DNA of 64,000 nt, from assembly GCA_013540605.1 (NCBI GenBank), contig JABVCK010000008.1, positions 1 to 64,000 of the forward strand. Direction: 5' to 3'. The position numbers and the translations under genes are program-made. Positions 1 through 64,000 of the stretch are shown here, in pieces. The stretch comes from Bacillota bacterium (lineage in GTDB: Bacteria > Bacillota > Clostridia > Ch29). The notes below the pieces were generated by a model. The model worked only from the letters and a program-made list of their open reading frames with translations, searched no databases and had not been told where the DNA came from. How positions within the stretch are numbered: position 1 is the first letter of the stretch; each line of letters opens with the position of its first letter.

Positions 1-2
1 GA

Positions 3-53
3 CTAAAAGTTGAAGTAGAACATCTGAGAGGTTTGCTATACAGTATGAAATAG
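3..53 (+). CDS. C-terminal end of an unidentified gene (truncated by window edge)
   Basis: Frame 3 is open from the window edge to TAG at 51-53 and encodes 16 residues ending LLYSMK. A 24-bp perfect palindrome follows four bases later, as might be expected behind a gene. The stretch is too short to assign to a family, and an open frame of this length can arise by chance. Confidence 0.25.
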   Translation, partial: LKVEVEHLRGLLYSMK

Positions 54-56
54 TCA

Positions 57-80
57 ACAGCGACTACATGTAGTCGCTGT
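57..80. promoter_or_regulatory. 24-bp perfect palindrome
   Basis: Positions 57-80 read identically on both strands, with centre ACATGT. No T-run follows on the plus strand, so this is not a standard terminator. It could be a regulator binding site for the small ORF at 147 or a cruciform or processing hairpin. Confidence 0.6.
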
Positions 81-95
81 AAGAAATGCCGTGTT

Positions 96-116
96 TCAGG
101 GGCTGGACGCCCCTGA
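96..116 (+). promoter_or_regulatory. Leader hairpin before small ORF
   Basis: TCAGGGGC at 96-103 pairs with GCCCCTGA at 109-116 around a 5-nt loop. It lies 15 nt ahead of the Shine-Dalgarno AAGGAGG of the small ORF at 147, so it would form in that ORF's leader. Confidence 0.5.
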
Positions 117-146
117 CCACGAGATTCGTAAAGGAGGTTGTGAAAT

Positions 147-278
147 ATGAAAAAGCTGATTGTAACCCGTACCGCATCCGTATGCAGTTGTAAAACCCCG
201 GATTCTAATAGTATTTTGTATTTGCATTCACAACCTCGGCTTGCGGAGAGATGCCGCTGGCATTTGTCTCCCGCATAG
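147..278 (+). CDS. Small cysteine-containing peptide, function unknown
   Basis: ATG at 147 follows a strong ribosome binding site (AAGGAGG at 131-137, 9-nt spacer). The frame runs 43 codons to TAG and encodes a basic peptide beginning MKKLIVTRTASVCSCK, with three cysteines (VCSC and ERC). Two rho-independent terminators (292-332 and 356-391) stand directly downstream, so the palindrome, hairpin, SD, ORF and terminators together look like a self-contained transcription unit. I recognise no family. It could be a leader peptide or a degraded gene. The SD and start are solid observations; the claim of a functional peptide is inference. Confidence 0.4.
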   Translation: MKKLIVTRTASVCSCKTPDSNSILYLHSQPRLAERCRWHLSPA

Positions 279-291
279 ATTGGTATCTTAT

Positions 292-332
292 TGCCGCAGG
301 CTGTGAAAACCCCTGCGGCATATATGTTTTTT
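292..332 (+). terminator. Rho-independent terminator
   Basis: TGCCGCAGG at 292-300 pairs with CCTGCGGCA at 312-320, followed by TATATGTTTTTT. It closes the small ORF unit. Confidence 0.7.
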
Positions 333-355
333 GAAAGCAGTTTTGTTACGTTGGT

Positions 356-391
356 AAAGCCGCAGGAAAAGTAATTGACCTGCGGCTTTTT
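356..391 (+). terminator. Second rho-independent terminator in tandem
   Basis: AAAGCCGCAGG at 356-366 pairs with CCTGCGGCTTT, running straight into five Ts. The stem core GCCGCAGG is the same as in the preceding terminator, so the two probably arose by duplication. Confidence 0.75.
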
Positions 392-402
392 ACATCTAAT
401 TT

Positions 403-432
403 GGGGACATTAAAGCAGCGGTGTGTCCCCTT
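403..432. repeat. REP-like element, short copy (GGGGACA...TGTCCCC)
   Basis: A short member of the element family also found at 25375, 39006 and 63067. It keeps the outer inverted ends GGGGACA and TGTCCCC and the inner GCAGCGGTG but lacks the central part. It sits between the terminators and the 3' end of the deacylase gene. Confidence 0.65.
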
Positions 433-435
433 ACA

Positions 436-2064
436 TTAAATTTTTGCTTTTCCCACTACTTTTCCCGGGAATACCTCCTGATGGTTCCCACGGTCAAGCA
501 CCACCTTGCCGTTTACTATAACCTTGTCCATTCCCACCGTATATTGTTTGGGTTCTTTGTATGTTCCCCTGTCCTGCACTTTATCCGGGTCAAATATTGT
601 AATATCTGCATAATAACCCTCGTTCAACAGGCCCCTTTTATCAAGCTTAAGCCTCCATGCAGGCATTGATGTCATTTTCTTAACTGCTTCTTCCAAAGTC
701 ACTACACCCATTTCTCTTACATATTTGCCCAAAACCCTTCCGTGTGTACCGAATGCTCTCGGGTGGGGCTTCCCAAAGGCCAATATGCCTTCAGTTGAAA
801 GGCTCATCCCGTCCGAACCGTACATGGCCTTTTTGTGGGCAACTATTTGTGCTACATCCCCATCCTGCATCATTTTCACCACTATCTGGATTCTTCCATT
901 CTCCATAATGAGCATGTCAAAAATAGCGTCATAGGGCTCCTTGCCCTGTTCGGAAGCTATTTCTTCTATAGTTTTTCCCTCGAAGCATTTGCTTGACTCA
1001 TTTATCACCGTTGAAACCGTTATATTACTCCAGCTTCCTGCATCTTTTGCAAAATTTTGCCATCCAGGAATCCCATTTCTGCAGTCTTCTTTGATCTTTT
1101 CTCTCATACCCTTGTCTTTCAGCCTTTCCAAAAGATTCTGAACCCCGCCTTCAAAAGTCCAGGGAGGCATAAGGGCTGAAAGAGCCGTCATTCCGCATTC
1201 ATAGGGATATACGTCAAAGGATATCTCCACCCCTTCTTTTTCTGCATCTTCTATTCGTTTAAAAAGCTGCTCGGTCATTCCCGCAACTTTTCTGCTGGAT
1301 AATTTAAGGTGGGATACATGAAGGGGCACCCCAGCGCCTTTTGCTATGTTTATTGCCTCTTCCAGAGCTTCAAAAACTGCCTCTCCCTCGTTTCGTATAT
1401 GGGTTACGTAAAAGCCCCCATATTGTTTTACAGCCTTTGAAAGCTCTGTCAATTCTTCGGTATCCGTATATGCCCCCGGCAGATAGACAAGCCCTGAAGA
1501 CAGGCCTAAGGCCCCTTCAGCCATGGCCTGGCTGACCATTGCCTGCATGTTTTTAACCTGCTCGGCAGTTCCTTTTTCTTTTGCGAAGCCCATTTCCGCT
1601 ATCCGCACCGCTCCCTGGGCTACAAGGGGAGCCACGTTTACAGTGGGAGCATGGCTGTTTACATAATCTAAATATTCTTTAAAGGTTCCCCAGTAAAAGT
1701 CTATTTTCACGGGCAGGCTTCCTATCAGCCTTGTACCCAGGTAATCTATAAGCAATTGCTTTTTTTCAGGGTTTACGGGAGCCACGCCTATTCCGCAGTT
1801 TCCTACTACTTCTGTTGTAACGCCGTCGTATATTTTGCTGTTGGTGTGGCTGTCATATAGTATCGACAAGTCCGAGTGAGTATGCATATCTATGAAGCCC
1901 GGGCTTACAACCAAACCTTCAGCATCTATTGTATTTTGGCTTTCTGATGCTTTTAAATCGCCGATTGCAGCTATTTTGTCGCCTTTTATGCCTACATCAC
2001 CTTTATAGCCTTTGCTGCCGCTGCCGTCTACAATTGTCCCGTTGATAATTTTTAGATCAAACAC
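436..2064 (-). CDS. N-acyl-D-amino-acid deacylase family amidohydrolase
   Basis: This 542-residue protein belongs to the metal-dependent D-aminoacylase branch of the amidohydrolase superfamily, which hydrolyses N-acyl-D-amino acids or related amides in the cytoplasm. The metal motif HTHSD lies near residue 61; GNCGIG, with the cysteine typical of D-aminoacylases, follows. THIRNEG and HVSHLK supply further ligands, and GSDGMS carries the catalytic aspartate region near the C-terminus. The length is usual for the family. The start is GTG at 2064, with AGGGGG eight bases upstream. It is the last gene of a minus-strand unit with two membrane proteins (2104 and 2813), which suggests that the substrate is imported by them. 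The exact substrate is not determined by sequence. Confidence 0.9.
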   Translation of the reverse strand: MFDLKIINGTIVDGSGSKGYKGDVGIKGDKIAAIGDLKASESQNTIDAEGLVVSPGFIDMHTHSDLSILYDSHTNSKIYDGVTTEVVGNCGIGVAPVNPEKKQLLIDYLGTRLIGSLPVKIDFYWGTFKEYLDYVNSHAPTVNVAPLVAQGAVRIAEMGFAKEKGTAEQVKNMQAMVSQAMAEGALGLSSGLVYLPGAYTDTEELTELSKAVKQYGGFYVTHIRNEGEAVFEALEEAINIAKGAGVPLHVSHLKLSSRKVAGMTEQLFKRIEDAEKEGVEISFDVYPYECGMTALSALMPPWTFEGGVQNLLERLKDKGMREKIKEDCRNGIPGWQNFAKDAGSWSNITVSTVINESSKCFEGKTIEEIASEQGKEPYDAIFDMLIMENGRIQIVVKMMQDGDVAQIVAHKKAMYGSDGMSLSTEGILAFGKPHPRAFGTHGRVLGKYVREMGVVTLEEAVKKMTSMPAWRLKLDKRGLLNEGYYADITIFDPDKVQDRGTYKEPKQYTVGMDKVIVNGKVVLDRGNHQEVFPGKVVGKAKI

Positions 2065-2103
2065 CTACATTCCCCCTTGTCGTCAAATGTTTACCATCAA
2101 AGC

Positions 2104-2790
2104 TTAATTGTCCTGTTCCTTCTTTTTCTTCATTGTATAAACTACCCTTGCCACTAACATACCGGCTGCTATTACAAACAAAGTCATATAGATGCTTGAA
2201 ACACCCAATTTAGGTAACAGGTAAACCAATATGAGCCCACAAGCAATGGTGCCGGCTCCAATTTCCAGATTTTTTGACGACATTTCAGCGTAAACTGCCC
2301 CAAATACTGCCGGTAAAATGTATGCGAATGAACTTTTTATGAATTCCGGCAGCAGGGGAATGGTGTATGCCCCAATAAATGTGAATATAGTTATTATTGT
2401 AACCGAAACGAACACAGAGCTTGTAACGCCGATTGTAGACATTATATCCCCTTCAGGGGTCCCGGCTTCCACTCCGGCTACCTTTTGCGCCATTGTTGCG
2501 CAGGGTGCCCTAAGGTCGGCAACACTGCCTGCTACCCAACCTATATATGAACCGGATACGCCCATTATGCTGTAATAGGTTATAGGCTGTACGATCCAGC
2601 CTACTCCGAAGGTTACGAACGCCAAAGACCAAATGGAAAGGATTGTACTAAAATCAGGTATTATACCGTGAACCAACCAGAGATACAGTGCGGGTATGAA
2701 GTTTGCTACGATTGCTAAACATACAGTTATAATCCCAATCTTAACCATATTATCGCTAAAACTTACTTCTCTGCTGCTGTTATTACTCAT
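2104..2790 (-). CDS. Integral membrane protein, partner of DUF5058 protein (putative transporter subunit)
   Basis: A 228-residue protein with about six hydrophobic segments and a short, charged C-terminal tail (KKKKEQDN). A conserved-looking loop AGSVADLRAPCATMAQKV precedes GVEAGTPEGD; such a polar stretch between helices could hold a substrate or ion site. The ATG follows AAGGAGG with an 8-nt gap. The gene starts 22 bases after the DUF5058 gene and ends 39 bases before the deacylase, so all three are probably co-transcribed. I infer that it forms a two-component permease with the DUF5058 protein for the deacylase substrate. No transporter superfamily was recognised with certainty. Confidence 0.65.
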   Translation of the reverse strand: MSNNSSREVSFSDNMVKIGIITVCLAIVANFIPALYLWLVHGIIPDFSTILSIWSLAFVTFGVGWIVQPITYYSIMGVSGSYIGWVAGSVADLRAPCATMAQKVAGVEAGTPEGDIMSTIGVTSSVFVSVTIITIFTFIGAYTIPLLPEFIKSSFAYILPAVFGAVYAEMSSKNLEIGAGTIACGLILVYLLPKLGVSSIYMTLFVIAAGMLVARVVYTMKKKKEQDN

Positions 2791-2812
2791 CGGTATTCCT
2801 CCTTATCATGTT

Positions 2813-3511
2813 TTATGCAATAGCTGTTGCCACAAACATGCCTACTAGCATCGAAATCCCAAGGGCAGGCTCCTGCAGTTTTGGGTACTTTTTCAGCGCT
2901 TTTGAAATAAAAAGCATTGTCCCTGCCGAAACCACCGCAGCTGTTATATTGGGACTCCCTTTCCCCACCAGCTGACCTGAAAGCAGATATGCAAACAATC
3001 CAATGGTAGCCCCTGCCATCATCAGCTTGATCCATTTGGGGTCATATTTTTTGTTGAGAAGATTTACCGCTTTTGCCATCCTGTGTGTCAGAACAAGGGC
3101 TACCACCATCCAGCCCAGGTTATTCAAAGCCATACCCCACAGAGCGGCGCCAAATGCTTCAATCGTAAAATTACCGGCCTGCAGTTCGGCTCCTATAACG
3201 CTTGCGGCTGCGTTTGCCATGGCAAGCTCGGTTCTTCCCGCACCTATGTCATTCATTCTCATCCAGGCAGTAGGTGCCCCCAACACGGCTAAAAGCCCAA
3301 CCAGAATAATAACGGGTGAAAATGAAGGGCCGATTGCCGTTATCATTGCCGAACGCATGCCTCTTACACATTGTTCTCTTGTCAATCCTACGTTTTTTGC
3401 TTCTTTAAATGCCGCTCTTATGAAGATGATACTTTGTGCCACAACAACGATTATCATAAAACTTGATGCGATCCACAAGCCGGGACTGTTAATAATGGCT
3501 TTTAATTCCAT
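2813..3511 (-). CDS. DUF5058 family membrane protein
   Basis: A 232-residue, multi-spanning membrane protein that matches my recollection of DUF5058: an N-terminal helix ending WIASSFMIIVVVAQSIIFI, an amphipathic stretch with REQCVRGMRSA, then AIGPSFSPVIILVGLLAVLG. Glycine- and proline-rich helices and one charged cytoplasmic loop (KKYDPKW) follow. DUF5058 genes are, to my knowledge, often found beside a second small membrane protein and a peptidase or amidohydrolase, as here. The SD AAGGAGG lies 8 bases before the ATG. It is the first gene of the unit 3511-436. Transport of an acylated amino acid or dipeptide is inferred from context only. Confidence 0.75.
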   Translation of the reverse strand: MELKAIINSPGLWIASSFMIIVVVAQSIIFIRAAFKEAKNVGLTREQCVRGMRSAMITAIGPSFSPVIILVGLLAVLGAPTAWMRMNDIGAGRTELAMANAAASVIGAELQAGNFTIEAFGAALWGMALNNLGWMVVALVLTHRMAKAVNLLNKKYDPKWIKLMMAGATIGLFAYLLSGQLVGKGSPNITAAVVSAGTMLFISKALKKYPKLQEPALGISMLVGMFVATAIA

Positions 3512-3604
3512 TGATGCAACCTCCTTGATCGTTTTTAAGTATATATTAAAAATTATTATAACGGTTAAGTGTATTGTCTGTATATTGTCTTTAATTTGTC
3601 TTTA

Positions 3605-3647
3605 TTTAAAAATAAAGGCCGGCATCCATAGTCTGCCGACCTTTATT
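3605..3647 (-). terminator. Rho-independent terminator behind the regulator gene
   Basis: A 14-bp stem (3611-3624 with 3634-3647, one G-U pair on the minus strand) with a 9-nt loop, followed on the minus strand by ATTTTTAAA. It separates the regulator (3655-4968) from the transporter/deacylase genes, which must therefore have their own promoter in 3512-3604. Confidence 0.75.
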
Positions 3648-3654
3648 CTAAATT

Positions 3655-4968
3655 TTACTCAAAAAATATCTTTATTATTCTGCTGGGCCTTCCTGCATCA
3701 GCTACAACTTTTTTGCCTACTACTTTGGCAAAACCCGCCGCTTCCAGCTTATTCAGTATTCTGTTCATACTTCGCACGGATATCCCATAAATCTTTGCCA
3801 ATTCTTTAGACGTAAAACAATCCTGTTTGTACCGGTTGACAATACTGTACAGCTTAAAGATGGTATTGACGCTTATCTCGGATTTTTCTGCTACATTTAG
3901 AATTTTTTCATCTATCTTACTTTGCTGCAGCCCTTTTTTCCCTTCGTATTCGATAGGTCCTATTATTCTCTTGCGTTCATATACAACGTAAACTGCGTTT
4001 CTCCCCCATTTTTTTGCCTTTAACATACCTAAATTTGCATTGTATTTGGCCTCCCTGACAGTTTCCCCGTAACCTATGCCCATACTTATGGAACTCAACG
4101 CTTCGTTGTTAATTCTATTGAATAAATCTATTTTTTGAAAATTATCCGTTTCAACCTCCAGAATATTTCTCGTTGAAAACAAAAAATAATTGTTGGAATT
4201 CACCTCAAGAACTGCTGCCTGAAGCTTTTGAGCAAACAGATAAATTTGTTCTGAAATTTTCATCCTATCCAGTGCAAGTTGATATTCATTATGATTTAAT
4301 AAGGAATATTCGTCAGGCGTATTGACGGCAATGGATAGAACAACTATCTGGCTGTTTTGATTAACCTGTGCAATATGTTTTAAATGCAGCCTGGATAACG
4401 TTTCTCGTATTATATTTATTGTGGGCTCGATAAAAACACATGGAATTTTATCGGCATGCAGCCTTTCATATACATATAGTAATGCGGTTATACAACAGGA
4501 TGCCTTCCCTTCTGTATAGTTCTTCTTGTGAAATGCATAGATATTATCAAAGTAGTCATATTCAAAGGGTTTTTCAGGAGCTATGCATATATTCAAATTT
4601 TCACTGTCTATACCAATTTCATTGTATGTCTCATATAATATGCCGCTTTTATAGGAATCAAAGCTGACATTGCTTATATCATAGCCGGAACGGGATGCTT
4701 TCAACAGGGTCTTAAGCAGAGAGCTGCCGTGTCTTGGAATAAAATCCCACAAAACAGCAGGCTTTATCTGCTTTCTTGCATAATTATAAAGGGTTTGCCC
4801 TGCAAAGAGCATCGCATCAAAGCCTTTCTGCCGGTGCTCCAGTTTACCGGCGATTTCCGCATATTCTGTGTATATGATGTTTGTATATTCCATATAGTCA
4901 AACTCGTTCTCTACCACCATATTAATTTTCTTGATGAAATCTGAGGGGGCAACGATTCCTATTTTCAT
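3655..4968 (-). CDS. Transcriptional regulator with N-terminal sensory region and C-terminal winged helix
   Basis: The protein is 437 residues long. The first half resembles a PrpR-N-type or response-type sensory fold (MKIGIVAPSDF at the start). The middle carries a degenerate GGDEF-like segment (SSISMGIGYGETVREAKYNA), as also seen in PucR/CdaR-type regulators. The last 80 residues form a helix-turn-helix (FTSKELAKIYGISVRSMNRI) and a wing. I chose ATG 4968 over an upstream ATG at 5007 because the protein fold begins there and GGATG stands 8 bases ahead; the SD is weak. It lies upstream of the transporter/deacylase genes in the same direction and is the likely local regulator. No ligand can be named. 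Confidence 0.65.
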   Translation of the reverse strand: MKIGIVAPSDFIKKINMVVENEFDYMEYTNIIYTEYAEIAGKLEHRQKGFDAMLFAGQTLYNYARKQIKPAVLWDFIPRHGSSLLKTLLKASRSGYDISNVSFDSYKSGILYETYNEIGIDSENLNICIAPEKPFEYDYFDNIYAFHKKNYTEGKASCCITALLYVYERLHADKIPCVFIEPTINIIRETLSRLHLKHIAQVNQNSQIVVLSIAVNTPDEYSLLNHNEYQLALDRMKISEQIYLFAQKLQAAVLEVNSNNYFLFSTRNILEVETDNFQKIDLFNRINNEALSSISMGIGYGETVREAKYNANLGMLKAKKWGRNAVYVVYERKRIIGPIEYEGKKGLQQSKIDEKILNVAEKSEISVNTIFKLYSIVNRYKQDCFTSKELAKIYGISVRSMNRILNKLEAAGFAKVVGKKVVADAGRPSRIIKIFFE

Positions 4969-5081
4969 AATCATACACATCCATAAAAAATTCACCGTAT
5001 GCAACATGTTTTAACGCTAATTCTAGCACTAGTTTTATCAAATTTCAAATAAATATCATGATTCAGTGGACGTCTATTTCA

Positions 5082-5113
5082 TTTTCGAATGTATACATGC
5101 ATACATTCGAAAA
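5082..5113. promoter_or_regulatory. 32-bp near-perfect palindromic operator
   Basis: TTTTCGAATGTAT at the left is matched by ATACATTCGAAAA at the right; only the inner positions deviate. It ends 5 bases before the -35 box of the gntR promoter. The core GTATACAT resembles the TGTATACA-type sites bound by FadR-subfamily regulators, so autoregulation by the product of 5154-5828 is likely. Confidence 0.7.
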
Positions 5114-5118
5114 TCCTA

Positions 5119-5147
5119 TTGACGCTCACATTTAAAAAATATAGAAT
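5119..5147 (+). promoter_or_regulatory. Sigma-A promoter of the glycyl radical enzyme operon
   Basis: TTGACG at 5119-5124, a 17-bp spacer and TAGAAT at 5142-5147. The expected +1 falls about 7 bases on, at or beside the A of ATG 5154. There is no Shine-Dalgarno before that ATG, so the mRNA may be leaderless. Confidence 0.75.
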
Positions 5148-5153
5148 AAAAAC

Positions 5154-5828
5154 ATGAAAACTTATAATCTGAAATTTCAAAATAAAATTCCACATTGTAC
5201 CCTGTCTGATATGGTTACCAATATTCTGCGGGAGAAGATTCTGTCAAACGAACTTCGCGGGGGAGTCCAGCTCAAGCAAAAGGATTTGGCATCGCAACTC
5301 GGCGTAAGCATGAGCGCCTTGCGTGAAGCGTTAAAAAGTCTTGAAGCGGAGGGACTAGTAAAAATTTATCCTAACCGTGGAGCGGTGGTTAGTGAGTTAT
5401 CCGTGGAAGAAGTCCAGGAGATATTTGATATACGGCTGTTTCTGGAACTAGGAGCGCTGGGACTGGCTGTTCCTAATTTGACTGAGACGGATTTGGCAGA
5501 GGCAGACAGAATTTTGAAAGAAGCAGACGCTGAAACCCATAGCAGACGCTGGGGCGAACTGAATTGGTGCTTTCATGAAACTCTGTACCGGCCTGCAAAA
5601 AGGCCAAGGCTGCTTTCCCTAATTCAAAACGCGCACAACAATGTGGAGCGCTATATGCGCCTGTACTTATCAACGATGAACTATCAGACCAAATCACAAG
5701 AAGAACATTGGGAGCTGCTAAAGGCCTGCACGCAAAGAGATGTCGAAGCGGCCCGGGATATACTGCGCAAACATATGACCGAGGCAAGCGCTATCCTGAC
5801 CGGATACTTAAGCCGGGAAAATCTTTGA
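5154..5828 (+). CDS. GntR-family (FadR/FCD subfamily) transcriptional regulator
   Basis: The 224-residue protein has an N-terminal winged helix (QKDLASQLGVSMSALREALKSLEAEG, about residues 41-66, then NRGAVV in the wing) and a C-terminal all-helical FCD effector domain. Its histidines in CFHETLY and the late KHMTEA region fit the metal and ligand site of that domain. FCD regulators usually bind small organic acids and repress catabolic genes. The stop is 15 bases ahead of the SD of the glycyl radical enzyme, so it is the first gene of that operon. The start ATG has no SD and probably coincides with +1. The palindrome at 5082-5113 is the probable operator. Confidence 0.9.
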   Translation: MKTYNLKFQNKIPHCTLSDMVTNILREKILSNELRGGVQLKQKDLASQLGVSMSALREALKSLEAEGLVKIYPNRGAVVSELSVEEVQEIFDIRLFLELGALGLAVPNLTETDLAEADRILKEADAETHSRRWGELNWCFHETLYRPAKRPRLLSLIQNAHNNVERYMRLYLSTMNYQTKSQEEHWELLKACTQRDVEAARDILRKHMTEASAILTGYLSRENL

Positions 5829-5845
5829 TACGAGGGGGTAGAAAC

Positions 5846-8218
5846 ATGTCTAGCAAGAGGATTGAGGGTTTGAAAAAGTCATACATTGATTCCAAGCCGT
5901 CCATCAGCATTAAACGGGCACTAGCTTTCACGACGTCACACAAAAATACTGAAGGCGAGTCCGTTATCATCCGAAGAGCGAAAGCCTTTTTAGAGGTATG
6001 CAAGAGTATTCCGGTTACTATTTTTGATAACGAACTGGTCGTCGGGTCCACCGGCGAATTTCTGAAAACCGGTATTATATGTCCCGAGTATTCGTGGAAA
6101 TGGGTTGATGAGGAGATGGACTCCTTTGAGCATCGAAAGCAGGACCCGTATTGCATTGATGAAAATGCCAAACGTTTACTGCGTGACGAGATTTTTCCGT
6201 ATTGGCAGGGCAAGTCGCTGGAAGAAACATTTCTCTCGCGGATAAATCCGGAGACTGCCAAAATTTTAATCGATACAGGTATTGTTGACAATGACTCCAA
6301 GTGGCGAAACGCAGTTGGCGAAATTACCGCCGACTATCAGGATGTAATTTTCAAAAAAGGTTTTGGAGGTCTCAAAAGCGAGGCATTGGCACACTTGGAA
6401 AAATTGGAGCCAATCACCGCGGAAGCGTTGGAGAAAATAGATTTTTATAATGCGGCCGTTTTGGCCTGTGACGGGATCATCACTCTTGCCCGCCGGTATG
6501 CGGATAAAGCAGCGGAATTGGCGCAGGCGGAAAGTGATGCTGTTCGAAAAGAGGAACTATTGGAAATCGCCAGAATTTGCCGGAAGGTACCGGAGCATCC
6601 CCCGGGAAGTTTCTATGAAGCCATACAGACCGTATGGTTTACCCAACTCGGTTCGATACTGTCCGAAAACTCGCTCGCTCTGAATCTCGGCAGATTTGAT
6701 CAATATATGTATCCCTATTTTGCAAGTGATACTAAAAAGGGTTGTATTACAGAAGAAAAAGCGCAGGAACTGATTGAGGCACTGTGGATAAAACTCTCTG
6801 AATGGGTCTGGGTTATTTCGAGCAATACGGCCAAATTTTTCGCCGGTTATAATGCCTTTCAAAACCTGACTGTAGGTGGCAGAACAAGGGACGGGCGGGA
6901 TGCAACTAATGAACTTTCTTACATGTGTCTGAAAGCATCGGAAAAAGTGAAGACTCATCAACCAGGATTAAGTGTAAGGATTCATCCCGACAGCCCGGAT
7001 GAATTTCTATTGGCTGTATGTAAGTTAATCAGCGCCGGAACCGGCTTTCCGGCAGTCCATAATGACCGGATAGGGTCCGAAATGCTGCTCGCAGTGGGGC
7101 TGTCGCCTGAAGATGCGCGGGACTGGAGCAACTGTGGCTGCGTAGTGCCGCATTTCAGAAAGGTTGGCGAGTGGACGTCCGCGGTTAATATTAATTTGGC
7201 CGCCGCGATCGAGTACGCACTGAATGAAGGCAAAAGCCGCATCACAGGGCAGGAGATGGGGCTCAGTGAAAGACCTGCCAGCGCTTTCGAGAGCTATGAT
7301 GAGGTAAAATCAGCCTTTTTCAAGCAGCTTTCCAATTTGATAAAGCATGCGGTTATCGGAACGATTACTGCCCAGCAAATTCATGCTGAAATAGTGCCGA
7401 GGCCATACCTTTCCCTGCTGGTGGACGGGTGCATGGAAAAGGGAAAAGACCTGAGCAAGGGGGGCGCCAAATACAATGTCGGGCCGGTACTTACCGGAAT
7501 TGGCGTGGCTGACTCGGCCAATTCCCTGGCGGTAATCAAGAAGCTGGTATTCGAAGAAAAGAGATATACACTGCAGGAGATCTGCAAGGCGCTGGATGCC
7601 GACTGGGAAGGTTATGAAGAGCTTAGACAAGCGGCGCTGGCCTGCCCGAAATATGGCAATGATAATGACTACGTGGACTCCATTGCCCTGGAAATAACCG
7701 ACTTTTATCACAAAGAAATTAAGTTGTACAAAGATTATTTCGGATCGCCCTTCAACTCGGCCTTTATGGGTATTTCCAATTATATTCCTGCCGGAAGTGT
7801 AATTGGAGCGACTCCGGACGGCAGAAAAGCAAAGAGTCCTTTGACCGAAGGGATATCACCCCATGCCGGTACTGACTTGACAAGTCCTACCGCTGCTATG
7901 CGGTCCGCCGCTAAAATCAATCATGACATACACTCCGGCGGTACATTATTGAACTTAAAATTTGCTCCGGAACTGTTGAAGTCGGAGCGAAACCTGAAGA
8001 ATCTGGCGGCTCTTATCAGGTCATACTTTGCTCTTGGCGCTTTTCACGTTCAGTTTAACGTTATTTCCGCCGAGACGCTGAGACAGGCCCAGGAACGGCC
8101 GGAGGACTATAAAGACTTGCTGGTCAGAGTAGCAGGTTACAGTACACAATTCGTCAACCTGTCCCGCGAAGTTCAGGATGCGATTATTGAAAGAACAACG
8201 TATGAAACAATCTCGTAA
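5846..8218 (+). CDS. Glycyl radical enzyme (pyruvate formate-lyase-like), substrate unknown
   Basis: This 790-residue protein has the full PFL-like architecture: a PFL domain, then a glycine-radical domain with RVAGY near the C-terminus (Gly764 by my count). The active-site cysteine is Cys432 in NCGCVVPH. Length and positions match the glycerol-dehydratase/choline-lyase group, but the glutamate those enzymes carry two residues after the cysteine (GCVEP) is valine here. It is therefore unlikely to be a dehydratase of that type. A second cysteine, Cys430, is close by. ATG 5846 has GAGGGGG at 5832-5838; a longer frame upstream overlaps gntR and is not used. Operon with gntR and the activase; no microcompartment shell genes nearby. 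Confidence 0.9.
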   Translation: MSSKRIEGLKKSYIDSKPSISIKRALAFTTSHKNTEGESVIIRRAKAFLEVCKSIPVTIFDNELVVGSTGEFLKTGIICPEYSWKWVDEEMDSFEHRKQDPYCIDENAKRLLRDEIFPYWQGKSLEETFLSRINPETAKILIDTGIVDNDSKWRNAVGEITADYQDVIFKKGFGGLKSEALAHLEKLEPITAEALEKIDFYNAAVLACDGIITLARRYADKAAELAQAESDAVRKEELLEIARICRKVPEHPPGSFYEAIQTVWFTQLGSILSENSLALNLGRFDQYMYPYFASDTKKGCITEEKAQELIEALWIKLSEWVWVISSNTAKFFAGYNAFQNLTVGGRTRDGRDATNELSYMCLKASEKVKTHQPGLSVRIHPDSPDEFLLAVCKLISAGTGFPAVHNDRIGSEMLLAVGLSPEDARDWSNCGCVVPHFRKVGEWTSAVNINLAAAIEYALNEGKSRITGQEMGLSERPASAFESYDEVKSAFFKQLSNLIKHAVIGTITAQQIHAEIVPRPYLSLLVDGCMEKGKDLSKGGAKYNVGPVLTGIGVADSANSLAVIKKLVFEEKRYTLQEICKALDADWEGYEELRQAALACPKYGNDNDYVDSIALEITDFYHKEIKLYKDYFGSPFNSAFMGISNYIPAGSVIGATPDGRKAKSPLTEGISPHAGTDLTSPTAAMRSAAKINHDIHSGGTLLNLKFAPELLKSERNLKNLAALIRSYFALGAFHVQFNVISAETLRQAQERPEDYKDLLVRVAGYSTQFVNLSREVQDAIIERTTYETIS

Positions 8219-8234
8219 TTTCTGGTGATTGAAA

Positions 8235-9143
8235 ATGAGCAATGTTTCCGGCAATATTTTTCAAATCCAGCGTTGGTCTATTCACGACGGCGAGGGAATA
8301 AGAAGCACTGTTTTCCTGAAAGGTTGTCCGCTGCGGTGCAAGTGGTGTGCAAATCCCGAGTCCTGGAACAACGCCCCTGAAGTGTTGTTTTTCCGGGAGC
8401 GATGCAGTGGCTGCGGGCGCTGTGTCCAGGTCTGCAGCACGGGCGCCATTGAAACGGAGAACGGGACCATAAACGGCTTTGCGCGGGAAAGGTGCGGTGG
8501 TTGCTTCGAATGTTGTACAGTGTGCCCTACGGGCGCCAGAAAGAAAATCGGCTCTACGGTAACCGTCGAAGACGTTTTAAAAGTGATCAAGAGGGACGCA
8601 ATTTTCTATCGGGAATCCGGAGGAGGAGTCACTTTCTCCGGCGGGGAGCCGTTTGTTCAACCGGAGTTTTTACGGCAGCTTGTGGCTTCCTGCAGCCGGC
8701 TTGGCCTTGATACCGCCGTGGAAACCTGTGCCTGCTTTGATTGGGACCGGGTAAAAGACATTTTTGAGCTTTTGGATTGCGTTTTTGTGGATATCAAGCA
8801 TATGGACGACCAAGTCCACAAGGAGCTGACAGGGGTCGGCAACCTCAGGATTCTGGAAAACATAGCTTCGATATCCCGGGTGCATCCCAAGACGATAGTT
8901 CGCGTCCCGCTTATCGAGGGTGTCAACGCCGGTGAGCAAAATATTAGAAAAATGTGTGAGTTTCTCCGGCAGAATACACGCGTGGAAGGCGTAGAGATGC
9001 TTCCATACCATGATTTCGGCGTGTCAAAATACAAGGCTGTCGGTGTTGAAGGGCAGACCTTCACAGCGCCCGATGCAGACAAAATTGAGAATATAAAAAA
9101 AATTATATTGGACTATGGCATCAGCGTTTTAGACTTCAAGTAG
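8235..9143 (+). CDS. Glycyl radical enzyme activating enzyme (radical SAM)
   Basis: This 302-residue protein carries the radical SAM motif CPLRCKWC near residue 32 (Cx3Cx2C) and two ferredoxin-type 4Fe-4S motifs inserted after it (CSGCGRCVQVC and CGGCFECCTVC). That is the layout of activases for glycerol dehydratase-, HPAD- and benzylsuccinate-type enzymes rather than of PflA. It reduces S-adenosylmethionine to generate the glycyl radical on the enzyme encoded 16 bases upstream. ATG 8235 has GGTGA at 8224-8228; a TTG at 8229 is the alternative start. Its last 8 bases overlap the end of the convergent ABC permease gene. Confidence 0.92.
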   Translation: MSNVSGNIFQIQRWSIHDGEGIRSTVFLKGCPLRCKWCANPESWNNAPEVLFFRERCSGCGRCVQVCSTGAIETENGTINGFARERCGGCFECCTVCPTGARKKIGSTVTVEDVLKVIKRDAIFYRESGGGVTFSGGEPFVQPEFLRQLVASCSRLGLDTAVETCACFDWDRVKDIFELLDCVFVDIKHMDDQVHKELTGVGNLRILENIASISRVHPKTIVRVPLIEGVNAGEQNIRKMCEFLRQNTRVEGVEMLPYHDFGVSKYKAVGVEGQTFTAPDADKIENIKKIILDYGISVLDFK

Positions 9144-10329
9144 GCGCGCTCTCGCTCACCTGCAGGGCGGTACCCATGAAGAGTACCCCCATCATCATAA
9201 GGACCGCTGAAGGCAGGTACACGGCGCTCATGCCCTGGTTGTATATTATGATGTCCTTCAGCGCGTTCATCGCCCATCCCTGGGGCACAATCTTCGAAGC
9301 CGCCAGCAGCAGTTTTGAGTCGACTATCTCCAGAGGCCAATAACAGCCTCCGATCATGCTGGAGCTCACAAGCAGCACAGGCGCTATTACCTGAAGCTGG
9401 TGGCTGGTCCTGACCACAGACGACATGAGCAGGCCGAGGGACACCGTGCAGAACGTATAAGCAAACAATACCATTATCACTCCCAGGATGTTATTAAGCC
9501 AGTTAACTCCTAATACCCCGTACCCGATCAGGATCATTATGAACATCTGGGCCATCCCCAGGATGCAGGCAAACACCAGGTTGCCCGAATAGATCCGGAA
9601 CTTTGACAGCGGCGAAACGTTTATCCTATCCCATACCCTGTTCTGCTTCTCTTCCAGAATCTCGCCCACGGCAAATATGAAGGTGAACATGGAAAAGGCA
9701 ATGGTAAACCCTATCGATGTCTGAGTATACATATCATACGAAGCTTCGCTGCCGCCGCTGTTGACCACGCTGCCCGACACAGCCACCGGCAGCCTTTCGT
9801 TCCATTTTTCGCCGGTCAGCTGATAGACCCTTTCCTTCAGCGAAGCCCTTCCCTCGGCGTCCAGTTCCAGGTGCTTTTCCAGGAAAGCAATGGTCCCGTC
9901 CGCAATACTGATATTGTAGTTTATCCTCTGGATGCTTCCAAGCAGTACGCCCTCAAGGGAATACAGGTTGGGGCTTTCCCTGGTGATAAACATCTCCAGG
10001 CCCGGCGTTTTCCCGTCCAGTATACTTTTCTGGAAGCCTTCGGGTATCACCAGCCCCACCTCCGCCGAGTTCTCGGATACCTGCCTCTTAAGCTCTTCCA
10101 TGTCCATAATGGCTATATTATACGTTCCAACGCTTTCAAGCTCCCTGACCAGCGCCAGGGAATACTCCGATTTATCGCTGTCATAGACCGGCAGAAGGAT
10201 TTTTCCATCCCCGTTCCCCATAGCACTCCCAAACACAAACATGAATATAAGGGGCAGGGCAAGAAAAATCAGGTATGGAATATAGTTGCTTTTTAAATTC
10301 AACAGCCTGACATATATTATCTTCAACAT
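9136..10329 (-). CDS. ABC-2 type transporter permease (distal)
   Basis: A 397-residue ABC-2 permease with one N-terminal membrane helix, a large extracytoplasmic domain (about residues 40-210) and five C-terminal helices, beginning near SIGFTIAFSMFTFIFAVGEI. EEKQNRVWDRINVSPLS is the usual cytoplasmic loop of this family. It is the last of four genes (lipoprotein, ATPase, two permeases) on the minus strand, starting 7 bases after the previous stop. It probably forms a heterodimeric exporter with 10337-11665. The 3' end overlaps the activase gene tail to tail, so the two operons must terminate within each other. Confidence 0.88.
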   Translation of the reverse strand: MLKIIYVRLLNLKSNYIPYLIFLALPLIFMFVFGSAMGNGDGKILLPVYDSDKSEYSLALVRELESVGTYNIAIMDMEELKRQVSENSAEVGLVIPEGFQKSILDGKTPGLEMFITRESPNLYSLEGVLLGSIQRINYNISIADGTIAFLEKHLELDAEGRASLKERVYQLTGEKWNERLPVAVSGSVVNSGGSEASYDMYTQTSIGFTIAFSMFTFIFAVGEILEEKQNRVWDRINVSPLSKFRIYSGNLVFACILGMAQMFIMILIGYGVLGVNWLNNILGVIMVLFAYTFCTVSLGLLMSSVVRTSHQLQVIAPVLLVSSSMIGGCYWPLEIVDSKLLLAASKIVPQGWAMNALKDIIIYNQGMSAVYLPSAVLMMMGVLFMGTALQVSESAPT

Positions 10330-10336
10330 CAGTCAC

Positions 10337-11665
10337 TCACTCCCTGACACCGCTGGCTATATACGTTCCGGCGGTAAAGCATACCGCTGTCACCACAGCC
10401 AGGGTTGATAAAACTCCCGCAATATCCGACAGTTGGTATCCCCTCATGAGCTTGAGGTAGCCCTCCAACGCCGCTCCATTGACCGTCATGCCGCCTATTG
10501 CCTTCATTATGGGCACGCTGCCTACCGGGAAGAAACTCCCCCCGACAAGGGCCGAGAACTGTATGAATACCGCCTGGAAAACTAGGGACGCTCTATTGTC
10601 CTTAAGCCGGAGGTTTATGGAGGACAGCAGCACCGACAAACCCCCTATTGCAACCGCCAGCAGCATAGTCAGAGGCATCACCCCGGACGGAGGCCCCCAT
10701 TCTATCCTGAAAGCAAGCTTGCTGTACAGCATCAGTATGGTCACCTGTATAAGGGTAAACAGGGTTGTGGATATGAACCTTGAGGCAAATATCCTGAACA
10801 GCCCGGCATTGGCCAGCAGAACCCTGCTGTACGTGCTATTTCTGACCTCGTCTATCGCATAGTGAGCGCCGTCCGATGCGGCGTACAGGATAAACATGAC
10901 CGCCATGCCCACCGCATAGTACTGGAAGGACGAGATGGGCTTTCTGCCCTCTTCGGTTGTTCTGCGGAAATCAATCTCCCTGACCCTGACATTAAATATA
11001 TCCCTGGTAATGCTTTCGAGGCCTTCATACGCCTTTTCTCCCACGTTGTTTTCTATTGCCGCTTCCAGCAGCGTGTTTTTTGCAATTATACCCGCTGCCA
11101 GAGCGTCGGTGAAGCCCCTGAGTATTCCCTCCACCATACCGCCCTTCAAAGTATAATTGGGATGCTTTATAACCTCGATCTCCACCGGATTTTTAAACGG
11201 CATTGCCAGATTTAAAAAGGTATTGTACAGGAATTTTTCCGGGATGACGACAACCGCTGTGATCTCTCCCCTTTCGAGCGCTTGGATGGCTTTGTCCCTG
11301 TCCATTATCTCATAGGTCAGGAATTTCTTAACCTCGCTGTTGCCCAGAACCTCCGTGTAGAGTATATCCTGGAAGTCGGTCTCCGGGACAAGGTCCAGTA
11401 TTTCGTCCCTCAGTTCTTCCTTTATCAGTCCCCTTGCCGCAGCGTCTTCGATTGCTTTCTTTATCCTTGCCATGTCTTCCTGCCGGCTGCCCATCTCCAC
11501 AACGGCGATTTTGGCCTCGCCTATCGAAGCGCTTCCACCCATCACACCGCTGAAGGCAAAGCCGAGGATAGTCGTGAGCACCGCCGGCATGAGCAGGGTT
11601 ATAACCAGCGATTTCCTATCCTTCAAACTCACCATCAGGTCTTTCCATATTATCGATAATAGCAC
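10337..11665 (-). CDS. ABC-2 type transporter permease (proximal)
   Basis: A 442-residue ABC-2 permease with the same plan as its neighbour: N-terminal helix (SLVITLLMPAVLTTILGFAF), a long extracytoplasmic domain of about 200 residues, and a C-terminal bundle of membrane helices. The start is GTG at 11665, with GGTGGTGAG just ahead; 12 bases separate it from the ATPase stop. The two unequal permeases indicate a heterodimeric channel. Exported substrate (drug, lipid or peptide) cannot be told. Confidence 0.87.
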   Translation of the reverse strand: MLLSIIWKDLMVSLKDRKSLVITLLMPAVLTTILGFAFSGVMGGSASIGEAKIAVVEMGSRQEDMARIKKAIEDAAARGLIKEELRDEILDLVPETDFQDILYTEVLGNSEVKKFLTYEIMDRDKAIQALERGEITAVVVIPEKFLYNTFLNLAMPFKNPVEIEVIKHPNYTLKGGMVEGILRGFTDALAAGIIAKNTLLEAAIENNVGEKAYEGLESITRDIFNVRVREIDFRRTTEEGRKPISSFQYYAVGMAVMFILYAASDGAHYAIDEVRNSTYSRVLLANAGLFRIFASRFISTTLFTLIQVTILMLYSKLAFRIEWGPPSGVMPLTMLLAVAIGGLSVLLSSINLRLKDNRASLVFQAVFIQFSALVGGSFFPVGSVPIMKAIGGMTVNGAALEGYLKLMRGYQLSDIAGVLSTLAVVTAVCFTAGTYIASGVRE

Positions 11666-11677
11666 AGCTCACCACCC

Positions 11678-12610
11678 CTAATCCCTGAGGCCGCGCCCTG
11701 TAAGATATAGGAATACATCTTCAAGGGTGGGTACCTTTATCTGTATTGATTTGAGATTCACGCCGTTTTCCAGCGCTGCCTCAAATATACGGGACAGGAT
11801 GCCTGAGTTCTTGTTTGATATTATCGTGATGCGGTCCCCATTCTCATCGACGTGCTTAACATCGATGAGACCCTTAAGCTTCGCGGTAAACCGCTCGTCG
11901 GCTCTGTCAACCTGCATTTCAATTGTTTCGTCCTTGCTGATCAATGCCTTCAGTTCTTCCTTTGTTCCCGACGCAATTATCCTGCCGTGGTCCATGACAT
12001 AAATCCTGTCGCAGAGAAACTCGACTTCCTCCATATAATGGCTGGTGTATATTATAGTAATACCCTTGGAGTTAAGCTGTTTCACAGTTTCCAGTATGTG
12101 ATTCCTGGACTGGGGGTCTATGCCGACCGTCGGCTCATCCATTATTAGAATCTCCGGGTGGTGAAGCAGCGCCGCGCCTATGTTGACCCTTCTCTTCATA
12201 CCGCCTGAATAGTGCTTAATCCTGTCCCTCGCTCTGCCATTCAGGCCCAGCAGATCAAGCACCTCTTCAATCCGACCGTCGAGCTCCTCACCTCTAAGGC
12301 GGTACAGCCTGCCGAAAAACTTCAAATTCTCAAGGGCGGAGAGGTCAGGATACAGCGCCACATCCTGGGGTACTATCCCCAGCGTCTTCCTTATAACCCC
12401 AGGGTCCTTGCTTATATCCGTACCCTTAAAGCATATCTTTCCCCCGTCGGGCTTTATCAGGGAGGACAGCATTGATATGGTTGTTGATTTCCCTGCGCCG
12501 TTGGGACCAAGTATCCCAAGGATCTCTCCTTCCCGTACCTCTATATCTATATCATCAACCGCTTTGACCTTCTTGTAGTATTTCTTTAAGTTGCTTGCCT
12601 GTATAAGCAT
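11678..12610 (-). CDS. ABC transporter ATP-binding protein (exporter type)
   Basis: A 310-residue ATPase with Walker A GPNGAGKST near residue 36, signature YSGGMKRR, Walker B ILIMDEP and the H-loop TSH. The extra C-terminal 80 residues are typical of DrrA/NatA-like exporters. Its ATG overlaps the TAA of the lipoprotein gene by one base, which implies translational coupling. It powers the two ABC-2 permeases encoded downstream. Confidence 0.93.
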   Translation of the reverse strand: MLIQASNLKKYYKKVKAVDDIDIEVREGEILGILGPNGAGKSTTISMLSSLIKPDGGKICFKGTDISKDPGVIRKTLGIVPQDVALYPDLSALENLKFFGRLYRLRGEELDGRIEEVLDLLGLNGRARDRIKHYSGGMKRRVNIGAALLHHPEILIMDEPTVGIDPQSRNHILETVKQLNSKGITIIYTSHYMEEVEFLCDRIYVMDHGRIIASGTKEELKALISKDETIEMQVDRADERFTAKLKGLIDVKHVDENGDRITIISNKNSGILSRIFEAALENGVNLKSIQIKVPTLEDVFLYLTGRGLRD

Positions 12611-13620
12611 TACTTTTCCGCTCCCTTCATTCCGTCAAAGACCCCGGGATACTCATCCGAAAGCTGCTTAAGGGTGATGCTGTTTTCTTCATTGACCTCC
12701 GGAAAATAGATCTTCGGCTCCTTGTTCAGGTCCCACCTCTTTATCCTCATCGAAAAGGAATAGTGGTTCGGCATTCCCGGTTCAGTGAAATGAAAGGTGA
12801 TGTCCATGCTGACCGTCTCGTCTATTACGTAGTTATCCCTGTCGATATAGGCGACCTGTGTGAAATTGTTAACCGTTGCCTGGTCCAGTATGCTGATATT
12901 CTGCCTTAACATTTCTTCAACGGTGAACCCGTGAAACTCACCGGACTGCCCTTCCATGATGTTCTTCATCCCGTTTATCAGCTGCTCATCCTTCATGAAA
13001 ACATCCATAGATTTCTTGATCGCGGGCTTCAACTGTTCATCCGTCAGCTTCACCACGAATTTCTTGGCCTTGACGCTTCCCTCCGGCGTTTCCATGACTA
13101 TATCCTCTAATGCCGAAACGTTTTCATCGCTATACAGCGCCGTCCATATCCTGTTCAACTGCTCCAGGCTGTTGTCCGACAGCTTAGGTATATCCTCCTT
13201 GTCAAACTTGCCGGTGTTCAGGTGGATGAGTTCCTCTCCCTGTACCACCACGATTTTCGGTATAAGGGGTGTGATTACATATCCAACCTTCCCCCTGGTA
13301 TACAGTTTTCCGTCTATACCCATCTCGCCGGTCTGCAGAAATACTTTCTTCAGGCCTTCCTCCTTTTTCCTGTTGAATTCGTCATTCAGTTCCAGGTTAA
13401 ACTTCTCAAACAGGCCAAGGAACTTTTTAGCCTCTTCAGGAAGACCCTCCTTGTTGAAATCCATATTCATCGAAATCTCCATGGATAATTTGCCCATCTC
13501 AACCTTTCCGGTTTTCTCATTGGCTTCCATAAAAACTTCATAGTCCGACTTGCGGGTGCAGGATGCAGCAGCTGTTATTATCAATACTGCAGCCAGAATG
13601 CAAAATACCGCTCTTTTCAT
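12610..13620 (-). CDS. Lipoprotein of the ABC exporter operon
   Basis: A 336-residue protein with an N-terminal signal sequence and lipobox-like AASC (cysteine at about residue 21). The rest is soluble and beta-rich with amphipathic helices, resembling LolA/LppX-like lipoproteins in general character; I cannot name a family. The true start is ATG 13620 with AAAGGAGG at good spacing. The frame stays open for 65 more codons upstream, but that part is the heptamer array and is not protein. First gene of the ABC unit; it may sense or deliver the exporter's substrate at the outer face of the membrane. Confidence 0.75.
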   Translation of the reverse strand: MKRAVFCILAAVLIITAAASCTRKSDYEVFMEANEKTGKVEMGKLSMEISMNMDFNKEGLPEEAKKFLGLFEKFNLELNDEFNRKKEEGLKKVFLQTGEMGIDGKLYTRGKVGYVITPLIPKIVVVQGEELIHLNTGKFDKEDIPKLSDNSLEQLNRIWTALYSDENVSALEDIVMETPEGSVKAKKFVVKLTDEQLKPAIKKSMDVFMKDEQLINGMKNIMEGQSGEFHGFTVEEMLRQNISILDQATVNNFTQVAYIDRDNYVIDETVSMDITFHFTEPGMPNHYSFSMRIKRWDLNKEPKIYFPEVNEENSITLKQLSDEYPGVFDGMKGAEK

Positions 13621-13637
13621 AAAAATATCCTCCTTTA

Positions 13638-13817
13638 GATCGCAGGTGCTAGGTGCTAGATCACAGATCACAGGTGCTAGATCGCAGTTCACAGATCGCA
13701 GTTCACAGATCACAGGTTTTTGGGCAAATCTTATAGGTTTTTCCCCATAAGCACTTCCCTGACGTCTGTGATCTGTCATCTGGCCACTGGTCACTAGCCA
13801 CTGGACACTGGACACTG
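13638..13817. repeat. Degenerate heptamer array 1
   Basis: Positions 13638-13721 divide into twelve 7-bp words in register (GATCGCA, GGTGCTA, GATCACA, GTTCACA and the like). After a 40-bp spacer, 13762-13817 divide into eight more (such as GCCACTG and GACACTG). Read on the minus strand the array runs from CAG-starting words to words ending ATCT or ACCT, the same order as in the other three arrays. It fills the gap between the response regulator and the lipoprotein gene and stops 18 bases short of the latter's start codon. Confidence 0.85.
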
Positions 13818-13896
13818 CTAACTCTATTGTAATCCTTGGGAGGAAGGTATACTTCTGTTTAAAGTAATGTTTTGCACAGATTCACTATGCCAAAAG

Positions 13897-14541
13897 TCAT
13901 ATGAGGCGGTTTTTCACGGCAAAAATGGCCAGCTGCGTCCTGTCCCTGAGTTCCAGTTTGACAAGGATATTTGAAATGTGGTTTTTTGCCGTGCCCTCGG
14001 TAATAAACAATTCGTCCGCTATTTCCCTGTTATTCTTCCCTTGCCCGACCAGCTGTACGATATCCCTTTCCCTTTCGGTCAAGCTGCCTATTCTTGGGTC
14101 CTTTTCGCCCTCGCAGCCGTTCAGTTCCCTCAGCCGGTCAACCACCCTTGCAGCAACGCGCGGCTGTATCTGTGCGCCTCCCCCATGAACATTCCTTATC
14201 GCTTCTATGATGCTGTCCGGGCTTGCATCCTTCAGCAGGTACCCCGATGCGCCGTTCTTCAGTCCTTCGAAAATAAACTCGTCCTCATCGAAGGTAGTAA
14301 GTATGATAACCTTGGTATTTGGAAAATCCCTCTTTATTCTGCGGGTAGCCTCCACACCGTCCATAACCGGCATCTTGATGTCCATAAGAATAACATCTAC
14401 GGCATGGGCCTCGCACAGCCTATACCCCTCCGTTCCGTTGCTGCCCTCTCCCGCTATTTCCATATCCTCCTGGGTTGACAAAATCATTTTCATACCCTGT
14501 CTTAGAATCTCCTGGTCATCCACGATAGCTACTCTTATCAT
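13897..14541 (-). CDS. NarL/LuxR-family response regulator
   Basis: This 214-residue protein has an N-terminal receiver domain (acidic pair DDQE, phosphoacceptor in VILMDIKMPVMDG near residue 54, conserved threonine in ILTTFDE, lysine in LLKDAS). A LuxR-type helix-turn-helix lies at the C-terminus (LTEREREIV-like LTERERDIVQLVGQGKNNREIA). The ATG has GAGGAGG at good spacing and lies 4 bases after the kinase stop. It is the partner of the kinase at 14545 and probably controls the neighbouring ABC exporter operon, the usual arrangement for this class. Confidence 0.93.
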   Translation of the reverse strand: MIRVAIVDDQEILRQGMKMILSTQEDMEIAGEGSNGTEGYRLCEAHAVDVILMDIKMPVMDGVEATRRIKRDFPNTKVIILTTFDEDEFIFEGLKNGASGYLLKDASPDSIIEAIRNVHGGGAQIQPRVAARVVDRLRELNGCEGEKDPRIGSLTERERDIVQLVGQGKNNREIADELFITEGTAKNHISNILVKLELRDRTQLAIFAVKNRLI

Positions 14542-14544
14542 TTA

Positions 14545-15675
14545 TTACCGCCTCCTCGTATGGAACTGGCCCGAAACAGTAAAACCGTTGCCGGAACTTG
14601 TCCGGAGCGTCCCGCCCAATTCCTCGATTCTTCTCCTCATATTGATTATGCCGAAACCTTCACCGTATTCTCCGCCTTTCCCATTGTCCTTTATACTGAA
14701 CGTTATTGTGTCGCCATCCCTTTTCACCTCTATCGTGATTCGGCTTGCGTTGCCGTGACGCGCGGCATTCGTTATGGATTCCTGGATAACCCTGAACAGT
14801 GCTTCGTTCTCTTCCGGCGCAAGGTCGGTTTGAGAAATATCCGTTACCACATCGATGCCCGTATCCCTTCTGAACCTGTCCACCATGCTCAGTATGCCGC
14901 CTATACCGTAATGCTCGCTTCCCTTAAGGGCCTTCAGCGCATGGCGTGTCCCCGCCAGAGCATCCCTCGCGCCCTGGGCGCACCTTTCCAACAGCTCCTC
15001 AGCCTTATCCGGTTCAGCACCTGAACAGCGTTTAGCCATCTCTATCTGCATGATTAGTGAAGTCAACCGGTGTCCCAGGGTATCGTGCATATCCCGGGCG
15101 ATCCTGTTTCTCTCTTCCAAAACCGCAGCCTTTTCCTTTTCCTTTGAAAGCTCCTCGAGCTTATGGTAGGCTTCCACCAGTTCTCTGTACAGCGCCTGGC
15201 TCCTGTTCCGCTCCTCCTGCTGGAGCTTCCCGAAGTTTATCAGGGTGACCAAAAATGCCAGAGCAAACACGTTGAACAATAGCTGCGAAATCAGAGAAGC
15301 ACTTATGCCGAAGCGCATGGCCAGAAGGAACTTTGATATGGCCGTCAGCGATACGGCAAGGGAAACGATGTTCCCTCTCCTTCTGTCCAGCATAACCCCT
15401 GCCTCCACTATCGTTGAAACATACAGTATGTGAAAAAAGTAGTTTACCAGATATTTCGATTGATATTCAAGAAAATAGACAAGAATAATATCTACCGCGT
15501 ACAGCCAGTGCCGGCCCTTGTGTATCCTGAGCCGCACAAGCCCCCAGGCCAAAAATACGGTGAAACAGGTCACAAGCAGGGTGGTCCTTTCCGGCGAAGC
15601 GCTCTCAAAGGAGAGGGCCAGCAGGAATACCACGAGGTTCAGAAACGGTTTTAGAATATAAAGATAGTGCTTCAT
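14545..15675 (-). CDS. NarL-type sensor histidine kinase (HisKA_3)
   Basis: About 376 residues. Five or six N-terminal hydrophobic segments form the membrane sensor; a coiled-coil stretch rich in E and K follows, then the HisKA_3 H-box ARDMHDTLGHRLTS and the HATPase N, G1 and G2 boxes (ESITNAARHG, KDNGKGG, GFGIINMRRR). ATG 15675 is preferred over 15696, as AAAGGGGA stands upstream of the former and nothing upstream of the latter. Start choice remains uncertain. Signals are probably detected in or at the membrane because there is no extracytoplasmic loop of size. Confidence 0.9.
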   Translation of the reverse strand: MKHYLYILKPFLNLVVFLLALSFESASPERTTLLVTCFTVFLAWGLVRLRIHKGRHWLYAVDIILVYFLEYQSKYLVNYFFHILYVSTIVEAGVMLDRRRGNIVSLAVSLTAISKFLLAMRFGISASLISQLLFNVFALAFLVTLINFGKLQQEERNRSQALYRELVEAYHKLEELSKEKEKAAVLEERNRIARDMHDTLGHRLTSLIMQIEMAKRCSGAEPDKAEELLERCAQGARDALAGTRHALKALKGSEHYGIGGILSMVDRFRRDTGIDVVTDISQTDLAPEENEALFRVIQESITNAARHGNASRITIEVKRDGDTITFSIKDNGKGGEYGEGFGIINMRRRIEELGGTLRTSSGNGFTVSGQFHTRRR

Positions 15676-15833
15676 AATAGCAATGTCCCCTTTCATTAAT
15701 CATACTATTCTACAAATATTCCGCTTCCCCTTCCTTGTCAATCTACCGCAATTAGCTCTCCGGGACATGCAAGAAGTAAGACCAGGTGAATATATATTTA
15801 GTATACTCTTAGTCAGAGGTAGTGGGAATAATA

Positions 15834-16589
15834 ATGGGCAAACGCACATTAATACTGACCTTAAAAATGGATAGAGAAATAATAATGCTTGTATGCGCTG
15901 TATTGCTGGCCGGTTCATTGATAATAGCTCTAATGCCCGACAGCGCAGGTGTAGGGGTGTGTGCAATGGGTCGGCATATTCTATCCGGATTTTCTGTAGC
16001 CATAGATCCGGGGCACGGCGGCATAGATGGCGGTGCCCATGACAACAGGGGTTTGATGGAGAAGGATATCAACCTGGATGTATCGCTCAAGCTGAAGAGA
16101 TACCTGGAAGGGATGAACGCAAGGGTTATTATGACAAGGGAAAGGGATACTTCCCTCGAAGATAAAAGTGACTTGAATTCATCAAGATACAGGAAAGACC
16201 TGGATGCAAGGAAGGATATAATAAACAGGAGCAATGCCGATGTATTCGTCAGCATCCACGTTAACGCAAGCCCCGGTTACCCTGCAACCAGGGGCGCGAT
16301 AGTGTTTTATGACCCTGCCTCGGAATATGGCAAGCTTCTGGCAGGGAGAATTGCCCGTTCCATTGACAGCATTGTTTATAAGGACTATCTGAAATCGGAC
16401 ACGCTTAAAACCAAGGTTCGTTGCGATGATTATTATATTCTCAGGGAAACAAAGGTCACCGGAGTAATCGTTGAACTGGGTTTTTTGACAAACCAGCATG
16501 ATAAAGCGCTGCTGCAGGATAAGAGGTTCAAAGAAAGAATTTCCTCGGCTATTGCCGAGGGAATCGCATTGTACCTGACCAGCTACTAG
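15834..16589 (+). CDS. cwlD: N-acetylmuramoyl-L-alanine amidase (CwlD-like)
   Basis: This 251-residue protein has an N-terminal membrane anchor (REIIMLVCAVLLAGSLIIAL) followed by an Amidase_3 domain. Zinc ligands are visible as H in DPGHGG, E in MEKDINLD and H in SIHVNA, and the catalytic glutamate in IVELGFLTN. CwlD-type amidases cleave stem peptides from muramic acid during spore cortex formation. Size and anchor fit CwlD; without synteny a vegetative amidase is also possible. ATG 15834 with GTGGG upstream is preferred over GTG 15822. It is transcribed divergently from the kinase gene. Confidence 0.85.
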   Translation: MGKRTLILTLKMDREIIMLVCAVLLAGSLIIALMPDSAGVGVCAMGRHILSGFSVAIDPGHGGIDGGAHDNRGLMEKDINLDVSLKLKRYLEGMNARVIMTRERDTSLEDKSDLNSSRYRKDLDARKDIINRSNADVFVSIHVNASPGYPATRGAIVFYDPASEYGKLLAGRIARSIDSIVYKDYLKSDTLKTKVRCDDYYILRETKVTGVIVELGFLTNQHDKALLQDKRFKERISSAIAEGIALYLTSY

Positions 16590-16625
16590 CTATGTCGGTG
16601 ACATTCCTCAGTTCAGTTTCTATAA

Positions 16626-16868
16626 TTAGTCTCCTACCTTCCATGCAGGCAGGCGGGCCATCATATTCCGGGCCGCAGCATTGGCCGCCAGTTTATCCAG
16701 GCCCTGTGTCCTAATAATGAAAGCGGTTAAGGAATCCAGCTTTTCCTCGTATGACTGCATCGTTCCGTCAGGCCGTGCACAATGCACGCAGTAATCCTTT
16801 CCAGTATCACCCATAGCAAAATCAGCAGGCTCCTTCATCGGCATTCCACATGCAATACAGATTTTCAT
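16626..16868 (-). CDS. Small zinc-ribbon protein
   Basis: An 80-residue protein with two CxxC-type knuckles, CIACGMP at the start and CVHCARPDG, which fit a putative zinc ribbon. A helical tail follows. Such proteins are widespread in Bacillota and mostly uncharacterised. ATG 16868 is preferred because GAGGAG lies 10 bases upstream; the GTG at 16877 is too close to it. It follows 27 bases behind the ArsR-tail gene and may share a transcript with the TetR regulator. Confidence 0.7.
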   Translation of the reverse strand: MKICIACGMPMKEPADFAMGDTGKDYCVHCARPDGTMQSYEEKLDSLTAFIIRTQGLDKLAANAAARNMMARLPAWKVGD

Positions 16869-16895
16869 TTTTATCACATCTCCTCTTTCTATTTC

Positions 16896-17090
16896 TCACT
16901 CTAAGTTTACACCCAGCTTTGCCAATTCCTCATATCCTTTTTCCGTAACCTTATAAACGGTAGATTTTCCCTCTTCGAGTTCAAACCACCCCAGCTCGAT
17001 AAGCCGTTCAAAAAGCCGGTTGCCCAGCTTTCCCCCAAGATGTCCGTAGCAGCTTCTGGCTGTAGTCTTTCTAACGCCTGATCCTTTCAC
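16896..17090 (-). CDS. Stand-alone domain resembling the C-terminus of ArsR-family regulators
   Basis: The 64-residue product matches the tail commonly found after the winged helix of one ArsR subgroup: ARSCYGHLGGKLGNRL, then a short wing and VTEKGYEELAKLG. In full regulators this corresponds to the pattern AR-C-HLAG-LG and LT--G. No DNA-binding helix-turn-helix precedes it here; the gene upstream is a complete TetR regulator. GTG 17090 has AGAGGAGG in front; ATG 17108 has no SD. It could be a partner of another regulator, or a small protein in its own right. Confidence 0.6.
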   Translation of the reverse strand: MKGSGVRKTTARSCYGHLGGKLGNRLFERLIELGWFELEEGKSTVYKVTEKGYEELAKLGVNLE

Positions 17091-17121
17091 TATGTACCTC
17101 CTCTCCATATAAGGTATTGAA

Positions 17122-17727
17122 TCATACTTTTGAAGCGATTAAGCGCATATAATGATCCAGTAGTTCCTGCCCATAACGTTCCAATACGGATCCTTCCGGG
17201 GCAAAAAGATCATTATTTGCCAGATAATAGTGGATCAATCCAACCCAGGTATTAAAAATCAGGTGAATAGGATACGGATCAATAGTTCCTGCTTGCATCT
17301 CTCTCTCGGCCGCCTGGCTGATGTGGAAAGAGATGGCCGATTGGATTATTATGAATGCATTTCTGGCGCTCTCAGGAAGCAATCGGCCTTCAATCACCAA
17401 TCTTGTATAAAAGGCCTCGAACTCCGCCAGGCCCTTAAGATGCGCTGCCAGCACGTCCTGCAAGCTGTTGTTGCGGACAGCTAATTCATGAAGCCTTAAG
17501 GAAACCCGTGCACCGAATTCTTCAATGACGGCATTCAGCAGCGCTTCCTGCGTTGAGAAATGTGCAAAAACCGTTCCGTGGGATACCTTTGCGGCTTTAG
17601 CAATATCAGCGGTTCTGGTAGTAGTTAAGCCCTTTTGGGCAAACTGCTCAAACGCAGTTTCTATGAGATGTTTTCTCGTTTGATCCTTTTGCACCTGGCG
17701 TTGCGTCTTGGATTGTTTTTTGCTCAT
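17122..17727 (-). CDS. TetR/AcrR-family transcriptional regulator
   Basis: This 201-residue protein has the TetR helix-turn-helix at about residues 35-60 (TRTADIAKAAKVSHGTVFAHF) and an all-helical ligand domain with no family-specific signature that I recognise. The start ATG has AAGGAG 9 bases upstream. It precedes the ArsR-tail and zinc-ribbon genes on the same strand and is likely to control them and itself. Confidence 0.9.
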   Translation of the reverse strand: MSKKQSKTQRQVQKDQTRKHLIETAFEQFAQKGLTTTRTADIAKAAKVSHGTVFAHFSTQEALLNAVIEEFGARVSLRLHELAVRNNSLQDVLAAHLKGLAEFEAFYTRLVIEGRLLPESARNAFIIIQSAISFHISQAAEREMQAGTIDPYPIHLIFNTWVGLIHYYLANNDLFAPEGSVLERYGQELLDHYMRLIASKV

Positions 17728-17850
17728 TTCATTGACTCCTTACTCATTGACTTTATACTCATTATATTTTAACCATCTCTGCCTGTCAAGTACTTATAGA
17801 AAAAACTTTTGAGTGTTCATAGGCTTTGCCTCCTTCTCCTTTTGAAAAAC

Positions 17851-17885
17851 AAAAGCTCGATTATTTTTAAAATAACCGAGTCTTT
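17851..17885 (-). terminator. Terminator downstream of yjbQ
   Basis: CTCG-A-TTATTTT pairs with AAAATAA-C-CGAG around a minimal loop; on the minus strand it is followed by AGCTTTTGTTTTTC. It closes the yjbQ transcript. Confidence 0.6.
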
Positions 17886-17897
17886 CCTTACTGTAAA

Positions 17898-17966
17898 ACA
17901 GGGGACGGCAGACAAACATAAAACAGTAAAACAGTAAAACAGGGGACGGTTCTCTGTTCTACGTCG
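17898..17966. repeat. GGGGACGG dispersed repeat with 8-bp tandem units
   Basis: Two copies of AAAACAGGGGACGG flank three tandem TAAAACAG units. The second copy reads on as GGGGACGGTTCT. The same word recurs at 19136-19147, 24277-24288, 25517-25528 and 41041-41052. Such GGGGACGGTTCT-type words are common near RAYT/IS200-like remnants in Clostridia (my recollection), and one such remnant lies 1 kb away. Confidence 0.65.
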
Positions 17967-18354
17967 TACTTATAACCTTTATATAGATTTTCCTGTCTCT
18001 CGGCCCGTCAAACTCGCAAAAATAAACGCCCTGCCATGTCCCGAGCTTCAGTTCCCCATCTTCAATGGGTATTGTACACGATGCCCCCATCATCGAAGCC
18101 TTTATATGCGCGTGTGAATTGCCTTCTATATGCCTATATTCCTTACTGTCCGGGAAAGCTCTCCTAAGCCCCAATAGTATATCGTGTACAACGTCTGGAT
18201 CAGCGTTCTCATTAATAGTGACCCCCGCCGTCGTATGAGGGACGAATACAGTGACAATACCATCCTTTACACCACTTCTTTTTAACTCCTGCCTTACAAT
18301 GCCTGTAATGTCTATAAACTCGTCAGGCTTGGTCGTTTTTATTCTGTATATCAT
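17959..18354 (-). CDS. yjbQ: YjbQ-family protein (secondary thiamine-phosphate synthase type)
   Basis: A 131-residue, single-domain protein of the UPF0047/YjbQ family, with the signature VFVPHTTAGVTINE, the later H in NSHAHIKASMMG and EFDGPRDRKIYI at the C-terminus. The Escherichia coli member has weak thiamine-phosphate synthase activity in vitro; the physiological role is not settled. ATG 18354 begins the conserved part; a GTG at 18375 is possible. It stands alone, with the dispersed repeats downstream. Confidence 0.88.
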   Translation of the reverse strand: MIYRIKTTKPDEFIDITGIVRQELKRSGVKDGIVTVFVPHTTAGVTINENADPDVVHDILLGLRRAFPDSKEYRHIEGNSHAHIKASMMGASCTIPIEDGELKLGTWQGVYFCEFDGPRDRKIYIKVISTT

Positions 18355-18475
18355 GCCTTTAGCACAACCTTTCACGGCTATCCCATGTACACGTTATTTT
18401 GACATATAAGAATCTGTACAAATAAATCGGCCTATGCCGCTTTATTAGCTAGTGGGGATGTGAATAAGGGACAAC

Positions 18476-18790
18476 CTATAATCTAATCTTATCCACCAAA
18501 ATATCATCCAACTGCTTGCAGCCGGTCATAATCATAGTCTCTCAAAGCTCTGCACCTATTTTATTTGTGTGCAACTCGACTCCTTCGGCACCGCCTCCAT
18601 GGACAGCTATAACATAAGGCCTTCCAATCAAGACGGCATCTGCCCCCAAGGCCAGGGCTTTAAATACATCCGCACCTGATCCGATACCGCCGTCAACGAA
18701 GATCTTGAGCCAATCACCGACCGCCCGCCTGATTTCGGGGAGCACGGGGCAAGTTGCCGGAGTATCATCAAGCACTCTCCCTCCGTTGCT
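18476..18790 (-). pseudogene. Remnant of FMN-dependent alpha-hydroxyacid dehydrogenase
   Basis: The frame encodes the last quarter of an LldD/lactate oxidase-type enzyme: NGGRVLDDTPA, then LPEIRRAV and IFVDGGIGSGADVFKALALGAD, then IGRP. The substrate histidine usually found in SNHGGR is missing and the N-terminal three quarters are absent. An in-frame TGA at 18542-18544 interrupts the end; reading through it gives the normal tail (ETMIMTGCKQLDDI) to TAG at 18476. The gene is dead. Its upstream edge meets the transposase remnant at about 18785, which points to insertion followed by deletion. Confidence 0.8.
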
Positions 18791-19134
18791 AATTCTATAT
18801 TATATTCTTTTAATATTAAATGTCCAATATCTTTGTCGGACATGGTTTTCCTTTCTTGAACTACTTCAAGACATATATCGTTATTTAATTCCGTGTTAAA
18901 CTTACAAAATTCTTTAATGGCTTTACCCCTATCTTTATGGAACATCTCAAGTGCAAAGGCAGTATTGACAGTATTTGCTTTTATCGGCAAGTGTATATGA
19001 TTCTCCATCAGGCAATATGCATATATTTCATATTCAATCTCTTTTAAGGAATTAAAAAACAGGGGACTATCAATAAGACAAATAGAAAGGTTAACAGAGG
19101 TTAGCTTTGCTGTAGTAGGAAGGATATAACACAC
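18785..19134 (-). pseudogene. RAYT / IS200-like (Y1) transposase remnant
   Basis: The segment IYAYCLMENHIHLPI is the HUH-type transposase motif of REP-associated tyrosine transposases (usually AYCLMPNHVHLL). Later parts, EMFHKDRGKAIKEFCKFN and KTMSDKDIGHLILKEY, match the C-terminal tail of the family, but the central region with the catalytic tyrosine is missing, so the gene has an internal deletion. It is preceded by AGAACCGTCCCC at 19136, one of the dispersed words. It is probably a relic of the enzyme that mobilised one of the repeat families in this window. Confidence 0.75.
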
Positions 19135-19195
19135 AAGAACCGTCCCCTTGTGTTTGTTGTGTTTGTGTAGTGGTATAGTTGAGCGCTAGCATTTC

Positions 19196-19450
19196 CTACA
19201 ACAGGCCGAATCGGGGATAGAACAGGCTCACCAGGGCTGCTTTTCCCATCGACTTGGAGTGCAAATACAGCGGAAATGGGCCTGCGGCGATCAGCAACAG
19301 CATCGTTATTACCTCGAAGATCATCCGCCAGAACACCATGCCGATAAAGGACAGGCCTGTCTCCATGATCAGCTTGGAAAAAATGAACGAACTGCCGCCG
19401 ATGATGGAAGCCAGGGAACTGGAACAATAGGCTAGACGTTTCTTATTCAT
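19196..19450 (-). pseudogene. N-terminal fragment of an EamA/DMT-type permease
   Basis: The 84 codons start with a good-looking ATG and encode two hydrophobic segments (SIIGGSSFIFSKLI and GMVFWRMIFEVITMLLLIAAG), as at the start of EamA drug/metabolite transporters, which usually have ten helices and about 300 residues. The frame stops after FYPRFGLL and the rest is missing. The break lies beside the RAYT remnant and GGGGACGG repeats. Confidence 0.65.
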
Positions 19451-19480
19451 GTTTTACAACTTACCTGCAGCTTTATATAG

Positions 19481-19516
19481 TTAAGGGCCACTTACAAGAC
19501 GATAAGCGGCCCCTAA
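19481..19516 (-). terminator. Hairpin behind the symporter operon
   Basis: A 14-bp stem that is complete only on the minus-strand RNA (two G-U pairs; A-C mismatches on the other strand). It lies 54 bases after the small-subunit stop. No T-run follows, so it could be a 3'-end stabiliser rather than a terminator. Confidence 0.5.
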
Positions 19517-19569
19517 TCTATTTATAGCTGCTCCGCGGGGGAGTGAATTTACAATTCGGGCGATTATCC

Positions 19570-19743
19570 TTATTCCTCGTCATCCCACGGTTCGATGCCT
19601 AATTCTTGCATCTCCTTTAAAACCCGGTCCGAATACTTGGGCGCATGCTGACCACGTTTTTCCCGTATAGCAATGACGATTAGGTTCCTTGCCAGAAAAC
19701 CCCATACGAGGAAGCAGATCAGAATACCGGTCCAGATACCCAT
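19570..19743 (-). CDS. Small membrane subunit of NSS transporter (MetS-like)
   Basis: A 57-residue protein with one N-terminal membrane helix (TGILICFLVWGFLARNLIVI) and a charged cytoplasmic tail ending EPWDDEE. Short single-helix proteins of this kind are encoded directly after neurotransmitter:sodium symporter genes in many Bacillota and are annotated as MetS-type small subunits. The ATG lies 21 bases after the symporter stop, with AAAGGGGGGT as SD. Position, size and topology all fit; the subunit role is inferred. Confidence 0.8.
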   Translation of the reverse strand: MGIWTGILICFLVWGFLARNLIVIAIREKRGQHAPKYSDRVLKEMQELGIEPWDDEE

Positions 19744-19764
19744 AGTAATATAACCCCCCTTTCC

Positions 19765-21225
19765 TTAGTCAAGCACATTGGGAGCAGCGTCGCCGGGATG
19801 TTTTTTGGCATAGACGATGCCCAACCACATCAGCAACAGACAGGAAGCGATGGAGATCGCCAGACCGCCGACGCCCAGCAGGAAGCCCCACTTTTCCACC
19901 ACCGCGCTGTAGATCCAGAAACCCCAGATGATTAGCACCAGCAGTGGTTGGAGGTATTTGATGTCGAAGTTCCACCATTTCCCCACGTATATATCAGAAT
20001 AACAGTTCAGATATTTCAGACGGACCACGTTGATGTTGCGGGCATAGGCTACGGCCACATAGAGGATGATCATCGCGATAGGCAGAATATAGCAGCCAAC
20101 CCAGGTGTCGAACACGTCGATCCAGTTCGGTACGAAAGCGGCCGGAATGGAGAGCGCGGCGATGATTGCATAGAGGATGATGGAGAGGGTCTTGCGGTCC
20201 TTCTTCTTGAATTCGTCGGTCAGGTTGGTAATACCGACTTCCATGAAACCAAAGATGGTGGAGACGGCAGCCATGAACAGGGCCAGGAAGAAGATGATGG
20301 CGAAGAATTGGCCGCCGGGCATGTTCTGGAACACGGTGGACAGAGCCACGAAAGCCAGGCTGTAGCCGGAGGTGGTATCAAGGCCGTAAGCAAACACGGC
20401 AGGGAAGATGGCCCAGCCGGCCAGCAGCGCGACCGAGGTATCGGCCAGGCAGGAGGTCACATAGCTCAGTGGCATCTCGTCTTTCTTCTTCATGTAGCGG
20501 GCGTAAGTGGTATAGATACCCCAGTTGGGACCGATGGAGAACAACACCTGGGAAAGGGCCATGATCCAGGTCACGGGCTTGAACACCATGGACCAGTCGG
20601 TGTCCATATAGAAGCTGATGCCTTCGGACGAGCCGTCCAGGTTGAGGCCGCGGATACCGAGGATGATAAGGCTCAAGAACAAGCAGGGAGCCAGGATTTT
20701 GTTGACTTTTTCGATACCGGCCTTGATGCCCTTCACACTGACGAAGCAGCACAATCCAAGGATAAGAACGGATATAATAGCGATCAGCCAGGTCATATCG
20801 CCGGTACCGTTGGCATAGATGGAATCCCACAGTAGCGCTGGGTCGGCATTCATCAGCGTACCCTTGACGGCGTAAGCCAGATAAGCGAAGGTCCAGGCGC
20901 AGATGACGACATAATAAGACGCCACGCCGGTGGACAGGATGGTAGTGATGAAGCCGTTACCAGTGAGATTCTTATTGGCAGCACGGTAAGCGCCGATAGT
21001 ACCTTTTCTCGTCACTTTACCGAGAATCGCTTCCGCCCATTCACCGGGGATGGCCACCAAAAACAGCAGGATAAGATAGGGGATCAGGAACGCCGCGCCG
21101 CCGTATCTGCCGACCAAATTCGGGAAACGCCATACGTTGCCCAGACCGGCCATAGCCATGGCCGCAGCAATGATGTAACCTACACGGGTACCCCATCGCT
21201 GGTTGTTACTGTTTTTGTCACTCAT
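19765..21225 (-). CDS. Neurotransmitter:sodium symporter (NSS/SNF) family transporter
   Basis: A 486-residue protein with about twelve membrane helices and the NSS hallmark at the N-terminus: GTRVGYIIAAAMAMAGLGNVWRFPNL, with the unwound TM1 containing GLGNVWRFP. These symporters use the sodium gradient to import amino acids. An SD AAAGGAGG lies 10 bases before the ATG. It is encoded 35 bases after a cobalamin-dependent mutase-like enzyme and 21 bases before a MetS-like subunit, so it probably imports that enzyme's amino-acid substrate. The three genes are more GC-rich than the flanks, which suggests acquisition as a block. Confidence 0.93.
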   Translation of the reverse strand: MSDKNSNNQRWGTRVGYIIAAAMAMAGLGNVWRFPNLVGRYGGAAFLIPYLILLFLVAIPGEWAEAILGKVTRKGTIGAYRAANKNLTGNGFITTILSTGVASYYVVICAWTFAYLAYAVKGTLMNADPALLWDSIYANGTGDMTWLIAIISVLILGLCCFVSVKGIKAGIEKVNKILAPCLFLSLIILGIRGLNLDGSSEGISFYMDTDWSMVFKPVTWIMALSQVLFSIGPNWGIYTTYARYMKKKDEMPLSYVTSCLADTSVALLAGWAIFPAVFAYGLDTTSGYSLAFVALSTVFQNMPGGQFFAIIFFLALFMAAVSTIFGFMEVGITNLTDEFKKKDRKTLSIILYAIIAALSIPAAFVPNWIDVFDTWVGCYILPIAMIILYVAVAYARNINVVRLKYLNCYSDIYVGKWWNFDIKYLQPLLVLIIWGFWIYSAVVEKWGFLLGVGGLAISIASCLLLMWLGIVYAKKHPGDAAPNVLD

Positions 21226-21260
21226 GTTGACAGTTACCTCCTTTGTTATAATATATTAAA

Positions 21261-23027
21261 TCAATTCTTGTTACCCATCTGCTTGATTATTTCAAGGAAG
21301 TCCTGATTAGTGTTGATACCCAAAGCTGTAATCTCATCTGTGACATCTACCGGCAGTTCCTCTCCCTCGCGGCCCTGGTTCAGCTTTCCGCCCATGAAGA
21401 TCTGCGCCGTGCAGCCGACCCGATCCAGCTCCTTTTTCAGCTGAATGGCAAATTCCAGCGCGCCGCCGTTATGGGTGCTCACGGCAATTGCGTCGACCTT
21501 ATTCGCCACGGCAGCCTCGGCGATATCGTCCGGATTCTGCTCCACGCCCAGATAAACCACGTTGATGCCGAATTCTTTAAAGATGCTGCGCATGATGAAT
21601 AGAGCATGTTCGTGCACGTCGGTGGCGGCCAGCAGGGCGGTAACCGGCTTGTCTACCGGCTGCAGACCCCGCTGATGCAGGTCAAAGAGCCACATATCGG
21701 TGATGTCGTTGGTATGCCGGAACACGTCAGTCTGGTAAACCGGACGGTGTCCGCCGGGAGCGGCCGGATCCTCCGATCCCACGGAGAAGGTGTTTTCTAG
21801 CCGGCGCGCACCGAGCTTTTTCAGCACATACAGCATCTGTACAGGATCGCCTGTGTCCACACCGGCCTCAGCCAGCCCGGCCAATACCGCCTTGGCAAAA
21901 CGGCGGCCGCCGCCAACGATACGGTCCTTGATCTGATAGCACTCGGTGAAATCCACGTAATTTACCAGCCTGCGTGCTGCTTTTTCCATCTCCCGGGCAA
22001 ACAGCTGTACTTCGATGATCTCGTCAACATTGGGGATGCGGATGCCTTCGCTGAAGGGCGGCGGCATGATGGCGTGACCGGTGGGGCACTTCAACTGCGC
22101 CATGATGTCCCACAACAGGTATTGGGCCGCAATAGTGCGATTGTGATTGACGTCCGGTCCGCTACTGATGGTGTCGCCGTAAAACATCGTGCCGCAGCAA
22201 TCGTTGTCAAAGATATCGTTTAGGGCGAACACCCAGGCCGCACGTACCTGCGGCCTGGTGGTCACGCCGCCGAAACAGTGGCCCAGACGGGCTCCGATCA
22301 AGTCCTCAACGATATACCGTTCCAGGATCGCCCAGCCGGCGATACTGGCGTAATCGTTGAACAGGGAAGCCAGACCGTCGTCCAGATAGGAATGGACGAT
22401 CGTGCCCTCATCTTTTTTGCCCGCCATGATGCCCATAGCCTTAACCGTTGCCATCGTGGTATACTCGTCATCTTTCCACATGGGCGCTTCGTGGGCAAAA
22501 TACTGGGACAGGTTGCCGATGGTGGTGACGCCGGCTTTCAGCGCCAGCAAAGTGTTTTCCACCGAGGCTGGGAAACCGATCATGAAGTCGCCTGTATGAG
22601 GCTGGATGGGCACCAACTGCCCCAGCTGGGTCCACTGCTCATCATTTTCCAGGCGGGGGCCCGTCTCCCGGGCAATCTGACCGCGCAGCTCCTCCGGCAG
22701 GCTCATGCCGCGCTCCAGACAGAGACCGTAGCGGTCGATGCGGTACCCGGCGCCGTCAATAGCGTCATACAGCTTGTGCAGGGCGTCGACGGTTTCTTCC
22801 CAGTGGTCGAGGCCGATATGCGCATGATACATGATGCGGCCTTCCCGTTTCATTTTCTGTTTGTACTCATATTCAGAAGAAACGCCGTACTTGTCAAAGA
22901 ACAGCGTTCTGCCGATCTGCAGCTCAGCGGCCATCGCCTTTCCTTCCGCTACGATTCGGCGTCCGTCCGGTAGATCGGCAGCAGACAGAATGCGCTGAAC
23001 TTCCGCAGTAAAGTCAGAGTTTCCCAT
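21261..23027 (-). CDS. Cobalamin-dependent mutase-like protein with fused B12-binding domain
   Basis: The protein has 588 residues. The C-terminal 130 residues are a B12-binding domain: DVHEHA at residues 470-475 (base-off/His-on motif DxHxxG with alanine in the last place), VSTHNGG and FMGGKLNQ. The N-terminal 450 residues look like a TIM-barrel catalytic part distantly similar to the glutamate mutase epsilon subunit (FMIGFPASVENTLLALKAG, GDTISSGPDVNHNRTIAAQYL). Known glutamate mutases keep the two parts on separate chains. Substrate unknown; the neighbouring sodium:amino acid symporter points to an amino acid. SD AAGGAG precedes the ATG. No cobalamin riboswitch seen upstream. Confidence 0.75.
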   Translation of the reverse strand: MGNSDFTAEVQRILSAADLPDGRRIVAEGKAMAAELQIGRTLFFDKYGVSSEYEYKQKMKREGRIMYHAHIGLDHWEETVDALHKLYDAIDGAGYRIDRYGLCLERGMSLPEELRGQIARETGPRLENDEQWTQLGQLVPIQPHTGDFMIGFPASVENTLLALKAGVTTIGNLSQYFAHEAPMWKDDEYTTMATVKAMGIMAGKKDEGTIVHSYLDDGLASLFNDYASIAGWAILERYIVEDLIGARLGHCFGGVTTRPQVRAAWVFALNDIFDNDCCGTMFYGDTISSGPDVNHNRTIAAQYLLWDIMAQLKCPTGHAIMPPPFSEGIRIPNVDEIIEVQLFAREMEKAARRLVNYVDFTECYQIKDRIVGGGRRFAKAVLAGLAEAGVDTGDPVQMLYVLKKLGARRLENTFSVGSEDPAAPGGHRPVYQTDVFRHTNDITDMWLFDLHQRGLQPVDKPVTALLAATDVHEHALFIMRSIFKEFGINVVYLGVEQNPDDIAEAAVANKVDAIAVSTHNGGALEFAIQLKKELDRVGCTAQIFMGGKLNQGREGEELPVDVTDEITALGINTNQDFLEIIKQMGNKN

Positions 23028-23071
23028 GGTTCACGCTCCTTGTATAAAAAGCTTTTAAACAGTCATTAGGT

Positions 23072-23109
23072 GATAATCAAATAATATTAATTAATCATAA
23101 TTGATTATT
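23072..23109. promoter_or_regulatory. Long AT-rich inverted repeat, probable operator
   Basis: GATAATCAA at the left is mirrored by TTGATTATT at the right, 38 bp overall, 45 bp ahead of the mutase start codon. It is the best candidate target of the FCD regulator encoded at 23226-23942. Confidence 0.5.
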
Positions 23110-23225
23110 AGCTAATAAAATGTTATCATCTTAGAGCGAGGATGTCAATGAAGTTTTTTGCTAAAATTCGAATATTATACGCTGGAAACCATAAAAAATC
23201 GACAGGCTCATATGAGCCTGTCGGA

Positions 23226-23942
23226 TCAGCGTTTGTTGTAGTCCTTCAAATCCAATACGTAACTTCTGGAACGGTTGATGTGGTCATACAGCAAACGTTT
23301 GGCTGTTTTGGCGTCCCGTGCTTTAACGGCAGAGACGATCATTTCATGCTCCGCAACCTGAGTTGCCAGAACTTCTTCTTTTTCCACGATCTGTGAAAAG
23401 ATATTGTGGGCATTGTTCTGGGCCAACAGTAGGACGCAGATGTTTTGCAGCACGTGGTTGCCGGACATTTCCGCCAGCAGCAGGTGCATCTGCATACCGG
23501 GCTCGTCGCCCATGCTACCGCGGGAGACCTGCAGCTTATATTCCAATACGGACTGATCCAATAAGCGGAACTGCTCCTCAGTACCATAGCGGCAAGCCAG
23601 CTCAGCCGCCCGGGGTTCCAATAACAGCCGCACGTCCATGATGTCGATCAGCGTTTCCTTTGATAAGTTCAGGTGGATATTGGCCAGCTTATCCGCAGAA
23701 TCCCGCAGAGACTGTCTTTGCTCGGCCTGCGCAAGAAATTCTTCTCCCATTGGGGTAAGTATCCGGCCTTTGACTCCGACCTTACGAATGAGCTGTTCGT
23801 TTTCTAGCTCGATCAGTATTCGGCCAATAGTGGCAGAAGCGGCATCCATCTGCTCTGCCAGATAAATGGAGCCTACCGGGATACCGCACTGCTTCATTAA
23901 AGTCAGGATCTGGATTTTCTCTTTTTCCTTATTGTTCTTCAT
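23226..23942 (-). CDS. FCD-domain transcriptional regulator (GntR/FadR type)
   Basis: A 238-residue protein with an N-terminal winged helix (VGSIYLAEQMDAASATIGRILIELENEQ) and a C-terminal FCD domain (DVRLLLEPRAAELACR, then MQMHLLLAEMSGN and a late DHINRSRSYV). The helix-turn-helix is a little unlike classical GntR. It lies upstream of the mutase/symporter genes in the same direction with a 198-bp gap that holds the inverted repeat, so it probably regulates them in response to the imported compound. ATG 23942 has only a weak SD, so the start is less sure. Confidence 0.85.
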   Translation of the reverse strand: MKNNKEKEKIQILTLMKQCGIPVGSIYLAEQMDAASATIGRILIELENEQLIRKVGVKGRILTPMGEEFLAQAEQRQSLRDSADKLANIHLNLSKETLIDIMDVRLLLEPRAAELACRYGTEEQFRLLDQSVLEYKLQVSRGSMGDEPGMQMHLLLAEMSGNHVLQNICVLLLAQNNAHNIFSQIVEKEEVLATQVAEHEMIVSAVKARDAKTAKRLLYDHINRSRSYVLDLKDYNKR

Positions 23943-23987
23943 TTAAGTTTACTATAACCTCTTTTCCAAAAAACTTTTTGCATCTTA

Positions 23988-24040
23988 ATTATACAATTTA
24001 TCTTACATTATACAATTTATCTTACATTATACAATTTATC
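23988..24040. repeat. Tandem repeat, 19 bp x 2.8
   Basis: Three copies of ATTATACAATTTATCTTAC (the last cut to 15 bp) lie 46 bp upstream of the FCD regulator start. The unit contains the word TTATACAATTTAT, and the array could be a multi-site operator or part of the regulator's promoter region. Confidence 0.75.
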
Positions 24041-24119
24041 AAAGAATGCGTCAACCACGCATTATTCCCCGATAGCGTCAACCTTTTGAAGGAAAAATGT
24101 TACCCCGCATTTAGAATGT

Positions 24120-24262
24120 TTACCACCGTGTCTGCTGCAGCGCTTTCAGTGCAGTATAAGTTCCGCTGCTCTTTCCAATTGATAGCACAGGGATATTATT
24201 AAGCTTTTCTAAACCGGCTGCTGTCTTAATTCCAATACTTCTCAAGACCCTCTTATCCAATA
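24120..24262 (-). pseudogene. Degraded coding remnant, family not recognised
   Basis: The minus strand has a 40-odd-codon frame with protein-like composition (GIKTAAGLEKLNNIPVLSIG, then KSSGTYTALKALQQ) ending at TAA 24120-24122. There is no start with an SD; its upstream side meets a GGGACGGTTCT repeat at 24277. Farther up, an SD and ATG (24334) open a 14-codon frame that stops inside the repeat region. This suggests a gene broken by repeat insertion, but I cannot name it. The rest of 24041-24589 shows no gene. Confidence 0.35.
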
Positions 24263-24589
24263 AATTTAGTAAATTTAGGGACGGTTCTTTATTTTACATT
24301 TCTACCCTTCAGAGTAACACTTACGGTTGGCATTGAAAACCCTCCGCAAAGCTCTCCTTTGTCTTTTTTATAGCACTGTACCCTGGGATATAAGTGGGAC
24401 GTCCCTATTTGTCCTTTATCTAAATAAAAAGAAACTTATTGCGCCCATTGCCGTCTAATTTAAAAGCTGCATTTCGATCAATCTTCTATATAACTTGAAG
24501 CTAATCAGGCCTGAAGATAATTGTTCTAATCAGAAAAACATGCTAAAATCAAATGTGGTTGTATTTTCATGAATAAAATAGGAGTTATT

Positions 24590-25282
24590 ATGGGTGATAA
24601 AACGATAAAAATCAGAAAAAAGAAGCTGTTCATCGGATTGCTTGTCTTAATGTCAGTCAGTATATTGGCATTGGTATCCGTATTGATTATAAATGCCCAT
24701 GTTAAGTCATCGGTTAAAGATAAAATTATTGCGGTAGATGAGGCAGCCTCGTTAGATGCCGATTGTATCCTTATTCTCGGCGCAGGTGTGTGGGGTGACG
24801 GAAGACCAAGCCACATGCTTGAGGATAGGCTTTTACAGGGTATCGAACTATACAAGAAGGGAGCTTCCGGCAGGCTGCTGATGAGCGGCGACCACGGCAG
24901 AAAAGAGTATGATGAGGTCAATACCATGAAGCAATTTACTATTGACAGAGGTATTGTTTCAGAGCATGTTTTTATGGATCACGCAGGTTTCTCTACATAC
25001 GAAAGCCTGTATCGTGCAAGAGATATTTTTGAAGCCCACAAGATTATCATTGTAACGCAGAAATATCATTTGTACCGTGCGCTGTATATTGCTGAAAAGC
25101 TGGGTCTTGAAGCGTATGGTGTTGCCTCTGATCTGAGGCAATATGCTGGACAAGAATTTAGGGATTTGAGAGAAATATTGGCAAGAGTAAAAGATTTCTT
25201 TAATGTGATTATTAAACCTAAGCCCACTTATCTTGGGGAAGCCATACCGGTAAGTGGAAACGGTGATCTGACAAACGATTAG
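24590..25282 (+). CDS. SanA/YdcF-family (DUF218) membrane-anchored protein
   Basis: A 230-residue protein with one N-terminal membrane helix (KKLFIGLLVLMSVSILALVSVLI) and a DUF218 domain: CILILGAGVWGDGRPSHML, MSGDHG, and VTQKYHLYRALYIAEKLG. SanA relatives affect envelope barrier function and vancomycin exclusion; biochemical function is unclear. ATG 24590 is chosen because AGGAG stands 5 bases upstream; ATG 24569 has no SD. It stands alone between repeat-rich stretches. Confidence 0.85.
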   Translation: MGDKTIKIRKKKLFIGLLVLMSVSILALVSVLIINAHVKSSVKDKIIAVDEAASLDADCILILGAGVWGDGRPSHMLEDRLLQGIELYKKGASGRLLMSGDHGRKEYDEVNTMKQFTIDRGIVSEHVFMDHAGFSTYESLYRARDIFEAHKIIIVTQKYHLYRALYIAEKLGLEAYGVASDLRQYAGQEFRDLREILARVKDFFNVIIKPKPTYLGEAIPVSGNGDLTND

Positions 25283-25335
25283 CCGGTTAAAAGCCAACCC
25301 AGGAATATATGTCGGGAAAGCTGATTTGTAGGCAA

Positions 25336-25620
25336 TTAAATAGATAGAATAAGAAATCTGCCTATAAATGCATCGGGGACATCCCGCGGCAAGGAATACC
25401 CGCGTAGCAGCGGTGTGTCCCCATACCTTAAGGCAGCGGTGTGTCCCCTTTCCTTAAAGTTTGTCAATTTGTCAAGCCTGACCCCATTACTTGCACGATA
25501 GGGCATTGTCAAACAAAGAACCGTCCCCTGTTCTACGAATACACTTGTTGCGAAGATGGATGCCATGGCGATAATGGAGAGTGCAAATGCCATTATTTTA
25601 TGTATTATTTTATGTATCAT
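25336..25620 (-). pseudogene. Secreted-protein gene truncated by repeat elements
   Basis: ATG 25620 has AAAGGTGG at ideal spacing and starts a clear signal peptide (MAFALSIIAMASIFATSV). After about 32 codons the frame enters the GGGGACGG word (25517-25528) and then the REP-like element, where its translation is repeat-derived. It is probably a small secreted protein whose body has been replaced by repeats. Confidence 0.4.
25375..25460. repeat. REP-like element, long copy
   Basis: GGGGACATCC at the left and TGTGTCCCC at the right bracket a GC-rich core containing GCGGCAAGGAATACC and GCAGCGG. The right half (GCAGCGGTGTGTCCCC) is repeated once more directly after. Both ends run into CCTTAA(AG). 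Same family as 403, 39006 and 63067. Confidence 0.75.
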
Positions 25621-25637
25621 TTTATGACCACCTTTCC

Positions 25638-25686
25638 GCGAAATATACTATTGCCTAAAGGCCGTAGTATTTCGCATTATTTTTTT
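25638..25686 (+). terminator. Rho-independent terminator, plus direction
   Basis: GCGAAATATACTA pairs with TAGTATTTCGC (two-base bulge) around a loop with its own GCC/GGC pairing, then ATTATTTTTTT. It would stop plus-strand transcription coming from the SanA-like gene and protect the convergent secreted-protein operon. Confidence 0.65.
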
Positions 25687-25743
25687 CACTATTACGATTT
25701 TTTAAAACTATAGTTTTTGCCTGTTATGCTATTTTGTCATATA

Positions 25744-27087
25744 TTACTCCCCTTGGCATTTAATCAGGAAACTTGAAAATTCACGTCCACGTTGCGCGTC
25801 GACAAGTGCTGCCTCATCATTGATCCAGCGGAAACGAATTACATTTCCGTTAACTGCCCGAGGGTTTTGCAGTGAATCGGTTAGCAATGTCTGTGACATT
25901 GTTGCCAAGTCAATGATCATTACGTCGGTAACGCCGACCATCGGGTCAGTGCCATAGCCTATTGCAATTTTGTTTCCTGAAGGCGAAAAACGAGGTTCAC
26001 CATCGAGGTATCCAACAACTTTGGTAATTTCAGACACTTCTCCTGTTGATACATTGACACTGCTAATGAACTCAGTGGTGTTAGAACTGCCGTCTTCGTA
26101 ACTAGAGTACGCAATTTTTCCATCCTTAACACCACTTATACGCAAATTCGGTAGTTTTGGGACGTTTACAGCGATAACCATTTTGTTATTAACATCAACC
26201 ATACGAGTGTCACTGAGCGCACCCACAACGACATTTCTATCGGTTATGAACCCGACAATATCATTATTATAGGATGGTTGAATCAGTTGACGTTCCTCTC
26301 CGGTTTTAAGGTCAATTTCCCAAACAGACGTCTCGTTTAGCGCAGTGCTGTCACGATTTGTGCGATAAACGACATAATTACCATCAGGACTGATGTTTAC
26401 GCTATCTACCCAAGTAAGGTACCAATCCGGATGAAGCTTCTTGATTTCGAGACTGATTTCAGCTTGAGTTTTGCCGGAGTATGTATCGGACGAAATCTTT
26501 TTTGCGGACATATTTTCTGGATCTATGCGCCAAATCCCCATATCCGTGTATGCAATATAGATGTTTTTTTCGCTGACGGAGATAAAGCCGCACGACTGAT
26601 TCCCCCATTCAGATGGGAAAACAAAGTTATCTTTTCCAACACTTGCTTTATAGAATATGCTTTCGTACTCGCCGTTTGATTTATCTGTAATAGTGATTTT
26701 AAACGGCGTCAGTTTGACCTCGGTTGTCTTCTCACCGACTAACGAATACGCTTTCATATGTTCGGCAATGAATTTTGCACGAGTTTCGGCAAGGTTGTTT
26801 ATGCCGGGAATATCTTGACCCTGCGCATCTACTATGCCGTTAGGGTAGAGTATACTCATCATTTCGGCATACTCTTTATCGCTGATTGAGTCGATTAACA
26901 GAACCGCACCATTCTCTCCCACCATAATATTACTGAAATTATCTCCATAGGGAATGGCAGCCATCGTTTTTTCGCTTGCAATTGGCAAGTTAAATGCTTG
27001 CATTGCTTGTGAAGTCGCTACCCCGATAAAGGTAAACGCAATTACTATAGCTGTGATGCTTAACCATTTTTTCATAATTATAACCAT
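25744..27087 (-). CDS. Secreted beta-propeller-like protein (TolB/WD40-like repeats)
   Basis: A 447-residue protein with a signal peptide (WLSITAIVIAFTFIGVATSQA). The second half contains blade-like repeats: VNISPDGNYVVYRTN, then PRFSPSGNKIAIGYG and INDEAALVDA, each ending in a conserved strand as in TolB-type propellers. No catalytic motif seen. The start could be ATG 27087 (AGGA at 5 bases) or ATG 27075. It lies 49 bases behind the DUF6147 gene on the same strand and probably belongs to the ECF sigma unit. Confidence 0.65.
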   Translation of the reverse strand: MVIIMKKWLSITAIVIAFTFIGVATSQAMQAFNLPIASEKTMAAIPYGDNFSNIMVGENGAVLLIDSISDKEYAEMMSILYPNGIVDAQGQDIPGINNLAETRAKFIAEHMKAYSLVGEKTTEVKLTPFKITITDKSNGEYESIFYKASVGKDNFVFPSEWGNQSCGFISVSEKNIYIAYTDMGIWRIDPENMSAKKISSDTYSGKTQAEISLEIKKLHPDWYLTWVDSVNISPDGNYVVYRTNRDSTALNETSVWEIDLKTGEERQLIQPSYNNDIVGFITDRNVVVGALSDTRMVDVNNKMVIAVNVPKLPNLRISGVKDGKIAYSSYEDGSSNTTEFISSVNVSTGEVSEITKVVGYLDGEPRFSPSGNKIAIGYGTDPMVGVTDVMIIDLATMSQTLLTDSLQNPRAVNGNVIRFRWINDEAALVDAQRGREFSSFLIKCQGE

Positions 27088-27136
27088 TCCTTTCCTGCGC
27101 GTAAGTATAAATAAGATTTGATGAGCGCATGCATGT

Positions 27137-27568
27137 TTAATAAGTTACAGTCTTACTATAAACTGTGCCCGACTCATAGCCGCCGTCGCCAGATACATAG
27201 TAATATGTCTCAACCCTGTAAGTCCCACTGGTCACCTGATATGTTTCCAGTATGGATGCCGACGAAGATGTTGAAGATTTAGACCAGCTTTTCACGTTTG
27301 ACCATGATCCGTTAGAATAACGCTGCAAAGTAGATGTGAGATAAATGTTTTTTCCAGCAGGTGCTTTTTGCACATACCCGTATACAGTAGCCGTTCCGCT
27401 TGATGAAATGGTCAGCGAGGTGCTTGCCTGGTTGATGTAAACATACTGAATGGACACCACTGACTCTGGTGCTGCGCTTGTTTCTCCTGCAGCCAAAGCT
27501 GTCGGCATTAATGCAGAAATGACAAGTAAAGCAGTCAATGCGGTAGATAAAAGTTTTTTCTTAAGCAT
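27137..27568 (-). CDS. Secreted DUF6147-like protein
   Basis: A 143-residue protein with a signal peptide (LLSTALTALLVISALMPTALA) and a small beta-sandwich-like body (SLTISSSGTATVYGYVQ, then WSKSSTSSSASILETY and YRVETYYYV). It resembles the DUF6147 family of exported clostridial proteins, function unknown. ATG 27568 follows AAAGGAGG, but that SD is buried in a long hairpin (27572-27625), so translation may be regulated. It lies between the anti-sigma-like gene and the propeller gene. Confidence 0.65.
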   Translation of the reverse strand: MLKKKLLSTALTALLVISALMPTALAAGETSAAPESVVSIQYVYINQASTSLTISSSGTATVYGYVQKAPAGKNIYLTSTLQRYSNGSWSNVKSWSKSSTSSSASILETYQVTSGTYRVETYYYVSGDGGYESGTVYSKTVTY

Positions 27569-27571
27569 AGT

Positions 27572-27625
27572 AAAGCCTCCTTTGATTTTTGTTTTCATTA
27601 AATAAAACAAATCAAAAGAGGCTTT
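27572..27625 (-). promoter_or_regulatory. Hairpin sequestering the ribosome binding site of the DUF6147-like gene
   Basis: On the minus strand AAAGCCTCTTTTGATTTG and GTTTT pair with AAAAC and the AT-rich stretch ending AAAGGAGGCTTT, around an 8-nt loop; only two extra As bulge. The paired 3' arm includes the whole SD. No U-tract follows, so it is unlikely to be a terminator. An RNA thermometer or protein-controlled switch is possible. Confidence 0.7.
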
Positions 27626-27667
27626 TGTGACAGGAAAAATAAATTTTCTAAAAAATTTTTCTGAATC

Positions 27668-28363
27668 CTATGGACTTAAGTCCGTGTCTGTAATTTCAAT
27701 GCTTTCCGCAATCTTAAACATAATGTCTCTGTCCAACGTTGAGGATACCATATACATATACTTATCATCGTACCAAAGCAGGTTTTGGACGCCCTGATTG
27801 GAATAGTATTTTGCAGAAAGACCTTTAAACTCCAGTTCCTCAAGTTCAACTCCTTCAGTATTTATATTCATGGAAACATTCTCAAGGCGCTGTTGGCTGT
27901 AAGATATGAAGTCGTCGCCCTTTTCATATTCCAGCAAAACAAAGCCGTCGGTGTTTTTATTGACCAATTTAAAGCCTTCCGGTATATAGGTTGGTTCATA
28001 TATGGCAAATCCATCTGCCGCATCCTGAAATGACCGGCTTTCATTAAAGAATATGTGAGTAAATTTCTCGTACACCTCGGCTATGAATTCAAATACCGCG
28101 GCGCGCACAGCCGATACGCTCATCGCGGACGCAAGCAGGATAATGATTGCGGCGACTAGTGCGACCGCCCGCCTGCGCAGAAATACGGCTCCGACAGTTG
28201 GGCTTCCCGTTTTGCTGCGACGTATAAGCTTCCTCATCTTCCGCTGAAATTTATTTGAGAATTCATGTTCTATCTCATGATCAGCCGGCAGGGCTTCCAG
28301 CTCGCGTATGTCCGCCTTGATGACGGCTTCCCTGAGCATATCGTCGGTAAAATTACATATCAT
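27668..28363 (-). CDS. Anti-sigma-factor-like membrane protein with DUF4367 domain
   Basis: A 231-residue protein with a cytoplasmic N-terminal part (about 70 residues), one membrane helix (AVALVAAIIILLASAMSVSAV) and an extracytoplasmic DUF4367 domain (YIPEGFKLV, then FISYSQQRLE and LLWYDDKYMYMV). Genes with this plan directly follow ECF sigma factors and act as membrane anti-sigma factors. ATG 28363 overlaps the sigma gene by 11 bases and uses the SD GGGAGG inside it. The N-terminal region probably binds the sigma factor. Confidence 0.82.
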   Translation of the reverse strand: MICNFTDDMLREAVIKADIRELEALPADHEIEHEFSNKFQRKMRKLIRRSKTGSPTVGAVFLRRRAVALVAAIIILLASAMSVSAVRAAVFEFIAEVYEKFTHIFFNESRSFQDAADGFAIYEPTYIPEGFKLVNKNTDGFVLLEYEKGDDFISYSQQRLENVSMNINTEGVELEELEFKGLSAKYYSNQGVQNLLWYDDKYMYMVSSTLDRDIMFKIAESIEITDTDLSP

Positions 28364-28895
28364 CGGTACTTTCCTCCCTTCCCAGAATCTCCTCAAGCAT
28401 GCGTTTTGCGCGCTCGAGCCGCTTTCTGACCGCCGCCTCGGAAATATCCAGCATCTTAGCTGTTTCCGCGTTCGAAAACCCCTGGACGTATTTCAGCTTC
28501 AGCGCGTCTTTGTATATGGCGGGCAGCTTCAACACGGCTTCCGCAAGATAATCCAAATCATCTGTCCGTTCTAATTTTTCTTCGGCGATGTAAAACGCGG
28601 CCTCTTCAATCGGAACCGTGGAATGTCTTTTGCGGCGGTTATACATATTGATCGCGGCGTTCCTAACAATAGTAACAACGTAGCTCTTGGTTTTGTGACA
28701 GGAAATTTCCCCCACCTTATCAAAATTTTCAAGTATCTTGACAAACGCCTGATGTACGGCGTCCTCCGCAAGGCTTTCGTCGTTCAGGATGCGGTTCGCG
28801 ACATAAAACATAAGCTTCCTGTATGTAACGTAAAGCGATTCGAATTTATTCTTTTCTTCGTCGCCCTCAAGCATCGCCAGATATATTGGAAGCAT
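28353..28895 (-). CDS. ECF-type RNA polymerase sigma factor
   Basis: A 180-residue sigma-70 family protein with region 2 (LAEDAVHQAFVKILENFDKV) and region 4 (DALKLKYVQGFSNAETAKML, then AAVRKRLERAKRML). There are no regions 1 and 3, so it is extracytoplasmic-function type. ATG 28895 has AAAGGAGG at 10 bases; ATG 28904 is too close to the SD. It is coupled to the DUF4367 anti-sigma-like gene and probably drives the whole minus-strand unit down to 25744. Confidence 0.88.
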   Translation of the reverse strand: MLPIYLAMLEGDEEKNKFESLYVTYRKLMFYVANRILNDESLAEDAVHQAFVKILENFDKVGEISCHKTKSYVVTIVRNAAINMYNRRKRHSTVPIEEAAFYIAEEKLERTDDLDYLAEAVLKLPAIYKDALKLKYVQGFSNAETAKMLDISEAAVRKRLERAKRMLEEILGREESTDDM

Positions 28896-29180
28896 TTTCC
28901 CCATCCCTCCTTTGTCCCTGTTGTCCCCCGCGCGGCTTTGCATGGAGCCTGCGGCCGGAAAGCCGCGCTTTAATGCGGTCACTGGCAATAACATCGTATA
29001 CTTCCTGGCAAATAATATCCAGCGGCCGCATTTTATTATTTGACGTTATTTGCCGCAACTGGTTCCGGTAGACATGTTCCCTCGAACAATCAACCCCCGT
29101 CTTTTCCGTCTACACAACCCCGCCCACCGAAAGCCGCCCCGAAAGGCTGTGGATGTGTTTCCTTGAACAGTTGCACAAAC

Positions 29181-29258
29181 AAAAAAACAGGGCTTCCCGG
29201 CATCTCCACCGCCGAAAAACACATTTTCGGCAGATGGCAAATCACCGGAAAACCCTGT
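29181..29258 (-). terminator. Compound terminator with possible alternative fold
   Basis: On the minus strand ACAGGGTTTTCCGG pairs with CCGGGAAGCCCTGT (two G-U pairs) and is followed by seven Ts. Inside it a second hairpin, GCCGAAAA with TTTTCGGC, forms at 29211-29231. The inner bases 29233-29242 are also perfectly complementary to 29296-29305 upstream; that pairing cannot coexist with the terminator stem without a pseudoknot. The rest of 28896-29180 shows no recognisable gene. Confidence 0.65.
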
Positions 29259-29342
29259 ATTCAAACCGTTTTTAAGGCGCTTATTTATTTTTTACATTTG
29301 CCATCAACACCACGCACTCCACGTGCGTTGAGCGCATGAAAA

Positions 29343-29381
29343 CATAGCCATGGGCCGGGCTTCTACCGTCTCATGGCTATG
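29343..29381 (-). terminator. Hairpin behind the UDP-glucose dehydrogenase gene
   Basis: CATAGCCATG pairs with CATGGCTATG over a 19-nt loop, starting 20 bases after the stop; TTTTC follows on the minus strand. A weak terminator or 3' stabiliser. Confidence 0.5.
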
Positions 29382-29400
29382 CTCAAAGGGATGCTTCAGA

Positions 29401-30690
29401 TTATCTGCCTATACCGCAGTATATAAAGCCTAAGCTTCTCATTCTGTCGGCATCCATGCAATTTCTTCCGTCAACAAAAATAGGCTCCCTGACCAGCCTT
29501 GCCACCCTTTCAAGGTCCATCTCGACAAACTCCTTCCACTCGGTTACGAGCACAATCCCATGGCATCCCTCTACCGCCCCGTACAGGTCGGCACATACCT
29601 CTGTTCCGCCTGGAACCAGCTCTGCCCCTTCCTGCACAACAGGATCATAGGCCTTTACCCTGCACCCCTTTGCCGTCAGAGCCTTTATCAAATCAATAGA
29701 GGGGGCAAACCTCATGTCGTCCGTATCCGGCTTGAAAGAAAGGCCGAGAACGGAGATTGTCTTGCCGGCCAGGTCACCCAGGTGACGTTCCATCACCTTG
29801 ACGGGAATCAGTTTCTGGCGTTCATTTACCTCCAATACCTGCTTTGCTATTCTAAATTCATAACCCTTTTTTTCAGCCATCCTGATTATCGCATTGACAT
29901 CCTTTGGAAAACACGAGCCTCCGAAACCAATCCCTGCCTTCAAAAACCTGTTCCCTATCCTGCTGTCCATACCCATTCCCATTGCGACTTCATCGATATC
30001 TGCTCCCACCCTGTCGCATATATTGGCAATCTCGTTGATAAAGGATATTTTTGCCGCAAGAAATGTGTTGGAAGCATATTTAATCATTTCCGCACTTTCC
30101 GGTGATACCGTAATCACCGGGACATTCAGTTTCTGGTACAGCTGTCTGAGTATTCTTAAGGCCACCGGACTGGAACTGCCGATGACTATGCGGTCCCCAT
30201 TGAAGGTGTCGTATATCCCGCTTCCTTCCCTCAAGAATTCGGGATTGGATACCACATCCACATCATTGCTTTCTGTCCTGTTCTGCTGGATAATTCTCTT
30301 GACAGCCGCCGAAGTCCCAACCGGAACAGTACTCTTGACCACAACCACCTTATACCCGTTCAGGTTCTTGGAAACAGACAGTACAGCCTCCGTTACCTGG
30401 GACAAATCTGCGCTTCCATCGCTCCCCATAGGAGACCCGACGCAGATAAATATTACAGAGGATTTCCTGATAGCGCTGCCGATATCGGTAGAGAAAGACA
30501 GCCTGCCCTCTTGCAGGTTTCTGTTAACCATATCTTCGAGACCCTCTTCGTAGAACGGCGTGATTCCCTTGTTCAGCATCTCTACTCTACCGGCATCCCT
30601 ATCGACACAATACACACTGTGCCCTATTTCTGCCATACTCGTACCGTGAATCAGTCCAACGGGTCCGAGGCCAATAACACAAATATCCAT
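29401..30690 (-). CDS. ugd: UDP-glucose/GDP-mannose dehydrogenase family protein
   Basis: A 429-residue NAD-dependent sugar-nucleotide dehydrogenase: Rossmann motif GLGPVGLIHG at the start, SNPEFLREG, catalytic cysteine in GGSCFPKD and C-terminal LGLSFKPDTDDMR. It oxidises UDP-glucose to UDP-glucuronate (or GDP-mannose to the uronate) for cell-surface polysaccharide. ATG 30690 has GGGGAGAT 7 bases ahead; the frame is open 33 codons farther but without SD. It stands alone. Confidence 0.9.
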   Translation of the reverse strand: MDICVIGLGPVGLIHGTSMAEIGHSVYCVDRDAGRVEMLNKGITPFYEEGLEDMVNRNLQEGRLSFSTDIGSAIRKSSVIFICVGSPMGSDGSADLSQVTEAVLSVSKNLNGYKVVVVKSTVPVGTSAAVKRIIQQNRTESNDVDVVSNPEFLREGSGIYDTFNGDRIVIGSSSPVALRILRQLYQKLNVPVITVSPESAEMIKYASNTFLAAKISFINEIANICDRVGADIDEVAMGMGMDSRIGNRFLKAGIGFGGSCFPKDVNAIIRMAEKKGYEFRIAKQVLEVNERQKLIPVKVMERHLGDLAGKTISVLGLSFKPDTDDMRFAPSIDLIKALTAKGCRVKAYDPVVQEGAELVPGGTEVCADLYGAVEGCHGIVLVTEWKEFVEMDLERVARLVREPIFVDGRNCMDADRMRSLGFIYCGIGR

Positions 30691-30893
30691 AATTATCTCC
30701 CCATAAACGTTTCTATTCCTTTTGCGCTTCCCATTCCCCTTACTTTTTTTATTATTTAGAATATTACTCAAACTCGATATTGTTGTCAATTGTTAATCTT
30801 GCCAAGGAGAATAAATGAAAAATTGCTAATGAATATTTATTTTTAAATAAAGCATACTAAAGACGTACAAAACAATAGAAGGAGTGTGAGAGA

Positions 30894-31274
30894 ATGGCAG
30901 AACAAGAAAGAAGAGACAATGAACAAAGAGAGAACCGAGGTGTAGACATAAGCGGTATACTTATCAGATTAGTTGTTGCTGCAATAGTGCTTGCAATCAC
31001 GGCTTTTCTGACACCTGGTTTCCGCATCGAGAGTATCTGGGCGCTTATAATTGGAGCCATCGTGCTGGCAATTTTGGATTATGTTATTACCAGAGTAACT
31101 GGTATTGAAGCATCGCCCTTTGGCAAGGGTATCGTAGGTTTCATCACCGCAGCCGTAATCATCTATGCTACACAGTACTTTGTAGCAGGATTCAATGTCT
31201 CCGTATGGGGAGCTATTATCGGAGCCCTGATTTTCGGTATTGTAGATGCGATAATTCCAGGAAAAGCAATGTAG
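30894..31274 (+). CDS. Phage holin family 4-like small membrane protein
   Basis: A 126-residue protein with a charged N-terminus and four hydrophobic segments. The pattern VLAITAFLTPGFRIESIWALIIGAIVLAILDYVI matches the chromosomal 4-TMS 'phage holin family' (COG1950) common in Bacillota and Actinobacteria; these are not tied to prophages and their function is unknown. SD AGAAGGAG precedes the ATG. Single-gene unit closed by a perfect 13-bp terminator stem. Confidence 0.8.
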   Translation: MAEQERRDNEQRENRGVDISGILIRLVVAAIVLAITAFLTPGFRIESIWALIIGAIVLAILDYVITRVTGIEASPFGKGIVGFITAAVIIYATQYFVAGFNVSVWGAIIGALIFGIVDAIIPGKAM

Positions 31275-31302
31275 CAAAAGCCCTGCAAAGGGCGAGCCAA
31301 AA

Positions 31303-31333
31303 TTAAGGGTACCGGAAACTCCGGTACCCTTAA
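31303..31333. terminator. Bidirectional terminator
   Basis: A perfect 13-bp stem, TTAAGGGTACCGG with CCGGTACCCTTAA and a 5-nt loop, between convergent genes. A and T stretches are modest on either side. Confidence 0.65.
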
Positions 31334-31335
31334 TC

Positions 31336-31842
31336 CTACCTTACAGTAGGCGCTGGCCTTCTGAACATCTCTGTCAGTTCATCAAGAAAACCACTTACGG
31401 GTTTTCCCTGTCGAATATCCTTTGCAAAGTTCTTAAGCCTGGTTACGGTATCCACATCAGCGGATACATACACGTTATTCAACATCCTGTCGGTTTTCTT
31501 GGCTGTGTCTATAACCGATTGTTTCATCGCATCGGTCATCTTTCCTTCTACATTTCCTGATAAGTCTATTCCAACATACGCCGTGGTTCCACTGACGACG
31601 ACCGTTGCAGCTTTTACCCCATTGATGTCCTCAACACTGTCCGCGATAGCTGCAGCCCTCCTGGTATCTTCAGCAGCGTCCCTCTCGGGCGTCCTGTTCG
31701 GGGGCGCCTCAGGAGCGGGCGTAACACGCTGCTGGGGTGCCGGCGTCTGCCTTTGTTCAGGCCTCTGCTGCGGGGCACACGCCATTGCTAAAGAAACTAA
31801 CAGCACAAAGGCCAACAAAACCAAAATATTTCTTTTATGCAT
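31336..31842 (-). CDS. YhcN/YlaJ-family spore lipoprotein
   Basis: A 168-residue protein with a lipoprotein signal (LLAFVLLVSLAMAC), a proline/glutamine-rich linker and a YhcN/YlaJ domain (IADSVEDINGVKAATVVVSGTTAYVGIDL, then VYVSADVDTV). Members are spore-cortex or membrane lipoproteins in Bacillus and relatives. This supports a spore-forming host. Single gene with its own terminator region. Confidence 0.85.
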   Translation of the reverse strand: MHKRNILVLLAFVLLVSLAMACAPQQRPEQRQTPAPQQRVTPAPEAPPNRTPERDAAEDTRRAAAIADSVEDINGVKAATVVVSGTTAYVGIDLSGNVEGKMTDAMKQSVIDTAKKTDRMLNNVYVSADVDTVTRLKNFAKDIRQGKPVSGFLDELTEMFRRPAPTVR

Positions 31843-32005
31843 ATCTGTTACTCTCCCTTCATAAGCGAGTCTAGTAATAGTTTTTGACAGGGAGAAAAAT
31901 TTATTATTCCAATTATATGAACATATGCTTGAATCTCTGTGTCTTGTCCCCGGACAGGGCCATAATCGTTATTTCCGATCTTGATGTCTACAATGGTGCA
32001 AAAGC

Positions 32006-32419
32006 TTACTCTGCAGTATATTTTTTTACATACTCGGGAATTTCTTCCATATCTTTATTTATGCTTACTGTAAATTTAACCTTGAAATTTTGTGCCAGGT
32101 ATTCCAGGCCCTCGAAAAAACTTTCCATTTCGTCGTTATCCATAGGAACAATTTTCAGCAATCCATCTATATATATCTTTTCTATATCAAAATCTCCTGC
32201 TATGACTCCCGATATAAACCCAAGCAGGGCATCCGCCCGCTTAATCCGGAATTCACCCGCATTCATCAGCCTGATAGAAGGGTCCAGGTCGTACATGTGC
32301 CGGTTGCCGTCGTCTATGTATATTATATTGCCCTTTGTTTCACCGGACCATTTGTTTGCCATTTCAATCAATACCTTTGTCTTCCCTGTTCCCTTCTTTC
32401 CCACCAGAACATTTATCAT
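32006..32419 (-). CDS. Small P-loop ATP-binding protein
   Basis: A 137-residue protein with Walker A GKKGTGKT at residues 7-14 and a possible Walker B (KIYIDGLL). It is much shorter than most P-loop ATPases and has no other domain. I recognise no characterised family. ATG 32419 with AAAGGGG upstream is preferred to the longer frame. It follows glycerate kinase by 43 bases on the same strand. Confidence 0.6.
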   Translation of the reverse strand: MINVLVGKKGTGKTKVLIEMANKWSGETKGNIIYIDDGNRHMYDLDPSIRLMNAGEFRIKRADALLGFISGVIAGDFDIEKIYIDGLLKIVPMDNDEMESFFEGLEYLAQNFKVKFTVSINKDMEEIPEYVKKYTAE

Positions 32420-32462
32420 ATAAAAACCCCTTTCGGTATTTTTGTTTTTCATAGAGAATACA

Positions 32463-33596
32463 TCATAGGTTTATCCCGATAAGCTTCATAGCACTTGCAG
32501 CGGCATCCCTCAGCAATACTCCGGCATTTTCCATAGCCGTATCAACACTCATGGGTCCGCTGCATATGCTTATTGCCGCTGTAATGCCCTCCCGGTGAAG
32601 CAAAGACATATCCCCTTTAATTCCGCCGGCAATTGCAACTACCGGAATACCCAGCTTTTTTGCAATCCGGGAAACTCCTAAAATGGTTTTTCCATGATAT
32701 GTTTGTGAATCAATATTACCCTCACCGGTGATAATAAGTCCGGCACCCTCTACCCTGCTTTGGAACGCCACCGTTTCAAGCACGATCTGTACCCCGGATT
32801 CCAGCCTGGCGTTCAAGAAGGACATCAGCCCAAAGCCCATACCTCCCCCCGCACCTGCCCCAGGTATGTCTTTAAGGTTTTGCCCGGTAACCCTTTGTAC
32901 GATGCAGCTCAGATGGCTCAGGTTCCTATCCAGGATCTGTATCATATCGTCGCTGGCACCTTTCTGTGGGCCGTAAACCCTGGCAGCGCCCGTTTCTCCT
33001 GTAAGGGGATTATCCACATCACATGCAGCCCGAAAGACCGATTCCCGTATCCTGGGATCGAGGCCTCCCATGTCGATATCGTGCAAGCTGTCCAGAAACC
33101 CGCCCCCTTGATCAATATCCTTCCCTTCCGCGTCCACAAACCTGACCCCCAGTGCGCGTGCCATGCCTGTTCCACCGTCAACCGTCGCGCTGCCGCCAAT
33201 TCCTACCACAAACTTCCTGCAGCCCAAGTCAAGGGCTCTAAGGATGAGCTGCCCGGTTCCATAGGTAGTAGCTGTCAAGGGGTTTCTCCTGCCGGGCGGA
33301 ACCAATGTAAGGCCGGAAGCCGAAGCCATCTCTATAACAGCGGTTTCGCCATCTCCAAGTATACCAAACCGGCTTTCAACATCTTCCATCAACGGCCCCT
33401 TTACCACTGCCTTTACAATGCGCCCTCCGGTTGCTGCAACCATTGCATCGACGGTGCCCTCTCCACCATCCGCCATAGGTATTAATTCGACCTCAGCCTC
33501 CGGCAGTACTGATAGGACGCCTTCCTTTATGATATTTGCCGCATCTCCGGCATCAAGGCTTCCTTTGAAAGAATCCGGCGCGATTACAATCCTCAA
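32463..33596 (-). CDS. Glycerate kinase (GlxK/GarK type)
   Basis: A 377-residue member of the type-1 glycerate kinase family, which phosphorylates D-glycerate to 2-phosphoglycerate. The hallmarks are APDSFKGSL at the start, PMADGGEGT, GIGGSATVDGGTGMA and the late ITGEGNIDSQT. The start is TTG 33596, with GGGGGG ahead. It lies downstream of a CdaR-type regulator, the usual controller of glycerate/glucarate use; the heptamer array lies between the two genes. Confidence 0.92.
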   Translation of the reverse strand: MRIVIAPDSFKGSLDAGDAANIIKEGVLSVLPEAEVELIPMADGGEGTVDAMVAATGGRIVKAVVKGPLMEDVESRFGILGDGETAVIEMASASGLTLVPPGRRNPLTATTYGTGQLILRALDLGCRKFVVGIGGSATVDGGTGMARALGVRFVDAEGKDIDQGGGFLDSLHDIDMGGLDPRIRESVFRAACDVDNPLTGETGAARVYGPQKGASDDMIQILDRNLSHLSCIVQRVTGQNLKDIPGAGAGGGMGFGLMSFLNARLESGVQIVLETVAFQSRVEGAGLIITGEGNIDSQTYHGKTILGVSRIAKKLGIPVVAIAGGIKGDMSLLHREGITAAISICSGPMSVDTAMENAGVLLRDAAASAMKLIGINL

Positions 33597-33614
33597 TTCA
33601 ATCCCCCCAGTACG

Positions 33615-33775
33615 TGATCAGTGGCCAATTATCAGTTGCCAGTTACCAGTTAACAGATGACAGACATCAGAAACCCGTTGGCAGATGACAGATATCAGTG
33701 GAACTACGAACTACCAACTATGAACTACGAACTAATATCTAGCGCCTGAGATCTGCGATCTGCCATCTGCGATCT
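33615..33775. repeat. Degenerate heptamer array 2 (23 units in perfect register)
   Basis: The 161 bp divide without gap into 23 words of 7 bp. The first twelve mostly end in CAG (ttgccag and ttaccag, for example), the next five end in AACT and the last six end in TCT or CCT (gcgatct three times with variants). It ends five bases before the stop codon of cdaR. It is not a simple microsatellite: positions 1-4 of the words vary while the last three and the phase are kept. Confidence 0.88.
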
Positions 33776-33780
33776 ATAAG

Positions 33781-34989
33781 CTAATGCTGTCTGGAGAGAA
33801 ACGCAAGGTACAGCTGCACCAGGTCCCTGAAATTTAATGGATCAAGGCCGGTGACCTCCTTCACCTTGTTCAGCCTGTATATGACAGAATTCCGATGCAC
33901 ATCAAGCCTTTTTGCAGTATCCGTAATGTTCATGCTGCTTTCGAAATACGCCTCAAGGGTTTCCATAAGCTCGTTCCTCATGCGGCCGGGAAGGTTTGCG
34001 AGGGGATGAAAGCTCTTCAGCAGAAGCTCCATTTGCTCGCCGGGTATGCTTGATACTATGTTCTCTACAGTTACATCGTCGATATGGACAATGCCGCCGA
34101 CATGTTCATATTTTGCCGAAATGTTTATGGCCGCCAGGGAGTCCCTGTAGGAATTGAACACAGCATCGCTTCCCCTGTATAGCCTTCCGATACCCCATAA
34201 CATTTTCAGCAAAAATTCGCTGCTTATCCCTTTCCCGAGACTTTCACAGAATTCAACGGCCCTGGACTTAATCTCAGCTTCCGGAAGGTCGGCCTGGACT
34301 TCCTTTAATATGATGAACCGGTCTCCTCCCAAATGCTGGACAATATCGGCTCCCTTTACCTCATCATTATTTTTTATAAAATCAATAATCCTGTCCTTTA
34401 GCCCTGTAAGCAGCTGTTTTTCATCCTGGTAATCATTATACTTGTTTTTGAGGTAAGTAACAGTTTCAGATAGGTAGTAGGTATCCATAAGTATGCAGAT
34501 GCGGGGTATCTGTATGTTTATGCCCAGTACGTTTCCCCTGTCTGCCAGTTCCCTGTACTTCTCAGGATTCCGGTTATTAATCAGTTCCTGAACGTAAGCT
34601 TCCCGGATCTTACTGTCGTTCTGCAGCCTGCTGATCATATGCGTTTCATGCAGCATAAGCTCAACGATTTCTTTGACCATTCCACCAAACTGCCTTACTT
34701 CGGACGGACTCCCGCTAATTTCCACTGCCCCCACAATGGCATCATCAACCCTAATCGGTATGTTTATACCGGGCGTAACTCCATTGAACCTTCTCGCGTC
34801 CGCTTCATGAATTTCAATGGGTTCCCCCCGCTGAATCGCCAATAGACTTCCTTCAAGGGTTCCGCCTACCTGCGCCGGATTTCCGGAAGCAATTATTTTT
34901 CCCCGCCTGTCCGTGATATTTACATTTCTGCCCAGAACCCTTATGGTTCTCTGTACAATCCTGTTTACATCTTCATAGTTCAGCTGCAT
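33781..34989 (-). CDS. cdaR: CdaR/PucR-type sugar-diacid regulator
   Basis: A 402-residue regulator with an N-terminal diacid recognition domain (VNITDRRGKIIASG, then GEPIEIHE and PGINIPI), a central GGDEF-like segment and the C-terminal PucR helix-turn-helix (NITDTAKRLDVHRNSVIYRLNKVKEVTG). CdaR activates genes for glucarate, galactarate and glycerate use, so control of the downstream glycerate kinase is likely. ATG 34989 has GGAGG 5 bases ahead. Confidence 0.9.
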   Translation of the reverse strand: MQLNYEDVNRIVQRTIRVLGRNVNITDRRGKIIASGNPAQVGGTLEGSLLAIQRGEPIEIHEADARRFNGVTPGINIPIRVDDAIVGAVEISGSPSEVRQFGGMVKEIVELMLHETHMISRLQNDSKIREAYVQELINNRNPEKYRELADRGNVLGINIQIPRICILMDTYYLSETVTYLKNKYNDYQDEKQLLTGLKDRIIDFIKNNDEVKGADIVQHLGGDRFIILKEVQADLPEAEIKSRAVEFCESLGKGISSEFLLKMLWGIGRLYRGSDAVFNSYRDSLAAINISAKYEHVGGIVHIDDVTVENIVSSIPGEQMELLLKSFHPLANLPGRMRNELMETLEAYFESSMNITDTAKRLDVHRNSVIYRLNKVKEVTGLDPLNFRDLVQLYLAFLSRQH

Positions 34990-35085
34990 ATTAACCTCCA
35001 AAGCTTCATAACGATTCTAAAGAATTTTGATAAAACAGATAGATAATTTTGTAACAATATAATTCATACCATAATATATATCATA

Positions 35086-35141
35086 TTTCCACAACGAAGA
35101 CAATTGCAATCAATGTCTTCTCCTTGTCTTCGTTGTAGAAA
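35086..35141. promoter_or_regulatory. Long inverted repeat overlapping a promoter -35 box
   Basis: ACAACGAAGACAA is exactly mirrored by TTGTCTTCGTTGT with a 20-bp centre, and TTTC/GAAA extends it after one mismatch. The right arm covers the -35 region of the promoter at 35133-35162, suggesting an operator for the metallo-hydrolase gene. Confidence 0.6.
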
Positions 35142-35162
35142 GTACTGCCAGTGTGGTATAAT
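35133..35162 (+). promoter_or_regulatory. Promoter of the metallo-beta-lactamase-fold gene
   Basis: TTGTAG, 18-bp spacer and a perfect TATAAT at 35157-35162, 30 bases before the start codon. Confidence 0.6.
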
Positions 35163-35191
35163 CTTCTAAAAAAGAGAGTAGGTGTTCCGAT

Positions 35192-36079
35192 ATGATACTG
35201 CCCGATGACATTGGTGAAGTGTCCGGTCTGCAGGTAACCTTTCTTATGGACGATTACGCCGGATACAATTCCGGATACCTTGCAAGCCATGGAATATCGC
35301 TTCTGCTGGATATCGCTTCAGGAGAGGTCAAGCGGCGTGTGCTCTTGGACGTGGGACCCAATCCCATCCCCCTCCTTTTCAATATGGAAAAGGCCGGGAT
35401 AGACCCATCAAGCATAGATATGATATTTCTTTCCCACTGCCATTACGACCATACCTTTGCCCTTGCCGATATTGTGAAGGAAATGAAGAAGAACGTCATG
35501 ATAATAGCCCATCCGGATATTTTCAGAAAGAACTTTTCCCTTAAGCCGTGTTTGGAAGAGATAGGGGCCTCCGACAAAAACAACCCCGATAACCTGGTTT
35601 CCCTTGGCGGACAGATTATTCCGGTTAGACACCCTTTCCCATTGATGGAAGGGGTTATAAGCAGCGGTGAGGTTGCACGGGTAAACAGTTTTGAGGGAAA
35701 GGGTATTGGAACATACAACCTGGTTGACGGTGAACTGCGTCCTGACGAGCTTTTGGACGACCTGTCCCTGATAATAAACCTCAAGGATATGGGACTGCTG
35801 GTAGTAACGGGGTGCAGCCACTCAGGGATTATAAATATAATTGAGCACGCCGTTAACATTACCGGTATCGAAAAGGTATACGGTGTGATTGGCGGGCTGC
35901 ACCTGGTATCCGCCGATGACCAGGTTATCGAAGCTACGATAGGCCACCTGGAAAAATACAACTTGCGGCTGCTTGCCCCCGGACACTGTACCGGCATCAA
36001 GGCCCAGTACAGGATTTCGGAAAGGTTTGGGGAGAGGTGCCTGCTGCCTCACTCGGGTAAGATAATCAGCATACTGTAA
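35192..36079 (+). CDS. MBL-fold metallo-hydrolase
   Basis: A 295-residue metallo-beta-lactamase-fold protein with the motif SHCHYDHT (HxHxDH), a later GCSHSGI and GGLHL, and C-terminal GHCTG. It resembles the archaeal and clostridial subgroup annotated as dihydropterin/RFA-P synthase-like or 'FlaR' hydrolases; substrate unknown. SD is weak (TAGGTG). Single-gene unit with its own promoter and a perfect terminator hairpin. Confidence 0.85.
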   Translation: MILPDDIGEVSGLQVTFLMDDYAGYNSGYLASHGISLLLDIASGEVKRRVLLDVGPNPIPLLFNMEKAGIDPSSIDMIFLSHCHYDHTFALADIVKEMKKNVMIIAHPDIFRKNFSLKPCLEEIGASDKNNPDNLVSLGGQIIPVRHPFPLMEGVISSGEVARVNSFEGKGIGTYNLVDGELRPDELLDDLSLIINLKDMGLLVVTGCSHSGIINIIEHAVNITGIEKVYGVIGGLHLVSADDQVIEATIGHLEKYNLRLLAPGHCTGIKAQYRISERFGERCLLPHSGKIISIL

Positions 36080-36080
36080 A

Positions 36081-36110
36081 GAATAACCTGCTGTCGCCAG
36101 CAGGTTATTC
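36081..36110. terminator. Perfect 13-bp hairpin shared by convergent genes
   Basis: GAATAACCTGCTG pairs with CAGCAGGTTATTC over a TCGC loop. It contains the TAA stop of the minus-strand gene at 36105, so one structure serves both convergent genes. Confidence 0.7.
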
Positions 36111-36485
36111 AACATAGACCTCAACCTTTTCGTTTTTCTCTTCATCCACAACATCAACCAGTTTGCCCTCTTCTCCGGCTTCTATCATCCTGATGATATC
36201 ATCATAGTCGAAATCCTTCAGTTCTTCCCTGTCCAGGCCGAACTTCATCCCCAGTTTAAGTCCCATTGAAACCAGGGATAGGGGGATGCTTACGTTTACC
36301 TTCTTTTTATTTGTGCTGACGTCATACACCCTTACCTTTAACCACTTGGCCCTCCCGGAGGGCTGCTTGCCGCATTCATTTGCCTCCTCGGCAATATTTC
36401 CCGCTTCTATGAGCTGCGCCGCCTGTTCAGCGGTTATTTTTCCCTCTTCCACCATCCTAAGTATTTGCATCATTTCCTCTTTCAT
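36105..36485 (-). CDS. SHOCT-like/YvlB-type small protein
   Basis: A 126-residue protein beginning with a SHOCT-like helix pair (MMQILRMVEEGKITAEQAAQLIEA), the N-terminal element also seen in YvlB/LiaX-related proteins. A basic beta segment follows (WLKVRVYDVSTNKKKVNVSIPLSLV), and an acidic C-terminus. It pairs with the DUF2089 gene 20 bases upstream; ATG 36485 uses GGAGG. The pair is a common clostridial envelope-stress-like module; its function is unknown. Confidence 0.75.
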   Translation of the reverse strand: MKEEMMQILRMVEEGKITAEQAAQLIEAGNIAEEANECGKQPSGRAKWLKVRVYDVSTNKKKVNVSIPLSLVSMGLKLGMKFGLDREELKDFDYDDIIRMIEAGEEGKLVDVVDEEKNEKVEVYVE

Positions 36486-36505
36486 TGATAAAACCTCCAT
36501 TGATT

Positions 36506-36871
36506 TTAGTATTCCTTCAATAGCTTAAGGGCTTCTTCATGGCTTATTTCGCCGCGCTCAAGCATATCCAGAACCGATTTCCTTGCCTCTTCATTTCTCG
36601 GGGTTTTCACTGAATGACCCAGCGCATAAATGACATCATCCAGCTTGCTGCGGACCGTGGGATAGGATATGCCCAGGTCCTTCTCTACCTCTTTGATGTT
36701 TCCCCTGCATCTGATGAAAGTGTCTACAAACTGTTTTTGTTCGCTGCTCAGCTTGCAGAACTTGCACAGGCTAAAGCTGCCTTCTATGGTGGTATTGCAA
36801 TGGTCACAGTGAAGTCTTGTGATTTCCAGATGCCTTCCGCAAACGGGGCATTTCCCTAAAGCATCATTCAA
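36506..36871 (-). CDS. DUF2089 family regulator-like protein
   Basis: A 121-residue protein with two N-terminal zinc knuckles (CPVCGRHLEITRLHC and HCNTTIEGSFSLCKFC), a helix-turn-helix-like part (GNIKEVEKDLGISYPTVRSKLDDV) and a short C-terminal helix pair (ERGEISHEEALKLLKEY). This is the DUF2089 layout. The start is TTG 36871 with GGGAGG upstream. The DNA upstream (36890-37000) is extremely AT-rich with TTAATATTTATATTAA-like palindromes that might be its operator. Confidence 0.85.
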   Translation of the reverse strand: MNDALGKCPVCGRHLEITRLHCDHCNTTIEGSFSLCKFCKLSSEQKQFVDTFIRCRGNIKEVEKDLGISYPTVRSKLDDVIYALGHSVKTPRNEEARKSVLDMLERGEISHEEALKLLKEY

Positions 36872-37087
36872 TTCCTACCCTCCCTTGATCGTATATATTT
36901 ATCTTATATTACAAATTATAATATAAATATTAATTTTGTCAATATATAAATTAATAAAATTAATATTTATATTAATTTTATTAATTTAATTGGCGGTTTC
37001 CCCATAAGCTACCCAATATAATATATTTACTTTAGACTTCAACTGGTCTATTATACTATCATAGGGTGTATATTCGGGAGAACGGAC

Positions 37088-38284
37088 ATGAGAATAGATA
37101 TGCAAAAACCAATACGGGAAGATAATATAGTAAAGCTGCTGGCAATTTCTGCGGGCCACTTCATGAATGATTTCTATGTAGGGATTATTCCGCCGCTGCT
37201 GTTCCTATTCAAAGAAAACCTTTCGCTGTCGCTCACACAGCAAGGCTTTATTGCGTTTATGTTCACCGCAAGCGGGACCTGGATACAGCCCATTATAGGG
37301 TACATGGTGGACAGGCGTGACAGGACCTGGCTTTTGACCGTATCACTGGTATGGATATCGGTCTGGGTTTGTATATCGGGCTTTATCACCAACTACTACC
37401 TGTTGCTGCTGGCGCTGCTATTAGGCGGGGTCTCTTCGGCGCTTTACCATCCCCTTGGTTCTGCCATAGCAATAGGTTTGGCAAACCGGCGTGCCGGGAC
37501 CAGCCTTTCGGTATTTATGACGGTGGGAGGCTTTGCAATCGCTGTCAGCGCAGTCGCAGCGCTCATTCCCATAAGGTATGGCCTTGATAAGCTTGTATAT
37601 TTTATTATACCGGGATTGGCGGTATCTCTGCTCATGTACCTTGCAAAGACCCATGAAATCAAACTGAACCAGGAGAGCGCGGCGGCCGTTGACCGCGCCG
37701 TAAAGACGCCCCTGACGTCCTCCGCCCTGCTTTGGGTTGCCATTCTGGTTGTAATTTCGGCCGCAAGAAACTGGTTGAGAATCTCCCTGCCTACATACGG
37801 GGCCCAGCTTTTCCTGACCAAGTCGGTTTCCCCGGAGAGTTTTTCTTTGCTTCTATCCATTCAGTATTTCGCGGCATCCTTCGGCAATATAGGCGGCGGG
37901 TATTTGTCGGACATCATTGGAACAAAAAGAGTCCTGATCCTCACCATGGTCCTTATTATCGCTTGCCTTGGAGCCACCGTATATTCAACGGGCGTCATGG
38001 CAATGGCCTCTTTCGTCCTGACGGGAATATTCATTTCCGCCTCCAACTCCGCCAATATACTCCTCACCAGAGACCTGCTGCCAAACAACGCAACCCTTGC
38101 AACCGGTCTGATAATGGGCCTCGCAACGGGTATCGGGAGCCTCGGCGTACTACTCCAGGGCTATTTGGGGGATATTTACGGCATACCGTTTTCATTTGTC
38201 TGTCTGTTTATAACGGTTGTCGTTTCCGGCCTGCTGACAATAACCGTTCCTGCGGGTAAAAAACAGCCTGCCCGCGATGACTAG
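37088..38284 (+). CDS. MFS transporter, fosmidomycin-resistance (Fsr) type
   Basis: A 398-residue major facilitator with twelve predicted helices. The N-terminal HFMNDFYVGIIPPLLFLF and SGTWIQPIIGYMVDRRDR are typical of the Fsr subgroup. Members export fosmidomycin and unknown natural substrates. The SD is GGGAGA; ATG 37100 is an alternative start. The gene converges with ubiX and overlaps it by 4 bases. Confidence 0.87.
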   Translation: MRIDMQKPIREDNIVKLLAISAGHFMNDFYVGIIPPLLFLFKENLSLSLTQQGFIAFMFTASGTWIQPIIGYMVDRRDRTWLLTVSLVWISVWVCISGFITNYYLLLLALLLGGVSSALYHPLGSAIAIGLANRRAGTSLSVFMTVGGFAIAVSAVAALIPIRYGLDKLVYFIIPGLAVSLLMYLAKTHEIKLNQESAAAVDRAVKTPLTSSALLWVAILVVISAARNWLRISLPTYGAQLFLTKSVSPESFSLLLSIQYFAASFGNIGGGYLSDIIGTKRVLILTMVLIIACLGATVYSTGVMAMASFVLTGIFISASNSANILLTRDLLPNNATLATGLIMGLATGIGSLGVLLQGYLGDIYGIPFSFVCLFITVVVSGLLTITVPAGKKQPARDD

Positions 38285-38841
38285 ATACCCCTTCCCCAAC
38301 GCCTGTAACCCTCGATTTCTATTCCAAACTGATCTAAAGCCCTGCCCACGGTTTGATTGATGACTTCCTCCAAGTTTCTAGGGTTTGTGTAAAAGGCCGG
38401 GACAGGCGGCATAATAACAACTCCTATGCGCGAAAGCTTCAGCATATTTTCCAGATGTATGGCGCTCAGCGGAGTTTCCCTTGGCATGAGGACCAGCTTT
38501 CTTCCTTCCTTTATCGCCACGTCGGCGGCCCTTGTTATCAAATCATCGGCATAGCCGCAGGCAATGCCGGCCAGAGTTTTCATGCTGCATGGCGCCACTA
38601 TCATCCCGTCGCTTTTGAAGGAACCGCTCGAGATCCCGGCGGCCAAATCTTCTTCATCATATGAGAACGATGCTAGTGAAGCTACTTTTTCCACAGAATA
38701 GTCCGTTTCCTGCACGATGGCGGCCCTGCCCCACCTGCTGATTACCAGGTGCGTTTCTACCCCGCTTTTCTTCAATTCTTCCAAAATGCGTATGCCGTAT
38801 ATCACCCCGGAAGCCCCGGTAATTCCGATGATTAGCTTCAA
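38281..38841 (-). CDS. ubiX: UbiX-family flavin prenyltransferase
   Basis: A 186-residue flavoprotein of the UbiX/Pad1 family, which prenylates FMN to make the cofactor of UbiD decarboxylases. Motifs: GITGASGVIYGI at the start, SRWGRAAI, APCSMKTLAGIACGYADDLI and RETPLSAIHLENM. TTG 38841 is the start because AAGGAGG lies 7 bases ahead; the GTG at 38862 would place the SD inside the gene. No ubiD gene is present in the window. Confidence 0.9.
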   Translation of the reverse strand: MKLIIGITGASGVIYGIRILEELKKSGVETHLVISRWGRAAIVQETDYSVEKVASLASFSYDEEDLAAGISSGSFKSDGMIVAPCSMKTLAGIACGYADDLITRAADVAIKEGRKLVLMPRETPLSAIHLENMLKLSRIGVVIMPPVPAFYTNPRNLEEVINQTVGRALDQFGIEIEGYRRWGRGI

Positions 38842-38926
38842 AGTATTACCTCCTTGCTTCACAATGTGTCTCCCCTCACCTTATAGTATCAGATTGCAGT
38901 GAAAATTCAAATTTTTAAAATACCCC

Positions 38927-38955
38927 TTGCATTAAAGAAAATTTGAGTATATAAT
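38927..38955 (+). promoter_or_regulatory. Promoter of the YtrA-type ABC operon
   Basis: TTGCAT at 38927-38932, 17-bp spacer, and TATAAT at 38950-38955. The operator at 38967-38990 lies at +5 to +30. Confidence 0.75.
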
Positions 38956-38966
38956 ACGAGTGTGGT

Positions 38967-38990
38967 AGTGCATTAGTTTATTAATTCACT
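38967..38990. promoter_or_regulatory. YtrA-type operator
   Basis: AGTGCATTA and TAATTCACT form an inverted repeat (8 of 9 positions) with a 6-bp centre, directly downstream of the -10 box. YtrA-subfamily regulators bind AGTG-N-ATTA-type palindromes at this position, so the gene at 39078 is probably self-repressed. Confidence 0.7.
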
Positions 38991-39005
38991 GATACATAAC
39001 TAAAA

Positions 39006-39063
39006 GGGGACATTCCGCGGCAAGGAATACCGCATAGCGGCGGTGTGTCCCCATACCTTAAAG
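39006..39063. repeat. REP-like element in the leader of the ABC operon
   Basis: GGGGACATTCC to TGTGTCCCCATACCTTAAAG; nearly the same as 25375. It lies between the operator and the SD of the gntR gene, so the mRNA leader carries it. Its end CCTTAAAG is fused directly to the GAGGAGG SD. Confidence 0.75.
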
Positions 39064-39077
39064 AGGAGGTATGCGTA

Positions 39078-39437
39078 TTGGAATTTGACAGCACGCGTCC
39101 TATATATCTGCAGATTATCGATGTCATTAAAAAGCAGATCATCCGCGGTGAACTGAAACCGGGTGACAAGGTGTTGTCCCAAAGGGACTTTGCAGAAAAG
39201 ATCAGGGTCAATCCCAACACCGTGCAAAGAGCTTACAAGGAGATGGAAAGCATGAGCATCCTGGAAACGATAAGGGGTCAGGGTACATTTATATGCAACC
39301 GGCCTGAAATGTTGAAAGAAATAAAGGCCGAAATGGCAAACGAAATCCTGACGACTTTTATCTCGGATATGCGTTCGCTGGGCTTTGAAACAGATGAGAT
39401 CAGAGATATTGTAAACAGTTCTCTTAAAGGCGAATAG
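39078..39437 (+). CDS. GntR-family regulator, YtrA subfamily
   Basis: A 119-residue protein: GntR winged helix (RPIYLQIIDVIKKQIIRGEL, then SQRDFAEKIRVNPNTVQRAY and TIRGQGTF) followed by only a short helical tail, as in the YtrA subfamily that controls ABC transporters. The start is TTG 39078 with AGGAGG 8 bases ahead; an ATG at 39071 is out of frame. First gene of an operon with the ATPase and permease; promoter and operator are visible upstream. Confidence 0.9.
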   Translation: MEFDSTRPIYLQIIDVIKKQIIRGELKPGDKVLSQRDFAEKIRVNPNTVQRAYKEMESMSILETIRGQGTFICNRPEMLKEIKAEMANEILTTFISDMRSLGFETDEIRDIVNSSLKGE

Positions 39438-39448
39438 GGGGGAATTAT

Positions 39449-40141
39449 ATGATCGAATTCAAAAATGTGACAAAAACCTATGGAAGTATTAAGGCGCTGG
39501 ACGGATTTACCACAAAAATCGAAGACGGCAAAATCGTCGGGCTTCTCGGGCCGAACGGTACGGGCAAATCCACATCCCTGAAGATAGCCGCAGGGCTGAG
39601 CAAACCGGATTTCGGCTCGGTTGAGATAAACGGGGCGGAGCCTTCAAAGGAAACAAAGGCGCAGGTTGCTTTCCTTCCCGAGATAGACCACCTGTACCCG
39701 TGGATGACTATCCGACGGTGCGCGGATTTTATCTCCGCTTTCTACGCCGACTGGGATTGGGACAAATATAAAGAGCTCGTTGAATTCCTCGGATTGAATC
39801 CATCCACAGTAATAGGAAAGATATCCAAAGGAATGAGGGCTAAAGCAAAACTGCTTTTCACCTTTTCGAGGAATGCCCCCATTGTTCTGCTGGATGAGCC
39901 CCTTTCGGGCATCGATGTGCTGGTAAGGGAAAAAATAATCCAGACAATAGTCAGGGACTACGGCAAGGGCGGTCAGACGATAGTCATATCCACCCATGAA
40001 ATCTCGGAAATCGAGCCGCTAATCGAATACGTAATCTTCCTTGAAGACGGCAAAATAAAACTGGAAGGCAACGTAGAAGACCTCAGGTTCAAATACAAAA
40101 GGTCCCTTGTCGATATAATGAAGGAGGTATATGGACGATGA
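39449..40141 (+). CDS. ABC transporter ATP-binding protein
   Basis: A 230-residue ATPase with Walker A GPNGTGKST, signature ISKGMRAKAK (a variant of LSGGQ, as in YtrB/YxlF-like ATPases), Walker B IVLLDEP and H-loop STHE. It follows the regulator by 11 bases (SD GGGGGG) and overlaps the permease start by ATGA, so the three genes are coupled. It belongs to the group that exports or imports across the membrane in response to cell-wall-active compounds; the substrate is not known. Confidence 0.92.
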   Translation: MIEFKNVTKTYGSIKALDGFTTKIEDGKIVGLLGPNGTGKSTSLKIAAGLSKPDFGSVEINGAEPSKETKAQVAFLPEIDHLYPWMTIRRCADFISAFYADWDWDKYKELVEFLGLNPSTVIGKISKGMRAKAKLLFTFSRNAPIVLLDEPLSGIDVLVREKIIQTIVRDYGKGGQTIVISTHEISEIEPLIEYVIFLEDGKIKLEGNVEDLRFKYKRSLVDIMKEVYGR

Positions 40142-40923
40142 ATACAAACAAAGGCCGGATGTTTGCCAGACTATATTTGAAGGACCTTCAGGACATTAAA
40201 ATGGAGAGCGCCATTTTTATGGTAAGCATTGCTATATGGAATTTATTCCTGTACTTGAAATACCTGTCCAACTGGCCGTATGAGCTCAGTCTGGGCTTTA
40301 GTGCCATAGCCTTCGGCATAGCCGCTTTTATCCCCTTTGTCGAATCCTTCAAGCTGCTGTGGGATGAGTGGAAGCACAATACTGTTTATCTCATCATGTC
40401 CCTGCCGGTATCCGGGACAATGGTGCTGCTGTCAAAGCTTGCGGTTATAGTAACACAGTATATGGCGCTGAGCCTGTTTTCCACAGCATGCTTCCTTCTG
40501 TTGGCCTATGCAACACCCGCATGGGAAGCCGGGTGGAGCTTTATTAGAAGCGTAATAACGGACCAATCGCTTCCGATAAAATTCGCGATGCTGTTCTATG
40601 CTTCGTCAGTTGTGGGCATTATGTACACCGCAGCGCTCGCTTTCCTCAGCTCGGTTGTAGGGAAACTGGCAAGAAAACACTCCGGTTTGGCATCCTTCGG
40701 TACCTTCCTGATAGCCGGATATGTGTGCTCAAAGGCATCCGACCTTATATCTAGGGGCTTGGAAAAGCTAGGGGTTACCGGGCTTTATTACAATCACCCC
40801 TATGTTCTCCGTGATGCAACCATATCAGGTTTCCCGACAGCTCCTATGCTTTCACTCCTAATAGTCGGCGCGGCAGTATTCATACTGGCGGTCAGGGTCT
40901 ACGAAAGCGCAGTCGAACTTTAA
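40138..40923 (+). CDS. ABC transporter permease of the YtrA-type operon
   Basis: A 261-residue protein with six hydrophobic segments (SAIFMVSIAIWNLFLYLKYL at the N-terminus to SLLIVGAAVFILAVRVY at the end). A polar loop LWDEWKHNTVYLIMSLP is typical of this permease class. SD AAGGAGG lies in the end of the ATPase gene. The last 19 codon bases plus stop (40902-40924) are duplicated at 41074-41096 beyond a heptamer array. Confidence 0.82.
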   Translation: MNTNKGRMFARLYLKDLQDIKMESAIFMVSIAIWNLFLYLKYLSNWPYELSLGFSAIAFGIAAFIPFVESFKLLWDEWKHNTVYLIMSLPVSGTMVLLSKLAVIVTQYMALSLFSTACFLLLAYATPAWEAGWSFIRSVITDQSLPIKFAMLFYASSVVGIMYTAALAFLSSVVGKLARKHSGLASFGTFLIAGYVCSKASDLISRGLEKLGVTGLYYNHPYVLRDATISGFPTAPMLSLLIVGAAVFILAVRVYESAVEL

Positions 40924-40924
40924 G
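40902..40924. repeat. 23-bp direct repeat, copy 1 (3' end of permease gene)
   Basis: The 23 bases from CGAAAGCGCAG to the stop codon and following G are identical to 41074-41096. The 149 bp between the two copies hold heptamer array 3 and a GGGGACGG word. Confidence 0.9.
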
Positions 40925-40937
40925 GGCAGAAACATAG

Positions 40938-41025
40938 ATGGCAGGCATCAGAAGTCAGTGACCAGTGATCAGTGGTCAGGGCTAGCACCTAGGACCTGGT
41001 ATCTGCGATCTGCCGGCTGCGATCT
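40938..41025. repeat. Degenerate heptamer array 3
   Basis: Six in-register words ending in CAG (40938-40979), a 4-bp phase step, then six words ending in CCT, GCT or TCT (40984-41025; gcgatct twice). Same CAG-to-ATCT order as arrays 2 and 4. It is followed at 41041 by AGAACCGTCCCC and two CCCGTGTCTTT-like repeats. Confidence 0.85.
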
Positions 41026-41073
41026 ATGCCTTCAGACAGAAGAACCGTCCCCGTGTCTTTCCCGTGTCTTTTC

Positions 41074-41096
41074 CGAAAGCGCAGTCGAACTTTAAG
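41074..41096. repeat. 23-bp direct repeat, copy 2
   Basis: Exact copy of 40902-40924, including the TAA of the permease, but with no coding role here. It marks the far border of the inserted or duplicated segment. Confidence 0.9.
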
Positions 41097-41108
41097 TACA
41101 GGAGGCAG

Positions 41109-42044
41109 TTATCTTGATCTGGGTTCAACATGAACAACTATCTGGGCCTTAAGGAGCTGTGTAAGCTCCTTTTCCACTTCATCGGCAAGGTCATGGGCAC
41201 TCAACAAGTCCATAGACTCATCTACCTCGACGTGCAGAGATACTTCCTTGTGATTGCCGTAATCATGCACCTGTATCTTGTGAACATCCTCCACTCCGGA
41301 AATTGATTTTGCCCTGCTGCATATGTTTTCTATTACTTCACTGGAAGGAGAAGCCCCAATAAGGGTATGGCTTGATGATTTTGCCAGTTCCCAACCGGTA
41401 TAGATTATCAGTATGGACACACCCACACCCAACAGCGGGTCCACCCAATAAATACCCTTTACCGCTGCGAGGTTGCCGACAGCAACCAGGAAGGACGCTA
41501 TTGCATCGCTTCTATGGTGCCATGCATCCGCTTCAAGGGTGGATGAGCTTATTTCATGGCCCAGTTCCGATGCGAACCTCGCCATCCATTCCTTCAGAAC
41601 CGCCGAGGCTGTCATCACAATGACCACCCACCAGCCCCCTCCAACGGTTATGGGCTTCATAAGCCTTTCCACAGACGCTTTGATAAATTCCAGTCCCGTA
41701 ATAATGAGCAGTATTGATATAATCAGGGTGGCGATAATCTCAATGCGTCCATGGCCGTAAGGGTGCTCTTCGTCAGGGCCCTTGCTGCTGAGTTTGAAAC
41801 CAAACAGCACGACAACGGAAGAAAGCACATCGGATAGCGTATGAAAGGCATCGGCAATTATGGATATGCTTCCAATGAATGCGCCTATGGCAAACTTGAT
41901 AATAAACAGCACAACGTTTCCTATTATGCTAACCCAGGCTTCAAGCAGGCCTGTGGCCAGCCTGGTATCAATCCCTTTATTTCTGTGCTTCTCCACTATA
42001 AATTTTTTCTTCAGCCACTCGCCAGAAAAAAGATTTAACCGCAT
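41109..42044 (-). CDS. Cation diffusion facilitator family transporter
   Basis: A 311-residue CDF transporter: six membrane helices with the metal site in ADAFHTLSDVLSS (TM2; HxxxD) and LEADAWHHRSDA (TM5; HxxxD), then a C-terminal cytoplasmic domain with VEDVHKIQVHDYGNHKEVSLHVEVD. It exports divalent metal (zinc, iron, manganese or cadmium; not resolved) in exchange for protons. SD GAGGGG precedes the ATG. An operator of the MarR type lies 105 bp upstream, so the MarR protein at 42184 probably represses it. Confidence 0.92.
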   Translation of the reverse strand: MRLNLFSGEWLKKKFIVEKHRNKGIDTRLATGLLEAWVSIIGNVVLFIIKFAIGAFIGSISIIADAFHTLSDVLSSVVVLFGFKLSSKGPDEEHPYGHGRIEIIATLIISILLIITGLEFIKASVERLMKPITVGGGWWVVIVMTASAVLKEWMARFASELGHEISSSTLEADAWHHRSDAIASFLVAVGNLAAVKGIYWVDPLLGVGVSILIIYTGWELAKSSSHTLIGASPSSEVIENICSRAKSISGVEDVHKIQVHDYGNHKEVSLHVEVDESMDLLSAHDLADEVEKELTQLLKAQIVVHVEPRSR

Positions 42045-42148
42045 TGCCTAGCCCCTCTTCTTTGCCGCTATTAACAGCAGCCATATTCATGTTTCATAAT
42101 ATACTATTCTATGCATCTGGATTTGTGATATCCTTGAATGCCAATTTA

Positions 42149-42166
42149 TTAGTTAGGCAAAACTAA
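42149..42166. promoter_or_regulatory. MarR-type operator upstream of the cation efflux gene
   Basis: TTAGTT-N6-AACTAA, the same half-sites and spacing as at the marR promoter (42639-42656), between the marR stop and the CDF start. Confidence 0.7.
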
Positions 42167-42183
42167 TTAACAGGTTATAATGA

Positions 42184-42618
42184 CTATTCTCCCGGATAAC
42201 ATTTAATAATTTTTTCGAAGATCCTGACCACATGTTCAATCTCTTCTCTATCAAGACACTTCATAATCTGCTTTGCAAATTCCTTATGCGCGTTGTCATG
42301 GGCATCCACGATTCTTCTGCCCTTTGGGGTAAGTTTAATGAAATACACCCTTCTGTCCTCCCTGGACTGCACCTTTTCGATGCAATGAGCGTCAGCCAGC
42401 CTGTTAATTGTCAGGGTGATGGTGGGTTTTGTTACGTTAAGCTCGCTTGCAAGTTCGCTGGGTGTTGGGTTTTCAAGCCTGTTGATAACATCCAGATAAT
42501 AAATCTGGGTAACGGTAAGATCGGCGAGTTCCCCACTGTTAAGGGCTCTATCCTCAAACTCCCCCATCATCTGTGATATCTTTTGAATTGTCTCAACCAA
42601 ACCCTCATGGTATTCCAT
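42184..42618 (-). CDS. MarR-family transcriptional regulator
   Basis: A 144-residue winged-helix protein: PTPSELASELNVTKPTITLTINRLADAHCI as recognition part and EDRRVYFIKLTPKGRRIV as the wing. ATG 42618 has GGGGGA 5 bases upstream. Sites of identical design at its own promoter and ahead of the CDF gene indicate autoregulation and control of metal efflux. His, Glu and Cys residues (AHCIEK, DAHDNAHKE) could hold metal as in AdcR/ZitR-type MarR proteins, but this is inference. Confidence 0.9.
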   Translation of the reverse strand: MEYHEGLVETIQKISQMMGEFEDRALNSGELADLTVTQIYYLDVINRLENPTPSELASELNVTKPTITLTINRLADAHCIEKVQSREDRRVYFIKLTPKGRRIVDAHDNAHKEFAKQIMKCLDREEIEHVVRIFEKIIKCYPGE

Positions 42619-42635
42619 AGCTTCCCCCACGCAAT

Positions 42636-42659
42636 TAGTTAGTTTTATAAAACTAACTA
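42636..42659. promoter_or_regulatory. 24-bp perfect palindrome, MarR operator
   Basis: A perfect dyad whose core is TTAGTT-N6-AACTAA (42639-42656). It starts immediately downstream of the -10 box and would cover +1. Confidence 0.8.
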
Positions 42660-42660
42660 T

Positions 42661-42689
42661 ATTCTAGTAATAATCCTCTAGAATGTCAA
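42661..42689 (-). promoter_or_regulatory. Consensus promoter of marR
   Basis: On the minus strand TTGACA (42684-42689), 17-bp spacer and TAGAAT (42661-42666). The MarR palindrome overlaps the expected start of transcription. Confidence 0.85.
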
Positions 42690-42717
42690 TAGATAAAAAA
42701 TACTTTTTATATATCCT

Positions 42718-43554
42718 TCAATTATCAAAGCCCTCGTATTCCTCCTCATCAAATCCAAAGAACTGCTGCCTCACCCGGTCCAGAAAGTCTTCGTATTTTT
42801 TTCTGGTATCCTTGTCCAGTTGCTGCAGCAGCTTATTCAAAGAAATGTCGTGTACTATATAATCTTCGCTCATTTGAACAAAACCGTGGTCTTTTGTCCA
42901 CATTACCTGGCTTTCATCTCCCCGGGACACTATACCTGAAATGACCTGGCTCTGGTCAATGATTGCAACTATGCTCCGCTCCTTTTTCTCCGAAAGGACC
43001 CTGTTTACTCTCCTATGGATAACAAGCTGCGGAAAAGCGCAATCTGCACCAAAGAACATCCCTGTTAATGTCACACCCTTCTTCAGTGCCTGTTCCACCT
43101 GCTCCTTTATGCAGTCCAGGTCCTCCCGCCAGATTGACAGTACAATCCTGCTCCTTGCGTTTGCTATCAACAGGGAAATGAACTCAAATATTTCCTGTCT
43201 TCCCTTTATTACGGTCACCGGTTTCTGCTGCTTGTCTCCGTAATACAGCTCCTGGATGTAGCGGCCAACCCTGTTAATCGTTTCATTAAAGTCCGTTTTG
43301 AATCTGTTCGTCAGCATCTCCGGCTCCAGGGGATAGAAAAGTGAAGCCCTGTCGCTTTCCTCTTCAAAAATTATCTGCTTACTCCGAAGGCTCTCCAGCA
43401 CCTCATATATGCGGGACCTTGGAATGCCTGAATTCTTGCTCAGAGTATACCCGTTTACGGGATATTCCTTAAGGAGCGCCATATAGGCCTTACTCTCGTA
43501 CTCACTCAGTCCGAGTTTCTTCAGGTTTTCAATTATCACATCTTTACCGTCCAT
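42718..43554 (-). CDS. TrmB-family transcriptional regulator
   Basis: A 278-residue protein: an N-terminal TrmB winged helix (LKKLGLSEYESKAYMALLKEYPVNGYTLSKNSGIPRSRIYEVLESLRSK is its extent, residues about 9-57) and a C-terminal TrmB/PLD-like effector domain (IVLSIWREDLDCIKEQV). Such regulators sense small molecules, usually sugars. ATG 43554 has GGAGG 7 bases ahead. It lies 39 bases behind the PLP enzyme gene and is probably co-transcribed with it. Confidence 0.88.
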   Translation of the reverse strand: MDGKDVIIENLKKLGLSEYESKAYMALLKEYPVNGYTLSKNSGIPRSRIYEVLESLRSKQIIFEEESDRASLFYPLEPEMLTNRFKTDFNETINRVGRYIQELYYGDKQQKPVTVIKGRQEIFEFISLLIANARSRIVLSIWREDLDCIKEQVEQALKKGVTLTGMFFGADCAFPQLVIHRRVNRVLSEKKERSIVAIIDQSQVISGIVSRGDESQVMWTKDHGFVQMSEDYIVHDISLNKLLQQLDKDTRKKYEDFLDRVRQQFFGFDEEEYEGFDN

Positions 43555-43592
43555 ATGCATTCCTCCATTAAACCGGGTTGATTGTTCCGCTA

Positions 43593-44555
43593 TCATTCAA
43601 ACAGGTCTGTGGACATGTATTTCAAGCCTGAATCCGGGATGATAACAGCTATGTTTTTGCCCCTTTCCCTGCCCTTTAGCAGTTTTAGCGCGGCAGCAAC
43701 ATTGGCCCCCGATGAAAAGCCTCCGAATACGGCCTCTTCCCTGGCCAGCCTCCTGGCCGTATCTATCGCCTCCTCATTGGTCACCTGCATATAGTCCTCC
43801 ACCAGTTCATCTTCCAGGAACGGGAGGTCCATGCAATAACCGCCGCCCTGTATCTTGTGGTTGGGATTGCTAACAAGCTTGCCCGCTAAATACGCTGCGG
43901 TTGCCGGCTCTACAACATAACCCCTGATATCGGGATTGTGCTTTCTCAATGCCTTCATGCAGCCTACGAAGCTGCCGGCTGTCCCTGCAAAATCCACAAA
44001 TACATCAACCGTACCCCCGGATTGTGTCCATATCTCCTCTCCGGTGTGGAGTTCATGGGCATTTACATTGCTCCGGTTGTTGAACTGATCCGCCCTGAAG
44101 GCCTTAAGCTCCTTCTGAAGCCTCTGTGTTTCCTGTTCCACGAGCACCAGGTCCTCCCCGCTGACCTGCCCCGGCTCCGAACCGGGAGCCTGGTCCACAA
44201 GGACGACTTTCGCCCCAAACGCCCTCATCATCCTTGCCCTCTCCATTGAGTTCCCCCTGGACATTACAGCAACGAAGGGATAACCCTTTATCGCGCAGGC
44301 TATCGCGAGGCCTATGCCGGTACTGCCACTCGTCAGCTCTATTACGGTTTGCCCCTTCCGCAGCCTTCCATCCCTCTCCGCATCTTCAACAATCTGAAGC
44401 CCAATCCTATCCTTTTTTCCAAAACCCGGATTGAAGTACTCGATCTTGGCAAAAATCTGTCCTTCAACGCCGCTGGTTATCCGGGACAGGTTGACCAGTG
44501 GGGTTCTTCCCACCGCTTCCAAAATACTGGTCAGAATTTTATTATCCATCTCCAT
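43593..44555 (-). CDS. Cysteine synthase-like PLP enzyme (fold type II)
   Basis: A 320-residue PLP-dependent enzyme of the CysK/CBS family: PLP lysine in NPGFGKKDR (usual form NP-GSVKDR), phosphate loop GTAGSFVGCMKAL, and substrate loop ELTSGSTGIGLA, where CysK has TSGNTGIGLA. These two changes and the omission of a CysE neighbour suggest a specialised beta-replacement or beta-elimination enzyme rather than housekeeping CysK. GAGG stands 5 bases before ATG 44555. Operon with the TrmB regulator; a consensus promoter lies upstream. Confidence 0.85.
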   Translation of the reverse strand: MEMDNKILTSILEAVGRTPLVNLSRITSGVEGQIFAKIEYFNPGFGKKDRIGLQIVEDAERDGRLRKGQTVIELTSGSTGIGLAIACAIKGYPFVAVMSRGNSMERARMMRAFGAKVVLVDQAPGSEPGQVSGEDLVLVEQETQRLQKELKAFRADQFNNRSNVNAHELHTGEEIWTQSGGTVDVFVDFAGTAGSFVGCMKALRKHNPDIRGYVVEPATAAYLAGKLVSNPNHKIQGGGYCMDLPFLEDELVEDYMQVTNEEAIDTARRLAREEAVFGGFSSGANVAAALKLLKGRERGKNIAVIIPDSGLKYMSTDLFE

Positions 44556-44586
44556 ACCACCCTCACATCATCTATATTTAGTAGTT

Positions 44587-44615
44587 ATTATAGTAGTTAC
44601 TAATGTAAAAGTCAA
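44587..44615 (-). promoter_or_regulatory. Promoter of the PLP enzyme/TrmB operon with direct repeats
   Basis: On the minus strand TTGACT, 17-bp spacer, TATAAT. Two direct copies of TAACTACTA, 12 bp apart, flank the -10 box and could be the TrmB binding site. Confidence 0.75.
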
Positions 44616-44681
44616 TATATCTCAGCAAGAAAGTATACTTTCTTATGCAATAAAAAAGGACATATAAAAATGTCCTGGATA

Positions 44682-45266
44682 TCACTCCGACTCCTTATTC
44701 AATTTATTGCTGTATAAAGAAATGCCCAAATAAACCGTGGCAATTGCCAGAGATGCCAAAATAACAGGCTCATGGTAGTTTTGGACCACTCTTTTAACCA
44801 GGTGGATATTCCCTCTGCAAATCTTTCCAAGCAGCAATACTGCCACCGACCAAGGATAAATCCCTATAAAGGTAAGGGCGGCATATTTCCAAGGCTTAAC
44901 CTTAGCCATGCCGGCAAGATAAGAGATGTAGTTGCCCACCCCAAAGGGCCGGGTAATGGCTATACTCCATTCGCCATATCTTCTGAACCAGCGGTTTACC
45001 CTTTCAATGCCTTTATTCAGGCATTTTGGTCTTGATAAACTTAGTCTGGAGGAAATAGTATACGGAACAAAACTGCTTATGCTGTATGTAATGCTCATTC
45101 CCAGTGCTATTCCAAGGATTTCCACCATCGAGGGGTTCAATATATACGCGTATGTCATTACCACAACAAGGCCAGGGACCGGGATGGACAGGCCCTCCAT
45201 TGCCATTATGAAAAAAATGCCTGACAAGCCCATTCCTGCCAGGAGGTGCAGCAGATAGCTAATCAT
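44682..45266 (-). CDS. DedA/SNARE-associated family membrane protein
   Basis: A 194-residue membrane protein with the DedA signature: FIMAMEGLSIPVPGLVVV in the N-terminal re-entrant region and TRPFGVGNYISYLAGMAKVKPWKY before the last helices. DedA proteins flip phospholipids or undecaprenyl phosphate. ATG 45266 has AGGGAGA 7 bases ahead. Single gene. Confidence 0.85.
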   Translation of the reverse strand: MISYLLHLLAGMGLSGIFFIMAMEGLSIPVPGLVVVMTYAYILNPSMVEILGIALGMSITYSISSFVPYTISSRLSLSRPKCLNKGIERVNRWFRRYGEWSIAITRPFGVGNYISYLAGMAKVKPWKYAALTFIGIYPWSVAVLLLGKICRGNIHLVKRVVQNYHEPVILASLAIATVYLGISLYSNKLNKESE

Positions 45267-45433
45267 CAGTATTCTCCCTTCACCGCCGTAACCGTTTTCT
45301 GCCATTGCATATTACCAAAACTGCTCATATAGTTTATTATATTCATATCCTTTATTTATTTGCAATAACCTTTCATAAATATATAGACGACGCAGATTGA
45401 GAATAATATATACAGATAAGGAGGTTAGATCCG

Positions 45434-46345
45434 ATGCATGAAAGCCAGATACCAAGCTACGTAGAACTTATGAGGAACGGTAAATTGAAGGAAAAAGCAA
45501 AGGAAGCCGGCGTTCACTACAGGAATTGCAATCTCTGTCCCCACGAATGTAATGTGAATAGGCAGGTTAAACCCGGCTTCTGCAGGGCTTTGGACAGGGT
45601 TATCGTGTCCAGTTATGGTCCCCATTTTGGTGAGGAGAATGTACTCGTAGGCAAAAACGGTTCCGGGACCATATTCTTTGGATACTGCAATATGAGATGT
45701 GTTTTCTGCCAGAACTGTGAGCTGAGTTTCGGAGGAGAAGGGAAGGTAATGGAGAATGGACAGCTTGCCGAAATCATGCTGGATATCCAGAACCGCTATC
45801 GATGTCACAATATCAACCTCGTAACTCCGACGCACTTTGTGCCTAATATACTGGAAGCGCTGCTGCTAGCTGCCCAAAAGGGTCTGGAGCTGCCAATAGT
45901 CTATAACTGTGGGGGCTACGAAAAAACCGAAACCCTTGAGCTGTTGGATGGTGTTGTTGACATCTATATGCCGGATTTCAAGTATTCGGACGATTTATTG
46001 GGCGAAAAATACTCCATGGTAAAAGGATACGGCGATAAGGTAAAGCAGGCACTGGCTGAAATGGACCGTCAGGTGGGAGGGTTAAAGCTTAACAGGAACA
46101 ATATCGCATACAGAGGATTGATAATAAGGCACCTGGTGATGCCCGGCAACCTCAACAATACCAAAGAAATACTGGAGTTTATCAAAAACAACCTTTCGCC
46201 TGACTGTTTGGTAAATCTGATGGATCAATATTATCCGGCCCATAGGGCTTTCCGGTATGAAGAGATCTCCAGAAGGCTGACCAGAGCTGAATTCGTGGAA
46301 GTATATAACTATGCAAGAAAGCTGGGTTTAAGGCTTGCTGAGTGA
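45434..46345 (+). CDS. PflX-like radical SAM protein (COG1313)
   Basis: A 303-residue radical SAM protein with the cluster motif CNMRCVFCQNCE (Cx3Cx2C) near residue 86 and an N-terminal four-cysteine segment CNLCPHECNVNRQVKPGFC. Together these define the PflX/COG1313 group, related to PFL-activating enzymes but without a known substrate in most species. SD AAGGAGG precedes the ATG. No glycyl radical enzyme is adjacent, so it is probably not a dedicated activase. Confidence 0.88.
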   Translation: MHESQIPSYVELMRNGKLKEKAKEAGVHYRNCNLCPHECNVNRQVKPGFCRALDRVIVSSYGPHFGEENVLVGKNGSGTIFFGYCNMRCVFCQNCELSFGGEGKVMENGQLAEIMLDIQNRYRCHNINLVTPTHFVPNILEALLLAAQKGLELPIVYNCGGYEKTETLELLDGVVDIYMPDFKYSDDLLGEKYSMVKGYGDKVKQALAEMDRQVGGLKLNRNNIAYRGLIIRHLVMPGNLNNTKEILEFIKNNLSPDCLVNLMDQYYPAHRAFRYEEISRRLTRAEFVEVYNYARKLGLRLAE

Positions 46346-46386
46346 AAAACAGGGTGGGTTTTTACGCCCATCCCCTATAATTCTTA

Positions 46387-46563
46387 TTATTCACTGTCCC
46401 TACTAAGGCTTATAATCTCTTCGGTCGAAACCCTGAACCCGGTTACAAAGGGCTCCAGTTCAGTGATTTGCTTCTTCGATAGCCCCTTTGTATCAAAAAT
46501 TATTTGGCCTTTAATTTCTATACCCTCTCCCGGAGGAATCGAATTGAATAAATTGCCTTCCAA
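46387..46563 (-). CDS. Possible small or truncated ORF
   Basis: The minus strand has an open frame of 58 codons from TTG 46563 to TAA 46387 with protein-like composition (IPPGEGIEIKGQIIFDTKG, then LSKKQITELEPFVTGF). No SD precedes the TTG and the frame is closed a few codons upstream. It may be the 3' end of a lost gene. I recognise no family. Confidence 0.3.
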   Translation of the reverse strand: MEGNLFNSIPPGEGIEIKGQIIFDTKGLSKKQITELEPFVTGFRVSTEEIISLSRDSE

Positions 46564-46608
46564 ACAAAAATAATAAACTAGAGATTATTAATTTAGGAGG
46601 TATGATTG

Positions 46609-46782
46609 ATGCAGGGAAGGGTTGAAAGAAAAAACGATCATCTTTCAGGCGTTAAATGTGTAGTAAACACCTGTCATTATTATTCTGAAGGCGATTACTG
46701 CAACGCCGCAAAAATCGAAATCCAGCCAAGAAACGCAAGCAATACTGAAGAAACCGACTGCGCAACCTTCATTCATAAGTAG
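46609..46782 (+). CDS. DUF1540 domain-containing small protein
   Basis: A 57-residue protein with the DUF1540 cysteine pattern: VKCVVNTCHYYSEGDYCNAAKI, then TDCATF (four cysteines, C-x4-C-x8-C spacing and a last C). These small, probably metal-binding proteins occur in spore formers; function unknown. ATG 46609 has AGGAGG 8 bases upstream; the ATG at 46602 opens only an 7-codon frame. Confidence 0.85.
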   Translation: MQGRVERKNDHLSGVKCVVNTCHYYSEGDYCNAAKIEIQPRNASNTEETDCATFIHK

Positions 46783-46888
46783 CGTTAATGCAGGCAGCCT
46801 GAACATATATGTCCGGGCTGCCCATCGCATTTTCCACCTGCCGCAACAGCCATCCAACGCAGCCGCTGCATGACTATTTTATGGCTGC

Positions 46889-48730
46889 CTACCAGGTCAA
46901 TCGCAGTTTTTCAAGGGTCTCCTGTTTCGGTATGCCGTCATCGTCCCATCCCCTTGCTGTATAGTACTCATTCAGCATCCTGCCCAGATGGGGCAGATTG
47001 CCCTTTGCCCCGCCCTCTCTCCTAGGCTGGGAGAGTATCCTCGGCGGCAGGGTGTCGTCCTTCCTGCTTATACCGCACTTCACGTTGTACATCCGCTTCA
47101 GGTTAAAAACCCTGTCTCCAATTTCCATTAATTCCTCAAAACCGATATCCCACCCCACAACATACTTGAGCCATTCCCTCATGTGCGTTGTCCTTACCCC
47201 GCCGTACAACAGGAACTTGCACAGCTTAAGGGAATCCATAAGGCACATGATATTCTGGGTGTTTTTCTGGAACTCTCCCTGGTCGTCAAGCCTGTGCCTG
47301 TCCTTTGGTTCCGGTATCCCCAGCTCCGGCATTGTCGCAGTCTTCTCGAAGAAATAGCTTGCTCCCTGGAGATGGCATGCGCCCCTGTTGGAAGTCGCAT
47401 ACCCCAGCGCAAGGCTGTTATACGCCCTCGGGTCGTGGGCGGGGAATTCCAGTCCCTTAACGTGAATGGCATATTCTACAGCCCTTCCGCCAATGCGGGC
47501 AGCCGCTTCCCTTACCCCGTTTCCCAGCAGCTCTCCTATGCCTTCCTTCCTGCCTATCCTGTGTATCATCTCAACCATAGCTTCCGCATTTCCCCAGGTC
47601 AGTTCTATTCCCCCGGTATCATCAATCCCTATCAGGCCCTTTTCGTATAATTCCATCGCAAAGGCTATTGCGCTCCCGGTGGATATGGTATCGATCCCAT
47701 ACCTGTTGCATAATTCGCTCCCATGAGCTATTGCCTCCAGGTTATCCACAAGGCACATCCCGCCAAGGGTACCGATTGTTTCATATTCAGGGCCGGCGCC
47801 GCCCGTCACAAAGGGGCCTTCCTTAACCTCCACTTCCCGGCCGCAGCCAATTATACAGCTCTCACAGAAATATCTCCCCGTAAGTATGGTCTCGGTCATG
47901 CGCTGGCCGGATACATTTTCGATTTTATCCCATGTTGCGCCGGACCAGTTTTTCAGCGGGAAATCCCCTATGGCCTCGGTACCGATAACCCCGGCTGCGG
48001 TTCCATGCTGCTTTATGGCATTGGTATTCTTGACTATACCGGGAGCGATATCCTTTATGCTTTGCTTCAACCCGTTTTCATCAGCCACTTTCACCGTACG
48101 GCTTCCGGATACCACAACAGCTTTGAGCTTCTTCGAACCCATCACCGCTCCCAGGCCGGTCCGTCCCACCGCCCTTGCATCCTTTCCGTCGTGCATGATA
48201 GAAGACAGCTTCACCAGTTTCTCCCCCGAGGGTCCTATGCAGGATACCGAAACGGCTTCCCCGTGCCTTTCCTTTATCAGCCTGTCCGTCTCATAGGTAT
48301 CCTTTCCCCATATAAAACCGGCATCCTCCAAACTGGCCTTTCCCTCTTCAATCAGTATATAGACCGGTCCACCGGACTGCCCTTCGATAACAATACCGTC
48401 AAAGCCACACCTCTTCAGCCCGGCACCCCAGGTTCCCCCCACATCGCCTTCTCCGTATATTCCGGTAAGGGGTGATTTTGCGATAATCTGATGCCTTCCG
48501 GAAGTCGGTACCGGCGTACCCGCAAAGGGTCCTGTCATATATATAAGTGGATTCCCAGGCCCAAGGGGGTCGGTTTTCTCGTCGGTCATATCGTATAAGA
48601 GCCTTGCTCCTATACCGCTGCCTCCCAGGTACTTCCTCAGCAATTCTTCCGGCAGAGTTTCCTCCCGGATTTCTTTTTTCTCAAGATCTACCCTGAGTAT
48701 TTTCCCGCAGTATCCTCCTAACACACTCAT
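46889..48730 (-). CDS. Aldehyde:ferredoxin oxidoreductase family protein (tungsten/molybdenum)
   Basis: A 613-residue AOR-family oxidoreductase: N-terminal tungstopterin-binding domain (GGSGIGARLLYD, GRHQIIAKSPLTG), 4Fe-4S ligands CESCIIGC with a last cysteine in KLCKFLLYGG, and pterin motifs (GTLGGMC). Family members oxidise aldehydes to acids with ferredoxin. Which aldehyde is unknown. ATG 48730 and GTG 48724 are possible starts behind GAGGAGGG. A MoaD-like gene precedes it by 23 bases, presumably to supply sulfur for the pterin cofactor. Confidence 0.92.
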   Translation of the reverse strand: MSVLGGYCGKILRVDLEKKEIREETLPEELLRKYLGGSGIGARLLYDMTDEKTDPLGPGNPLIYMTGPFAGTPVPTSGRHQIIAKSPLTGIYGEGDVGGTWGAGLKRCGFDGIVIEGQSGGPVYILIEEGKASLEDAGFIWGKDTYETDRLIKERHGEAVSVSCIGPSGEKLVKLSSIMHDGKDARAVGRTGLGAVMGSKKLKAVVVSGSRTVKVADENGLKQSIKDIAPGIVKNTNAIKQHGTAAGVIGTEAIGDFPLKNWSGATWDKIENVSGQRMTETILTGRYFCESCIIGCGREVEVKEGPFVTGGAGPEYETIGTLGGMCLVDNLEAIAHGSELCNRYGIDTISTGSAIAFAMELYEKGLIGIDDTGGIELTWGNAEAMVEMIHRIGRKEGIGELLGNGVREAAARIGGRAVEYAIHVKGLEFPAHDPRAYNSLALGYATSNRGACHLQGASYFFEKTATMPELGIPEPKDRHRLDDQGEFQKNTQNIMCLMDSLKLCKFLLYGGVRTTHMREWLKYVVGWDIGFEELMEIGDRVFNLKRMYNVKCGISRKDDTLPPRILSQPRREGGAKGNLPHLGRMLNEYYTARGWDDDGIPKQETLEKLRLTW

Positions 48731-48753
48731 CCCTCCTCATTCCTCCTCACGAG

Positions 48754-49023
48754 CTATCCTCCCATAATAGGCGGTATTATCCTGATGGTGTCGCCATCAT
48801 TTACCCTTTCATCGAGTTTCATTATCCTGCCCTCGTTGACGCAAAGCAAAGCATAACCGTAGCTTTCATCAATCCTTCCGGGGTTTATTGTTTCCTCCAG
48901 GACCGGATAACGCTCAACCAGCAATTCCAATACGCTTCTCAGGCTTGCCTTGTCCTTCAGTTCCATTGATATTTCCCTGGCCCCAAGCTTTTCCGAAAAG
49001 GGCGCAGAAAGTTTAATAACCAT
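48754..49023 (-). CDS. MoaD/ThiS-like sulfur carrier protein
   Basis: An 89-residue ubiquitin-fold protein ending in the diglycine IPPIMGG needed for thiocarboxylate formation. KLSAPFSEKLGA at the start and DGDTIRIIPP near the end are typical of MoaD. It provides sulfur for molybdopterin or tungstopterin dithiolene. SD GGAGGGAGG precedes the ATG. It is the first gene of the pair with AOR, so the carrier is likely to be dedicated to that enzyme. Confidence 0.88.
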   Translation of the reverse strand: MVIKLSAPFSEKLGAREISMELKDKASLRSVLELLVERYPVLEETINPGRIDESYGYALLCVNEGRIMKLDERVNDGDTIRIIPPIMGG

Positions 49024-49251
49024 TGCGGCTTATCCTCCCTCCGCCTGCATTATTCATGATACCCGTGCCGTCACTACCACCTTTGATAAATATTTTATTA
49101 CATTACATTTGGCTGCGCTATACCATTATTTTAATATCTATATTTAAATTTCAGCGTAATTATGAAATAATAGACTAAACAGCACACTAAATCAAAGGGG
49201 TATATCCCATATTCGGAACCGCTATCAGATTAGCGTAAGGGGGAGACGGTA

Positions 49252-49635
49252 GTGTATCTATTCGTGGTCACGTACAATGACGAACATAAGACCGCTGACC
49301 TGATTAACAGGTACAAGGAAAAGGATATCAGGGGAGCGACAATCATTGACACGATGGGATCGGGCAGGTACGTGGATGTTGAAAACTACTTAAGCAAACC
49401 CGTAATAGTAGGGATCAAACGGATGCTCGAACATCATTTTGTGCACAACAGGACGCTGTACATGATTATCCGCACCAAGGAAACCCTCCGGGATGCGATA
49501 AGAATAACGGAAGAGGTACTGGGAGACCTGACGAAACCCGGGACCGGCATCATGTTTGCAATCCCGGTTATGTATGTTAAGGGTGGGAGCTTTTCCCAGC
49601 CCGAATTATACCATGATGCCTTTGACCTTGACTAG
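49252..49635 (+). CDS. PII-like signalling protein
   Basis: A 127-residue protein with a PII-like ferredoxin fold: YLFVVTYNDEHKTADLINRYKEKDIRGATIIDTMGSGR at the N-terminus (two strands and a helix), TLYMIIRTKETLRDAI, and the C-terminal GTGIMFAIPVMYVKGG. The T-loop region (VENYLSKPVIVGI) has no conserved uridylylation tyrosine context of GlnB. GTG 49252 has GGGGGAG ahead. No transporter or synthetase is adjacent; the partner is unknown. Confidence 0.65.
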   Translation: MYLFVVTYNDEHKTADLINRYKEKDIRGATIIDTMGSGRYVDVENYLSKPVIVGIKRMLEHHFVHNRTLYMIIRTKETLRDAIRITEEVLGDLTKPGTGIMFAIPVMYVKGGSFSQPELYHDAFDLD

Positions 49636-49642
49636 GTTAAAG

Positions 49643-49673
49643 AAGCCCTGCGGGGTTTTACCCTGCAGGGCTT
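49643..49673. terminator. Bidirectional terminator
   Basis: AAGCCCTGC pairs with GCAGGGCTT, with a further GGG/CCC pairing inside, between the convergent PII-like and S-layer genes. Confidence 0.65.
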
Positions 49674-49680
49674 GCAGTTC

Positions 49681-51831
49681 TTATCTGTTCAGGTAGTTGT
49701 AAATGATCACCGCAGCCTGGGCCCTTGTCAAAGTCCCCTTGGGGTTGAAGTATCCGTTGCTTCCGCTCACAATATTAAGGCCCTTTGCTATTGCAACGTA
49801 CCCTATAAGGCCGGAGGAAATGCTCCCCTCGTCCTTAAATCCTGTTGAATAAATCCCTCTGATGTCAGCCACCTTATCGTACTTGAGGGCCCTGATGATA
49901 AACTTGATCCCGTCCTCCCTGGTGACAGAGCTATCAGGATTCTTTTCTTCCTTCCTGACGATGCCTTCCCGTATCAGGTAAGCGTATAGCTGTTCCAGCT
50001 CCTTACTGTTCTCCGGAGAGAATGTGCCGTAGTTCATGGTTTTCGCCAGCAGCGCCAGGAAATCCTTCTGAGCTATCTCAATATCAGGCTTGAACTCCGT
50101 TCCTTCTATGGTTATACCGTATTGTGCCAGAGCCAATATCTGCTCTTCCGCATAGTGCCCTGAAATATCGGTGTACTCTACCGATGCGGCTTCCTTGTAC
50201 GGCATCCCGTTGTAATCCAGCAGCTGTCCGGTCATTGCGTCAAGATTTACAGGTTTCCCCGGTTTTAATCCATATACCAGTACAACCTCCGGCTTCCTTT
50301 CAGAGTCATATTTCAGCGTTTGCTCTTCAGGGTACCTTAGCTTGTACTGAAGTTCCAGCCCCACCCGTTCGAAAAGGTTGCTGTATATGTCTTCCGCAGG
50401 TAGCACGTCGTCTATTGGAGGAAATTCGACATCATACCAGTTCATCTCGAGGCTCACGACCTTGCCGTTTACGGCGTCAAAACCCACCCAAACCGTATTG
50501 GCGGGAAACTGTATCCCGTTAACCATTCTCAGATACCTGAAGTTGTAGTTGGCAGGATTTTTGCCTTCAGCCAGCGGCCTGTAACCACCCTCATAGGTGT
50601 CGTCGAATTCCAGCGAGCCGAACTTTTCTGCGTATATAGCTCTTAAAAACTCATCCACCTTTTCCCTGGCCTGCTTTTCATTATATTTACCCTCACTGTT
50701 GATTTCCTGGGGAATATACCTGTAAAACCCCCTGATCTCGCCCGTCCTCGCATTTAGCCTTACACTTGCATAATGCTCCTTTGTGTAATCTCCCTTATCG
50801 GCTGCCTCTTTCATAAAACTGAGTTCCCAGGTAAAGTCATTCCTGTAGCTCCAATCCCTCTGGAGGTTTGCATAGGTTAGCTTGTAATCCTTTGATATTT
50901 CAAGGAGCTTTGTATTTCTGGCCCTGCTCTCCGCCTGCTCCTTTGTGAGCAGTTTCGAAACCTCGTCAACAGCTTTGAGTTCTTCCGGGGTTAAAGTTAC
51001 ATCTCCCTTGTCCATCATCTGCTTTTCCGATGCCAGCCTGCCTGCACCGCCATAGTATATGTCGTAATATCCGTAGTCCGCCTTAATCTTCTCGCCGGTG
51101 AACGCATCAATATAGTAATTGCTTTCATATGCCGGTATATAAACCGGATATACCGTATAGTCGTCGTTTTCTTCAATCCTGTAATTATACACGAGCTTCA
51201 TCCCAAGCTTCTCGATATAAGCGAGCTCCGCCATGTCTAAGGTGATTGCATCCTTTGCATCGGGGAACCTGAAGCTTTCGGACCAGTTATAGTAGTAACT
51301 CCTTACCTCTCCCGTATCTTTGTTGACTTCGACCCGGACACTATTATTGTAGAAAGGTATCCCGTTTACTATTCTGATATAGTTGAAATTATGGGCATAG
51401 GTCATAAGCGTTTGCTGGTTATCCTCTGCCAGTTCAAGATGTGCCAGCAAACCGGGGTTCACCTTCTCAATGAACCTTTCCGCCGCAGCCTTTGCCTCCT
51501 GCCGGGTTACACCCGGAAACTTACCGGCCGTTTCATAATCGCCGGGCTTGTATGAGTAGTAGCTCCTGACTACTCCGCTATCGTCTATGCTGACCTGCAT
51601 ACTGCCGCTAAGGCCCTTCGGACTATTCCAGTTCAGATTCCAGATGTTTTTGCCATCCTCAGTGTATACATTATAGTTGAATTCCGTGTATTCATCGGGA
51701 ATGCTGAACTTGCTCCTCACTGCTTCTATAGCCCTTTGGAGTCCTTGATCTTCCTGTGCCGATACAGCAGCCGGCAGCATGATTGAGATGATTAATACAA
51801 GCGTTAGCATAATGGAAATTGCCTTTTTCAA
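49681..51831 (-). CDS. S-layer-anchored YcdB/YcdC-domain protein
   Basis: A 716-residue exported protein: signal peptide (AISIMLTLVLIISIMLPAAVSA), two YcdB/YcdC (PepSY-like) modules with repeated FIEKVNPG- and VDEFLRAIY-type helices and strands ending VRSYYYNW and GFYRYIP, and three C-terminal SLH motifs (DISGHYAEEQILAL, FKDEGSISSG, RAQAAVIIYNYLN). It is probably attached to the cell wall polymer by SLH. The start is probably TTG 51831, with GGGGTGA upstream; the ATG at 51852 has no SD. Confidence 0.85.
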   Translation of the reverse strand: MKKAISIMLTLVLIISIMLPAAVSAQEDQGLQRAIEAVRSKFSIPDEYTEFNYNVYTEDGKNIWNLNWNSPKGLSGSMQVSIDDSGVVRSYYSYKPGDYETAGKFPGVTRQEAKAAAERFIEKVNPGLLAHLELAEDNQQTLMTYAHNFNYIRIVNGIPFYNNSVRVEVNKDTGEVRSYYYNWSESFRFPDAKDAITLDMAELAYIEKLGMKLVYNYRIEENDDYTVYPVYIPAYESNYYIDAFTGEKIKADYGYYDIYYGGAGRLASEKQMMDKGDVTLTPEELKAVDEVSKLLTKEQAESRARNTKLLEISKDYKLTYANLQRDWSYRNDFTWELSFMKEAADKGDYTKEHYASVRLNARTGEIRGFYRYIPQEINSEGKYNEKQAREKVDEFLRAIYAEKFGSLEFDDTYEGGYRPLAEGKNPANYNFRYLRMVNGIQFPANTVWVGFDAVNGKVVSLEMNWYDVEFPPIDDVLPAEDIYSNLFERVGLELQYKLRYPEEQTLKYDSERKPEVVLVYGLKPGKPVNLDAMTGQLLDYNGMPYKEAASVEYTDISGHYAEEQILALAQYGITIEGTEFKPDIEIAQKDFLALLAKTMNYGTFSPENSKELEQLYAYLIREGIVRKEEKNPDSSVTREDGIKFIIRALKYDKVADIRGIYSTGFKDEGSISSGLIGYVAIAKGLNIVSGSNGYFNPKGTLTRAQAAVIIYNYLNR

Positions 51832-51894
51832 ATCCTTCACCCCGTTTATCATATTTTCATACTTTTAGACTTAGGGATTTGAAAAAAGTTCCCA

Positions 51895-51937
51895 GAGAAA
51901 AGGGAATCCGCTCTCTACGAGGGGATTCCCTTTTCTC
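51895..51937 (-). terminator. Terminator of the TRAP/dehydrogenase operon
   Basis: GAGAAAAGGGAATCC pairs perfectly with GGATTCCCTTTTCTC; on the minus strand the tail is GGGAACTTTTTTC. It closes the eight-gene operon after the E3 gene. Confidence 0.8.
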
Positions 51938-51956
51938 GGGGGGTTAGTTGCTGATC

Positions 51957-53360
51957 CTATCTCTGTTTCGGCATGTGTATAGCAATTTTGTCAACCGCAA
52001 GGGCTGACTCCAGAATTGCCTCTCCAACGGTCGGATGGGCATGTATTGTAGTGATTATCTCATCGATCGTTGCTTCCAGTCTTAGGGCAAGAGCTCCTTC
52101 CACAATAAGGTCGGTTGCCCTCGGACCCAATATATGAACGCCCAACACCTCATTATACTTTTTGTCCGCAACTACCTTTACCATTCCTTCCACATCCCCC
52201 ATAATCAAAGACTTTCCATTCGCAACAAGGGGAAACCTTCCTACCTTCACGTCATAACCCTTTTCCATGGCCTGTTTTTCGGTTAATCCGACCCCGGCCA
52301 TTTCAGGCTGGGTATATATGCAGCCCGGCACCGTCTTATAATCCATTAAGCTGTTATGTCCAGCTATATTTTCAGCAGCTACTACTCCCTGATAAGATGC
52401 CACGTGAGCCAGCATGGCTTTGCCGGTGCAGTCTCCTATGGCATAAATATTCTCTATATTTGTCTTCATTCTGTCATCTACGACTATTCTGCCTCGGTCC
52501 GTTTCAACGCCGATCTTTTCTAAGTTTAGACCCTCGGTGTACGGCTTTCTCCCCACCGAGACCAGGACTTTCTCCGCTGTATCCGAAATCTCCTGCCCGT
52601 TATGGGTAAAAGTCACCTCAAGCCCGGATGCCCGTTTCCCGATAGAAGTCACCCTGGCGCCGGTATAAAACTTCACACCCTTTTTAGCTAAAACGTTTCG
52701 GAGCATCCCTGCCAGCTCCTCGTCCATGTTAGGAATAATCTGGGGCATCATTTCCACCACTGTCACTTTGCACCCAAGGCTTGAATAAATGCCGGCGAAC
52801 TCAACTCCTATAACCCCACCGCCTATTATCACCATGCTTTCCGGCACACTGTCAAAGCTAAGGGCTTCGGTACTTGTAGCAACCCCCGGCTGTTCAACTC
52901 CCTGTATGGGAGGAACAAAGGGTACCGAACCGGCAGCGATTATAAATTCGTCCGCAGCTATGTTTTCTTTTCCGCCGCCGCTCAGGCTAACCTCCACCTC
53001 CTTTGTACCCACAAAGGATGCGGTACCGTGAACCACCTTCACCCCGTTTGAAAGAAGCAGTCCCTTTACACCGCCAACAAGCCGGTTCACTACCCCTTCC
53101 TTCCTTCTCATCAGCGCAGGCCAGTCAACCTCAAATTTATCCACTTTGAGGCCTATACCGGCCGCTTCCTTAAGCTGGTTATATATCTCTATGGTGTGGA
53201 GAAGCACCTTGGTCGGTATGCAGCCCACGTTCAGGCAGGTGCCGCCCAGTTTTTCCTTTTCTATGAGAGTAACCCGGCCGCCGAGCTGGGCTGCCCTGAT
53301 AGCAGCGACATAACCGCCCGGGCCTCCCCCAATCACTACTATATTCCGATTGTTTTCCAT
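51957..53360 (-). CDS. acoL: Dihydrolipoamide dehydrogenase (E3)
   Basis: A 467-residue FAD flavoprotein that re-oxidises the dihydrolipoyl group of E2 with NAD+. FAD motif GGGPGGYVAAIRAAQLG, redox disulfide GGTCLNVGCIPTK, second nucleotide motif GGGVIGVEFAGI, GDCTG, and the C-terminal HAHPTVGEA catalytic pair. SD GGGAGGG precedes ATG. It is the last gene of the operon, 12 bases behind E2, and is dedicated to this complex. Confidence 0.93.
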   Translation of the reverse strand: MENNRNIVVIGGGPGGYVAAIRAAQLGGRVTLIEKEKLGGTCLNVGCIPTKVLLHTIEIYNQLKEAAGIGLKVDKFEVDWPALMRRKEGVVNRLVGGVKGLLLSNGVKVVHGTASFVGTKEVEVSLSGGGKENIAADEFIIAAGSVPFVPPIQGVEQPGVATSTEALSFDSVPESMVIIGGGVIGVEFAGIYSSLGCKVTVVEMMPQIIPNMDEELAGMLRNVLAKKGVKFYTGARVTSIGKRASGLEVTFTHNGQEISDTAEKVLVSVGRKPYTEGLNLEKIGVETDRGRIVVDDRMKTNIENIYAIGDCTGKAMLAHVASYQGVVAAENIAGHNSLMDYKTVPGCIYTQPEMAGVGLTEKQAMEKGYDVKVGRFPLVANGKSLIMGDVEGMVKVVADKKYNEVLGVHILGPRATDLIVEGALALRLEATIDEIITTIHAHPTVGEAILESALAVDKIAIHMPKQR

Positions 53361-53372
53361 TTCAGTCCCTCC

Positions 53373-54683
53373 CTATAGTAAAAGCAGTACCGGGTTCTCC
53401 ATGATCTCCTTGACTCTGGCCAAGAATTTTGCCCCATCAGCGCCGTCTATCATCCTGTGGTCAATTGTGAGGCTCAGATTCATGATAGGCCGCACCACAA
53501 CTTCCCCGTTCACCACAACCGGCCTGTCCACCATTGCGTTAACTCCAAGGATTGCGGATTCAGGCTGGTTGATTATGGGTGTGAATGTGGTTATCCCGAA
53601 CATTCCCAGGTTGGTAACCGTGAATGTGCCTCCGCTTATCTCATCCTTCGTCAGCCTGTTGTTCTTCGCCTTCTCGACGAGCTGGTCGGTTTCTGCAGCA
53701 ATTTCCAGCAGGGATTTTGTCTGCGCCGCCTTTACGTTGGGAACAATCAGTCCTCCATCGAGGGCGACCGCAAGGCCGACGTTGGCATTGCCGTGAAGTA
53801 TTATCTCTTCACCGTCAAAGCTTGCATTTACCATTGGGTATTCCATCAACGCCTTTGCACAAATCTTGATTATGATGTCGTTGAAGGACAGCTTTGCGCC
53901 ATGGGCTTCACAGGCATCCTTAAGACTTGCCCTGAATGATTTAAGCTGTGATGCATCCACTTCAATGTTTAAAGTAACCATAGGAGCAGTGTGCCAGCTC
54001 TGGCTCATCCTTTCGGCTATAACCCTCCTCATACCACTCGGAGCAACCCTTCTGTCTTCAGCGGCGGCAGTGGTCTTCCTTGCTGCTGCCAGGACATCAT
54101 CCTTCATGATCCTGGATTCCTTGTCTATGCTTTCCAGGTCAACCCCGAATTCCTTCGCAACCTTTGCTGCAACGGGCGATACCTTCTTAGCCCTGTTATC
54201 CTGCAGATAAGCATAAACGTCCTTTTCAACGATTCGGCCTTCGGGCCCTGTGCCTTTAACCATAGACAGGTCAACCCCGTTGTCCCTGGCGTATTTCTTT
54301 GCCGCCGGCGACGCCTTGATAAAGCCCCTGCCGGCTTCAACATTTAGCTCCCTGCTCTTCTCCGGCTTGGCCTCAGCCTTAGGTTCTGCGGTGCTTTCCG
54401 GCACTTCAGCGCCGCTTTCCGAAAGCAGGACGCCAATATCCTCGTTTTCCTCCGCAATAATAGCAATGGGTGCGGTCACTCCCGCCGAGCCGCCCTGTTC
54501 AACAAGTATCTTCCTGACTACCCCTCCGGCAGGAGCTTCTACCTCGTTTGTAATCTTATCGGTGGAAACCTCGAGCAGGATTTCTCCCTGTTCCACCCTT
54601 TCCCCTTCTGCCTTATACCACTTTGAAACCGTTCCCTCTGTCATGGTCAGTCCGAGTTTCGGCATTGTCACTAGTGTTGCCAA
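53373..54683 (-). CDS. acoC: Dihydrolipoamide acyltransferase (E2)
   Basis: A 436-residue E2: one lipoyl domain (lipoyl lysine in STDKITNEV near residue 43), a linker, two peripheral-subunit-binding-like domains (ASPAAKKYARDNGVDLSMVK, about 125-160; VSPVAAKVAKEFGVDLESID, about 170-205) and the acyltransferase core ending in DHRMIDGADGA with the catalytic histidine. Two E3/E1-binding domains in one chain are unusual. The start is TTG 54683 with GGGAGGG ahead. It transfers the acyl group, probably acetyl, to CoA. Confidence 0.92.
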   Translation of the reverse strand: MATLVTMPKLGLTMTEGTVSKWYKAEGERVEQGEILLEVSTDKITNEVEAPAGGVVRKILVEQGGSAGVTAPIAIIAEENEDIGVLLSESGAEVPESTAEPKAEAKPEKSRELNVEAGRGFIKASPAAKKYARDNGVDLSMVKGTGPEGRIVEKDVYAYLQDNRAKKVSPVAAKVAKEFGVDLESIDKESRIMKDDVLAAARKTTAAAEDRRVAPSGMRRVIAERMSQSWHTAPMVTLNIEVDASQLKSFRASLKDACEAHGAKLSFNDIIIKICAKALMEYPMVNASFDGEEIILHGNANVGLAVALDGGLIVPNVKAAQTKSLLEIAAETDQLVEKAKNNRLTKDEISGGTFTVTNLGMFGITTFTPIINQPESAILGVNAMVDRPVVVNGEVVVRPIMNLSLTIDHRMIDGADGAKFLARVKEIMENPVLLLL

Positions 54684-54723
54684 TTTGTTATCCCTCCCTT
54701 GAAGATGTTCTATATATAGTGCG

Positions 54724-56007
54724 CTACTTCATACCCATAATATTAGGCAGCCACAATGAAACTGCGGGGAAGTAGGTAATTATCATCAGAGCAATGAATG
54801 AAGCTATAAGGAAAGGAGTCAGGGCCCTTGATATTTCCTTCAATGAGATCTTGGAAATTCCGCAGGCTACATACAGGTTAACGCCAACCGGCGGTGTTAT
54901 CTGCCCTATTGCCAGGTTAACCGTCATCATTACTCCGAAGGCTATCGGGTCGTATCCAATCTGCAGGATAGTAGGAAGAAGAATTGGGACCAGTATCATG
55001 TAAGCGGAAATCGCGTCGATAAAGCATCCTGCAATCAGCAGCAGTACATTTATTACAAGTAATAGAACGTATTTGTTGCTGGAAATATTCAGCAACAAAT
55101 TGCTGGCAGCGGTGGCAATCCCCTCGGTGGTTACAATCCATGCAAATAGACTGGCGTTGGCGACAATCAGCATTACAACGGCGGAAGACACCGATGAATC
55201 TACCAGGATCGTCATAAACTCTTTCCACTTGATCTTTTTGTATATGAATACTCCCACAAACAAGCCATAGATAACAGCAACGCCGGCTGCTTCGGTCGGT
55301 GTGAAGATACCGCCGTAGATTCCCCCAAGAATTATCACTGGAGTAAGGAGACCCCAAAAGGCACCCTTGAAGGCCACCATCACCTCCCGGAAGGAGGCCC
55401 TGCTCTGCTGCCCGTAATCTTTATTATATGAAATAATGAGAGATGCAACTATTAGTGCGGCGCCAACCACCAGCCCTGGAACTATACCGGCAATAAACAG
55501 CCTGCCTATCGATACCTCTGCAATCATACCGTAAACTACAAAGGCAATACTCGGTGGTATGATTATTCCTATAGCTCCGGAGGTTGCGAGTAATGCGGAG
55601 GACATCCCCTTCCCGTATCCCGCCTTTGTCATTGCCGGGATGAGTATAGCGCCAAGGGCTGCCACCGTTGCAGGCCCCGAACCGGATATAGCGGCAAAAA
55701 AGCATGATGTAATAACTGCAACAATAGCCAGACCTGCGGTTAAATGCCCTACAGCCTTATTGGCAAATTTTATCAATCTCTCGGAAATTCCGGATTTTTC
55801 CATAATAATTCCGGCTAATATGAAGAAGGGAATCGCCAGCAGGGTAAATTTGCCGGTGGATGCTGCTATTATCCTTGGAAACATGCTCAGTGGCACTCCT
55901 GTCATAAACAATGCAACAATACTGGAAAGGCCCAGAGCAATAGCAATCGGTACGTTCAGAAACAGCAGAATACCAAAAACTATAAATAGTACGGCGGATA
56001 CTGACAT
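54724..56007 (-). CDS. dctM: TRAP transporter large permease (DctM)
   Basis: A 427-residue membrane protein with about twelve helices and the DctM features: LNVPIAIALGLSS at the N-terminus, AISGSGPATVAALG and GAIGIIIPPSIAFVVYG in the two hairpin regions, and the late NLAIGQITPPVGVNLYVACG. It forms the sodium-driven import channel with DctQ. The ATG is directly behind the DctQ stop, with AAGGAGG as SD. Confidence 0.93.
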   Translation of the reverse strand: MSVSAVLFIVFGILLFLNVPIAIALGLSSIVALFMTGVPLSMFPRIIAASTGKFTLLAIPFFILAGIIMEKSGISERLIKFANKAVGHLTAGLAIVAVITSCFFAAISGSGPATVAALGAILIPAMTKAGYGKGMSSALLATSGAIGIIIPPSIAFVVYGMIAEVSIGRLFIAGIVPGLVVGAALIVASLIISYNKDYGQQSRASFREVMVAFKGAFWGLLTPVIILGGIYGGIFTPTEAAGVAVIYGLFVGVFIYKKIKWKEFMTILVDSSVSSAVVMLIVANASLFAWIVTTEGIATAASNLLLNISSNKYVLLLVINVLLLIAGCFIDAISAYMILVPILLPTILQIGYDPIAFGVMMTVNLAIGQITPPVGVNLYVACGISKISLKEISRALTPFLIASFIALMIITYFPAVSLWLPNIMGMK

Positions 56008-56481
56008 TTAGTTCCCCTCCTTTTTCATAAATTCCATTACCCCTAATTGTATAAACCTTACTATCAATGAAAAGGCTCCGATAGGAACCGCCATGCCGAA
56101 TATCCATTCAGGCCATCCCAGTGCCGGTGAAGTCTGCCTGAACCGCATCTGGGACTGGACCATGTTGATTCCGTATCTAAATAGCATAGAAAAAAGAATA
56201 ACAGCGCAGATAACACTAAATAAAGTAACAAATTTCTGATATTTTTTGGGAATGAAATCTGTAAATACACTAAGGCCAAGATGGCTTCCTCTTTTGGCAG
56301 CAACCGCTGCTCCAAGCAAGCTTGTGAGAACAAACAGGTTTGTTGTGATCTCTTCGGTAAATGCCCATGAAGCATGCAGGAGGTACCTGGAAACCACATT
56401 TGCAAAGTTAATAGTTGCCATTATCAGAAGGCCTATCCCTATAATATATTCTTCAATGTTATTTAAGAACTTTCTTAACAC
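56008..56481 (-). CDS. dctQ: TRAP transporter small permease (DctQ)
   Basis: A 157-residue protein with four membrane helices; the second is preceded by the conserved ANVVSRYLLHASWAFTEEI motif and followed by KRGSHLGL, both typical of DctQ. Start GTG 56481 with GGGGGTG upstream. It partners DctM. Confidence 0.9.
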   Translation of the reverse strand: MLRKFLNNIEEYIIGIGLLIMATINFANVVSRYLLHASWAFTEEITTNLFVLTSLLGAAVAAKRGSHLGLSVFTDFIPKKYQKFVTLFSVICAVILFSMLFRYGINMVQSQMRFRQTSPALGWPEWIFGMAVPIGAFSLIVRFIQLGVMEFMKKEGN

Positions 56482-56524
56482 AGTTACACCCCCCTGTGAT
56501 TTTTCCTTTCTAGGTTAGGCCGCA

Positions 56525-56549
56525 AGCCCTGAGGTAATACCCCAGGGCT
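56525..56549 (-). promoter_or_regulatory. Intercistronic hairpin between dctP and dctQ
   Basis: On the minus-strand RNA AGCCCTGGGG pairs with CCTCAGGGCT (one wobble) over TATTA. There is no U-tract. It probably protects the 3' end of the dctP segment or lowers read-through so that the binding protein is made in excess over the permease. Confidence 0.6.
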
Positions 56550-56582
56550 CACTGTCTAAAGTTCCTTACCTAGAGCTAACTA

Positions 56583-57608
56583 CTATCTGAACAGATCTAA
56601 CAGTTCCTTACCGACTATAGGTTCATACTCGTCGTATACCGGCTTAACCTTTTCCTGGAACGCTTTAATCTGCTCGTCTGTCACCTCGGTGACCTGCATG
56701 CCCTGCTCCTTGAAGAAGGCAAGCTGGTCTTCTCCATTGGCCCTGTTTAGCTCAACCTGGTATTCACAAGCCTCAATTGCAGCCTGCCTGAGTATATCCT
56801 GGGTCTCCTTGTCGAAGCTTTCAAACTTGTCCTTGTTCATTCCCAATATTATTGCGTCATAGGAGTAGTTCCACAATGAAATATACTTCTGAACTTCGTA
56901 CAGTTTTGCCGAGTGAATTACATCCAACGGGTTTTCCTGACCGTCAATTGCGCCCTGCTGCAGTGAGGTAAACACTTCTGCAAAGTTCATCGCTGTCGGG
57001 TCAGCGCCCAAGGCTTTATACAGCGATATATACATCTTGATACCCGGAACTCTGATTTTTAAACCTTTCATGTCGTCAGGAGTTGCTATGGGCCTTTTAT
57101 TGTTGGTAATCTGCCTGAAGCCGTTTTCACCAAATCCTAAAGCAACTACGTTCTTTTCCAGCAGGAGTTCTGCAACCTTCTCACCGCCTGCTCCCTTTAT
57201 TTTCTCATCAGCCTTTTCATAGGTGGGAAGCAGCCACGGCAGGCTTATTACGCCGAATCTCTCATCCATTATTGAGTATATTATGTTTGAGTGGAAAGAC
57301 AGATCGGTAGCTCCGGTCATAAGCATTTCTATACCCTTACCCTGGTTGCCGCCTGAAAGCTGCTCGTTCGGATATACATTAACTTCAACCTTGCCATTGG
57401 TTCTTTCCTTAACCAGTTCAGCAAACTTATAAGCACCCTTTGTCCAGGAAGAACCTTCGGGAGTGGTTACACTCATCTTGAGAATTACCGGCTTAACCTC
57501 TTCCTTGGGCTGTCCTCCTCCGTCGCTTGGCCCTTTTTGGGCACAGCCTGCCACCAGTGAAACTACCATCAAAATCGCTAGCATCAAGACTAGACTCTTC
57601 TTTAACAT
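56583..57608 (-). CDS. dctP: TRAP transporter substrate-binding protein (DctP)
   Basis: A 341-residue lipoprotein: signal with lipobox VAGC, then a DctP fold with LKMSVTTPEGSSWTKGAYKFAELV, the ligand arginine in KGLKIRVPGIK (conserved position for carboxylate binding) and EVFTSLQQGAIDGQENP. It captures a carboxylate outside the membrane. The adjacent dehydrogenase complex suggests that the ligand is a 2-oxo- or hydroxy-acid, or that the complex works on its product. SD GGAGG precedes ATG. Confidence 0.93.
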   Translation of the reverse strand: MLKKSLVLMLAILMVVSLVAGCAQKGPSDGGGQPKEEVKPVILKMSVTTPEGSSWTKGAYKFAELVKERTNGKVEVNVYPNEQLSGGNQGKGIEMLMTGATDLSFHSNIIYSIMDERFGVISLPWLLPTYEKADEKIKGAGGEKVAELLLEKNVVALGFGENGFRQITNNKRPIATPDDMKGLKIRVPGIKMYISLYKALGADPTAMNFAEVFTSLQQGAIDGQENPLDVIHSAKLYEVQKYISLWNYSYDAIILGMNKDKFESFDKETQDILRQAAIEACEYQVELNRANGEDQLAFFKEQGMQVTEVTDEQIKAFQEKVKPVYDEYEPIVGKELLDLFR

Positions 57609-57715
57609 TCTTTTTCCTCCTTTTATTCAAATTATTGTCGCTTGCCCGATTCGTTTCCGACTATACTATACCGGTTATCACCCCCATTAATGTGTAAAAT
57701 CAATATTACGCATTA

Positions 57716-58189
57716 TTAGTATGGTTTGAACAGAGGGAATCCTGTCTCTTCATCATAACTCCTGACCAGCCTGATGTTATCCAACTCTTGTATAACTGCC
57801 TCGATGGTCGCCAGAACGGGATTACCGCCTTCAACAAAGTGCCCCGCATATACCTTCATATCCTTGTTACTGACAACCCCGTGAAAATGTATCATAGCCT
57901 CTTCCCTGTCAGATATTCCAATAACACCCTGACCTCCAATAAACTCCAGAGGCCCTTCCACCTCCACGGGCTGGCTGTATCTGATACCAAGCTTTCCTTC
58001 TTTGTCGGGAACAGCATAAACAAATCTTGCTCTGGTCAGGCTGCCTATGACGGTTGAAACTACCGCGTACCTTATGGAATTATCCGCACAGGCCTCCAAT
58101 ATCCCTGTCAGCAAATCTGTACCGGGCTGCAGCCTTATAAATAGCACCCTTCCGGTTTTTGCTTCCCTGGAAACATAGCTATTCCTCAC
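57716..58189 (-). CDS. PPC/DUF296-domain protein
   Basis: A 157-residue PPC-fold protein. The metal-site histidines are visible in MIHFHGVVSN and AGHFVEGG. PPC proteins otherwise occur as plant AT-hook partners and as small bacterial proteins of unknown function. It starts with GTG 58189 (GGGGA ahead) and lies between E1-beta and dctP, so it may serve the pathway, perhaps as a small lyase or sensor. Confidence 0.8.
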   Translation of the reverse strand: MRNSYVSREAKTGRVLFIRLQPGTDLLTGILEACADNSIRYAVVSTVIGSLTRARFVYAVPDKEGKLGIRYSQPVEVEGPLEFIGGQGVIGISDREEAMIHFHGVVSNKDMKVYAGHFVEGGNPVLATIEAVIQELDNIRLVRSYDEETGFPLFKPY

Positions 58190-58204
58190 TCGGAAACATC
58201 CCCT

Positions 58205-59176
58205 TTAAAACATTCTTTTAATGCCTTCAGCAATATCTTCCGGTCTAATCATATACGCCTTCTCAAGGGGAGGGCTGAAGGGTACCGGTGTGTAGGGCGC
58301 TCCAAACCTCAGTATAGGCGCGTCCAGGTAGTCGAGTCCTTCCTCCGCCACTATCGCGGCTATCTCTGCACCTACCCCGCCTATTTTTACTGCTTCATGG
58401 CCCACTGCAAGCCTTTTGGTTTTAGCAACCGATTCCAGTATGGTATCCTTATCTATGGGTGAAATTGTCCTGAGGTCGATAACCTCAGCCCTTATTCCGT
58501 CCTTTTCCAAAATCTCTGCGGCCTTGAACGCCGTATGCAGCATTATGGAGTAGGATACGATCGTTACATCCTTGCCTTCCTGCACCACATTTGCCTTTCC
58601 TATGGGCACAAGGTGCTCACCCTCCGGAACGGGTCCCTTCTGCTTGAATAATACCTTATTCTCAAAATAGATAACCGGATTATCATCTCTGATAGCTGAC
58701 TTCAGCAGCCCCTTTGCATCGGCGGGGTTGGATGGGGTCACGACCTTCAGCCCCGGAATGTGCAAAAACCACGCTTCTATACTCTGGGAATGCTGGGCGG
58801 CAGCCTGATTCACCAGACCGTCCGGAGCCCTCACAACAACGGGAACGGTGGTCTGCCCGCCAAACATATATCTGATTTTTGCCATCTGGTTGAATATCTC
58901 GTCCATGCATACACCCATGAAGTCAGCAAAGTGCATATCGGCCACCGGTCTCATCCCGGCCAGTGCAGCCCCAACCGCTGCCCCGATAATTGCAGTTTCG
59001 GTTATTGGTGTATCCTTTACTCTATCGTACCCGAACTTCTCAGGCAGGCCTTTGAACTGGCCGAAAATACCTCCCTGCCTGGCAATATCTTCCCCCATAA
59101 CAAATACTCTTTCATCCCTTGACATTTCCTCGTCCATTGCTTCCAGTGTCGCCTGTGAAAAAGTGATTTCCCTCAT
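58205..59176 (-). CDS. acoB: 2-oxoacid/acetoin dehydrogenase E1 component, beta subunit
   Basis: A 323-residue transketolase-like beta subunit: EEMSRDERVFVMGEDIARQGG at the start, DTPITETAIIGAAVGAAL, IRYMFGGQ, and a C-terminal HEAVKIGGVGAEIAA. Together with the alpha subunit it decarboxylates the substrate on ThDP. ATG 59176 has AAGGAGGTG 9 bases upstream; the frame is open 24 codons farther into the alpha gene. 13 bases separate it from E1-alpha. Confidence 0.92.
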   Translation of the reverse strand: MREITFSQATLEAMDEEMSRDERVFVMGEDIARQGGIFGQFKGLPEKFGYDRVKDTPITETAIIGAAVGAALAGMRPVADMHFADFMGVCMDEIFNQMAKIRYMFGGQTTVPVVVRAPDGLVNQAAAQHSQSIEAWFLHIPGLKVVTPSNPADAKGLLKSAIRDDNPVIYFENKVLFKQKGPVPEGEHLVPIGKANVVQEGKDVTIVSYSIMLHTAFKAAEILEKDGIRAEVIDLRTISPIDKDTILESVAKTKRLAVGHEAVKIGGVGAEIAAIVAEEGLDYLDAPILRFGAPYTPVPFSPPLEKAYMIRPEDIAEGIKRMF

Positions 59177-59189
59177 GCACTCCACCTCC

Positions 59190-60155
59190 TTATACGTACA
59201 GGTCATCGAACAGCTCTTCAGGATCCGGGTACGGACTGTTCTTTGCATATTCTACCGCTTCTTCGATCGATTTCTTCACCTGTTCTTTTATTTGATCAAG
59301 TTCGTTCCTGCTCATCAGATTTTCGTCCATAACCCTTTTTTCAAACCGCTTTATAGGGTCATTCTTATCAAATCTCTCCTGGACTTCCTCCCTCGTTCTG
59401 TACATCTCCGGGTCACCCACAAAGTGCCCCTTTATCCTGTAGGTTTTGGCTTCCAAGAGTGTCGGCCCTCCACCCTGTCTGGCCCTTTCCACTGCTTCCT
59501 TTGCCGCATCGTAAACCGCAAACACGTCGTTGCCGTCTACTATAACGCCCGGCATACCATAGCCCACAGCCCTGTCCGCTATGTCCGCCACGGAGGTAGT
59601 GGTTTTGTAGGGTGTTGTAGAAGCCCACTCGTTGTTTTCACACACAAATATTACCGGCAGCTTCCAGGCAGCCGCCATGTTAGCGGCTTCGTGGAATGTT
59701 CCCCTGTTGGAAGCGCCATCCCCGAAGAAAACTACGGCTACGTTGTCCTTCTTCTGCATCTTTATAGCCAGAGCGGCACCGGTTGCCAGCGTATATCCTC
59801 CGCCAACCACACCATTAGCTCCCAGCATCCCCACACTAAAATCCGCTATATGCATTGACCCGCCCTTTCCTTTGCAGTGGCCGGTCTTTTTCCCGAAAAT
59901 CTCCGCCATCATCCGGTTTACGTCTGCACCTTTGGCAATTGTGTGTCCATGGCCCCTATGGGTACTCTGGATGTAATCATCCCTGGTCAGATTCGCGCAT
60001 ACTCCCGTAGCTACAGCTTCTTCACCTATATACAGGTGTACAAAGCCGGGAATTTCGCCTGCAAGAAAATATTTTTCTATATTCTCTTCGAAAAATCTTA
60101 TTTTTACCATCGTCTTATAAAAGTCATTCAACAAATCTTTATCTATTTTTGTCAA
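59190..60155 (-). CDS. acoA: 2-oxoacid/acetoin dehydrogenase E1 component, alpha subunit
   Basis: A 321-residue ThDP-binding subunit with FFGDGASNRGTFHEAAN to ENN as the ThDP motif, HRGHGHTIAKG, GKGGSMH and the phosphorylation-loop-like TYRIKGHFVGD. AcoA is somewhat shorter than PdhA and fits this size. The start is TTG 60155 with GGGAGGTGA upstream. First gene of the operon; a sigma-54 promoter lies 102-117 bases upstream. Confidence 0.92.
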   Translation of the reverse strand: MTKIDKDLLNDFYKTMVKIRFFEENIEKYFLAGEIPGFVHLYIGEEAVATGVCANLTRDDYIQSTHRGHGHTIAKGADVNRMMAEIFGKKTGHCKGKGGSMHIADFSVGMLGANGVVGGGYTLATGAALAIKMQKKDNVAVVFFGDGASNRGTFHEAANMAAAWKLPVIFVCENNEWASTTPYKTTTSVADIADRAVGYGMPGVIVDGNDVFAVYDAAKEAVERARQGGGPTLLEAKTYRIKGHFVGDPEMYRTREEVQERFDKNDPIKRFEKRVMDENLMSRNELDQIKEQVKKSIEEAVEYAKNSPYPDPEELFDDLYV

Positions 60156-60256
60156 AGCAGTCACCTCCCTTTTTTCATGGCCCTTAACGCCCATATAACC
60201 GTTTCCCTCCCTCCGTTTGTTGTATTATTTTGTTGCCTTGTATATTTCTTATTAAT

Positions 60257-60272
60257 TACAAGAGTCATGCCA
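60257..60272 (-). promoter_or_regulatory. Sigma-54 (-24/-12) promoter of the aco/TRAP operon
   Basis: On the minus strand TGGCATG-N4-TTGTA, close to the consensus TGGCACG-N4-TTGCA: GG and its flanks match, and the -12 element has GT in place of GC. It is correctly oriented to E1-alpha, 100 bases before its start. Confidence 0.75.
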
Positions 60273-60372
60273 AAGTGCATAAATGCTATCTACTAAATAG
60301 AACCGCCACCGATATACTTTATTTTACCTGCTTTGCAGCTATAACCTAACGGATATTTTTTGCCTCAGTAAA

Positions 60373-60404
60373 TACCAGACAAGGGGACAGGGACTTGTCT
60401 GGTA
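60373..60404. promoter_or_regulatory. 11-bp hairpin with GGGGACAGGGA loop
   Basis: TACCAGACAAG pairs with CTTGTCTGGTA. The loop resembles the GGGGAC words of the dispersed repeats. It sits between the enhancer sites and the promoter and may be a bidirectional 3'-end structure of a repeat element. Confidence 0.5.
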
Positions 60405-60413
60405 AATAAAAAA

Positions 60414-60430
60414 TGCTCAAAATTTGAGCA
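60414..60430. promoter_or_regulatory. Upstream activator site 1 (palindrome)
   Basis: TGCTCAAA-A-TTTGAGCA, a perfect dyad 37 bases beyond the activator gene's stop and about 150 bp upstream of the sigma-54 promoter. Confidence 0.75.
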
Positions 60431-60436
60431 TAAATA

Positions 60437-60453
60437 TGCGCAAATTTTGAGCA
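60437..60453. promoter_or_regulatory. Upstream activator site 2 (palindrome)
   Basis: TGCGCAAA-T-TTTGAGCA, same as site 1 but for one base. The centres are 23 bp apart, about two helical turns, as expected for cooperative binding of activator dimers on one face. Confidence 0.75.
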
Positions 60454-60466
60454 TTGTCCTATTCTT

Positions 60467-62452
60467 TCACACTAGCTCATATTTGTTTATCTTATTATAT
60501 AGGGTATTCCTGCTGATCTTTAATGCGTTTGCCGCTTGGCTGATGTTGCCGTTCATAACCTGCAAAGCATTCTTTATCGCCCTCTTCTCCATTTCTTCAA
60601 TGCTTTCTATCACGTCATGGCTGCCCTGGCTATTCATTCGGTTTCCCATGCTTTCACTGTCCTTCAATAAGCTGAGCGGCAGGTCTTTAACGCAAATCTG
60701 CCTGGTACGGCATACATTTATGGCCCTTTCGATTGTGTTCTCCAGCTCCCTGACATTTCCCGGCCAATTATGATTAGTGAGGTATTTCATAGCCTGTTCT
60801 GAAATTTCAATGACGTTCTTATCGAGTTTATTATTGATCTTGCTCATCAAATAATACGACAGTTCCTCGATATCTCCCTTCCTGTCCCTTAACGGGGGTA
60901 TGGATATATTCAGCACGTTCAGGCGGTAGTACAGATCCCGTCTGAAATTCTCCTGGTTGCATTCCTCCATGAGGTTTTTATTTGTGGCTGCAATAATCCT
61001 TACATCAACGTCAAAGATATTGGTCCCTCCTATACGCGTTATACGCTTTTCCTGGAGAACGCGCAGCAGCTTTGACTGCATATCCAGAGGCATATCGCCT
61101 ATCTCATCCAGAAATATTGTGCCCCCGTTCGCCAGTTCGAACTTACCCGGCCTTCCGTTCTTTAATGCGCCGGTAAAGGCGCCGCCTTCGTACCCGAACA
61201 GTTCGCTTTCTATCAGCTCCCTCGGAACCGCCGCACAGTTAACCGTAATGAATGGCTGGTCCTTTCTGCTGCTTGCGTTGTGGATCGCATGGGCGAACAA
61301 TTCCTTCCCCGTTCCGCTTTCACCCTGTATCAGCACGTTGGAAGAGCTCTTTGCGGCAATCTGCGCCAGCCTGATGCTCTCCTTTATCTTGCCGCTGCTA
61401 CCGATTATGCTTTCAAAGGTGAAGTTTGCGTGGGCGCCCACCATATCGTTAACCATCTTCTGCACCCTTTTTATCTTGCGGAAGGTATCAACCACGCCGG
61501 TTATATTACCGTTTTCATCCCTGATGGGAACCGCGGTCTTGATAAAATGCATTTTTATCCCATACTTGTTGGTAACGATAAACTCCTTGTCTATATATCC
61601 CTTGCCTGTTTCCAGTACATTCAGAACCACCGGTTTGAAATCCACCACGTCTGAAATATGCCTTCCCACCGACTCTTTCCTGTCAATATTCAGTATGTCA
61701 GCCCCTATATCATTAATATAGGTTATATAGCCTCTGTTATCAATCGTAAGCAATCCATCGGACATGGACTCAACAATCGCGTTCTGGTATTTGTTCTGAA
61801 TCTTGAGTTCATTGGACGCTATATGCGCTTCTATTTTTGTCTCTATCGCACGGGCTGCTGCAACCACCATGCCGAGAGTATGAGGATGAACCATGTTCTG
61901 GTAACCGCTGACATTGAGTATGCCTATTATTTCACCCCTGGCATGAATCGGCGCAGCTGAGCAAGCCCAGTCTCTGTGGACAAAGCAGAAGTGTTCGGAT
62001 CCGCATATCTGCACAGGCTTATCTTCGATCAGGGCGGAATTTATCGCAGTATTGCCCACATACTGCTCATCCCAGCATGCCCCTCTTACGAAATTCAGCT
62101 GGTCTGCCGAGTTTTTCAGTATCTCTCCGTCGCCTATTACTTCCAGCACCCTTGCTTTTTTATCCGCAAGGACAACCACGAACCCGGAACCTTTGACAAA
62201 GGAATACAGGTCCTGCATGAAGGGCTCGGCAAAGTTGATCAGTTCATTGTTTTCCTGCAGCAATGCATCAAGCTCGTCTCCCTTTATTAACTCGAAACAC
62301 TTTCCTTCATAGGGGTTTATCCCTGCCTGTATACACCGCTTCCATCCCCTCATAACATAGGGCTTGTCCCTATTCTCTTCAGCCTTCCGGATTCCGGAAA
62401 CACCGACACCATCCGGCATCTCATGTCCGTTGACCGCTTTATTAATCCCCAT
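60467..62452 (-). CDS. acoR: Sigma-54-dependent transcriptional activator (AcoR-like)
   Basis: A 661-residue activator: N-terminal GAF-like region (about 60-190, [20 protein letters not shown]), PAS domain (about 225-330, [20 protein letters not shown]), AAA+ domain with GESGTGKE and GAFTGA (sigma-54 contact) and [11 protein letters not shown], then a Fis-type helix-turn-helix ([20 protein letters not shown]). It is encoded immediately upstream of its target operon, with the two palindromes just behind its stop codon. ATG 62452 has GGGAGGTG 7 bases ahead. The ligand is probably acetoin or the TRAP substrate. Confidence 0.93.
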
Positions 62453-62511
62453 AACTACACCTCCCACTGAAAAGATTATAACATAAAGTGCTAAATTTTT
62501 GAACACCCTTT

Positions 62512-62644
62512 CAGTGGCCAGTCGGCAGACGCCAGAAAGGTCAAAAGTCGAAAGTTGGAAAGTCGAAAGTCAACAGTTACCAGAGAACAGTTACTAGGAC
62601 CTAGCACCTGTGATCTGTGATCTAGTACCTAGCACCTACCAACT
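62512..62644. repeat. Degenerate heptamer array 4 (19 units in perfect register)
   Basis: 133 bp divide into 19 words of 7 bp: CAG-starting words first, then gtcgaaa-like, agttacc-like and last acct/atct-ending words (gtgatct twice, agcacct twice). The last word, accaact, contains the first two bases of the stop codon of the gene at 62643. Same order and orientation as arrays 2 and 3. Confidence 0.88.
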
Positions 62645-63053
62645 ATAAAGCTGTCTCCTCGTATCCCAGGAGTATAGAAATCTTCTGAAGGGCCAGGTGC
62701 CTTGCGTCAGGACTGATTGCGGCTTTTTGATTGTCTTTACGCTCCCATCCGGGAAGCGGTGTGTAAGGTATGAATCTGAAACATTCTTCCAGCAATAATT
62801 CTTTTTCCTTGGAGTTCCCTTCGTGTTTCATCCAATCAACAACACATCTTTTCAGTTGTTCCCATTCGAGAAAAAACTGTTCTTTACCGCCATAGATGGT
62901 AATGAAAGGCAGAATCCCTTGCTGCCAGCGGTTCTGCCAATCCCTTTTGTACTCAAATACTCCGGCATCGTTTTCTTCTATTAAATCATGCAAGACGATC
63001 TGGTTTAACAGGTTGTAGAGAATAAATTTGCGTGTCTGCATACCAAAGGTCAT
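62643..63053 (-). CDS. Hypothetical protein flanked by repeats
   Basis: A 136-residue, mainly helical soluble protein rich in W and E (NRWQQGILPF, EQFFLEWEQLKRCVVDWMKHEG). No domain recognised. ATG 63053 has AAAGGAGG 9 bases upstream. That SD is fused to the end of a REP-like element, and the stop codon lies in heptamer array 4, so both borders of the gene are repeat DNA. Whether it is expressed is uncertain. Confidence 0.6.
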   Translation of the reverse strand: MTFGMQTRKFILYNLLNQIVLHDLIEENDAGVFEYKRDWQNRWQQGILPFITIYGGKEQFFLEWEQLKRCVVDWMKHEGNSKEKELLLEECFRFIPYTPLPGWERKDNQKAAISPDARHLALQKISILLGYEETAL

Positions 63054-63066
63054 CTTAGTTTCCCTC

Positions 63067-63185
63067 CTTTAAGGTATGGGGACACACCTCCCAAATATCG
63101 GCCAGGGGACACACCGCTGCTATGCGGGTATTCCTTGCTGCGGAATGTCCCCAATATATAACTCTCGGGCGGGAGGAATGTCCCC
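63067..63185. repeat. REP-like element, compound copy in minus orientation
   Basis: A full element (GGGGACACACCGCTGCTATGC to GCGGAATGTCCCC) with an extra GGGGACACACC unit on one side and a GGAATGTCCCC unit on the other. The border next to the minus-strand gene reads, on the minus strand, TGTCCCCATACCTTAAAGGAGG. The rest of the gap to 63364 holds only a TATAAT-like promoter for the next gene. Confidence 0.75.
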
Positions 63186-63364
63186 GATTTTCCCCTATTA
63201 CTATATTTGGCGCCATCCACAGCTTTCCTCCAACTATTCATACAGATTTTTCCTACAAATTAATTGAAAACCCGGCATTTTCCTACTCAAAATGCGTAGA
63301 ATATAACATGATACTCCCTTAGCAATCGGGGGTATATAATATAATGTAAAGGGAGGGGAAAACC

Positions 63365-64000
63365 ATGAGCCGGAAGAAGCTTATACTATTATACACATTA
63401 ATAGCTGTTCTTATTGTTATCGGTTCCTACTTCCTGAATGCACAGCTGGATCCCCTGCAGCTATCCTGGAGAATAATTGTGATAATATTCGTCATAAATA
63501 TCTTCCTTATAGCCTCTGTGATACTGCTTGAAAAAAGAAACCCGTACAAGACGATTGCGTGGCTTCTCGTCTTTATTGCATTTCCCATCGGAGGTTACGT
63601 ACTGTACACCTTTTTTGGAAGGAATATGAGAAAAGAGAGGATTCTCAAGAACCTGAAGGATTATAACAGGTGCTACGAGATACTGGCAACATACAGGTCT
63701 GCCCTTAAATCCCCGGACTTTGACATGCCTGATTTGCGAATAAACAGGCTTATGAAAAACAGCACTACCCTTCCCATACAGTTCTACAACAACATAAAGG
63801 TACTGACCAACGGTCCCAGTACCTTCAGGGAAATCATCAAGGAGCTGAGGAAGGCAAGGGATCACATTCATATGGAATATTACATCATAAGGGATGATAA
63901 ACTGGGAGTGCATATAAGAAATATACTGATTGAAAAGGCAAGGCAGGGTGTGGAGATCAGGATTCTTTATGACGGCGTCGGCTCCATGCAGCTTACCCAG
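63365..64000 (+). CDS. cls: Cardiolipin synthase (truncated by window edge)
   Basis: The first 212 residues of a phospholipase D-family cardiolipin synthase: two N-terminal membrane helices (LILLYTLIAVLIVIGSYFL and RIIVIIFVINIFLIASVILL), a PLDc_N-like segment (RNPYKTIAWLLVFIAFPIGGYVLYTFFG), then the start of the first PLD domain (HIHMEYYIIRDDKLG and VEIRILYDGVGS). It joins phosphatidylglycerols into cardiolipin. The HKD motifs lie beyond the window. ATG 63365 has GGGAGGGG upstream. Confidence 0.9.
   Translation, partial: MSRKKLILLYTLIAVLIVIGSYFLNAQLDPLQLSWRIIVIIFVINIFLIASVILLEKRNPYKTIAWLLVFIAFPIGGYVLYTFFGRNMRKERILKNLKDYNRCYEILATYRSALKSPDFDMPDLRINRLMKNSTTLPIQFYNNIKVLTNGPSTFREIIKELRKARDHIHMEYYIIRDDKLGVHIRNILIEKARQGVEIRILYDGVGSMQLTQ

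Follow-up and report, generated by a model that had tools for sequence, protein, structure and literature searches.

A single-chain, glutamate-mutase-like B12 protein of a Bacillota genome as a probable adenosylcobalamin-dependent radical isomerase

A gene on the (-) strand of a 64,000-nucleotide stretch of a Bacillota genome (GCA_013540605.1, contig JABVCK010000008.1, positions 1 to 64,000; here called the window) encodes a single-chain, mutase-like protein of 588 amino acids at 21261..23027. A barrel with a glutamate-mutase E-like predicted fold is fused to a C-terminal B12-binding domain, and the family to which the protein belongs is not named by Pfam or NCBIfam. We consider it highly likely that the protein is an adenosylcobalamin (AdoCbl) radical isomerase, very probably of the base-off/His-on type and distinct from the glutamate, CoA, lysine and ornithine mutases. 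It likely acts on an amino acid or a close derivative, and, more tentatively, the product in the window's clade may form a pyrroline. The explanation as a whole, in which functions like those of GlmE and GlmS are carried by one chain of a separate family, is one we favor with moderate confidence. It is based on the predicted fold, the cofactor-site residues, a missing PLP-anchoring lysine, and gene neighborhoods, from which we infer the radical chemistry, substrate import, and sensing described below. Known AdoCbl mutase reactions are few, and new classes of substrate are seldom found.

Domain architecture and predicted fold

The open reading frame is genuine, with exactly the coordinates given by the first-pass annotation, which had also claimed a C-terminal B12 domain. 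This domain is confirmed by the Pfam B12-binding model, which covers residues 467–549 (E 9e-13). The Rossmann B12-binding domain as delimited by its match to GlmS (1i9c) spans residues ~459–588 (21264..21653, (-)), and the barrel, delimited by VIA alignment to 1cb7_B (1–469), spans residues ~18–438 (21714..22976, (-)). No Pfam family matches residues 1–460, even at E 10, and NCBIfam gave only sub-cut-off matches, all to the B12 domain, leaving the barrel uncovered by any Pfam or NCBIfam model. A sequence search of the PDB matched the B12 domain confidently and found no credible match for the barrel. Literature searches found no paper on the family.

A single AlphaFold2 model was built from a five-sequence alignment (pLDDT 78.7, pTM 0.80) and compared with solved structures using Foldseek, with VIA structural alignment as a second look. 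By Foldseek alone, the top matches are methylmalonyl-CoA mutases, a preference that, for this predicted model, fits the placement of barrel and B12 domain on one chain; in VIA, these enzymes have lower Z scores of 15–17.7. The best VIA match is glutamate mutase E (1cb7_B) with a Z score of 25.3 over 365 residues and an rmsd of 3.4, and the GlmE barrel is aligned over nearly its whole length. The barrel of lysine 5,6-aminomutase (5,6-LAM) comes second (Z 24.1). Ornithine 4,5-aminomutase (OAM) follows at a Z score of 19.9 with a large whole-chain rmsd, probably because the two domains are positioned differently. The C-terminal domain matches GlmS (1i9c) with a Z score of 15.8 over 125 residues at 25% identity. 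The glutamate-mutase-like barrel proposed in the first-pass annotation is thus borne out by predicted structure and not by sequence. In HHalign comparisons with the profiles of KamD and GlmE, the 13-member family profile showed no significant link for the barrel, and forced alignments were uninterpretable except for a C-terminal stretch of KamD, which aligns the Glu motif described below. The suggested misfit to the methylmalonyl-CoA, glutamate, lysine and ornithine mutase families is supported, as the protein fits none of them.

Family members and the cofactor site

Full-length relatives are found in Sinanaerobacter (61% identity to the window mutase), in Maritalea, an Osedax symbiont and an Oceanospirillaceae bin (43–46%), and in four Bacillota genomes; plasmid-borne relatives occur in Phyllobacterium, Neorhizobium, Sinorhizobium, and Shinella (36–38%). 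Several Shinella plasmids are near-copies and were counted once. The family is represented in Bacillota, in Alpha- and Gammaproteobacteria from the sea, and on plasmids of rhizobia, and its sequence is well conserved across phyla. It is rare, with members in 3 of the 398 genomes of a Bacillota phylum sample, the window's own among the three (a second draw of this sample gave the same genomes as the first). None of five same-family genomes has a relative, and none was found in viral contigs. A maximum-likelihood tree shows four well-supported clades: A, with the window, Sinanaerobacter, and the marine Proteobacteria; B, with the rhizobial plasmids; C, with three Bacillota genomes that have GlmL, the glutamate-mutase accessory protein; and D, with two paralogues in one genome. 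A relative on Rhizobium lentis plasmid p1 (L077, 8734–9699) was left out of the analysis. It comprises the C-terminal part only, is annotated as DUF1349, lies beside an IS66 element, and is probably a broken copy.

The signature of base-off/His-on AdoCbl mutases (D-x-H-x-x-G, Ser at +42, GG) is present with Gly/Ala variation: the D-x-H, the Ser at +42 from the Gly/Ala, and the GG ~29 residues beyond are kept in 13 of 13 members. In the family alignment, the window mutase has DVHEHA at residues 470–475 (21603..21620, (-)), with the cobalt-ligating His472 kept and the Gly of DxHxxG replaced by Ala. This had been singled out as an odd cofactor motif, a view that did not hold up. All five clade A members have DVHEHA and the other eight have DxHxxG; since the Ala occurs throughout clade A and nowhere else in the set, it is a trait of one clade and not decay. 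We also rejected the motif as a sign of lost B12 binding, because the His is kept and relatives carry DxHxxG.

Near the end of the barrel, the sequence S-E327-x4-P332 (22032..22052, (-)) provides a counterpart of the Ado-ribose Glu of glutamate mutase (GM Glu330), OAM (Glu338), and methylmalonyl-CoA mutase (MCM Glu370), equated with GM Glu330 by motif and predicted strand order and not by residue-level structural alignment. In those enzymes, the Glu contacts the adenosyl group and favors Co–C cleavage (PMC4413051, PMC3958899). The Glu-x4-P motif is found in all 13 family members, 15/15 GlmE, 15/15 KamD, and 5/5 OraE sequences. A barrel with an Ado-ribose Glu, the second feature of base-off/His-on enzymes, is therefore present, the barrel by fold match and the Glu by motif only. 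In glutamate mutase, an arginine claw (R66, R100, R149) binds both substrate carboxylates; by strand order alone, only R40, in clade A, is a possible match to R66.

The VIA scores of the 5,6-LAM and OAM barrels (Z 24.1 and 19.9), together with the amino-acid context, would suit a PLP- and B12-dependent 1,2-aminomutase related to ornithine 4,5- and lysine 5,6-aminomutase. In B12 aminomutases, the PLP-anchoring Lys follows the cobalt His at a distance of 11 residues (OAM His618/Lys629; also Lys144). This Lys is present in 5/5 OraE sequences but absent from 13/13 family members, the window mutase having F483 instead, and there is no match to Lys-AminoMut_A. With the anchoring Lys missing, we dropped the aminomutase as scarcely credible. 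Retention of Glu-x4-P and of the His signature, combined with the absence of this Lys, makes an AdoCbl radical isomerase that works without PLP very probable.

We also weighed two other functions, that of a corrinoid methyltransferase and that of a cobalamin sensor without catalytic activity. The B12 domain shows resemblance to MetH and to corrinoid proteins as well, methyltransferase genes lie near one clade C relative (L034), and the DVHEHA motif is altered. However, the match of the barrel to AdoCbl mutases extends over 365 residues, the GlmL partners and the Glu327 motif are typical of mutases, and the sequence is well conserved across phyla, making either function very unlikely.

Gene neighborhoods

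In the window, a sodium:amino acid symporter of the SNF/NSS family (19765..21225, (-); Pfam SNF E 1.7e-61) lies 35 bp behind the mutase on the same strand, and the two probably form an operon. Its closest solved relative is MhsT (177 bits), and it qualifies as the SNF/NSS large subunit of a MetPS-type transporter. Directly behind it, a 57-aa ORF with one hydrophobic stretch (19570..19743, (-)), read from sequence only, is possibly a small transporter subunit. It matched no Pfam or NCBIfam model and does not qualify as a MetS small subunit, so the earlier label "MetS-like" reflects position and size only. Upstream of the mutase is an FCD-domain transcriptional regulator (23226..23942, (-); Pfam FCD E 7e-21). 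The ~200 bp gap between them holds a terminator-like hairpin, GACAGGCTCATATGAGCCTGTC, followed by T6 (23193..23222, (-), read directly), so the FCD gene is probably its own transcription unit. The symporter and the regulator are both as the first-pass annotation described them. An Rfam search over window positions 18000–25500 found no B12 riboswitch and no other RNA.

The GC-rich block noted earlier exists, though it is moderate. The mutase has a GC content of 0.572 and a GC3 of 0.705, and the symporter a GC3 of 0.731, against 0.475 ± 0.035 (GC) and 0.539 ± 0.066 (GC3) for the 41 other long ORFs of the window. Together with the patchy spread across phyla, this contrast fits horizontal transfer. 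Of the idea of a transferable module, the patchy occurrence is borne out (0/5 same-family genomes, 3/398 in the phylum sample); the transfer itself is something we infer.

Decayed pieces lie behind the symporter at window positions 18541–19450. They include a truncated ORF that looks EamA-like by eye (19199–19450) and a weak Y1-transposase match (18631–19134). A broken frame there resembles, by eye, an FMN-dependent 2-hydroxyacid enzyme and is a frame-shifted remnant. Further along the window, inspection by eye shows an acetoin/2-oxoacid dehydrogenase-like cluster (E3, E2, E1 beta, E1 alpha) at 51957–62506, in which TRAP-transporter genes separate E2 from E1 and which also has an AcoR-like sigma-54 activator, and an ORF resembling a tungsten aldehyde ferredoxin oxidoreductase at 46889–48730. 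Elsewhere in the genome, a full alpha subunit of lysine 5,6-aminomutase, KamD, is encoded at G000:C8:73118-74641 (L040, L075; 917 bits to PF09043), near an apparent lysine 2,3-aminomutase.

The pairing of mutase and symporter was seen in the window only. We compared nine clade A and B loci, partly related to one another, and the recurrent partner is instead a gene for a pyrroline-5-carboxylate-reductase-like (ProC-like) protein, present at all eight loci other than the window; the module as first proposed, mutase plus symporter, does not recur. The window is the only one of the nine without a ProC-like neighbor. The ProC-like gene directly precedes the mutase in Maritalea, the Osedax symbiont, and Oceanospirillaceae, lies in the same run in Sinanaerobacter, adjoins the mutase in Phyllobacterium, is ~1–2 kb off in Sinorhizobium and Shinella, and is ~7 kb away in Neorhizobium. 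One locus (L003) is a bare ProC–mutase pair. Another (L004) is a four-gene run of mutase, YkvI-type transporter, ProC, and a proline-racemase-family gene, and in a third (L024), mutase and ProC diverge from a cluster of racemase, DapA-like, D-amino-acid dehydrogenase, and ALDH genes. A GntR/FCD regulator often accompanies the ProC-like partner in clades A and B. Transporters vary, and at several loci those nearby are of amino-acid or peptide type. Five of the ProC-like proteins (L001, L002, L003, L025, L027) share 28–59% identity among themselves but only 17–24% with the ProC of Sinanaerobacter and that of the window's genome, so the substrate of these five may be a pyrroline different from P5C.

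Since an imine reductase of this kind stands beside the relatives' mutases, the product in the window's clade may close to a pyrroline, and the symporter points to an amino acid as substrate. The same partners, at 8/9 clade A/B loci, raise a different prospect, an eliminase-like B12 enzyme that would turn a hydroxy amino acid or a hydroxylated cyclic one, such as a hydroxyproline, into a pyrroline for ProC by ring opening or dehydration. The proline-racemase-family gene of L004 and the racemase/DapA-like/D-amino-acid-dehydrogenase/ALDH cluster of L024 agree with this, as does the host of L002, a symbiont of the bone-eating worm Osedax, bone being rich in collagen. To our knowledge, the His-on, GlmE-like architecture is that of mutases and unlike known B12 eliminases. 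Furthermore, the L024 racemase-family protein and the ProC-like proteins of L001 and L025 fall below curated cut-offs, and clade C has a glycyl radical enzyme in addition to the mutase. In the eliminase's favor, B12-dependent and glycyl-radical versions both exist for three diol dehydrations (PMC8473912). On balance, we judge an eliminase unlikely. We give a similarly low probability to the proposal that clades A and B perform a new type of B12 reaction, the radical isomerization or opening of an amino acid of the proline family (or a hydroxylated one) that yields a pyrroline for the ProC-like reductase. If true, the reaction would be an oxygen-tolerant B12 counterpart of the glycyl radical hydroxyproline dehydratases in marine proteobacteria and on rhizobial plasmids.

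In clade C, GlmL adjoins the mutase in all three relatives (L034, L037, L038). Each is the sole GlmL-family gene found in its genome, and one scores above the NCBIfam GlmL cut-off. A GlmL-family gene also occurs elsewhere in the clade D genome (G371). In the window's genome, a search that was positive in four control genomes found no GlmL-family gene. Two clade C genomes of the window's class share one module (L037:1-15834 and L038:520-18501) with an aminotransferase, a 2-oxoacid:ferredoxin oxidoreductase, a 4-hydroxybutyryl-CoA-dehydratase-like protein (577 bits to 1u8v in L037), the mutase, GlmL, a glycyl radical enzyme with its activase, a transporter, and, by eye, DUF362-type and IclR-type genes. 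The L037 glycyl radical enzyme is closest to glycerol dehydratase and HplG. The gene content of the module suggests an amino-acid fermentation route, so far undescribed, that would end in crotonyl-CoA. In clade D, the two paralogues (L035, L036) have DAHYYG and each lies behind an aldehyde dehydrogenase, followed by an EamA-type transporter. With such different partners in clades C and D, the family need not have one common substrate. A hydantoinase/oxoprolinase-family protein with a weak MutL match sits beside L035. At L034:1140-2537 (G179:C313), we observed a bacterial homologue of the monomethylamine methyltransferase MtmB (174 bits to 1l2q) in an ordinary open frame, with Thr at the position of residue X (pyrrolysine) of solved MtmB; nearby are a corrinoid protein, a methyltetrahydrofolate methyltransferase, a tryptophanase-family lyase, GlmL, and the family mutase.

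The GlmL pairing and the GlmE-like fold would also fit a carbon-skeleton mutase of the 2-methyleneglutarate-mutase type, single-chain and acting on a C5–C6 dicarboxylate, that moved into an amino-acid context. There is a known single-chain precedent, as 2-methyleneglutarate mutase of Eubacterium barkeri is a single-chain AdoCbl carbon-skeleton mutase of similar size. However, the neighborhoods that we read hold no obvious nicotinate-fermentation gene set, and an amino-acid symporter and ProC-like partners misfit a dicarboxylate, so we think this unlikely. Should 2-methyleneglutarate mutase fall inside the family, the novelty would shrink to that of a new member.

Proposed reaction and comparison with known systems

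In the radical isomerase that we favor, the B12 domain would bind AdoCbl base-off, with His472 on the cobalt, and close on the barrel, and this closure together with Glu327 would promote Co–C cleavage. The 5'-deoxyadenosyl radical would then abstract a hydrogen from a small amino-acid-type substrate held in the barrel. The substrate radical would rearrange without PLP and without a CoA thioester, after which the hydrogen would be returned. Import of the substrate is the probable role of the symporter, and sensing it or a product that of the FCD protein. Several points speak against this explanation: no GlmL was found in the genome, no ProC lies beside the window's mutase, HHalign gave a null result, clades C and D have other partners, and DVHEHA is off consensus. 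The partner genes, namely the ProC-like reductase, GlmL, the glycyl radical enzyme, and the transporters, make the substrate question testable.

Methylmalonyl- and isobutyryl-CoA mutases resemble the window enzyme in having barrel and B12 domain on one chain and a conserved Glu (Glu370), and they are the top Foldseek matches. They differ in that the window enzyme has no MM_CoA_mutase Pfam match, reaches a VIA Z score of only 15–17.7, and has no acyl-CoA-mutase or G-protein partner genes that we saw. 2-Methyleneglutarate mutase shares the single chain and has a similar size; the family's neighborhoods lack an obvious nicotinate pathway. KamDE and OraSE share the barrel (Z 24.1 and 19.9), the Glu-x4-P motif and, in OraE, a C-terminal His-on B12 domain, but the window enzyme lacks the PLP-anchoring Lys and a PF09043 match. 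Glutamate mutase has two chains where the window enzyme has one; the latter has no PF06368 match at E 10, a non-significant HHalign score to GlmE, a Gly-to-Ala change in the His motif, and other gene partners. It nonetheless shares with GlmE and GlmS the barrel (Z 25.3), the B12 domain (Z 15.8), Glu-x4-P, the His-on spacing, and, in three relatives, an adjacent GlmL, and this single-chain enzyme would serve as a model for the two-subunit glutamate mutase.

Follow-up and report, generated by a model that had tools for sequence, protein, structure and literature searches.

The window, i.e., the whole stretch of 64,000 nt analysed here, to which the four-element coordinates below refer, carries four intergenic heptamer arrays that a first-pass annotation had placed at 13638-13817, 33615-33775, 40938-41025 and 62512-62644. 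Their existence was borne out by autocorrelation at lag 7, which stood well above that of shuffled sequence: identity at lag 7 was 0.58-0.66 in the four arrays compared to 0.13-0.33 at lags that are not multiples of 7, and the best 77-bp windows of the arrays contained 47-53 matches against a maximum of 33-38 in 20 Markov shuffles of the whole window. The array at 33615-33775, located at a glycerate kinase/CdaR site, is written, as had been claimed, in words that end in CAG in 10 of the first 12 cases, in AACT in the next five and in TCT or CCT in the last six. It comprises a left arm of 12 NNNNCAG words, 10 with intact CAG (33615..33698, plus strand), and a right arm of 11 words (33699..33775, plus strand) with types such as CTACGAA, CTACCAA and CTGCGAT; (C/T)AG triplets at 33619 and 33633...33696 are followed by CT(G/A) triplets at 33704...33767, all 7 bp apart. 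The core found in other copies is deleted in this one, and model R1 matches 33678-33771 at E 4e-6.

The array at 13638, oriented opposite to the other three, consists of two heptad arms that flank a non-heptad core of ~47 bp. The core and flanking words (ACGTCAGGGAAGTGCTTATGGGGAAAAACC...) are quasi-palindromic and conserved and occupy about 13704-13765 on the minus strand (13704..13765; R1 match at 13690-13779, minus strand, 93 bits). Judged by triplet spacing, the left (CAG) arm of this element extends over 13766..13830 and the right (CTG/CTA) arm over 13620..13703, both on the minus strand, and the end of the latter adjoins the ribosome-binding site AAAGGAGG of the gene below. The same spacing delimits, on the plus strand, the third element, with a left arm of TAG words followed by CAG words (40931..40979) and a CTAG pivot plus right arm with CTG/CTA every 7 bp (40980..41028, CTR at 40982...41024), and the fourth, with a left arm that includes an AAAGTC-type block (62509..62601) and a right arm with CTAGCAC and CTGTGAT words (62602..62646, R1 match at 62577-62633). 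The phase, initially described as strict, is nearly so: in core-bearing arms the step was 7 in 712 of 726 cases, 6 in seven and 8 in seven, the fourth array slips by 1 nt near 62560, and two of the four arrays (180 and 88 bp) have lengths that 7 does not divide. The common CAG-to-ATCT order ascribed to the four arrays holds in part and is in part an illusion, as quasi-palindromic elements read CAG first on either strand.

Once co-oriented, the arrays follow a common inverted plan in which a left arm of NNNN(C/T)AG words leads to a CTAG pivot or to the ~47-bp core and then to a right arm of CT(G/A)NNNN words. Both arms were present in 45 of 68 arrays and the right arm only in 18, and orientation was mixed in only 2 of 63. 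The core, with a consensus close to ACGTCAGGGCAAGGCTATAGGGTAAAAACCCAAAGGCCTAACCCGGATACCTGTGATCTG, is itself quasi-palindromic, with GGG/CCC, GGG/CCC and CAG/CTG pairs; 92% of its cells pair compared to 23-50% with the partners slid, and its covariation exceeds that of 499 out of 500 shuffles, a control weakened by related copies. The statement that these are not simple microsatellites was reinforced, since the arrays share ancestry and are not independent: 66 of the 68 merged arrays have a partner at E<1e-5, the best pairs being 72-90% identical over 75-218 bp, many contain the core, and the order of words is common across arrays (right arms of different arrays have 50 four-word strings in common, compared to 1.5 when words are permuted). 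The vocabulary is wide, with 99 distinct words among 376 in left arms and 123 among 593 in right arms, where CTACGAA, CTGTGAT and CTGCGAT are commonest. Near-identical recent copies were not found among the array pairs. The first-pass annotation recognised neither the inverted two-arm layout nor the fact that core and word order are shared among arrays, and it also lacked the history of insertion described below. Another inverted heptamer element, with other words (GAGAGGT.../...CACTTCC), was observed in the same genome on contigs C11 (225659-226028) and C8 (35576-35681); its two copies are 91% identical over 75 bp and for that reason it is perhaps more recent.

Array counts rest on 0.94-1.30 Mb of the own genome (G000) together with pattern and model searches of the whole genome. 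In 944,900 bp, 82 arrays were detected at lag 7, compared to 2-22 at the other lags from 4 to 12 and 0-3 in shuffled sequence; this density (~8.7 arrays per 100 kb) extrapolates to about 290-300 intergenic places in the genome of 3.35 Mb. Searching the genome for CAGNNNN x3 CAG gave 412 occurrences, compared to three for the reversed control, and a covariance model of the core yielded 127 matches with both strands counted, many being the two strands of one place. A lag-7 excess and further arrays in the genome and its relatives, whose absence would have spoken against the arrays, were thus both found. Three further genomes of the family, G001, G003 and G002, also contain the core, the match in G002 being weak. 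Such arrays were found in other members of the class as well (10 of 60 genomes searched, the own genome included), which bears on the earlier remark that no counterpart was known in Clostridia. G044, an otherwise distant genome from another family of the class, contains many purer arrays (CTGGTTA, CTCAACT and AATTGAG words), some of them in inverted pairs (L080-L085, L089, L090).

The history of insertion can be followed at two loci. In G000 the spacer between the fumarase subunit genes (PF05681, PF05683) contains a full element and measures 229 bp, and in G001 it contains an element and measures 128 bp, compared to 16 bp in G002, 10 bp in G005 (also of the same family) and 14 bp at a second operon copy of G000. 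The array at 13638 is flanked on one side by a conserved response-regulator gene and on the other by the ribosome-binding site of the next gene, and the orthologous spacers in G001, G003 and G005 are devoid of it. Comparison with the relatives thus shows clean empty sites at both loci, and no target duplication was seen at either. The array at 33615 gives no empty-site comparison because synteny at that site is lost in the relatives. At the fumarase site the core of G001 resembles other G000 cores (47/56) more closely than the G000 core in the corresponding position (38/56), these two partners belonging to different subfamilies (L079, L052), which suggests either gene conversion between elements or independent, repeated insertion.

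The placement of the arrays bears on the possibility that they are regulatory or nucleoid sites, at which (C/T)AG or CT(G/A) would be read every 7 nt, in DNA or mRNA, by an IHF/HU-like protein, some other global regulator or an RNA-binding protein. Array edges lie near the 3' ends of genes (median 10 bp), some arrays stand just before ribosome-binding sites, and conservation within the word is strong in the triplet only, as would be expected of such sites; moreover, the inverted heptanucleotide sites of Geobacter and the TAACTGA repeats of Beggiatoaceae have been read in this way (PMC2700814, PMC4679880). However, orientation relative to genes is random (30 vs 23), divergent promoter spacers are avoided (2 of 63 arrays vs 58 of 333, p 0.002) and a conserved function is unlikely because arrays are absent from orthologous spacers within the family. 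A role in protein reading, although possible, is supported neither by position nor by conservation, and we regard this explanation as doubtful.

A second explanation is purely mutational: slippage of the polymerase in 7-bp steps, as proposed for STRR and other heptanucleotide repeats, would make the arrays locally and their likeness would be convergent. Heptamer arrays are indeed found in many phyla, with period 7 dominant elsewhere in the loci listed below (55 arrays, followed by 17 at the harmonic 14). Generation unit by unit, which the first-pass annotation had put forward, is also supported in part by the finding that identical neighbours make up 9-16% of adjacent words compared to 3-6% of random words, and that the fumarase-site arrays of two genera (G000, G001) differ in word number. 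On the other hand, change is distributed unevenly within the word. Around cores, where lattices keep a strict 7-bp spacing, 94-95% of internal words retain an intact triplet, a value somewhat inflated because the lattice was traced by the triplets themselves and only two consecutive failures ended it; between adjacent words, A and G of the triplet differ in only 4-6% and its pyrimidine in 22%, almost always by transition, whereas the four remaining positions differ in 41-62% of left-arm and 19-61% of right-arm comparisons (chi-square p 5e-75 and 6e-93, with pairs treated as independent). Uniform decay of a tandem repeat cannot explain that A and G of the triplet are nearly fixed while most other positions change. 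Like this uneven decay, the 47-bp non-heptad core, the common word order and the consistent orientation are not what slippage acting locally on its own would be expected to produce. Pure slippage is already disfavoured for core-bearing copies, and as a general account we consider it improbable.

A second dispersed palindromic family, REP-like and close to GGGGACATTCCGCGGCAAGGAATACCCGCGTAGCAGCGGTGTGTCCCC, was observed in the window at 402-450, 25375-25447, 39006-39051 and 63078-63184, with tandem copies elsewhere in the genome at C8:28138-28300 and C11:111632-111752; no linked Y1 transposase was found for it. Heptad arrays lie between the GGGGACA and TGTCCCC arms of this family at C1:2565, C1:207880, C11:278893, C8:56513 and C12:32052, as if inserted in the loop of a REP-like hairpin. 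That the arrays are parts of the REP-like family, travelling with it at the tip of GGGGACA...TGTCCCC palindromes, is very hard to credit, for although these 5 of 68 arrays exceed the 0.42 expected (at most 4 in 200 controls), more than 90% are placed otherwise and the overall proximity of the two families is estimated to be what their shared intergenic space predicts.

The search for a mobilising enzyme covered PF01797 and PF00078. The genome has six PF01797 (Y1_Tnp) genes, with neither heptads nor REP units close by, so a Y1 transposase/RAYT was rejected as the mover. Matches to reverse transcriptase (PF00078) were few and in part fragmentary in G000, with one in G001 and none in the core-bearing G003; as they do not track the elements, this candidate was discarded as well. 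Other identities fared no better: Rfam gave no match in the window at gathering scores and none up to E 1 for one core-bearing element, which led to rejection of a known RNA family, and a phage origin was set aside since viral contigs, searched with one fixed pattern, had no core match. Primase or TRAP-type sites were considered as a conceivable identity of the triplets.

Folding was approached through the modelled energy of the duplex between left and right arms. The value for arms of the same element (-15.8 kcal/mol) was kept when arms were swapped between elements (-15.2) or the variable bases were shuffled with CTR retained (-14.1), and was lost when all letters were shuffled (-5.9). Consequently, in the model, the ability of the arms to pair resides almost wholly in the triplet lattice, and each left arm can pair with every right arm. 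Minimum-energy folds of whole elements were only modestly better than those of shuffles (mean z -1.2 and -1.7) and the fold of the 33615 array was not significant. Outer words showed neither covariation within the element nor complementarity better than that between elements, and with single-strand folds also weak, a simple hairpin pairing word by word was rejected for the outer words. The recognition code read every 7 bp that had been suggested as an alternative found no support, given that the pairing of arms in the model owes little to the variable bases and that no protein acting as a reader was found.

Based on this evidence, the arrays probably constitute one dispersed non-coding family of quasi-palindromic hairpin elements that spread by insertion and now resemble old non-autonomous elements of the MITE/REP type; an old hairpin family with heptamer arms, non-autonomous and largely selfish, is the most likely identity. 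Elements of about 60-350 bp would have inserted into gene spacers and untranslated regions, often losing the ~47-bp hairpin core and leaving the CTAG pivot. Single-stranded arms may fold into a ladder hairpin whose rungs are CAG/CTG-type triplets at every 7 nt. Since only the rungs must match, the arms could pair in any 7-nt register, and slippage in 7-bp steps would in turn be tolerated whereas single-base indels would not. The other four bases would drift, which may also keep the repeats from becoming an unstable perfect palindrome. The arms would accordingly evolve by slippage in steps of 7 bp. Several observations speak against this reading: whole elements fold with only modest stability, outer words lack covariation, 18 of 68 arrays have the right arm only, no target duplication was seen, and neither a transposase nor a reverse transcriptase was linked to the elements in the search for PF01797 and PF00078. 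To our knowledge, records of heptanucleotide repeats in unrelated bacteria go back decades, and they explain neither why the unit should be seven nor how units that have diverged stay in phase. A single rule, under which one fixed triplet recurs every 7 nt as a rung able to pair whatever the register, would account for strict phase together with free words and for changes in arm length, and makes the question of "why seven" testable. It also carries a warning, as such arrays in untranslated regions and operon spacers would be insertions and not conserved regulatory codes.

Heptamer arrays are not confined to this lineage. A search for eight CAG at 7-bp spacing, in one genome per species, returned among the matches listed both pure and degenerate arrays, with loci from Cyanobacteria, Bacteroidota, Planctomycetota, Chloroflexota, Acidobacteriota, Desulfobacterota, Actinomycetota and others. 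Neighbouring arrays in the loci listed are inverted in 14 of 37 pairs, compared to 52 of 400 random pairs, and direct pairs also rise (9 of 37 vs 38 of 400). Inverted degenerate arms 8-160 bp apart were observed in the loci listed from Chitinophagales, Syntrophaceae, other Deltaproteobacteria, Accumulibacter, Actinomycetota, Microcystis and Planctomycetes (L209, L158, L160, L162, L177, L181, L143, L211). Inverted heptamer arms are probably a recurring design. It may be speculated, with low confidence, that such arms around a short loop represent a general class of bacterial mobile hairpins across many phyla, the period being set by one conserved enzyme or replication step and the 3-base rung being the sole conserved code.

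Among known systems, MITEs and REP/BIME elements are likewise short, non-coding, palindromic, dispersed in spacers and present or absent between relatives, and the arrays resemble MITEs in that their non-coding copies are homologous and scattered and that relatives have empty sites. Unlike them, the elements described here have long degenerate heptamer arms; no defined terminal repeats were observed, no target duplication was seen at the two empty sites, and no linked transposase was found in the search for PF01797 and PF00078. The arms are inverted only at the level of the triplet, and elements do not flank a RAYT (Y1_Tnp) gene as in REP/RAYT systems. The STRR repeats of heterocystous cyanobacteria are 7-nt tandem units, and in Nostoc the tRNA-Leu intron has two classes of degenerate heptanucleotides in a stem. 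The arrays share with STRR the head-to-tail arrangement of 7-bp units between genes, whereas the (near-)identical units of an STRR array are not, adjacent words being identical here in only 9-16% of cases.

Kindred heptamer repeats are already known. TAACTGA direct repeats occur in Beggiatoaceae, Cyanobacteria and Bacteroidetes and are also intergenic heptamers, with 7-nt indels between related strains (PMC4679880); read on the other strand, TAACTGA becomes TCAGTTA, and words in this phase are present here as well (CAGTTATCAGTTA). They differ in that a single word is repeated, near-identical words being rare in the best studied genome, that neither inverted arms nor a core are reported and that they often stand in fixed orientation just before start codons (PMC4679880), while the arrays described here use many words, TAACTGA being only a minor form (e.g., C1:220144). 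Closer in design are the multicopy paired sites of Geobacter metallireducens, in which class 1 is made of octanucleotides and class 3 of five tandem heptanucleotides MTYCTGA (PMC2700814). Class 3 is short, near-fixed in consensus and represented by 16 sequences as opposed to hundreds here, with neither a shared core nor an ordered series of words reported in the main text (PMC2700814), and its consensus is not that of the commonest right-arm words of our arrays. Nevertheless, these similar inverted sites consist, as here, of dispersed CTG-containing tandem heptanucleotides in opposite-strand pairs at variable distance, and are drawn with the same inverted layout (PMC2700814) that unites both arms in 45 of the 68 arrays of this genome.

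Follow-up and report, generated by a model that had tools for sequence, protein, structure and literature searches.

The window, by which we mean the whole 64,000-nucleotide stretch analysed, contains an operon on the plus strand that opens with an ORF for a GntR-family regulator (39045–39437; PF00392, E = 2.4e-12), continues with the ORF of an ABC transporter ATPase (39449–40141; PF00005, E = 8.2e-23) and closes with a putative ABC permease (40138–40923), which has no Pfam match and is assigned from its operon position and its homologue in L173, a locus where the GntR-ATPase-permease order is identical. Convergent with the permease, on the minus strand, lies the gene of a cation diffusion facilitator with Cation_efflux and ZT_dimer domains (41109–42044), whose 3′ end is intact, the ZT_dimer domain occupying residues 233–308 of 311.

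Between these two genes the end of the permease gene is duplicated. The sequence CGAAAGCGCAGTCGAACTTTAAG occurs on the plus strand at 40902–40924 and again at 41074–41096, and the two copies are exact, lie 149 bp apart and extend no further on either side. An earlier sequence-only reading had reported this exact 23-bp repeat of the gene end, correctly, and was also right that the stop codon lies inside it; what it described as the last 23 bases of the gene is, however, the last 22 bases including TAA, plus one G past the stop. Since the left copy retains the stop codon, the permease gene is still intact. That this copy is the genuine 3′ end of the gene follows from the terminus of its closest homologue found (L173, 35% identical), which ends in YERKVEL and matches the YESAVEL of the permease; the right copy is non-coding. 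If the 149 bp and one 23-bp copy are taken out, the original spacer between the two stop codons comes to 13 bp.

A chance origin of the repeat is negligible, a 23-bp match between two 120-bp flanks being expected by chance with a probability of ~1e-10. Apart from a short-period tandem array at 23988, it is the sole exact direct repeat of at least 20 bp within 1.5 kb in the window. Among the 25 short-range (≤2 kb) direct repeats of at least 16 bp listed for ~957 kb of sequence from the same genome it is the second longest, and no other unique flanking pair among them closely encloses an array; the other array-enclosing repeat pairs lie inside arrays or, in one case, 1.3 kb apart. At positions 1425 and 2710 of L030 (G000:C29) stand two copies of TGTTTCACGTGAAACA, 1.3 kb apart, a sequence that presumably resembles the parS site of ParB.

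The enclosed 149-bp segment consists almost entirely of an array of YAGNNNN/CTRNNNN heptamers and one palindromic GGGGACGG element; the sequence-only reading had noted an array and a sequence word here. The array (40925–41029, unstranded; 40935–41026 for the in-phase part within the limits of our detector) is not a plain tandem repeat, as seven YAGNNNN words are followed by seven CTRNNNN words, and its terminus CTGCGATCTGCCGRCTGCGAT (41003–41026, unstranded) is common to many other arrays. The REP-like element (41035–41057, minus strand) is made up of a GACAC arm, a GGGGACGGTTCTT core and a TGTC arm, and beside it is a truncated extra arm (AGACACGGG on the minus strand; 41061–41069), a partial second copy. 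The two 23-bp copies bracket the array and the REP element only, with a few bases of slack. The right copy abuts the 5′ side of the REP element, which is the side where truncated arm copies occur.

Flanks of other arrays

The ~957 kb searched for further arrays comprised the window's contig, contigs C1 and C35 almost in full, three stretches of 20 kb and a set of 3-kb stretches picked because they hold array matches. Our detector, which counts arrays of at least six words and passes over shorter ones, found 78 arrays; one without full flanks was left out, leaving 77. The longest direct repeat common to the two 120-bp flanks measured 5–10 bp in 76 of these and 23 bp in the array at issue. When flanks were mismatched (n = 600 pairs), the longest match was 5–13 bp in 598 pairs; two pairs reached 18 and 19 bp, which probably reflects repeat families recurring near arrays; the 5–10 bp repeats of true flanks show no excess over this control. 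A flank repeat longer than 10 bp is thus present at only one of the 77 arrays, which argues against the 23 bp being a target-site duplication of the kind that arrays would generate. The sequence-only reading had proposed either a target-site duplication or a template-switch insertion and had named flanking duplications at other arrays as a check, and their absence from 76 of the 77, a result it had itself listed as refuting, tells against both the target-site duplication and the idea of a general property of arrays.

Spread of the arrays and palindromes

In each array word three positions are constant (YAG or CTR) and the remaining four are filled from a small vocabulary, which yields many words and no single dominant heptamer. 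The 7-bp periodicity is pronounced (581+624 matches to five successive YAG words vs 8+16 for the reversed pattern), the two halves face inward in 61 of 78 arrays and outward in two, and 43 of 45 arrays lie outside ORFs. One 21-nt array terminus is found at 19 places in the sample, so the arrays are copies of one another rather than independent products of slippage. In L027, L028 and L054, a REP element is joined to the array terminus by the identical junction GCTTCCGCAGATCGCAGTCGG, while the outer flanks differ and the surroundings are unrelated; this exact junction, common to three loci with differing outer flanks, suggests that array and REP were copied as a unit, and to judge from such junctions, composites of the two seem to be copied together. 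None of these three loci has a flanking duplication. At the permease, an identically oriented REP element adjoins the shared terminus, though its arms differ and the gap is several bases longer; array plus REP is therefore a plausible inserted unit.

A role of the arrays at the transcript level was considered and found no support. Among 56 two-sided arrays of up to 220 bp (longer arrays and those not simply two-sided were left out), the folding energy was below that of full shuffles (mean z −2.2) but no different from that of shuffles keeping the heptad frame (mean z −0.04), so that no RNA hairpin with co-varying spacers was detected in this set. Orientation is not tied to transcription either, with 16 arrays pointing one way and 18 the other between rightward gene pairs.

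The centre of some arrays departs from the heptamer pattern and has an ACGTC-type word that recurs close to where the two halves turn, as seen at 13636–13817 of the window and in L007, L016 and L034; a loose pattern for this centre is matched by 13 of the 78 arrays. Another dispersed family, marked by the words GGGGACACACC and GGAATGTCCCC and often near arrays, occurs in L039 (1540–1720) and in the window at 25407–25457 and 39006–39072. Array words extend far outside this lineage: they were present in 24 of 148 genomes searched, this one counted, and, among the matches listed, in records of many phyla as judged by their titles and not by comparing the sequences themselves, although independent origins are possible for simple tandem repeats.

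Inverted copies of the GGGGACGG palindrome lie on both sides of a 263-aa gene with a Y1_Tnp domain (ORF at 1450–2241 of L186), and the palindrome also occurs in many dispersed extragenic copies, two traits by which REP elements are recognised. The core AAGAACCGTCCCC has 35 exact copies in the genome vs none for the reversed pattern, and complementary arms of at least 5 nt are present at 28 of 42 GGGGACGG sites. A GC-rich stem with a GT(A/G)G head beside it is a further REP trait, but inspection of the 42 sites by eye showed no such constant head, GTAG included. An extra truncated direct copy of an arm lies within 75 bp on the 5′ side at 19 of these 42 sites vs 4.3% when arms are swapped between sites, which suggests that re-copying beside REP elements is common. 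The unit at 1384–2280 of L186 (G000:C15, ~16.8–17.6 kb) is RAYT-like although this genome is not a gammaproteobacterial one; the loop of its palindromes is constant and the stem arms are variable. In L032 and L170 (G000:C19, ~113.8 kb), GGGGACGG elements lie within array centres after a similar stretch, CCCGGGTTAKGCTTTT, and look, from these two sites, as if they favoured one place of entry into arrays.

The best site for testing whether arrays arrive as insertions is the rpsB-tsf spacer, which holds a 17-word array in this genome and none in any of five family genomes; a conserved terminator-like sequence and ribosome-binding site flank the array here and lie close together in the relatives. 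With this pair of filled and empty sites, arrays behave as insertions would when set against relatives, and at rpsB-tsf a gain here appears a simpler reading than a loss elsewhere. No long duplication is present at the filled rpsB-tsf site, where the flanks of the detected array have no more than 7 bp in common. The pstB-phoU spacer is without an array in three of the five family genomes, namely those with a close phoU match. At yqeK, G001 and G005 have no array, G002 has a 4-word chain, G004 has a similar stretch by eye and G003 gave no match; because of G002 and G004, yqeK was rejected as a clean empty site in that genus.

The permease was found in none of the five family genomes and in 2 of 60 relatives searched (this genome not being among those without a match). 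Across the class it was present in 10 of 391 genomes including this one, with 35–36% identity for the best other, and it had no match in the named collection. No array of at least five words is present in the eight permease loci of relatives that were scanned. As no relative with the same permease-efflux gene pair was found among the five family genomes, the 60 relatives, the 391 class genomes and the named collection, a single-copy empty site is unseen. In the window, 38281–40923, between an MFS gene and the efflux gene, holds a flavoprotein gene and the GntR-ABC-permease operon; comparable MFS and efflux genes are directly adjacent in G003, the resemblance of the MFS gene to window 37088–38284 being judged by eye. 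G003 was rejected as an empty site for the array, the whole flavoprotein-GntR-ABC block being absent between these genes.

Origin of the duplicated gene end

The account that we favour, at about even confidence, is a single template-switch insertion of an array-REP composite in which 23 bp of the gene end were re-copied. A single replication or repair accident would have copied the composite into the spacer, then 13 bp long, that separated the stop codon of the permease from the convergent efflux gene: having copied the permease end, the polymerase would switch to an array-REP template elsewhere, copy ~149 bases from it and come back onto the original template 23 bases upstream of its departure point, so that the gene end would be copied twice. 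We infer that there was one event, that it was a template switch and that copying ran in this direction. Since 76 of 77 arrays are without such copies, a one-off accident fits better than a rule of a transposase. Several observations weigh against an insertion of this kind: the assembly holds no near-identical donor for the 149 bp (elsewhere in the genome, the best match of this array reaches only 88% over 73 bp), the empty site is unseen, the segment's junctions show no clear microhomology, and L027, L028 and L054 have no duplication.

Possible, though to our minds doubtful, is a later origin, with array and REP in place first and a replication fork that, halted by the REP hairpin, dropped back ~170 bases, copied 23 bases of the permease end a second time and then carried on past the hairpin. 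The extra direct arm copies on the same side at 19 of 42 REP sites speak for such a back-switch, as do the 11-bp tandem CCCGTGTCTTT that adjoins the 23-bp copy and the entry of 76 of the 77 arrays without long duplications; it needs, however, a re-copied piece that ends, by coincidence, a few bases from the array start, and no other REP site has re-copied unique host sequence of at least 16 bp. Both this back-switch and the template-switch insertion predict the observed sequence. The earlier claim that the array arrived by insertion is therefore kept in part: the bracketing duplication fits it and the rpsB-tsf array is without counterpart in all five family genomes, but to call the duplication "direct evidence" was too strong, because a later back-switch at GGGGACGG, next to an array that was there beforehand, would look identical.

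Small tandem duplications are common in bacteria, and the 23 bp of the gene end might have been duplicated in tandem first, with the array and REP then inserted at the junction; this we consider quite unlikely, because two events must meet at one point and the window's repeat list contains no other 23-bp tandem of unique sequence. A target-site duplication, as suggested by the sequence-only reading, made by a transposon-like array with a staggered cut, would account for perfect copies on both sides of the segment, but it is very improbable and was rejected on the count of one in 77 arrays; the 5–10 bp repeats are in no excess over mismatched flanks, the rpsB-tsf insertion offers at most 7 bp common to the flanks of the detected array, and the Y1/IS200 family, including the REP transposase, is described in the available text of PMC2817692 as making no larger target-site duplications. 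An assembly artefact is scarcely credible, for although the draft genome is in 36 contigs and repeats are a usual source of error, this repeat is shorter than a read and lies within a 73-kb contig, and the enclosed array sequence is distinct from every other array.

The date of the event is not fixed by the identity of the copies, which the sequence-only reading had taken as a sign of recent insertion. Identity at 23 of 23 sites has a probability of 0.31 at 5% divergence and still ~0.05 at 12%, and no near-identical donor of the array remains in the genome, which leaves the argument weak; a perfect match of this length is no proof of a recent event.

Two claims that might readily be run together are thus kept apart, namely that arrays behave as insertions and yet make no target-site duplications, and the single duplication becomes a rare fingerprint of how a composite entered or was reworked. 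More speculatively, and rather unlikely as it stands, inward-facing YAG/CTR arrays with GGGGACGG palindromes might be composite mobile elements, themselves non-autonomous, that the resident Y1 transposase moves via a single-stranded copy step, the polymerase sometimes re-copying target beside the hairpin; if that were true, the duplicated 23 bp would preserve one such slip intact.

Comparison with known repeat systems

Local jumps in copying that leave a short exact duplicate are also a feature of the short-range template-switch mutations of great ape genomes, as far as the available text describes them (PMC7954356). Those differ from the present case, where ~149 bp of repeat DNA lies between the copies and where the mechanism is our own inference.

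Inverted REP copies flanking a Y1 transposase gene are the arrangement that defines RAYTs, and by the criteria of that paper qualifying RAYTs were confined to gammaproteobacteria in the text available (PMC2817692). The Y1 transposase gene described here, flanked on both sides by inverted GGGGACGG palindromes with dispersed copies in the genome, resembles this arrangement; the difference is that the 13-nt loop is conserved here, whereas the stem arms vary from site to site.

Heptanucleotide arrays in spacers are already known. The literature searched yielded no published description of the degenerate YAG/CTR form with inward-facing halves and, by title, no bacterial repeat paper with the array words or with the GGGGACGG core. 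The closest description, within the available text, and the only directly relevant one on heptanucleotide repeats in the literature searched, is that of the intergenic TAACTGA arrays of Beggiatoaceae, Cyanobacteria and Bacteroidetes, of which one genome has ~170 sets (PMC4679880, which also cites the long simple sequence repeats of Mrazek 2007). The likeness lies in the 7-bp unit, the intergenic location and the patchy distribution over phyla, and TAACTGA, read as CTG-ATAA-CTG, fits the CTRNNNN rule. In those arrays, a single invariant heptamer prevails and repeats of related heptamers are rare, whereas the words here are degenerate and the arrays have opposed halves (61/78). The same text finds no transfer mechanism evident for the TAACTGA arrays (PMC4679880), and the recurrent REP-array junction may offer a lead on what moves arrays of this kind.
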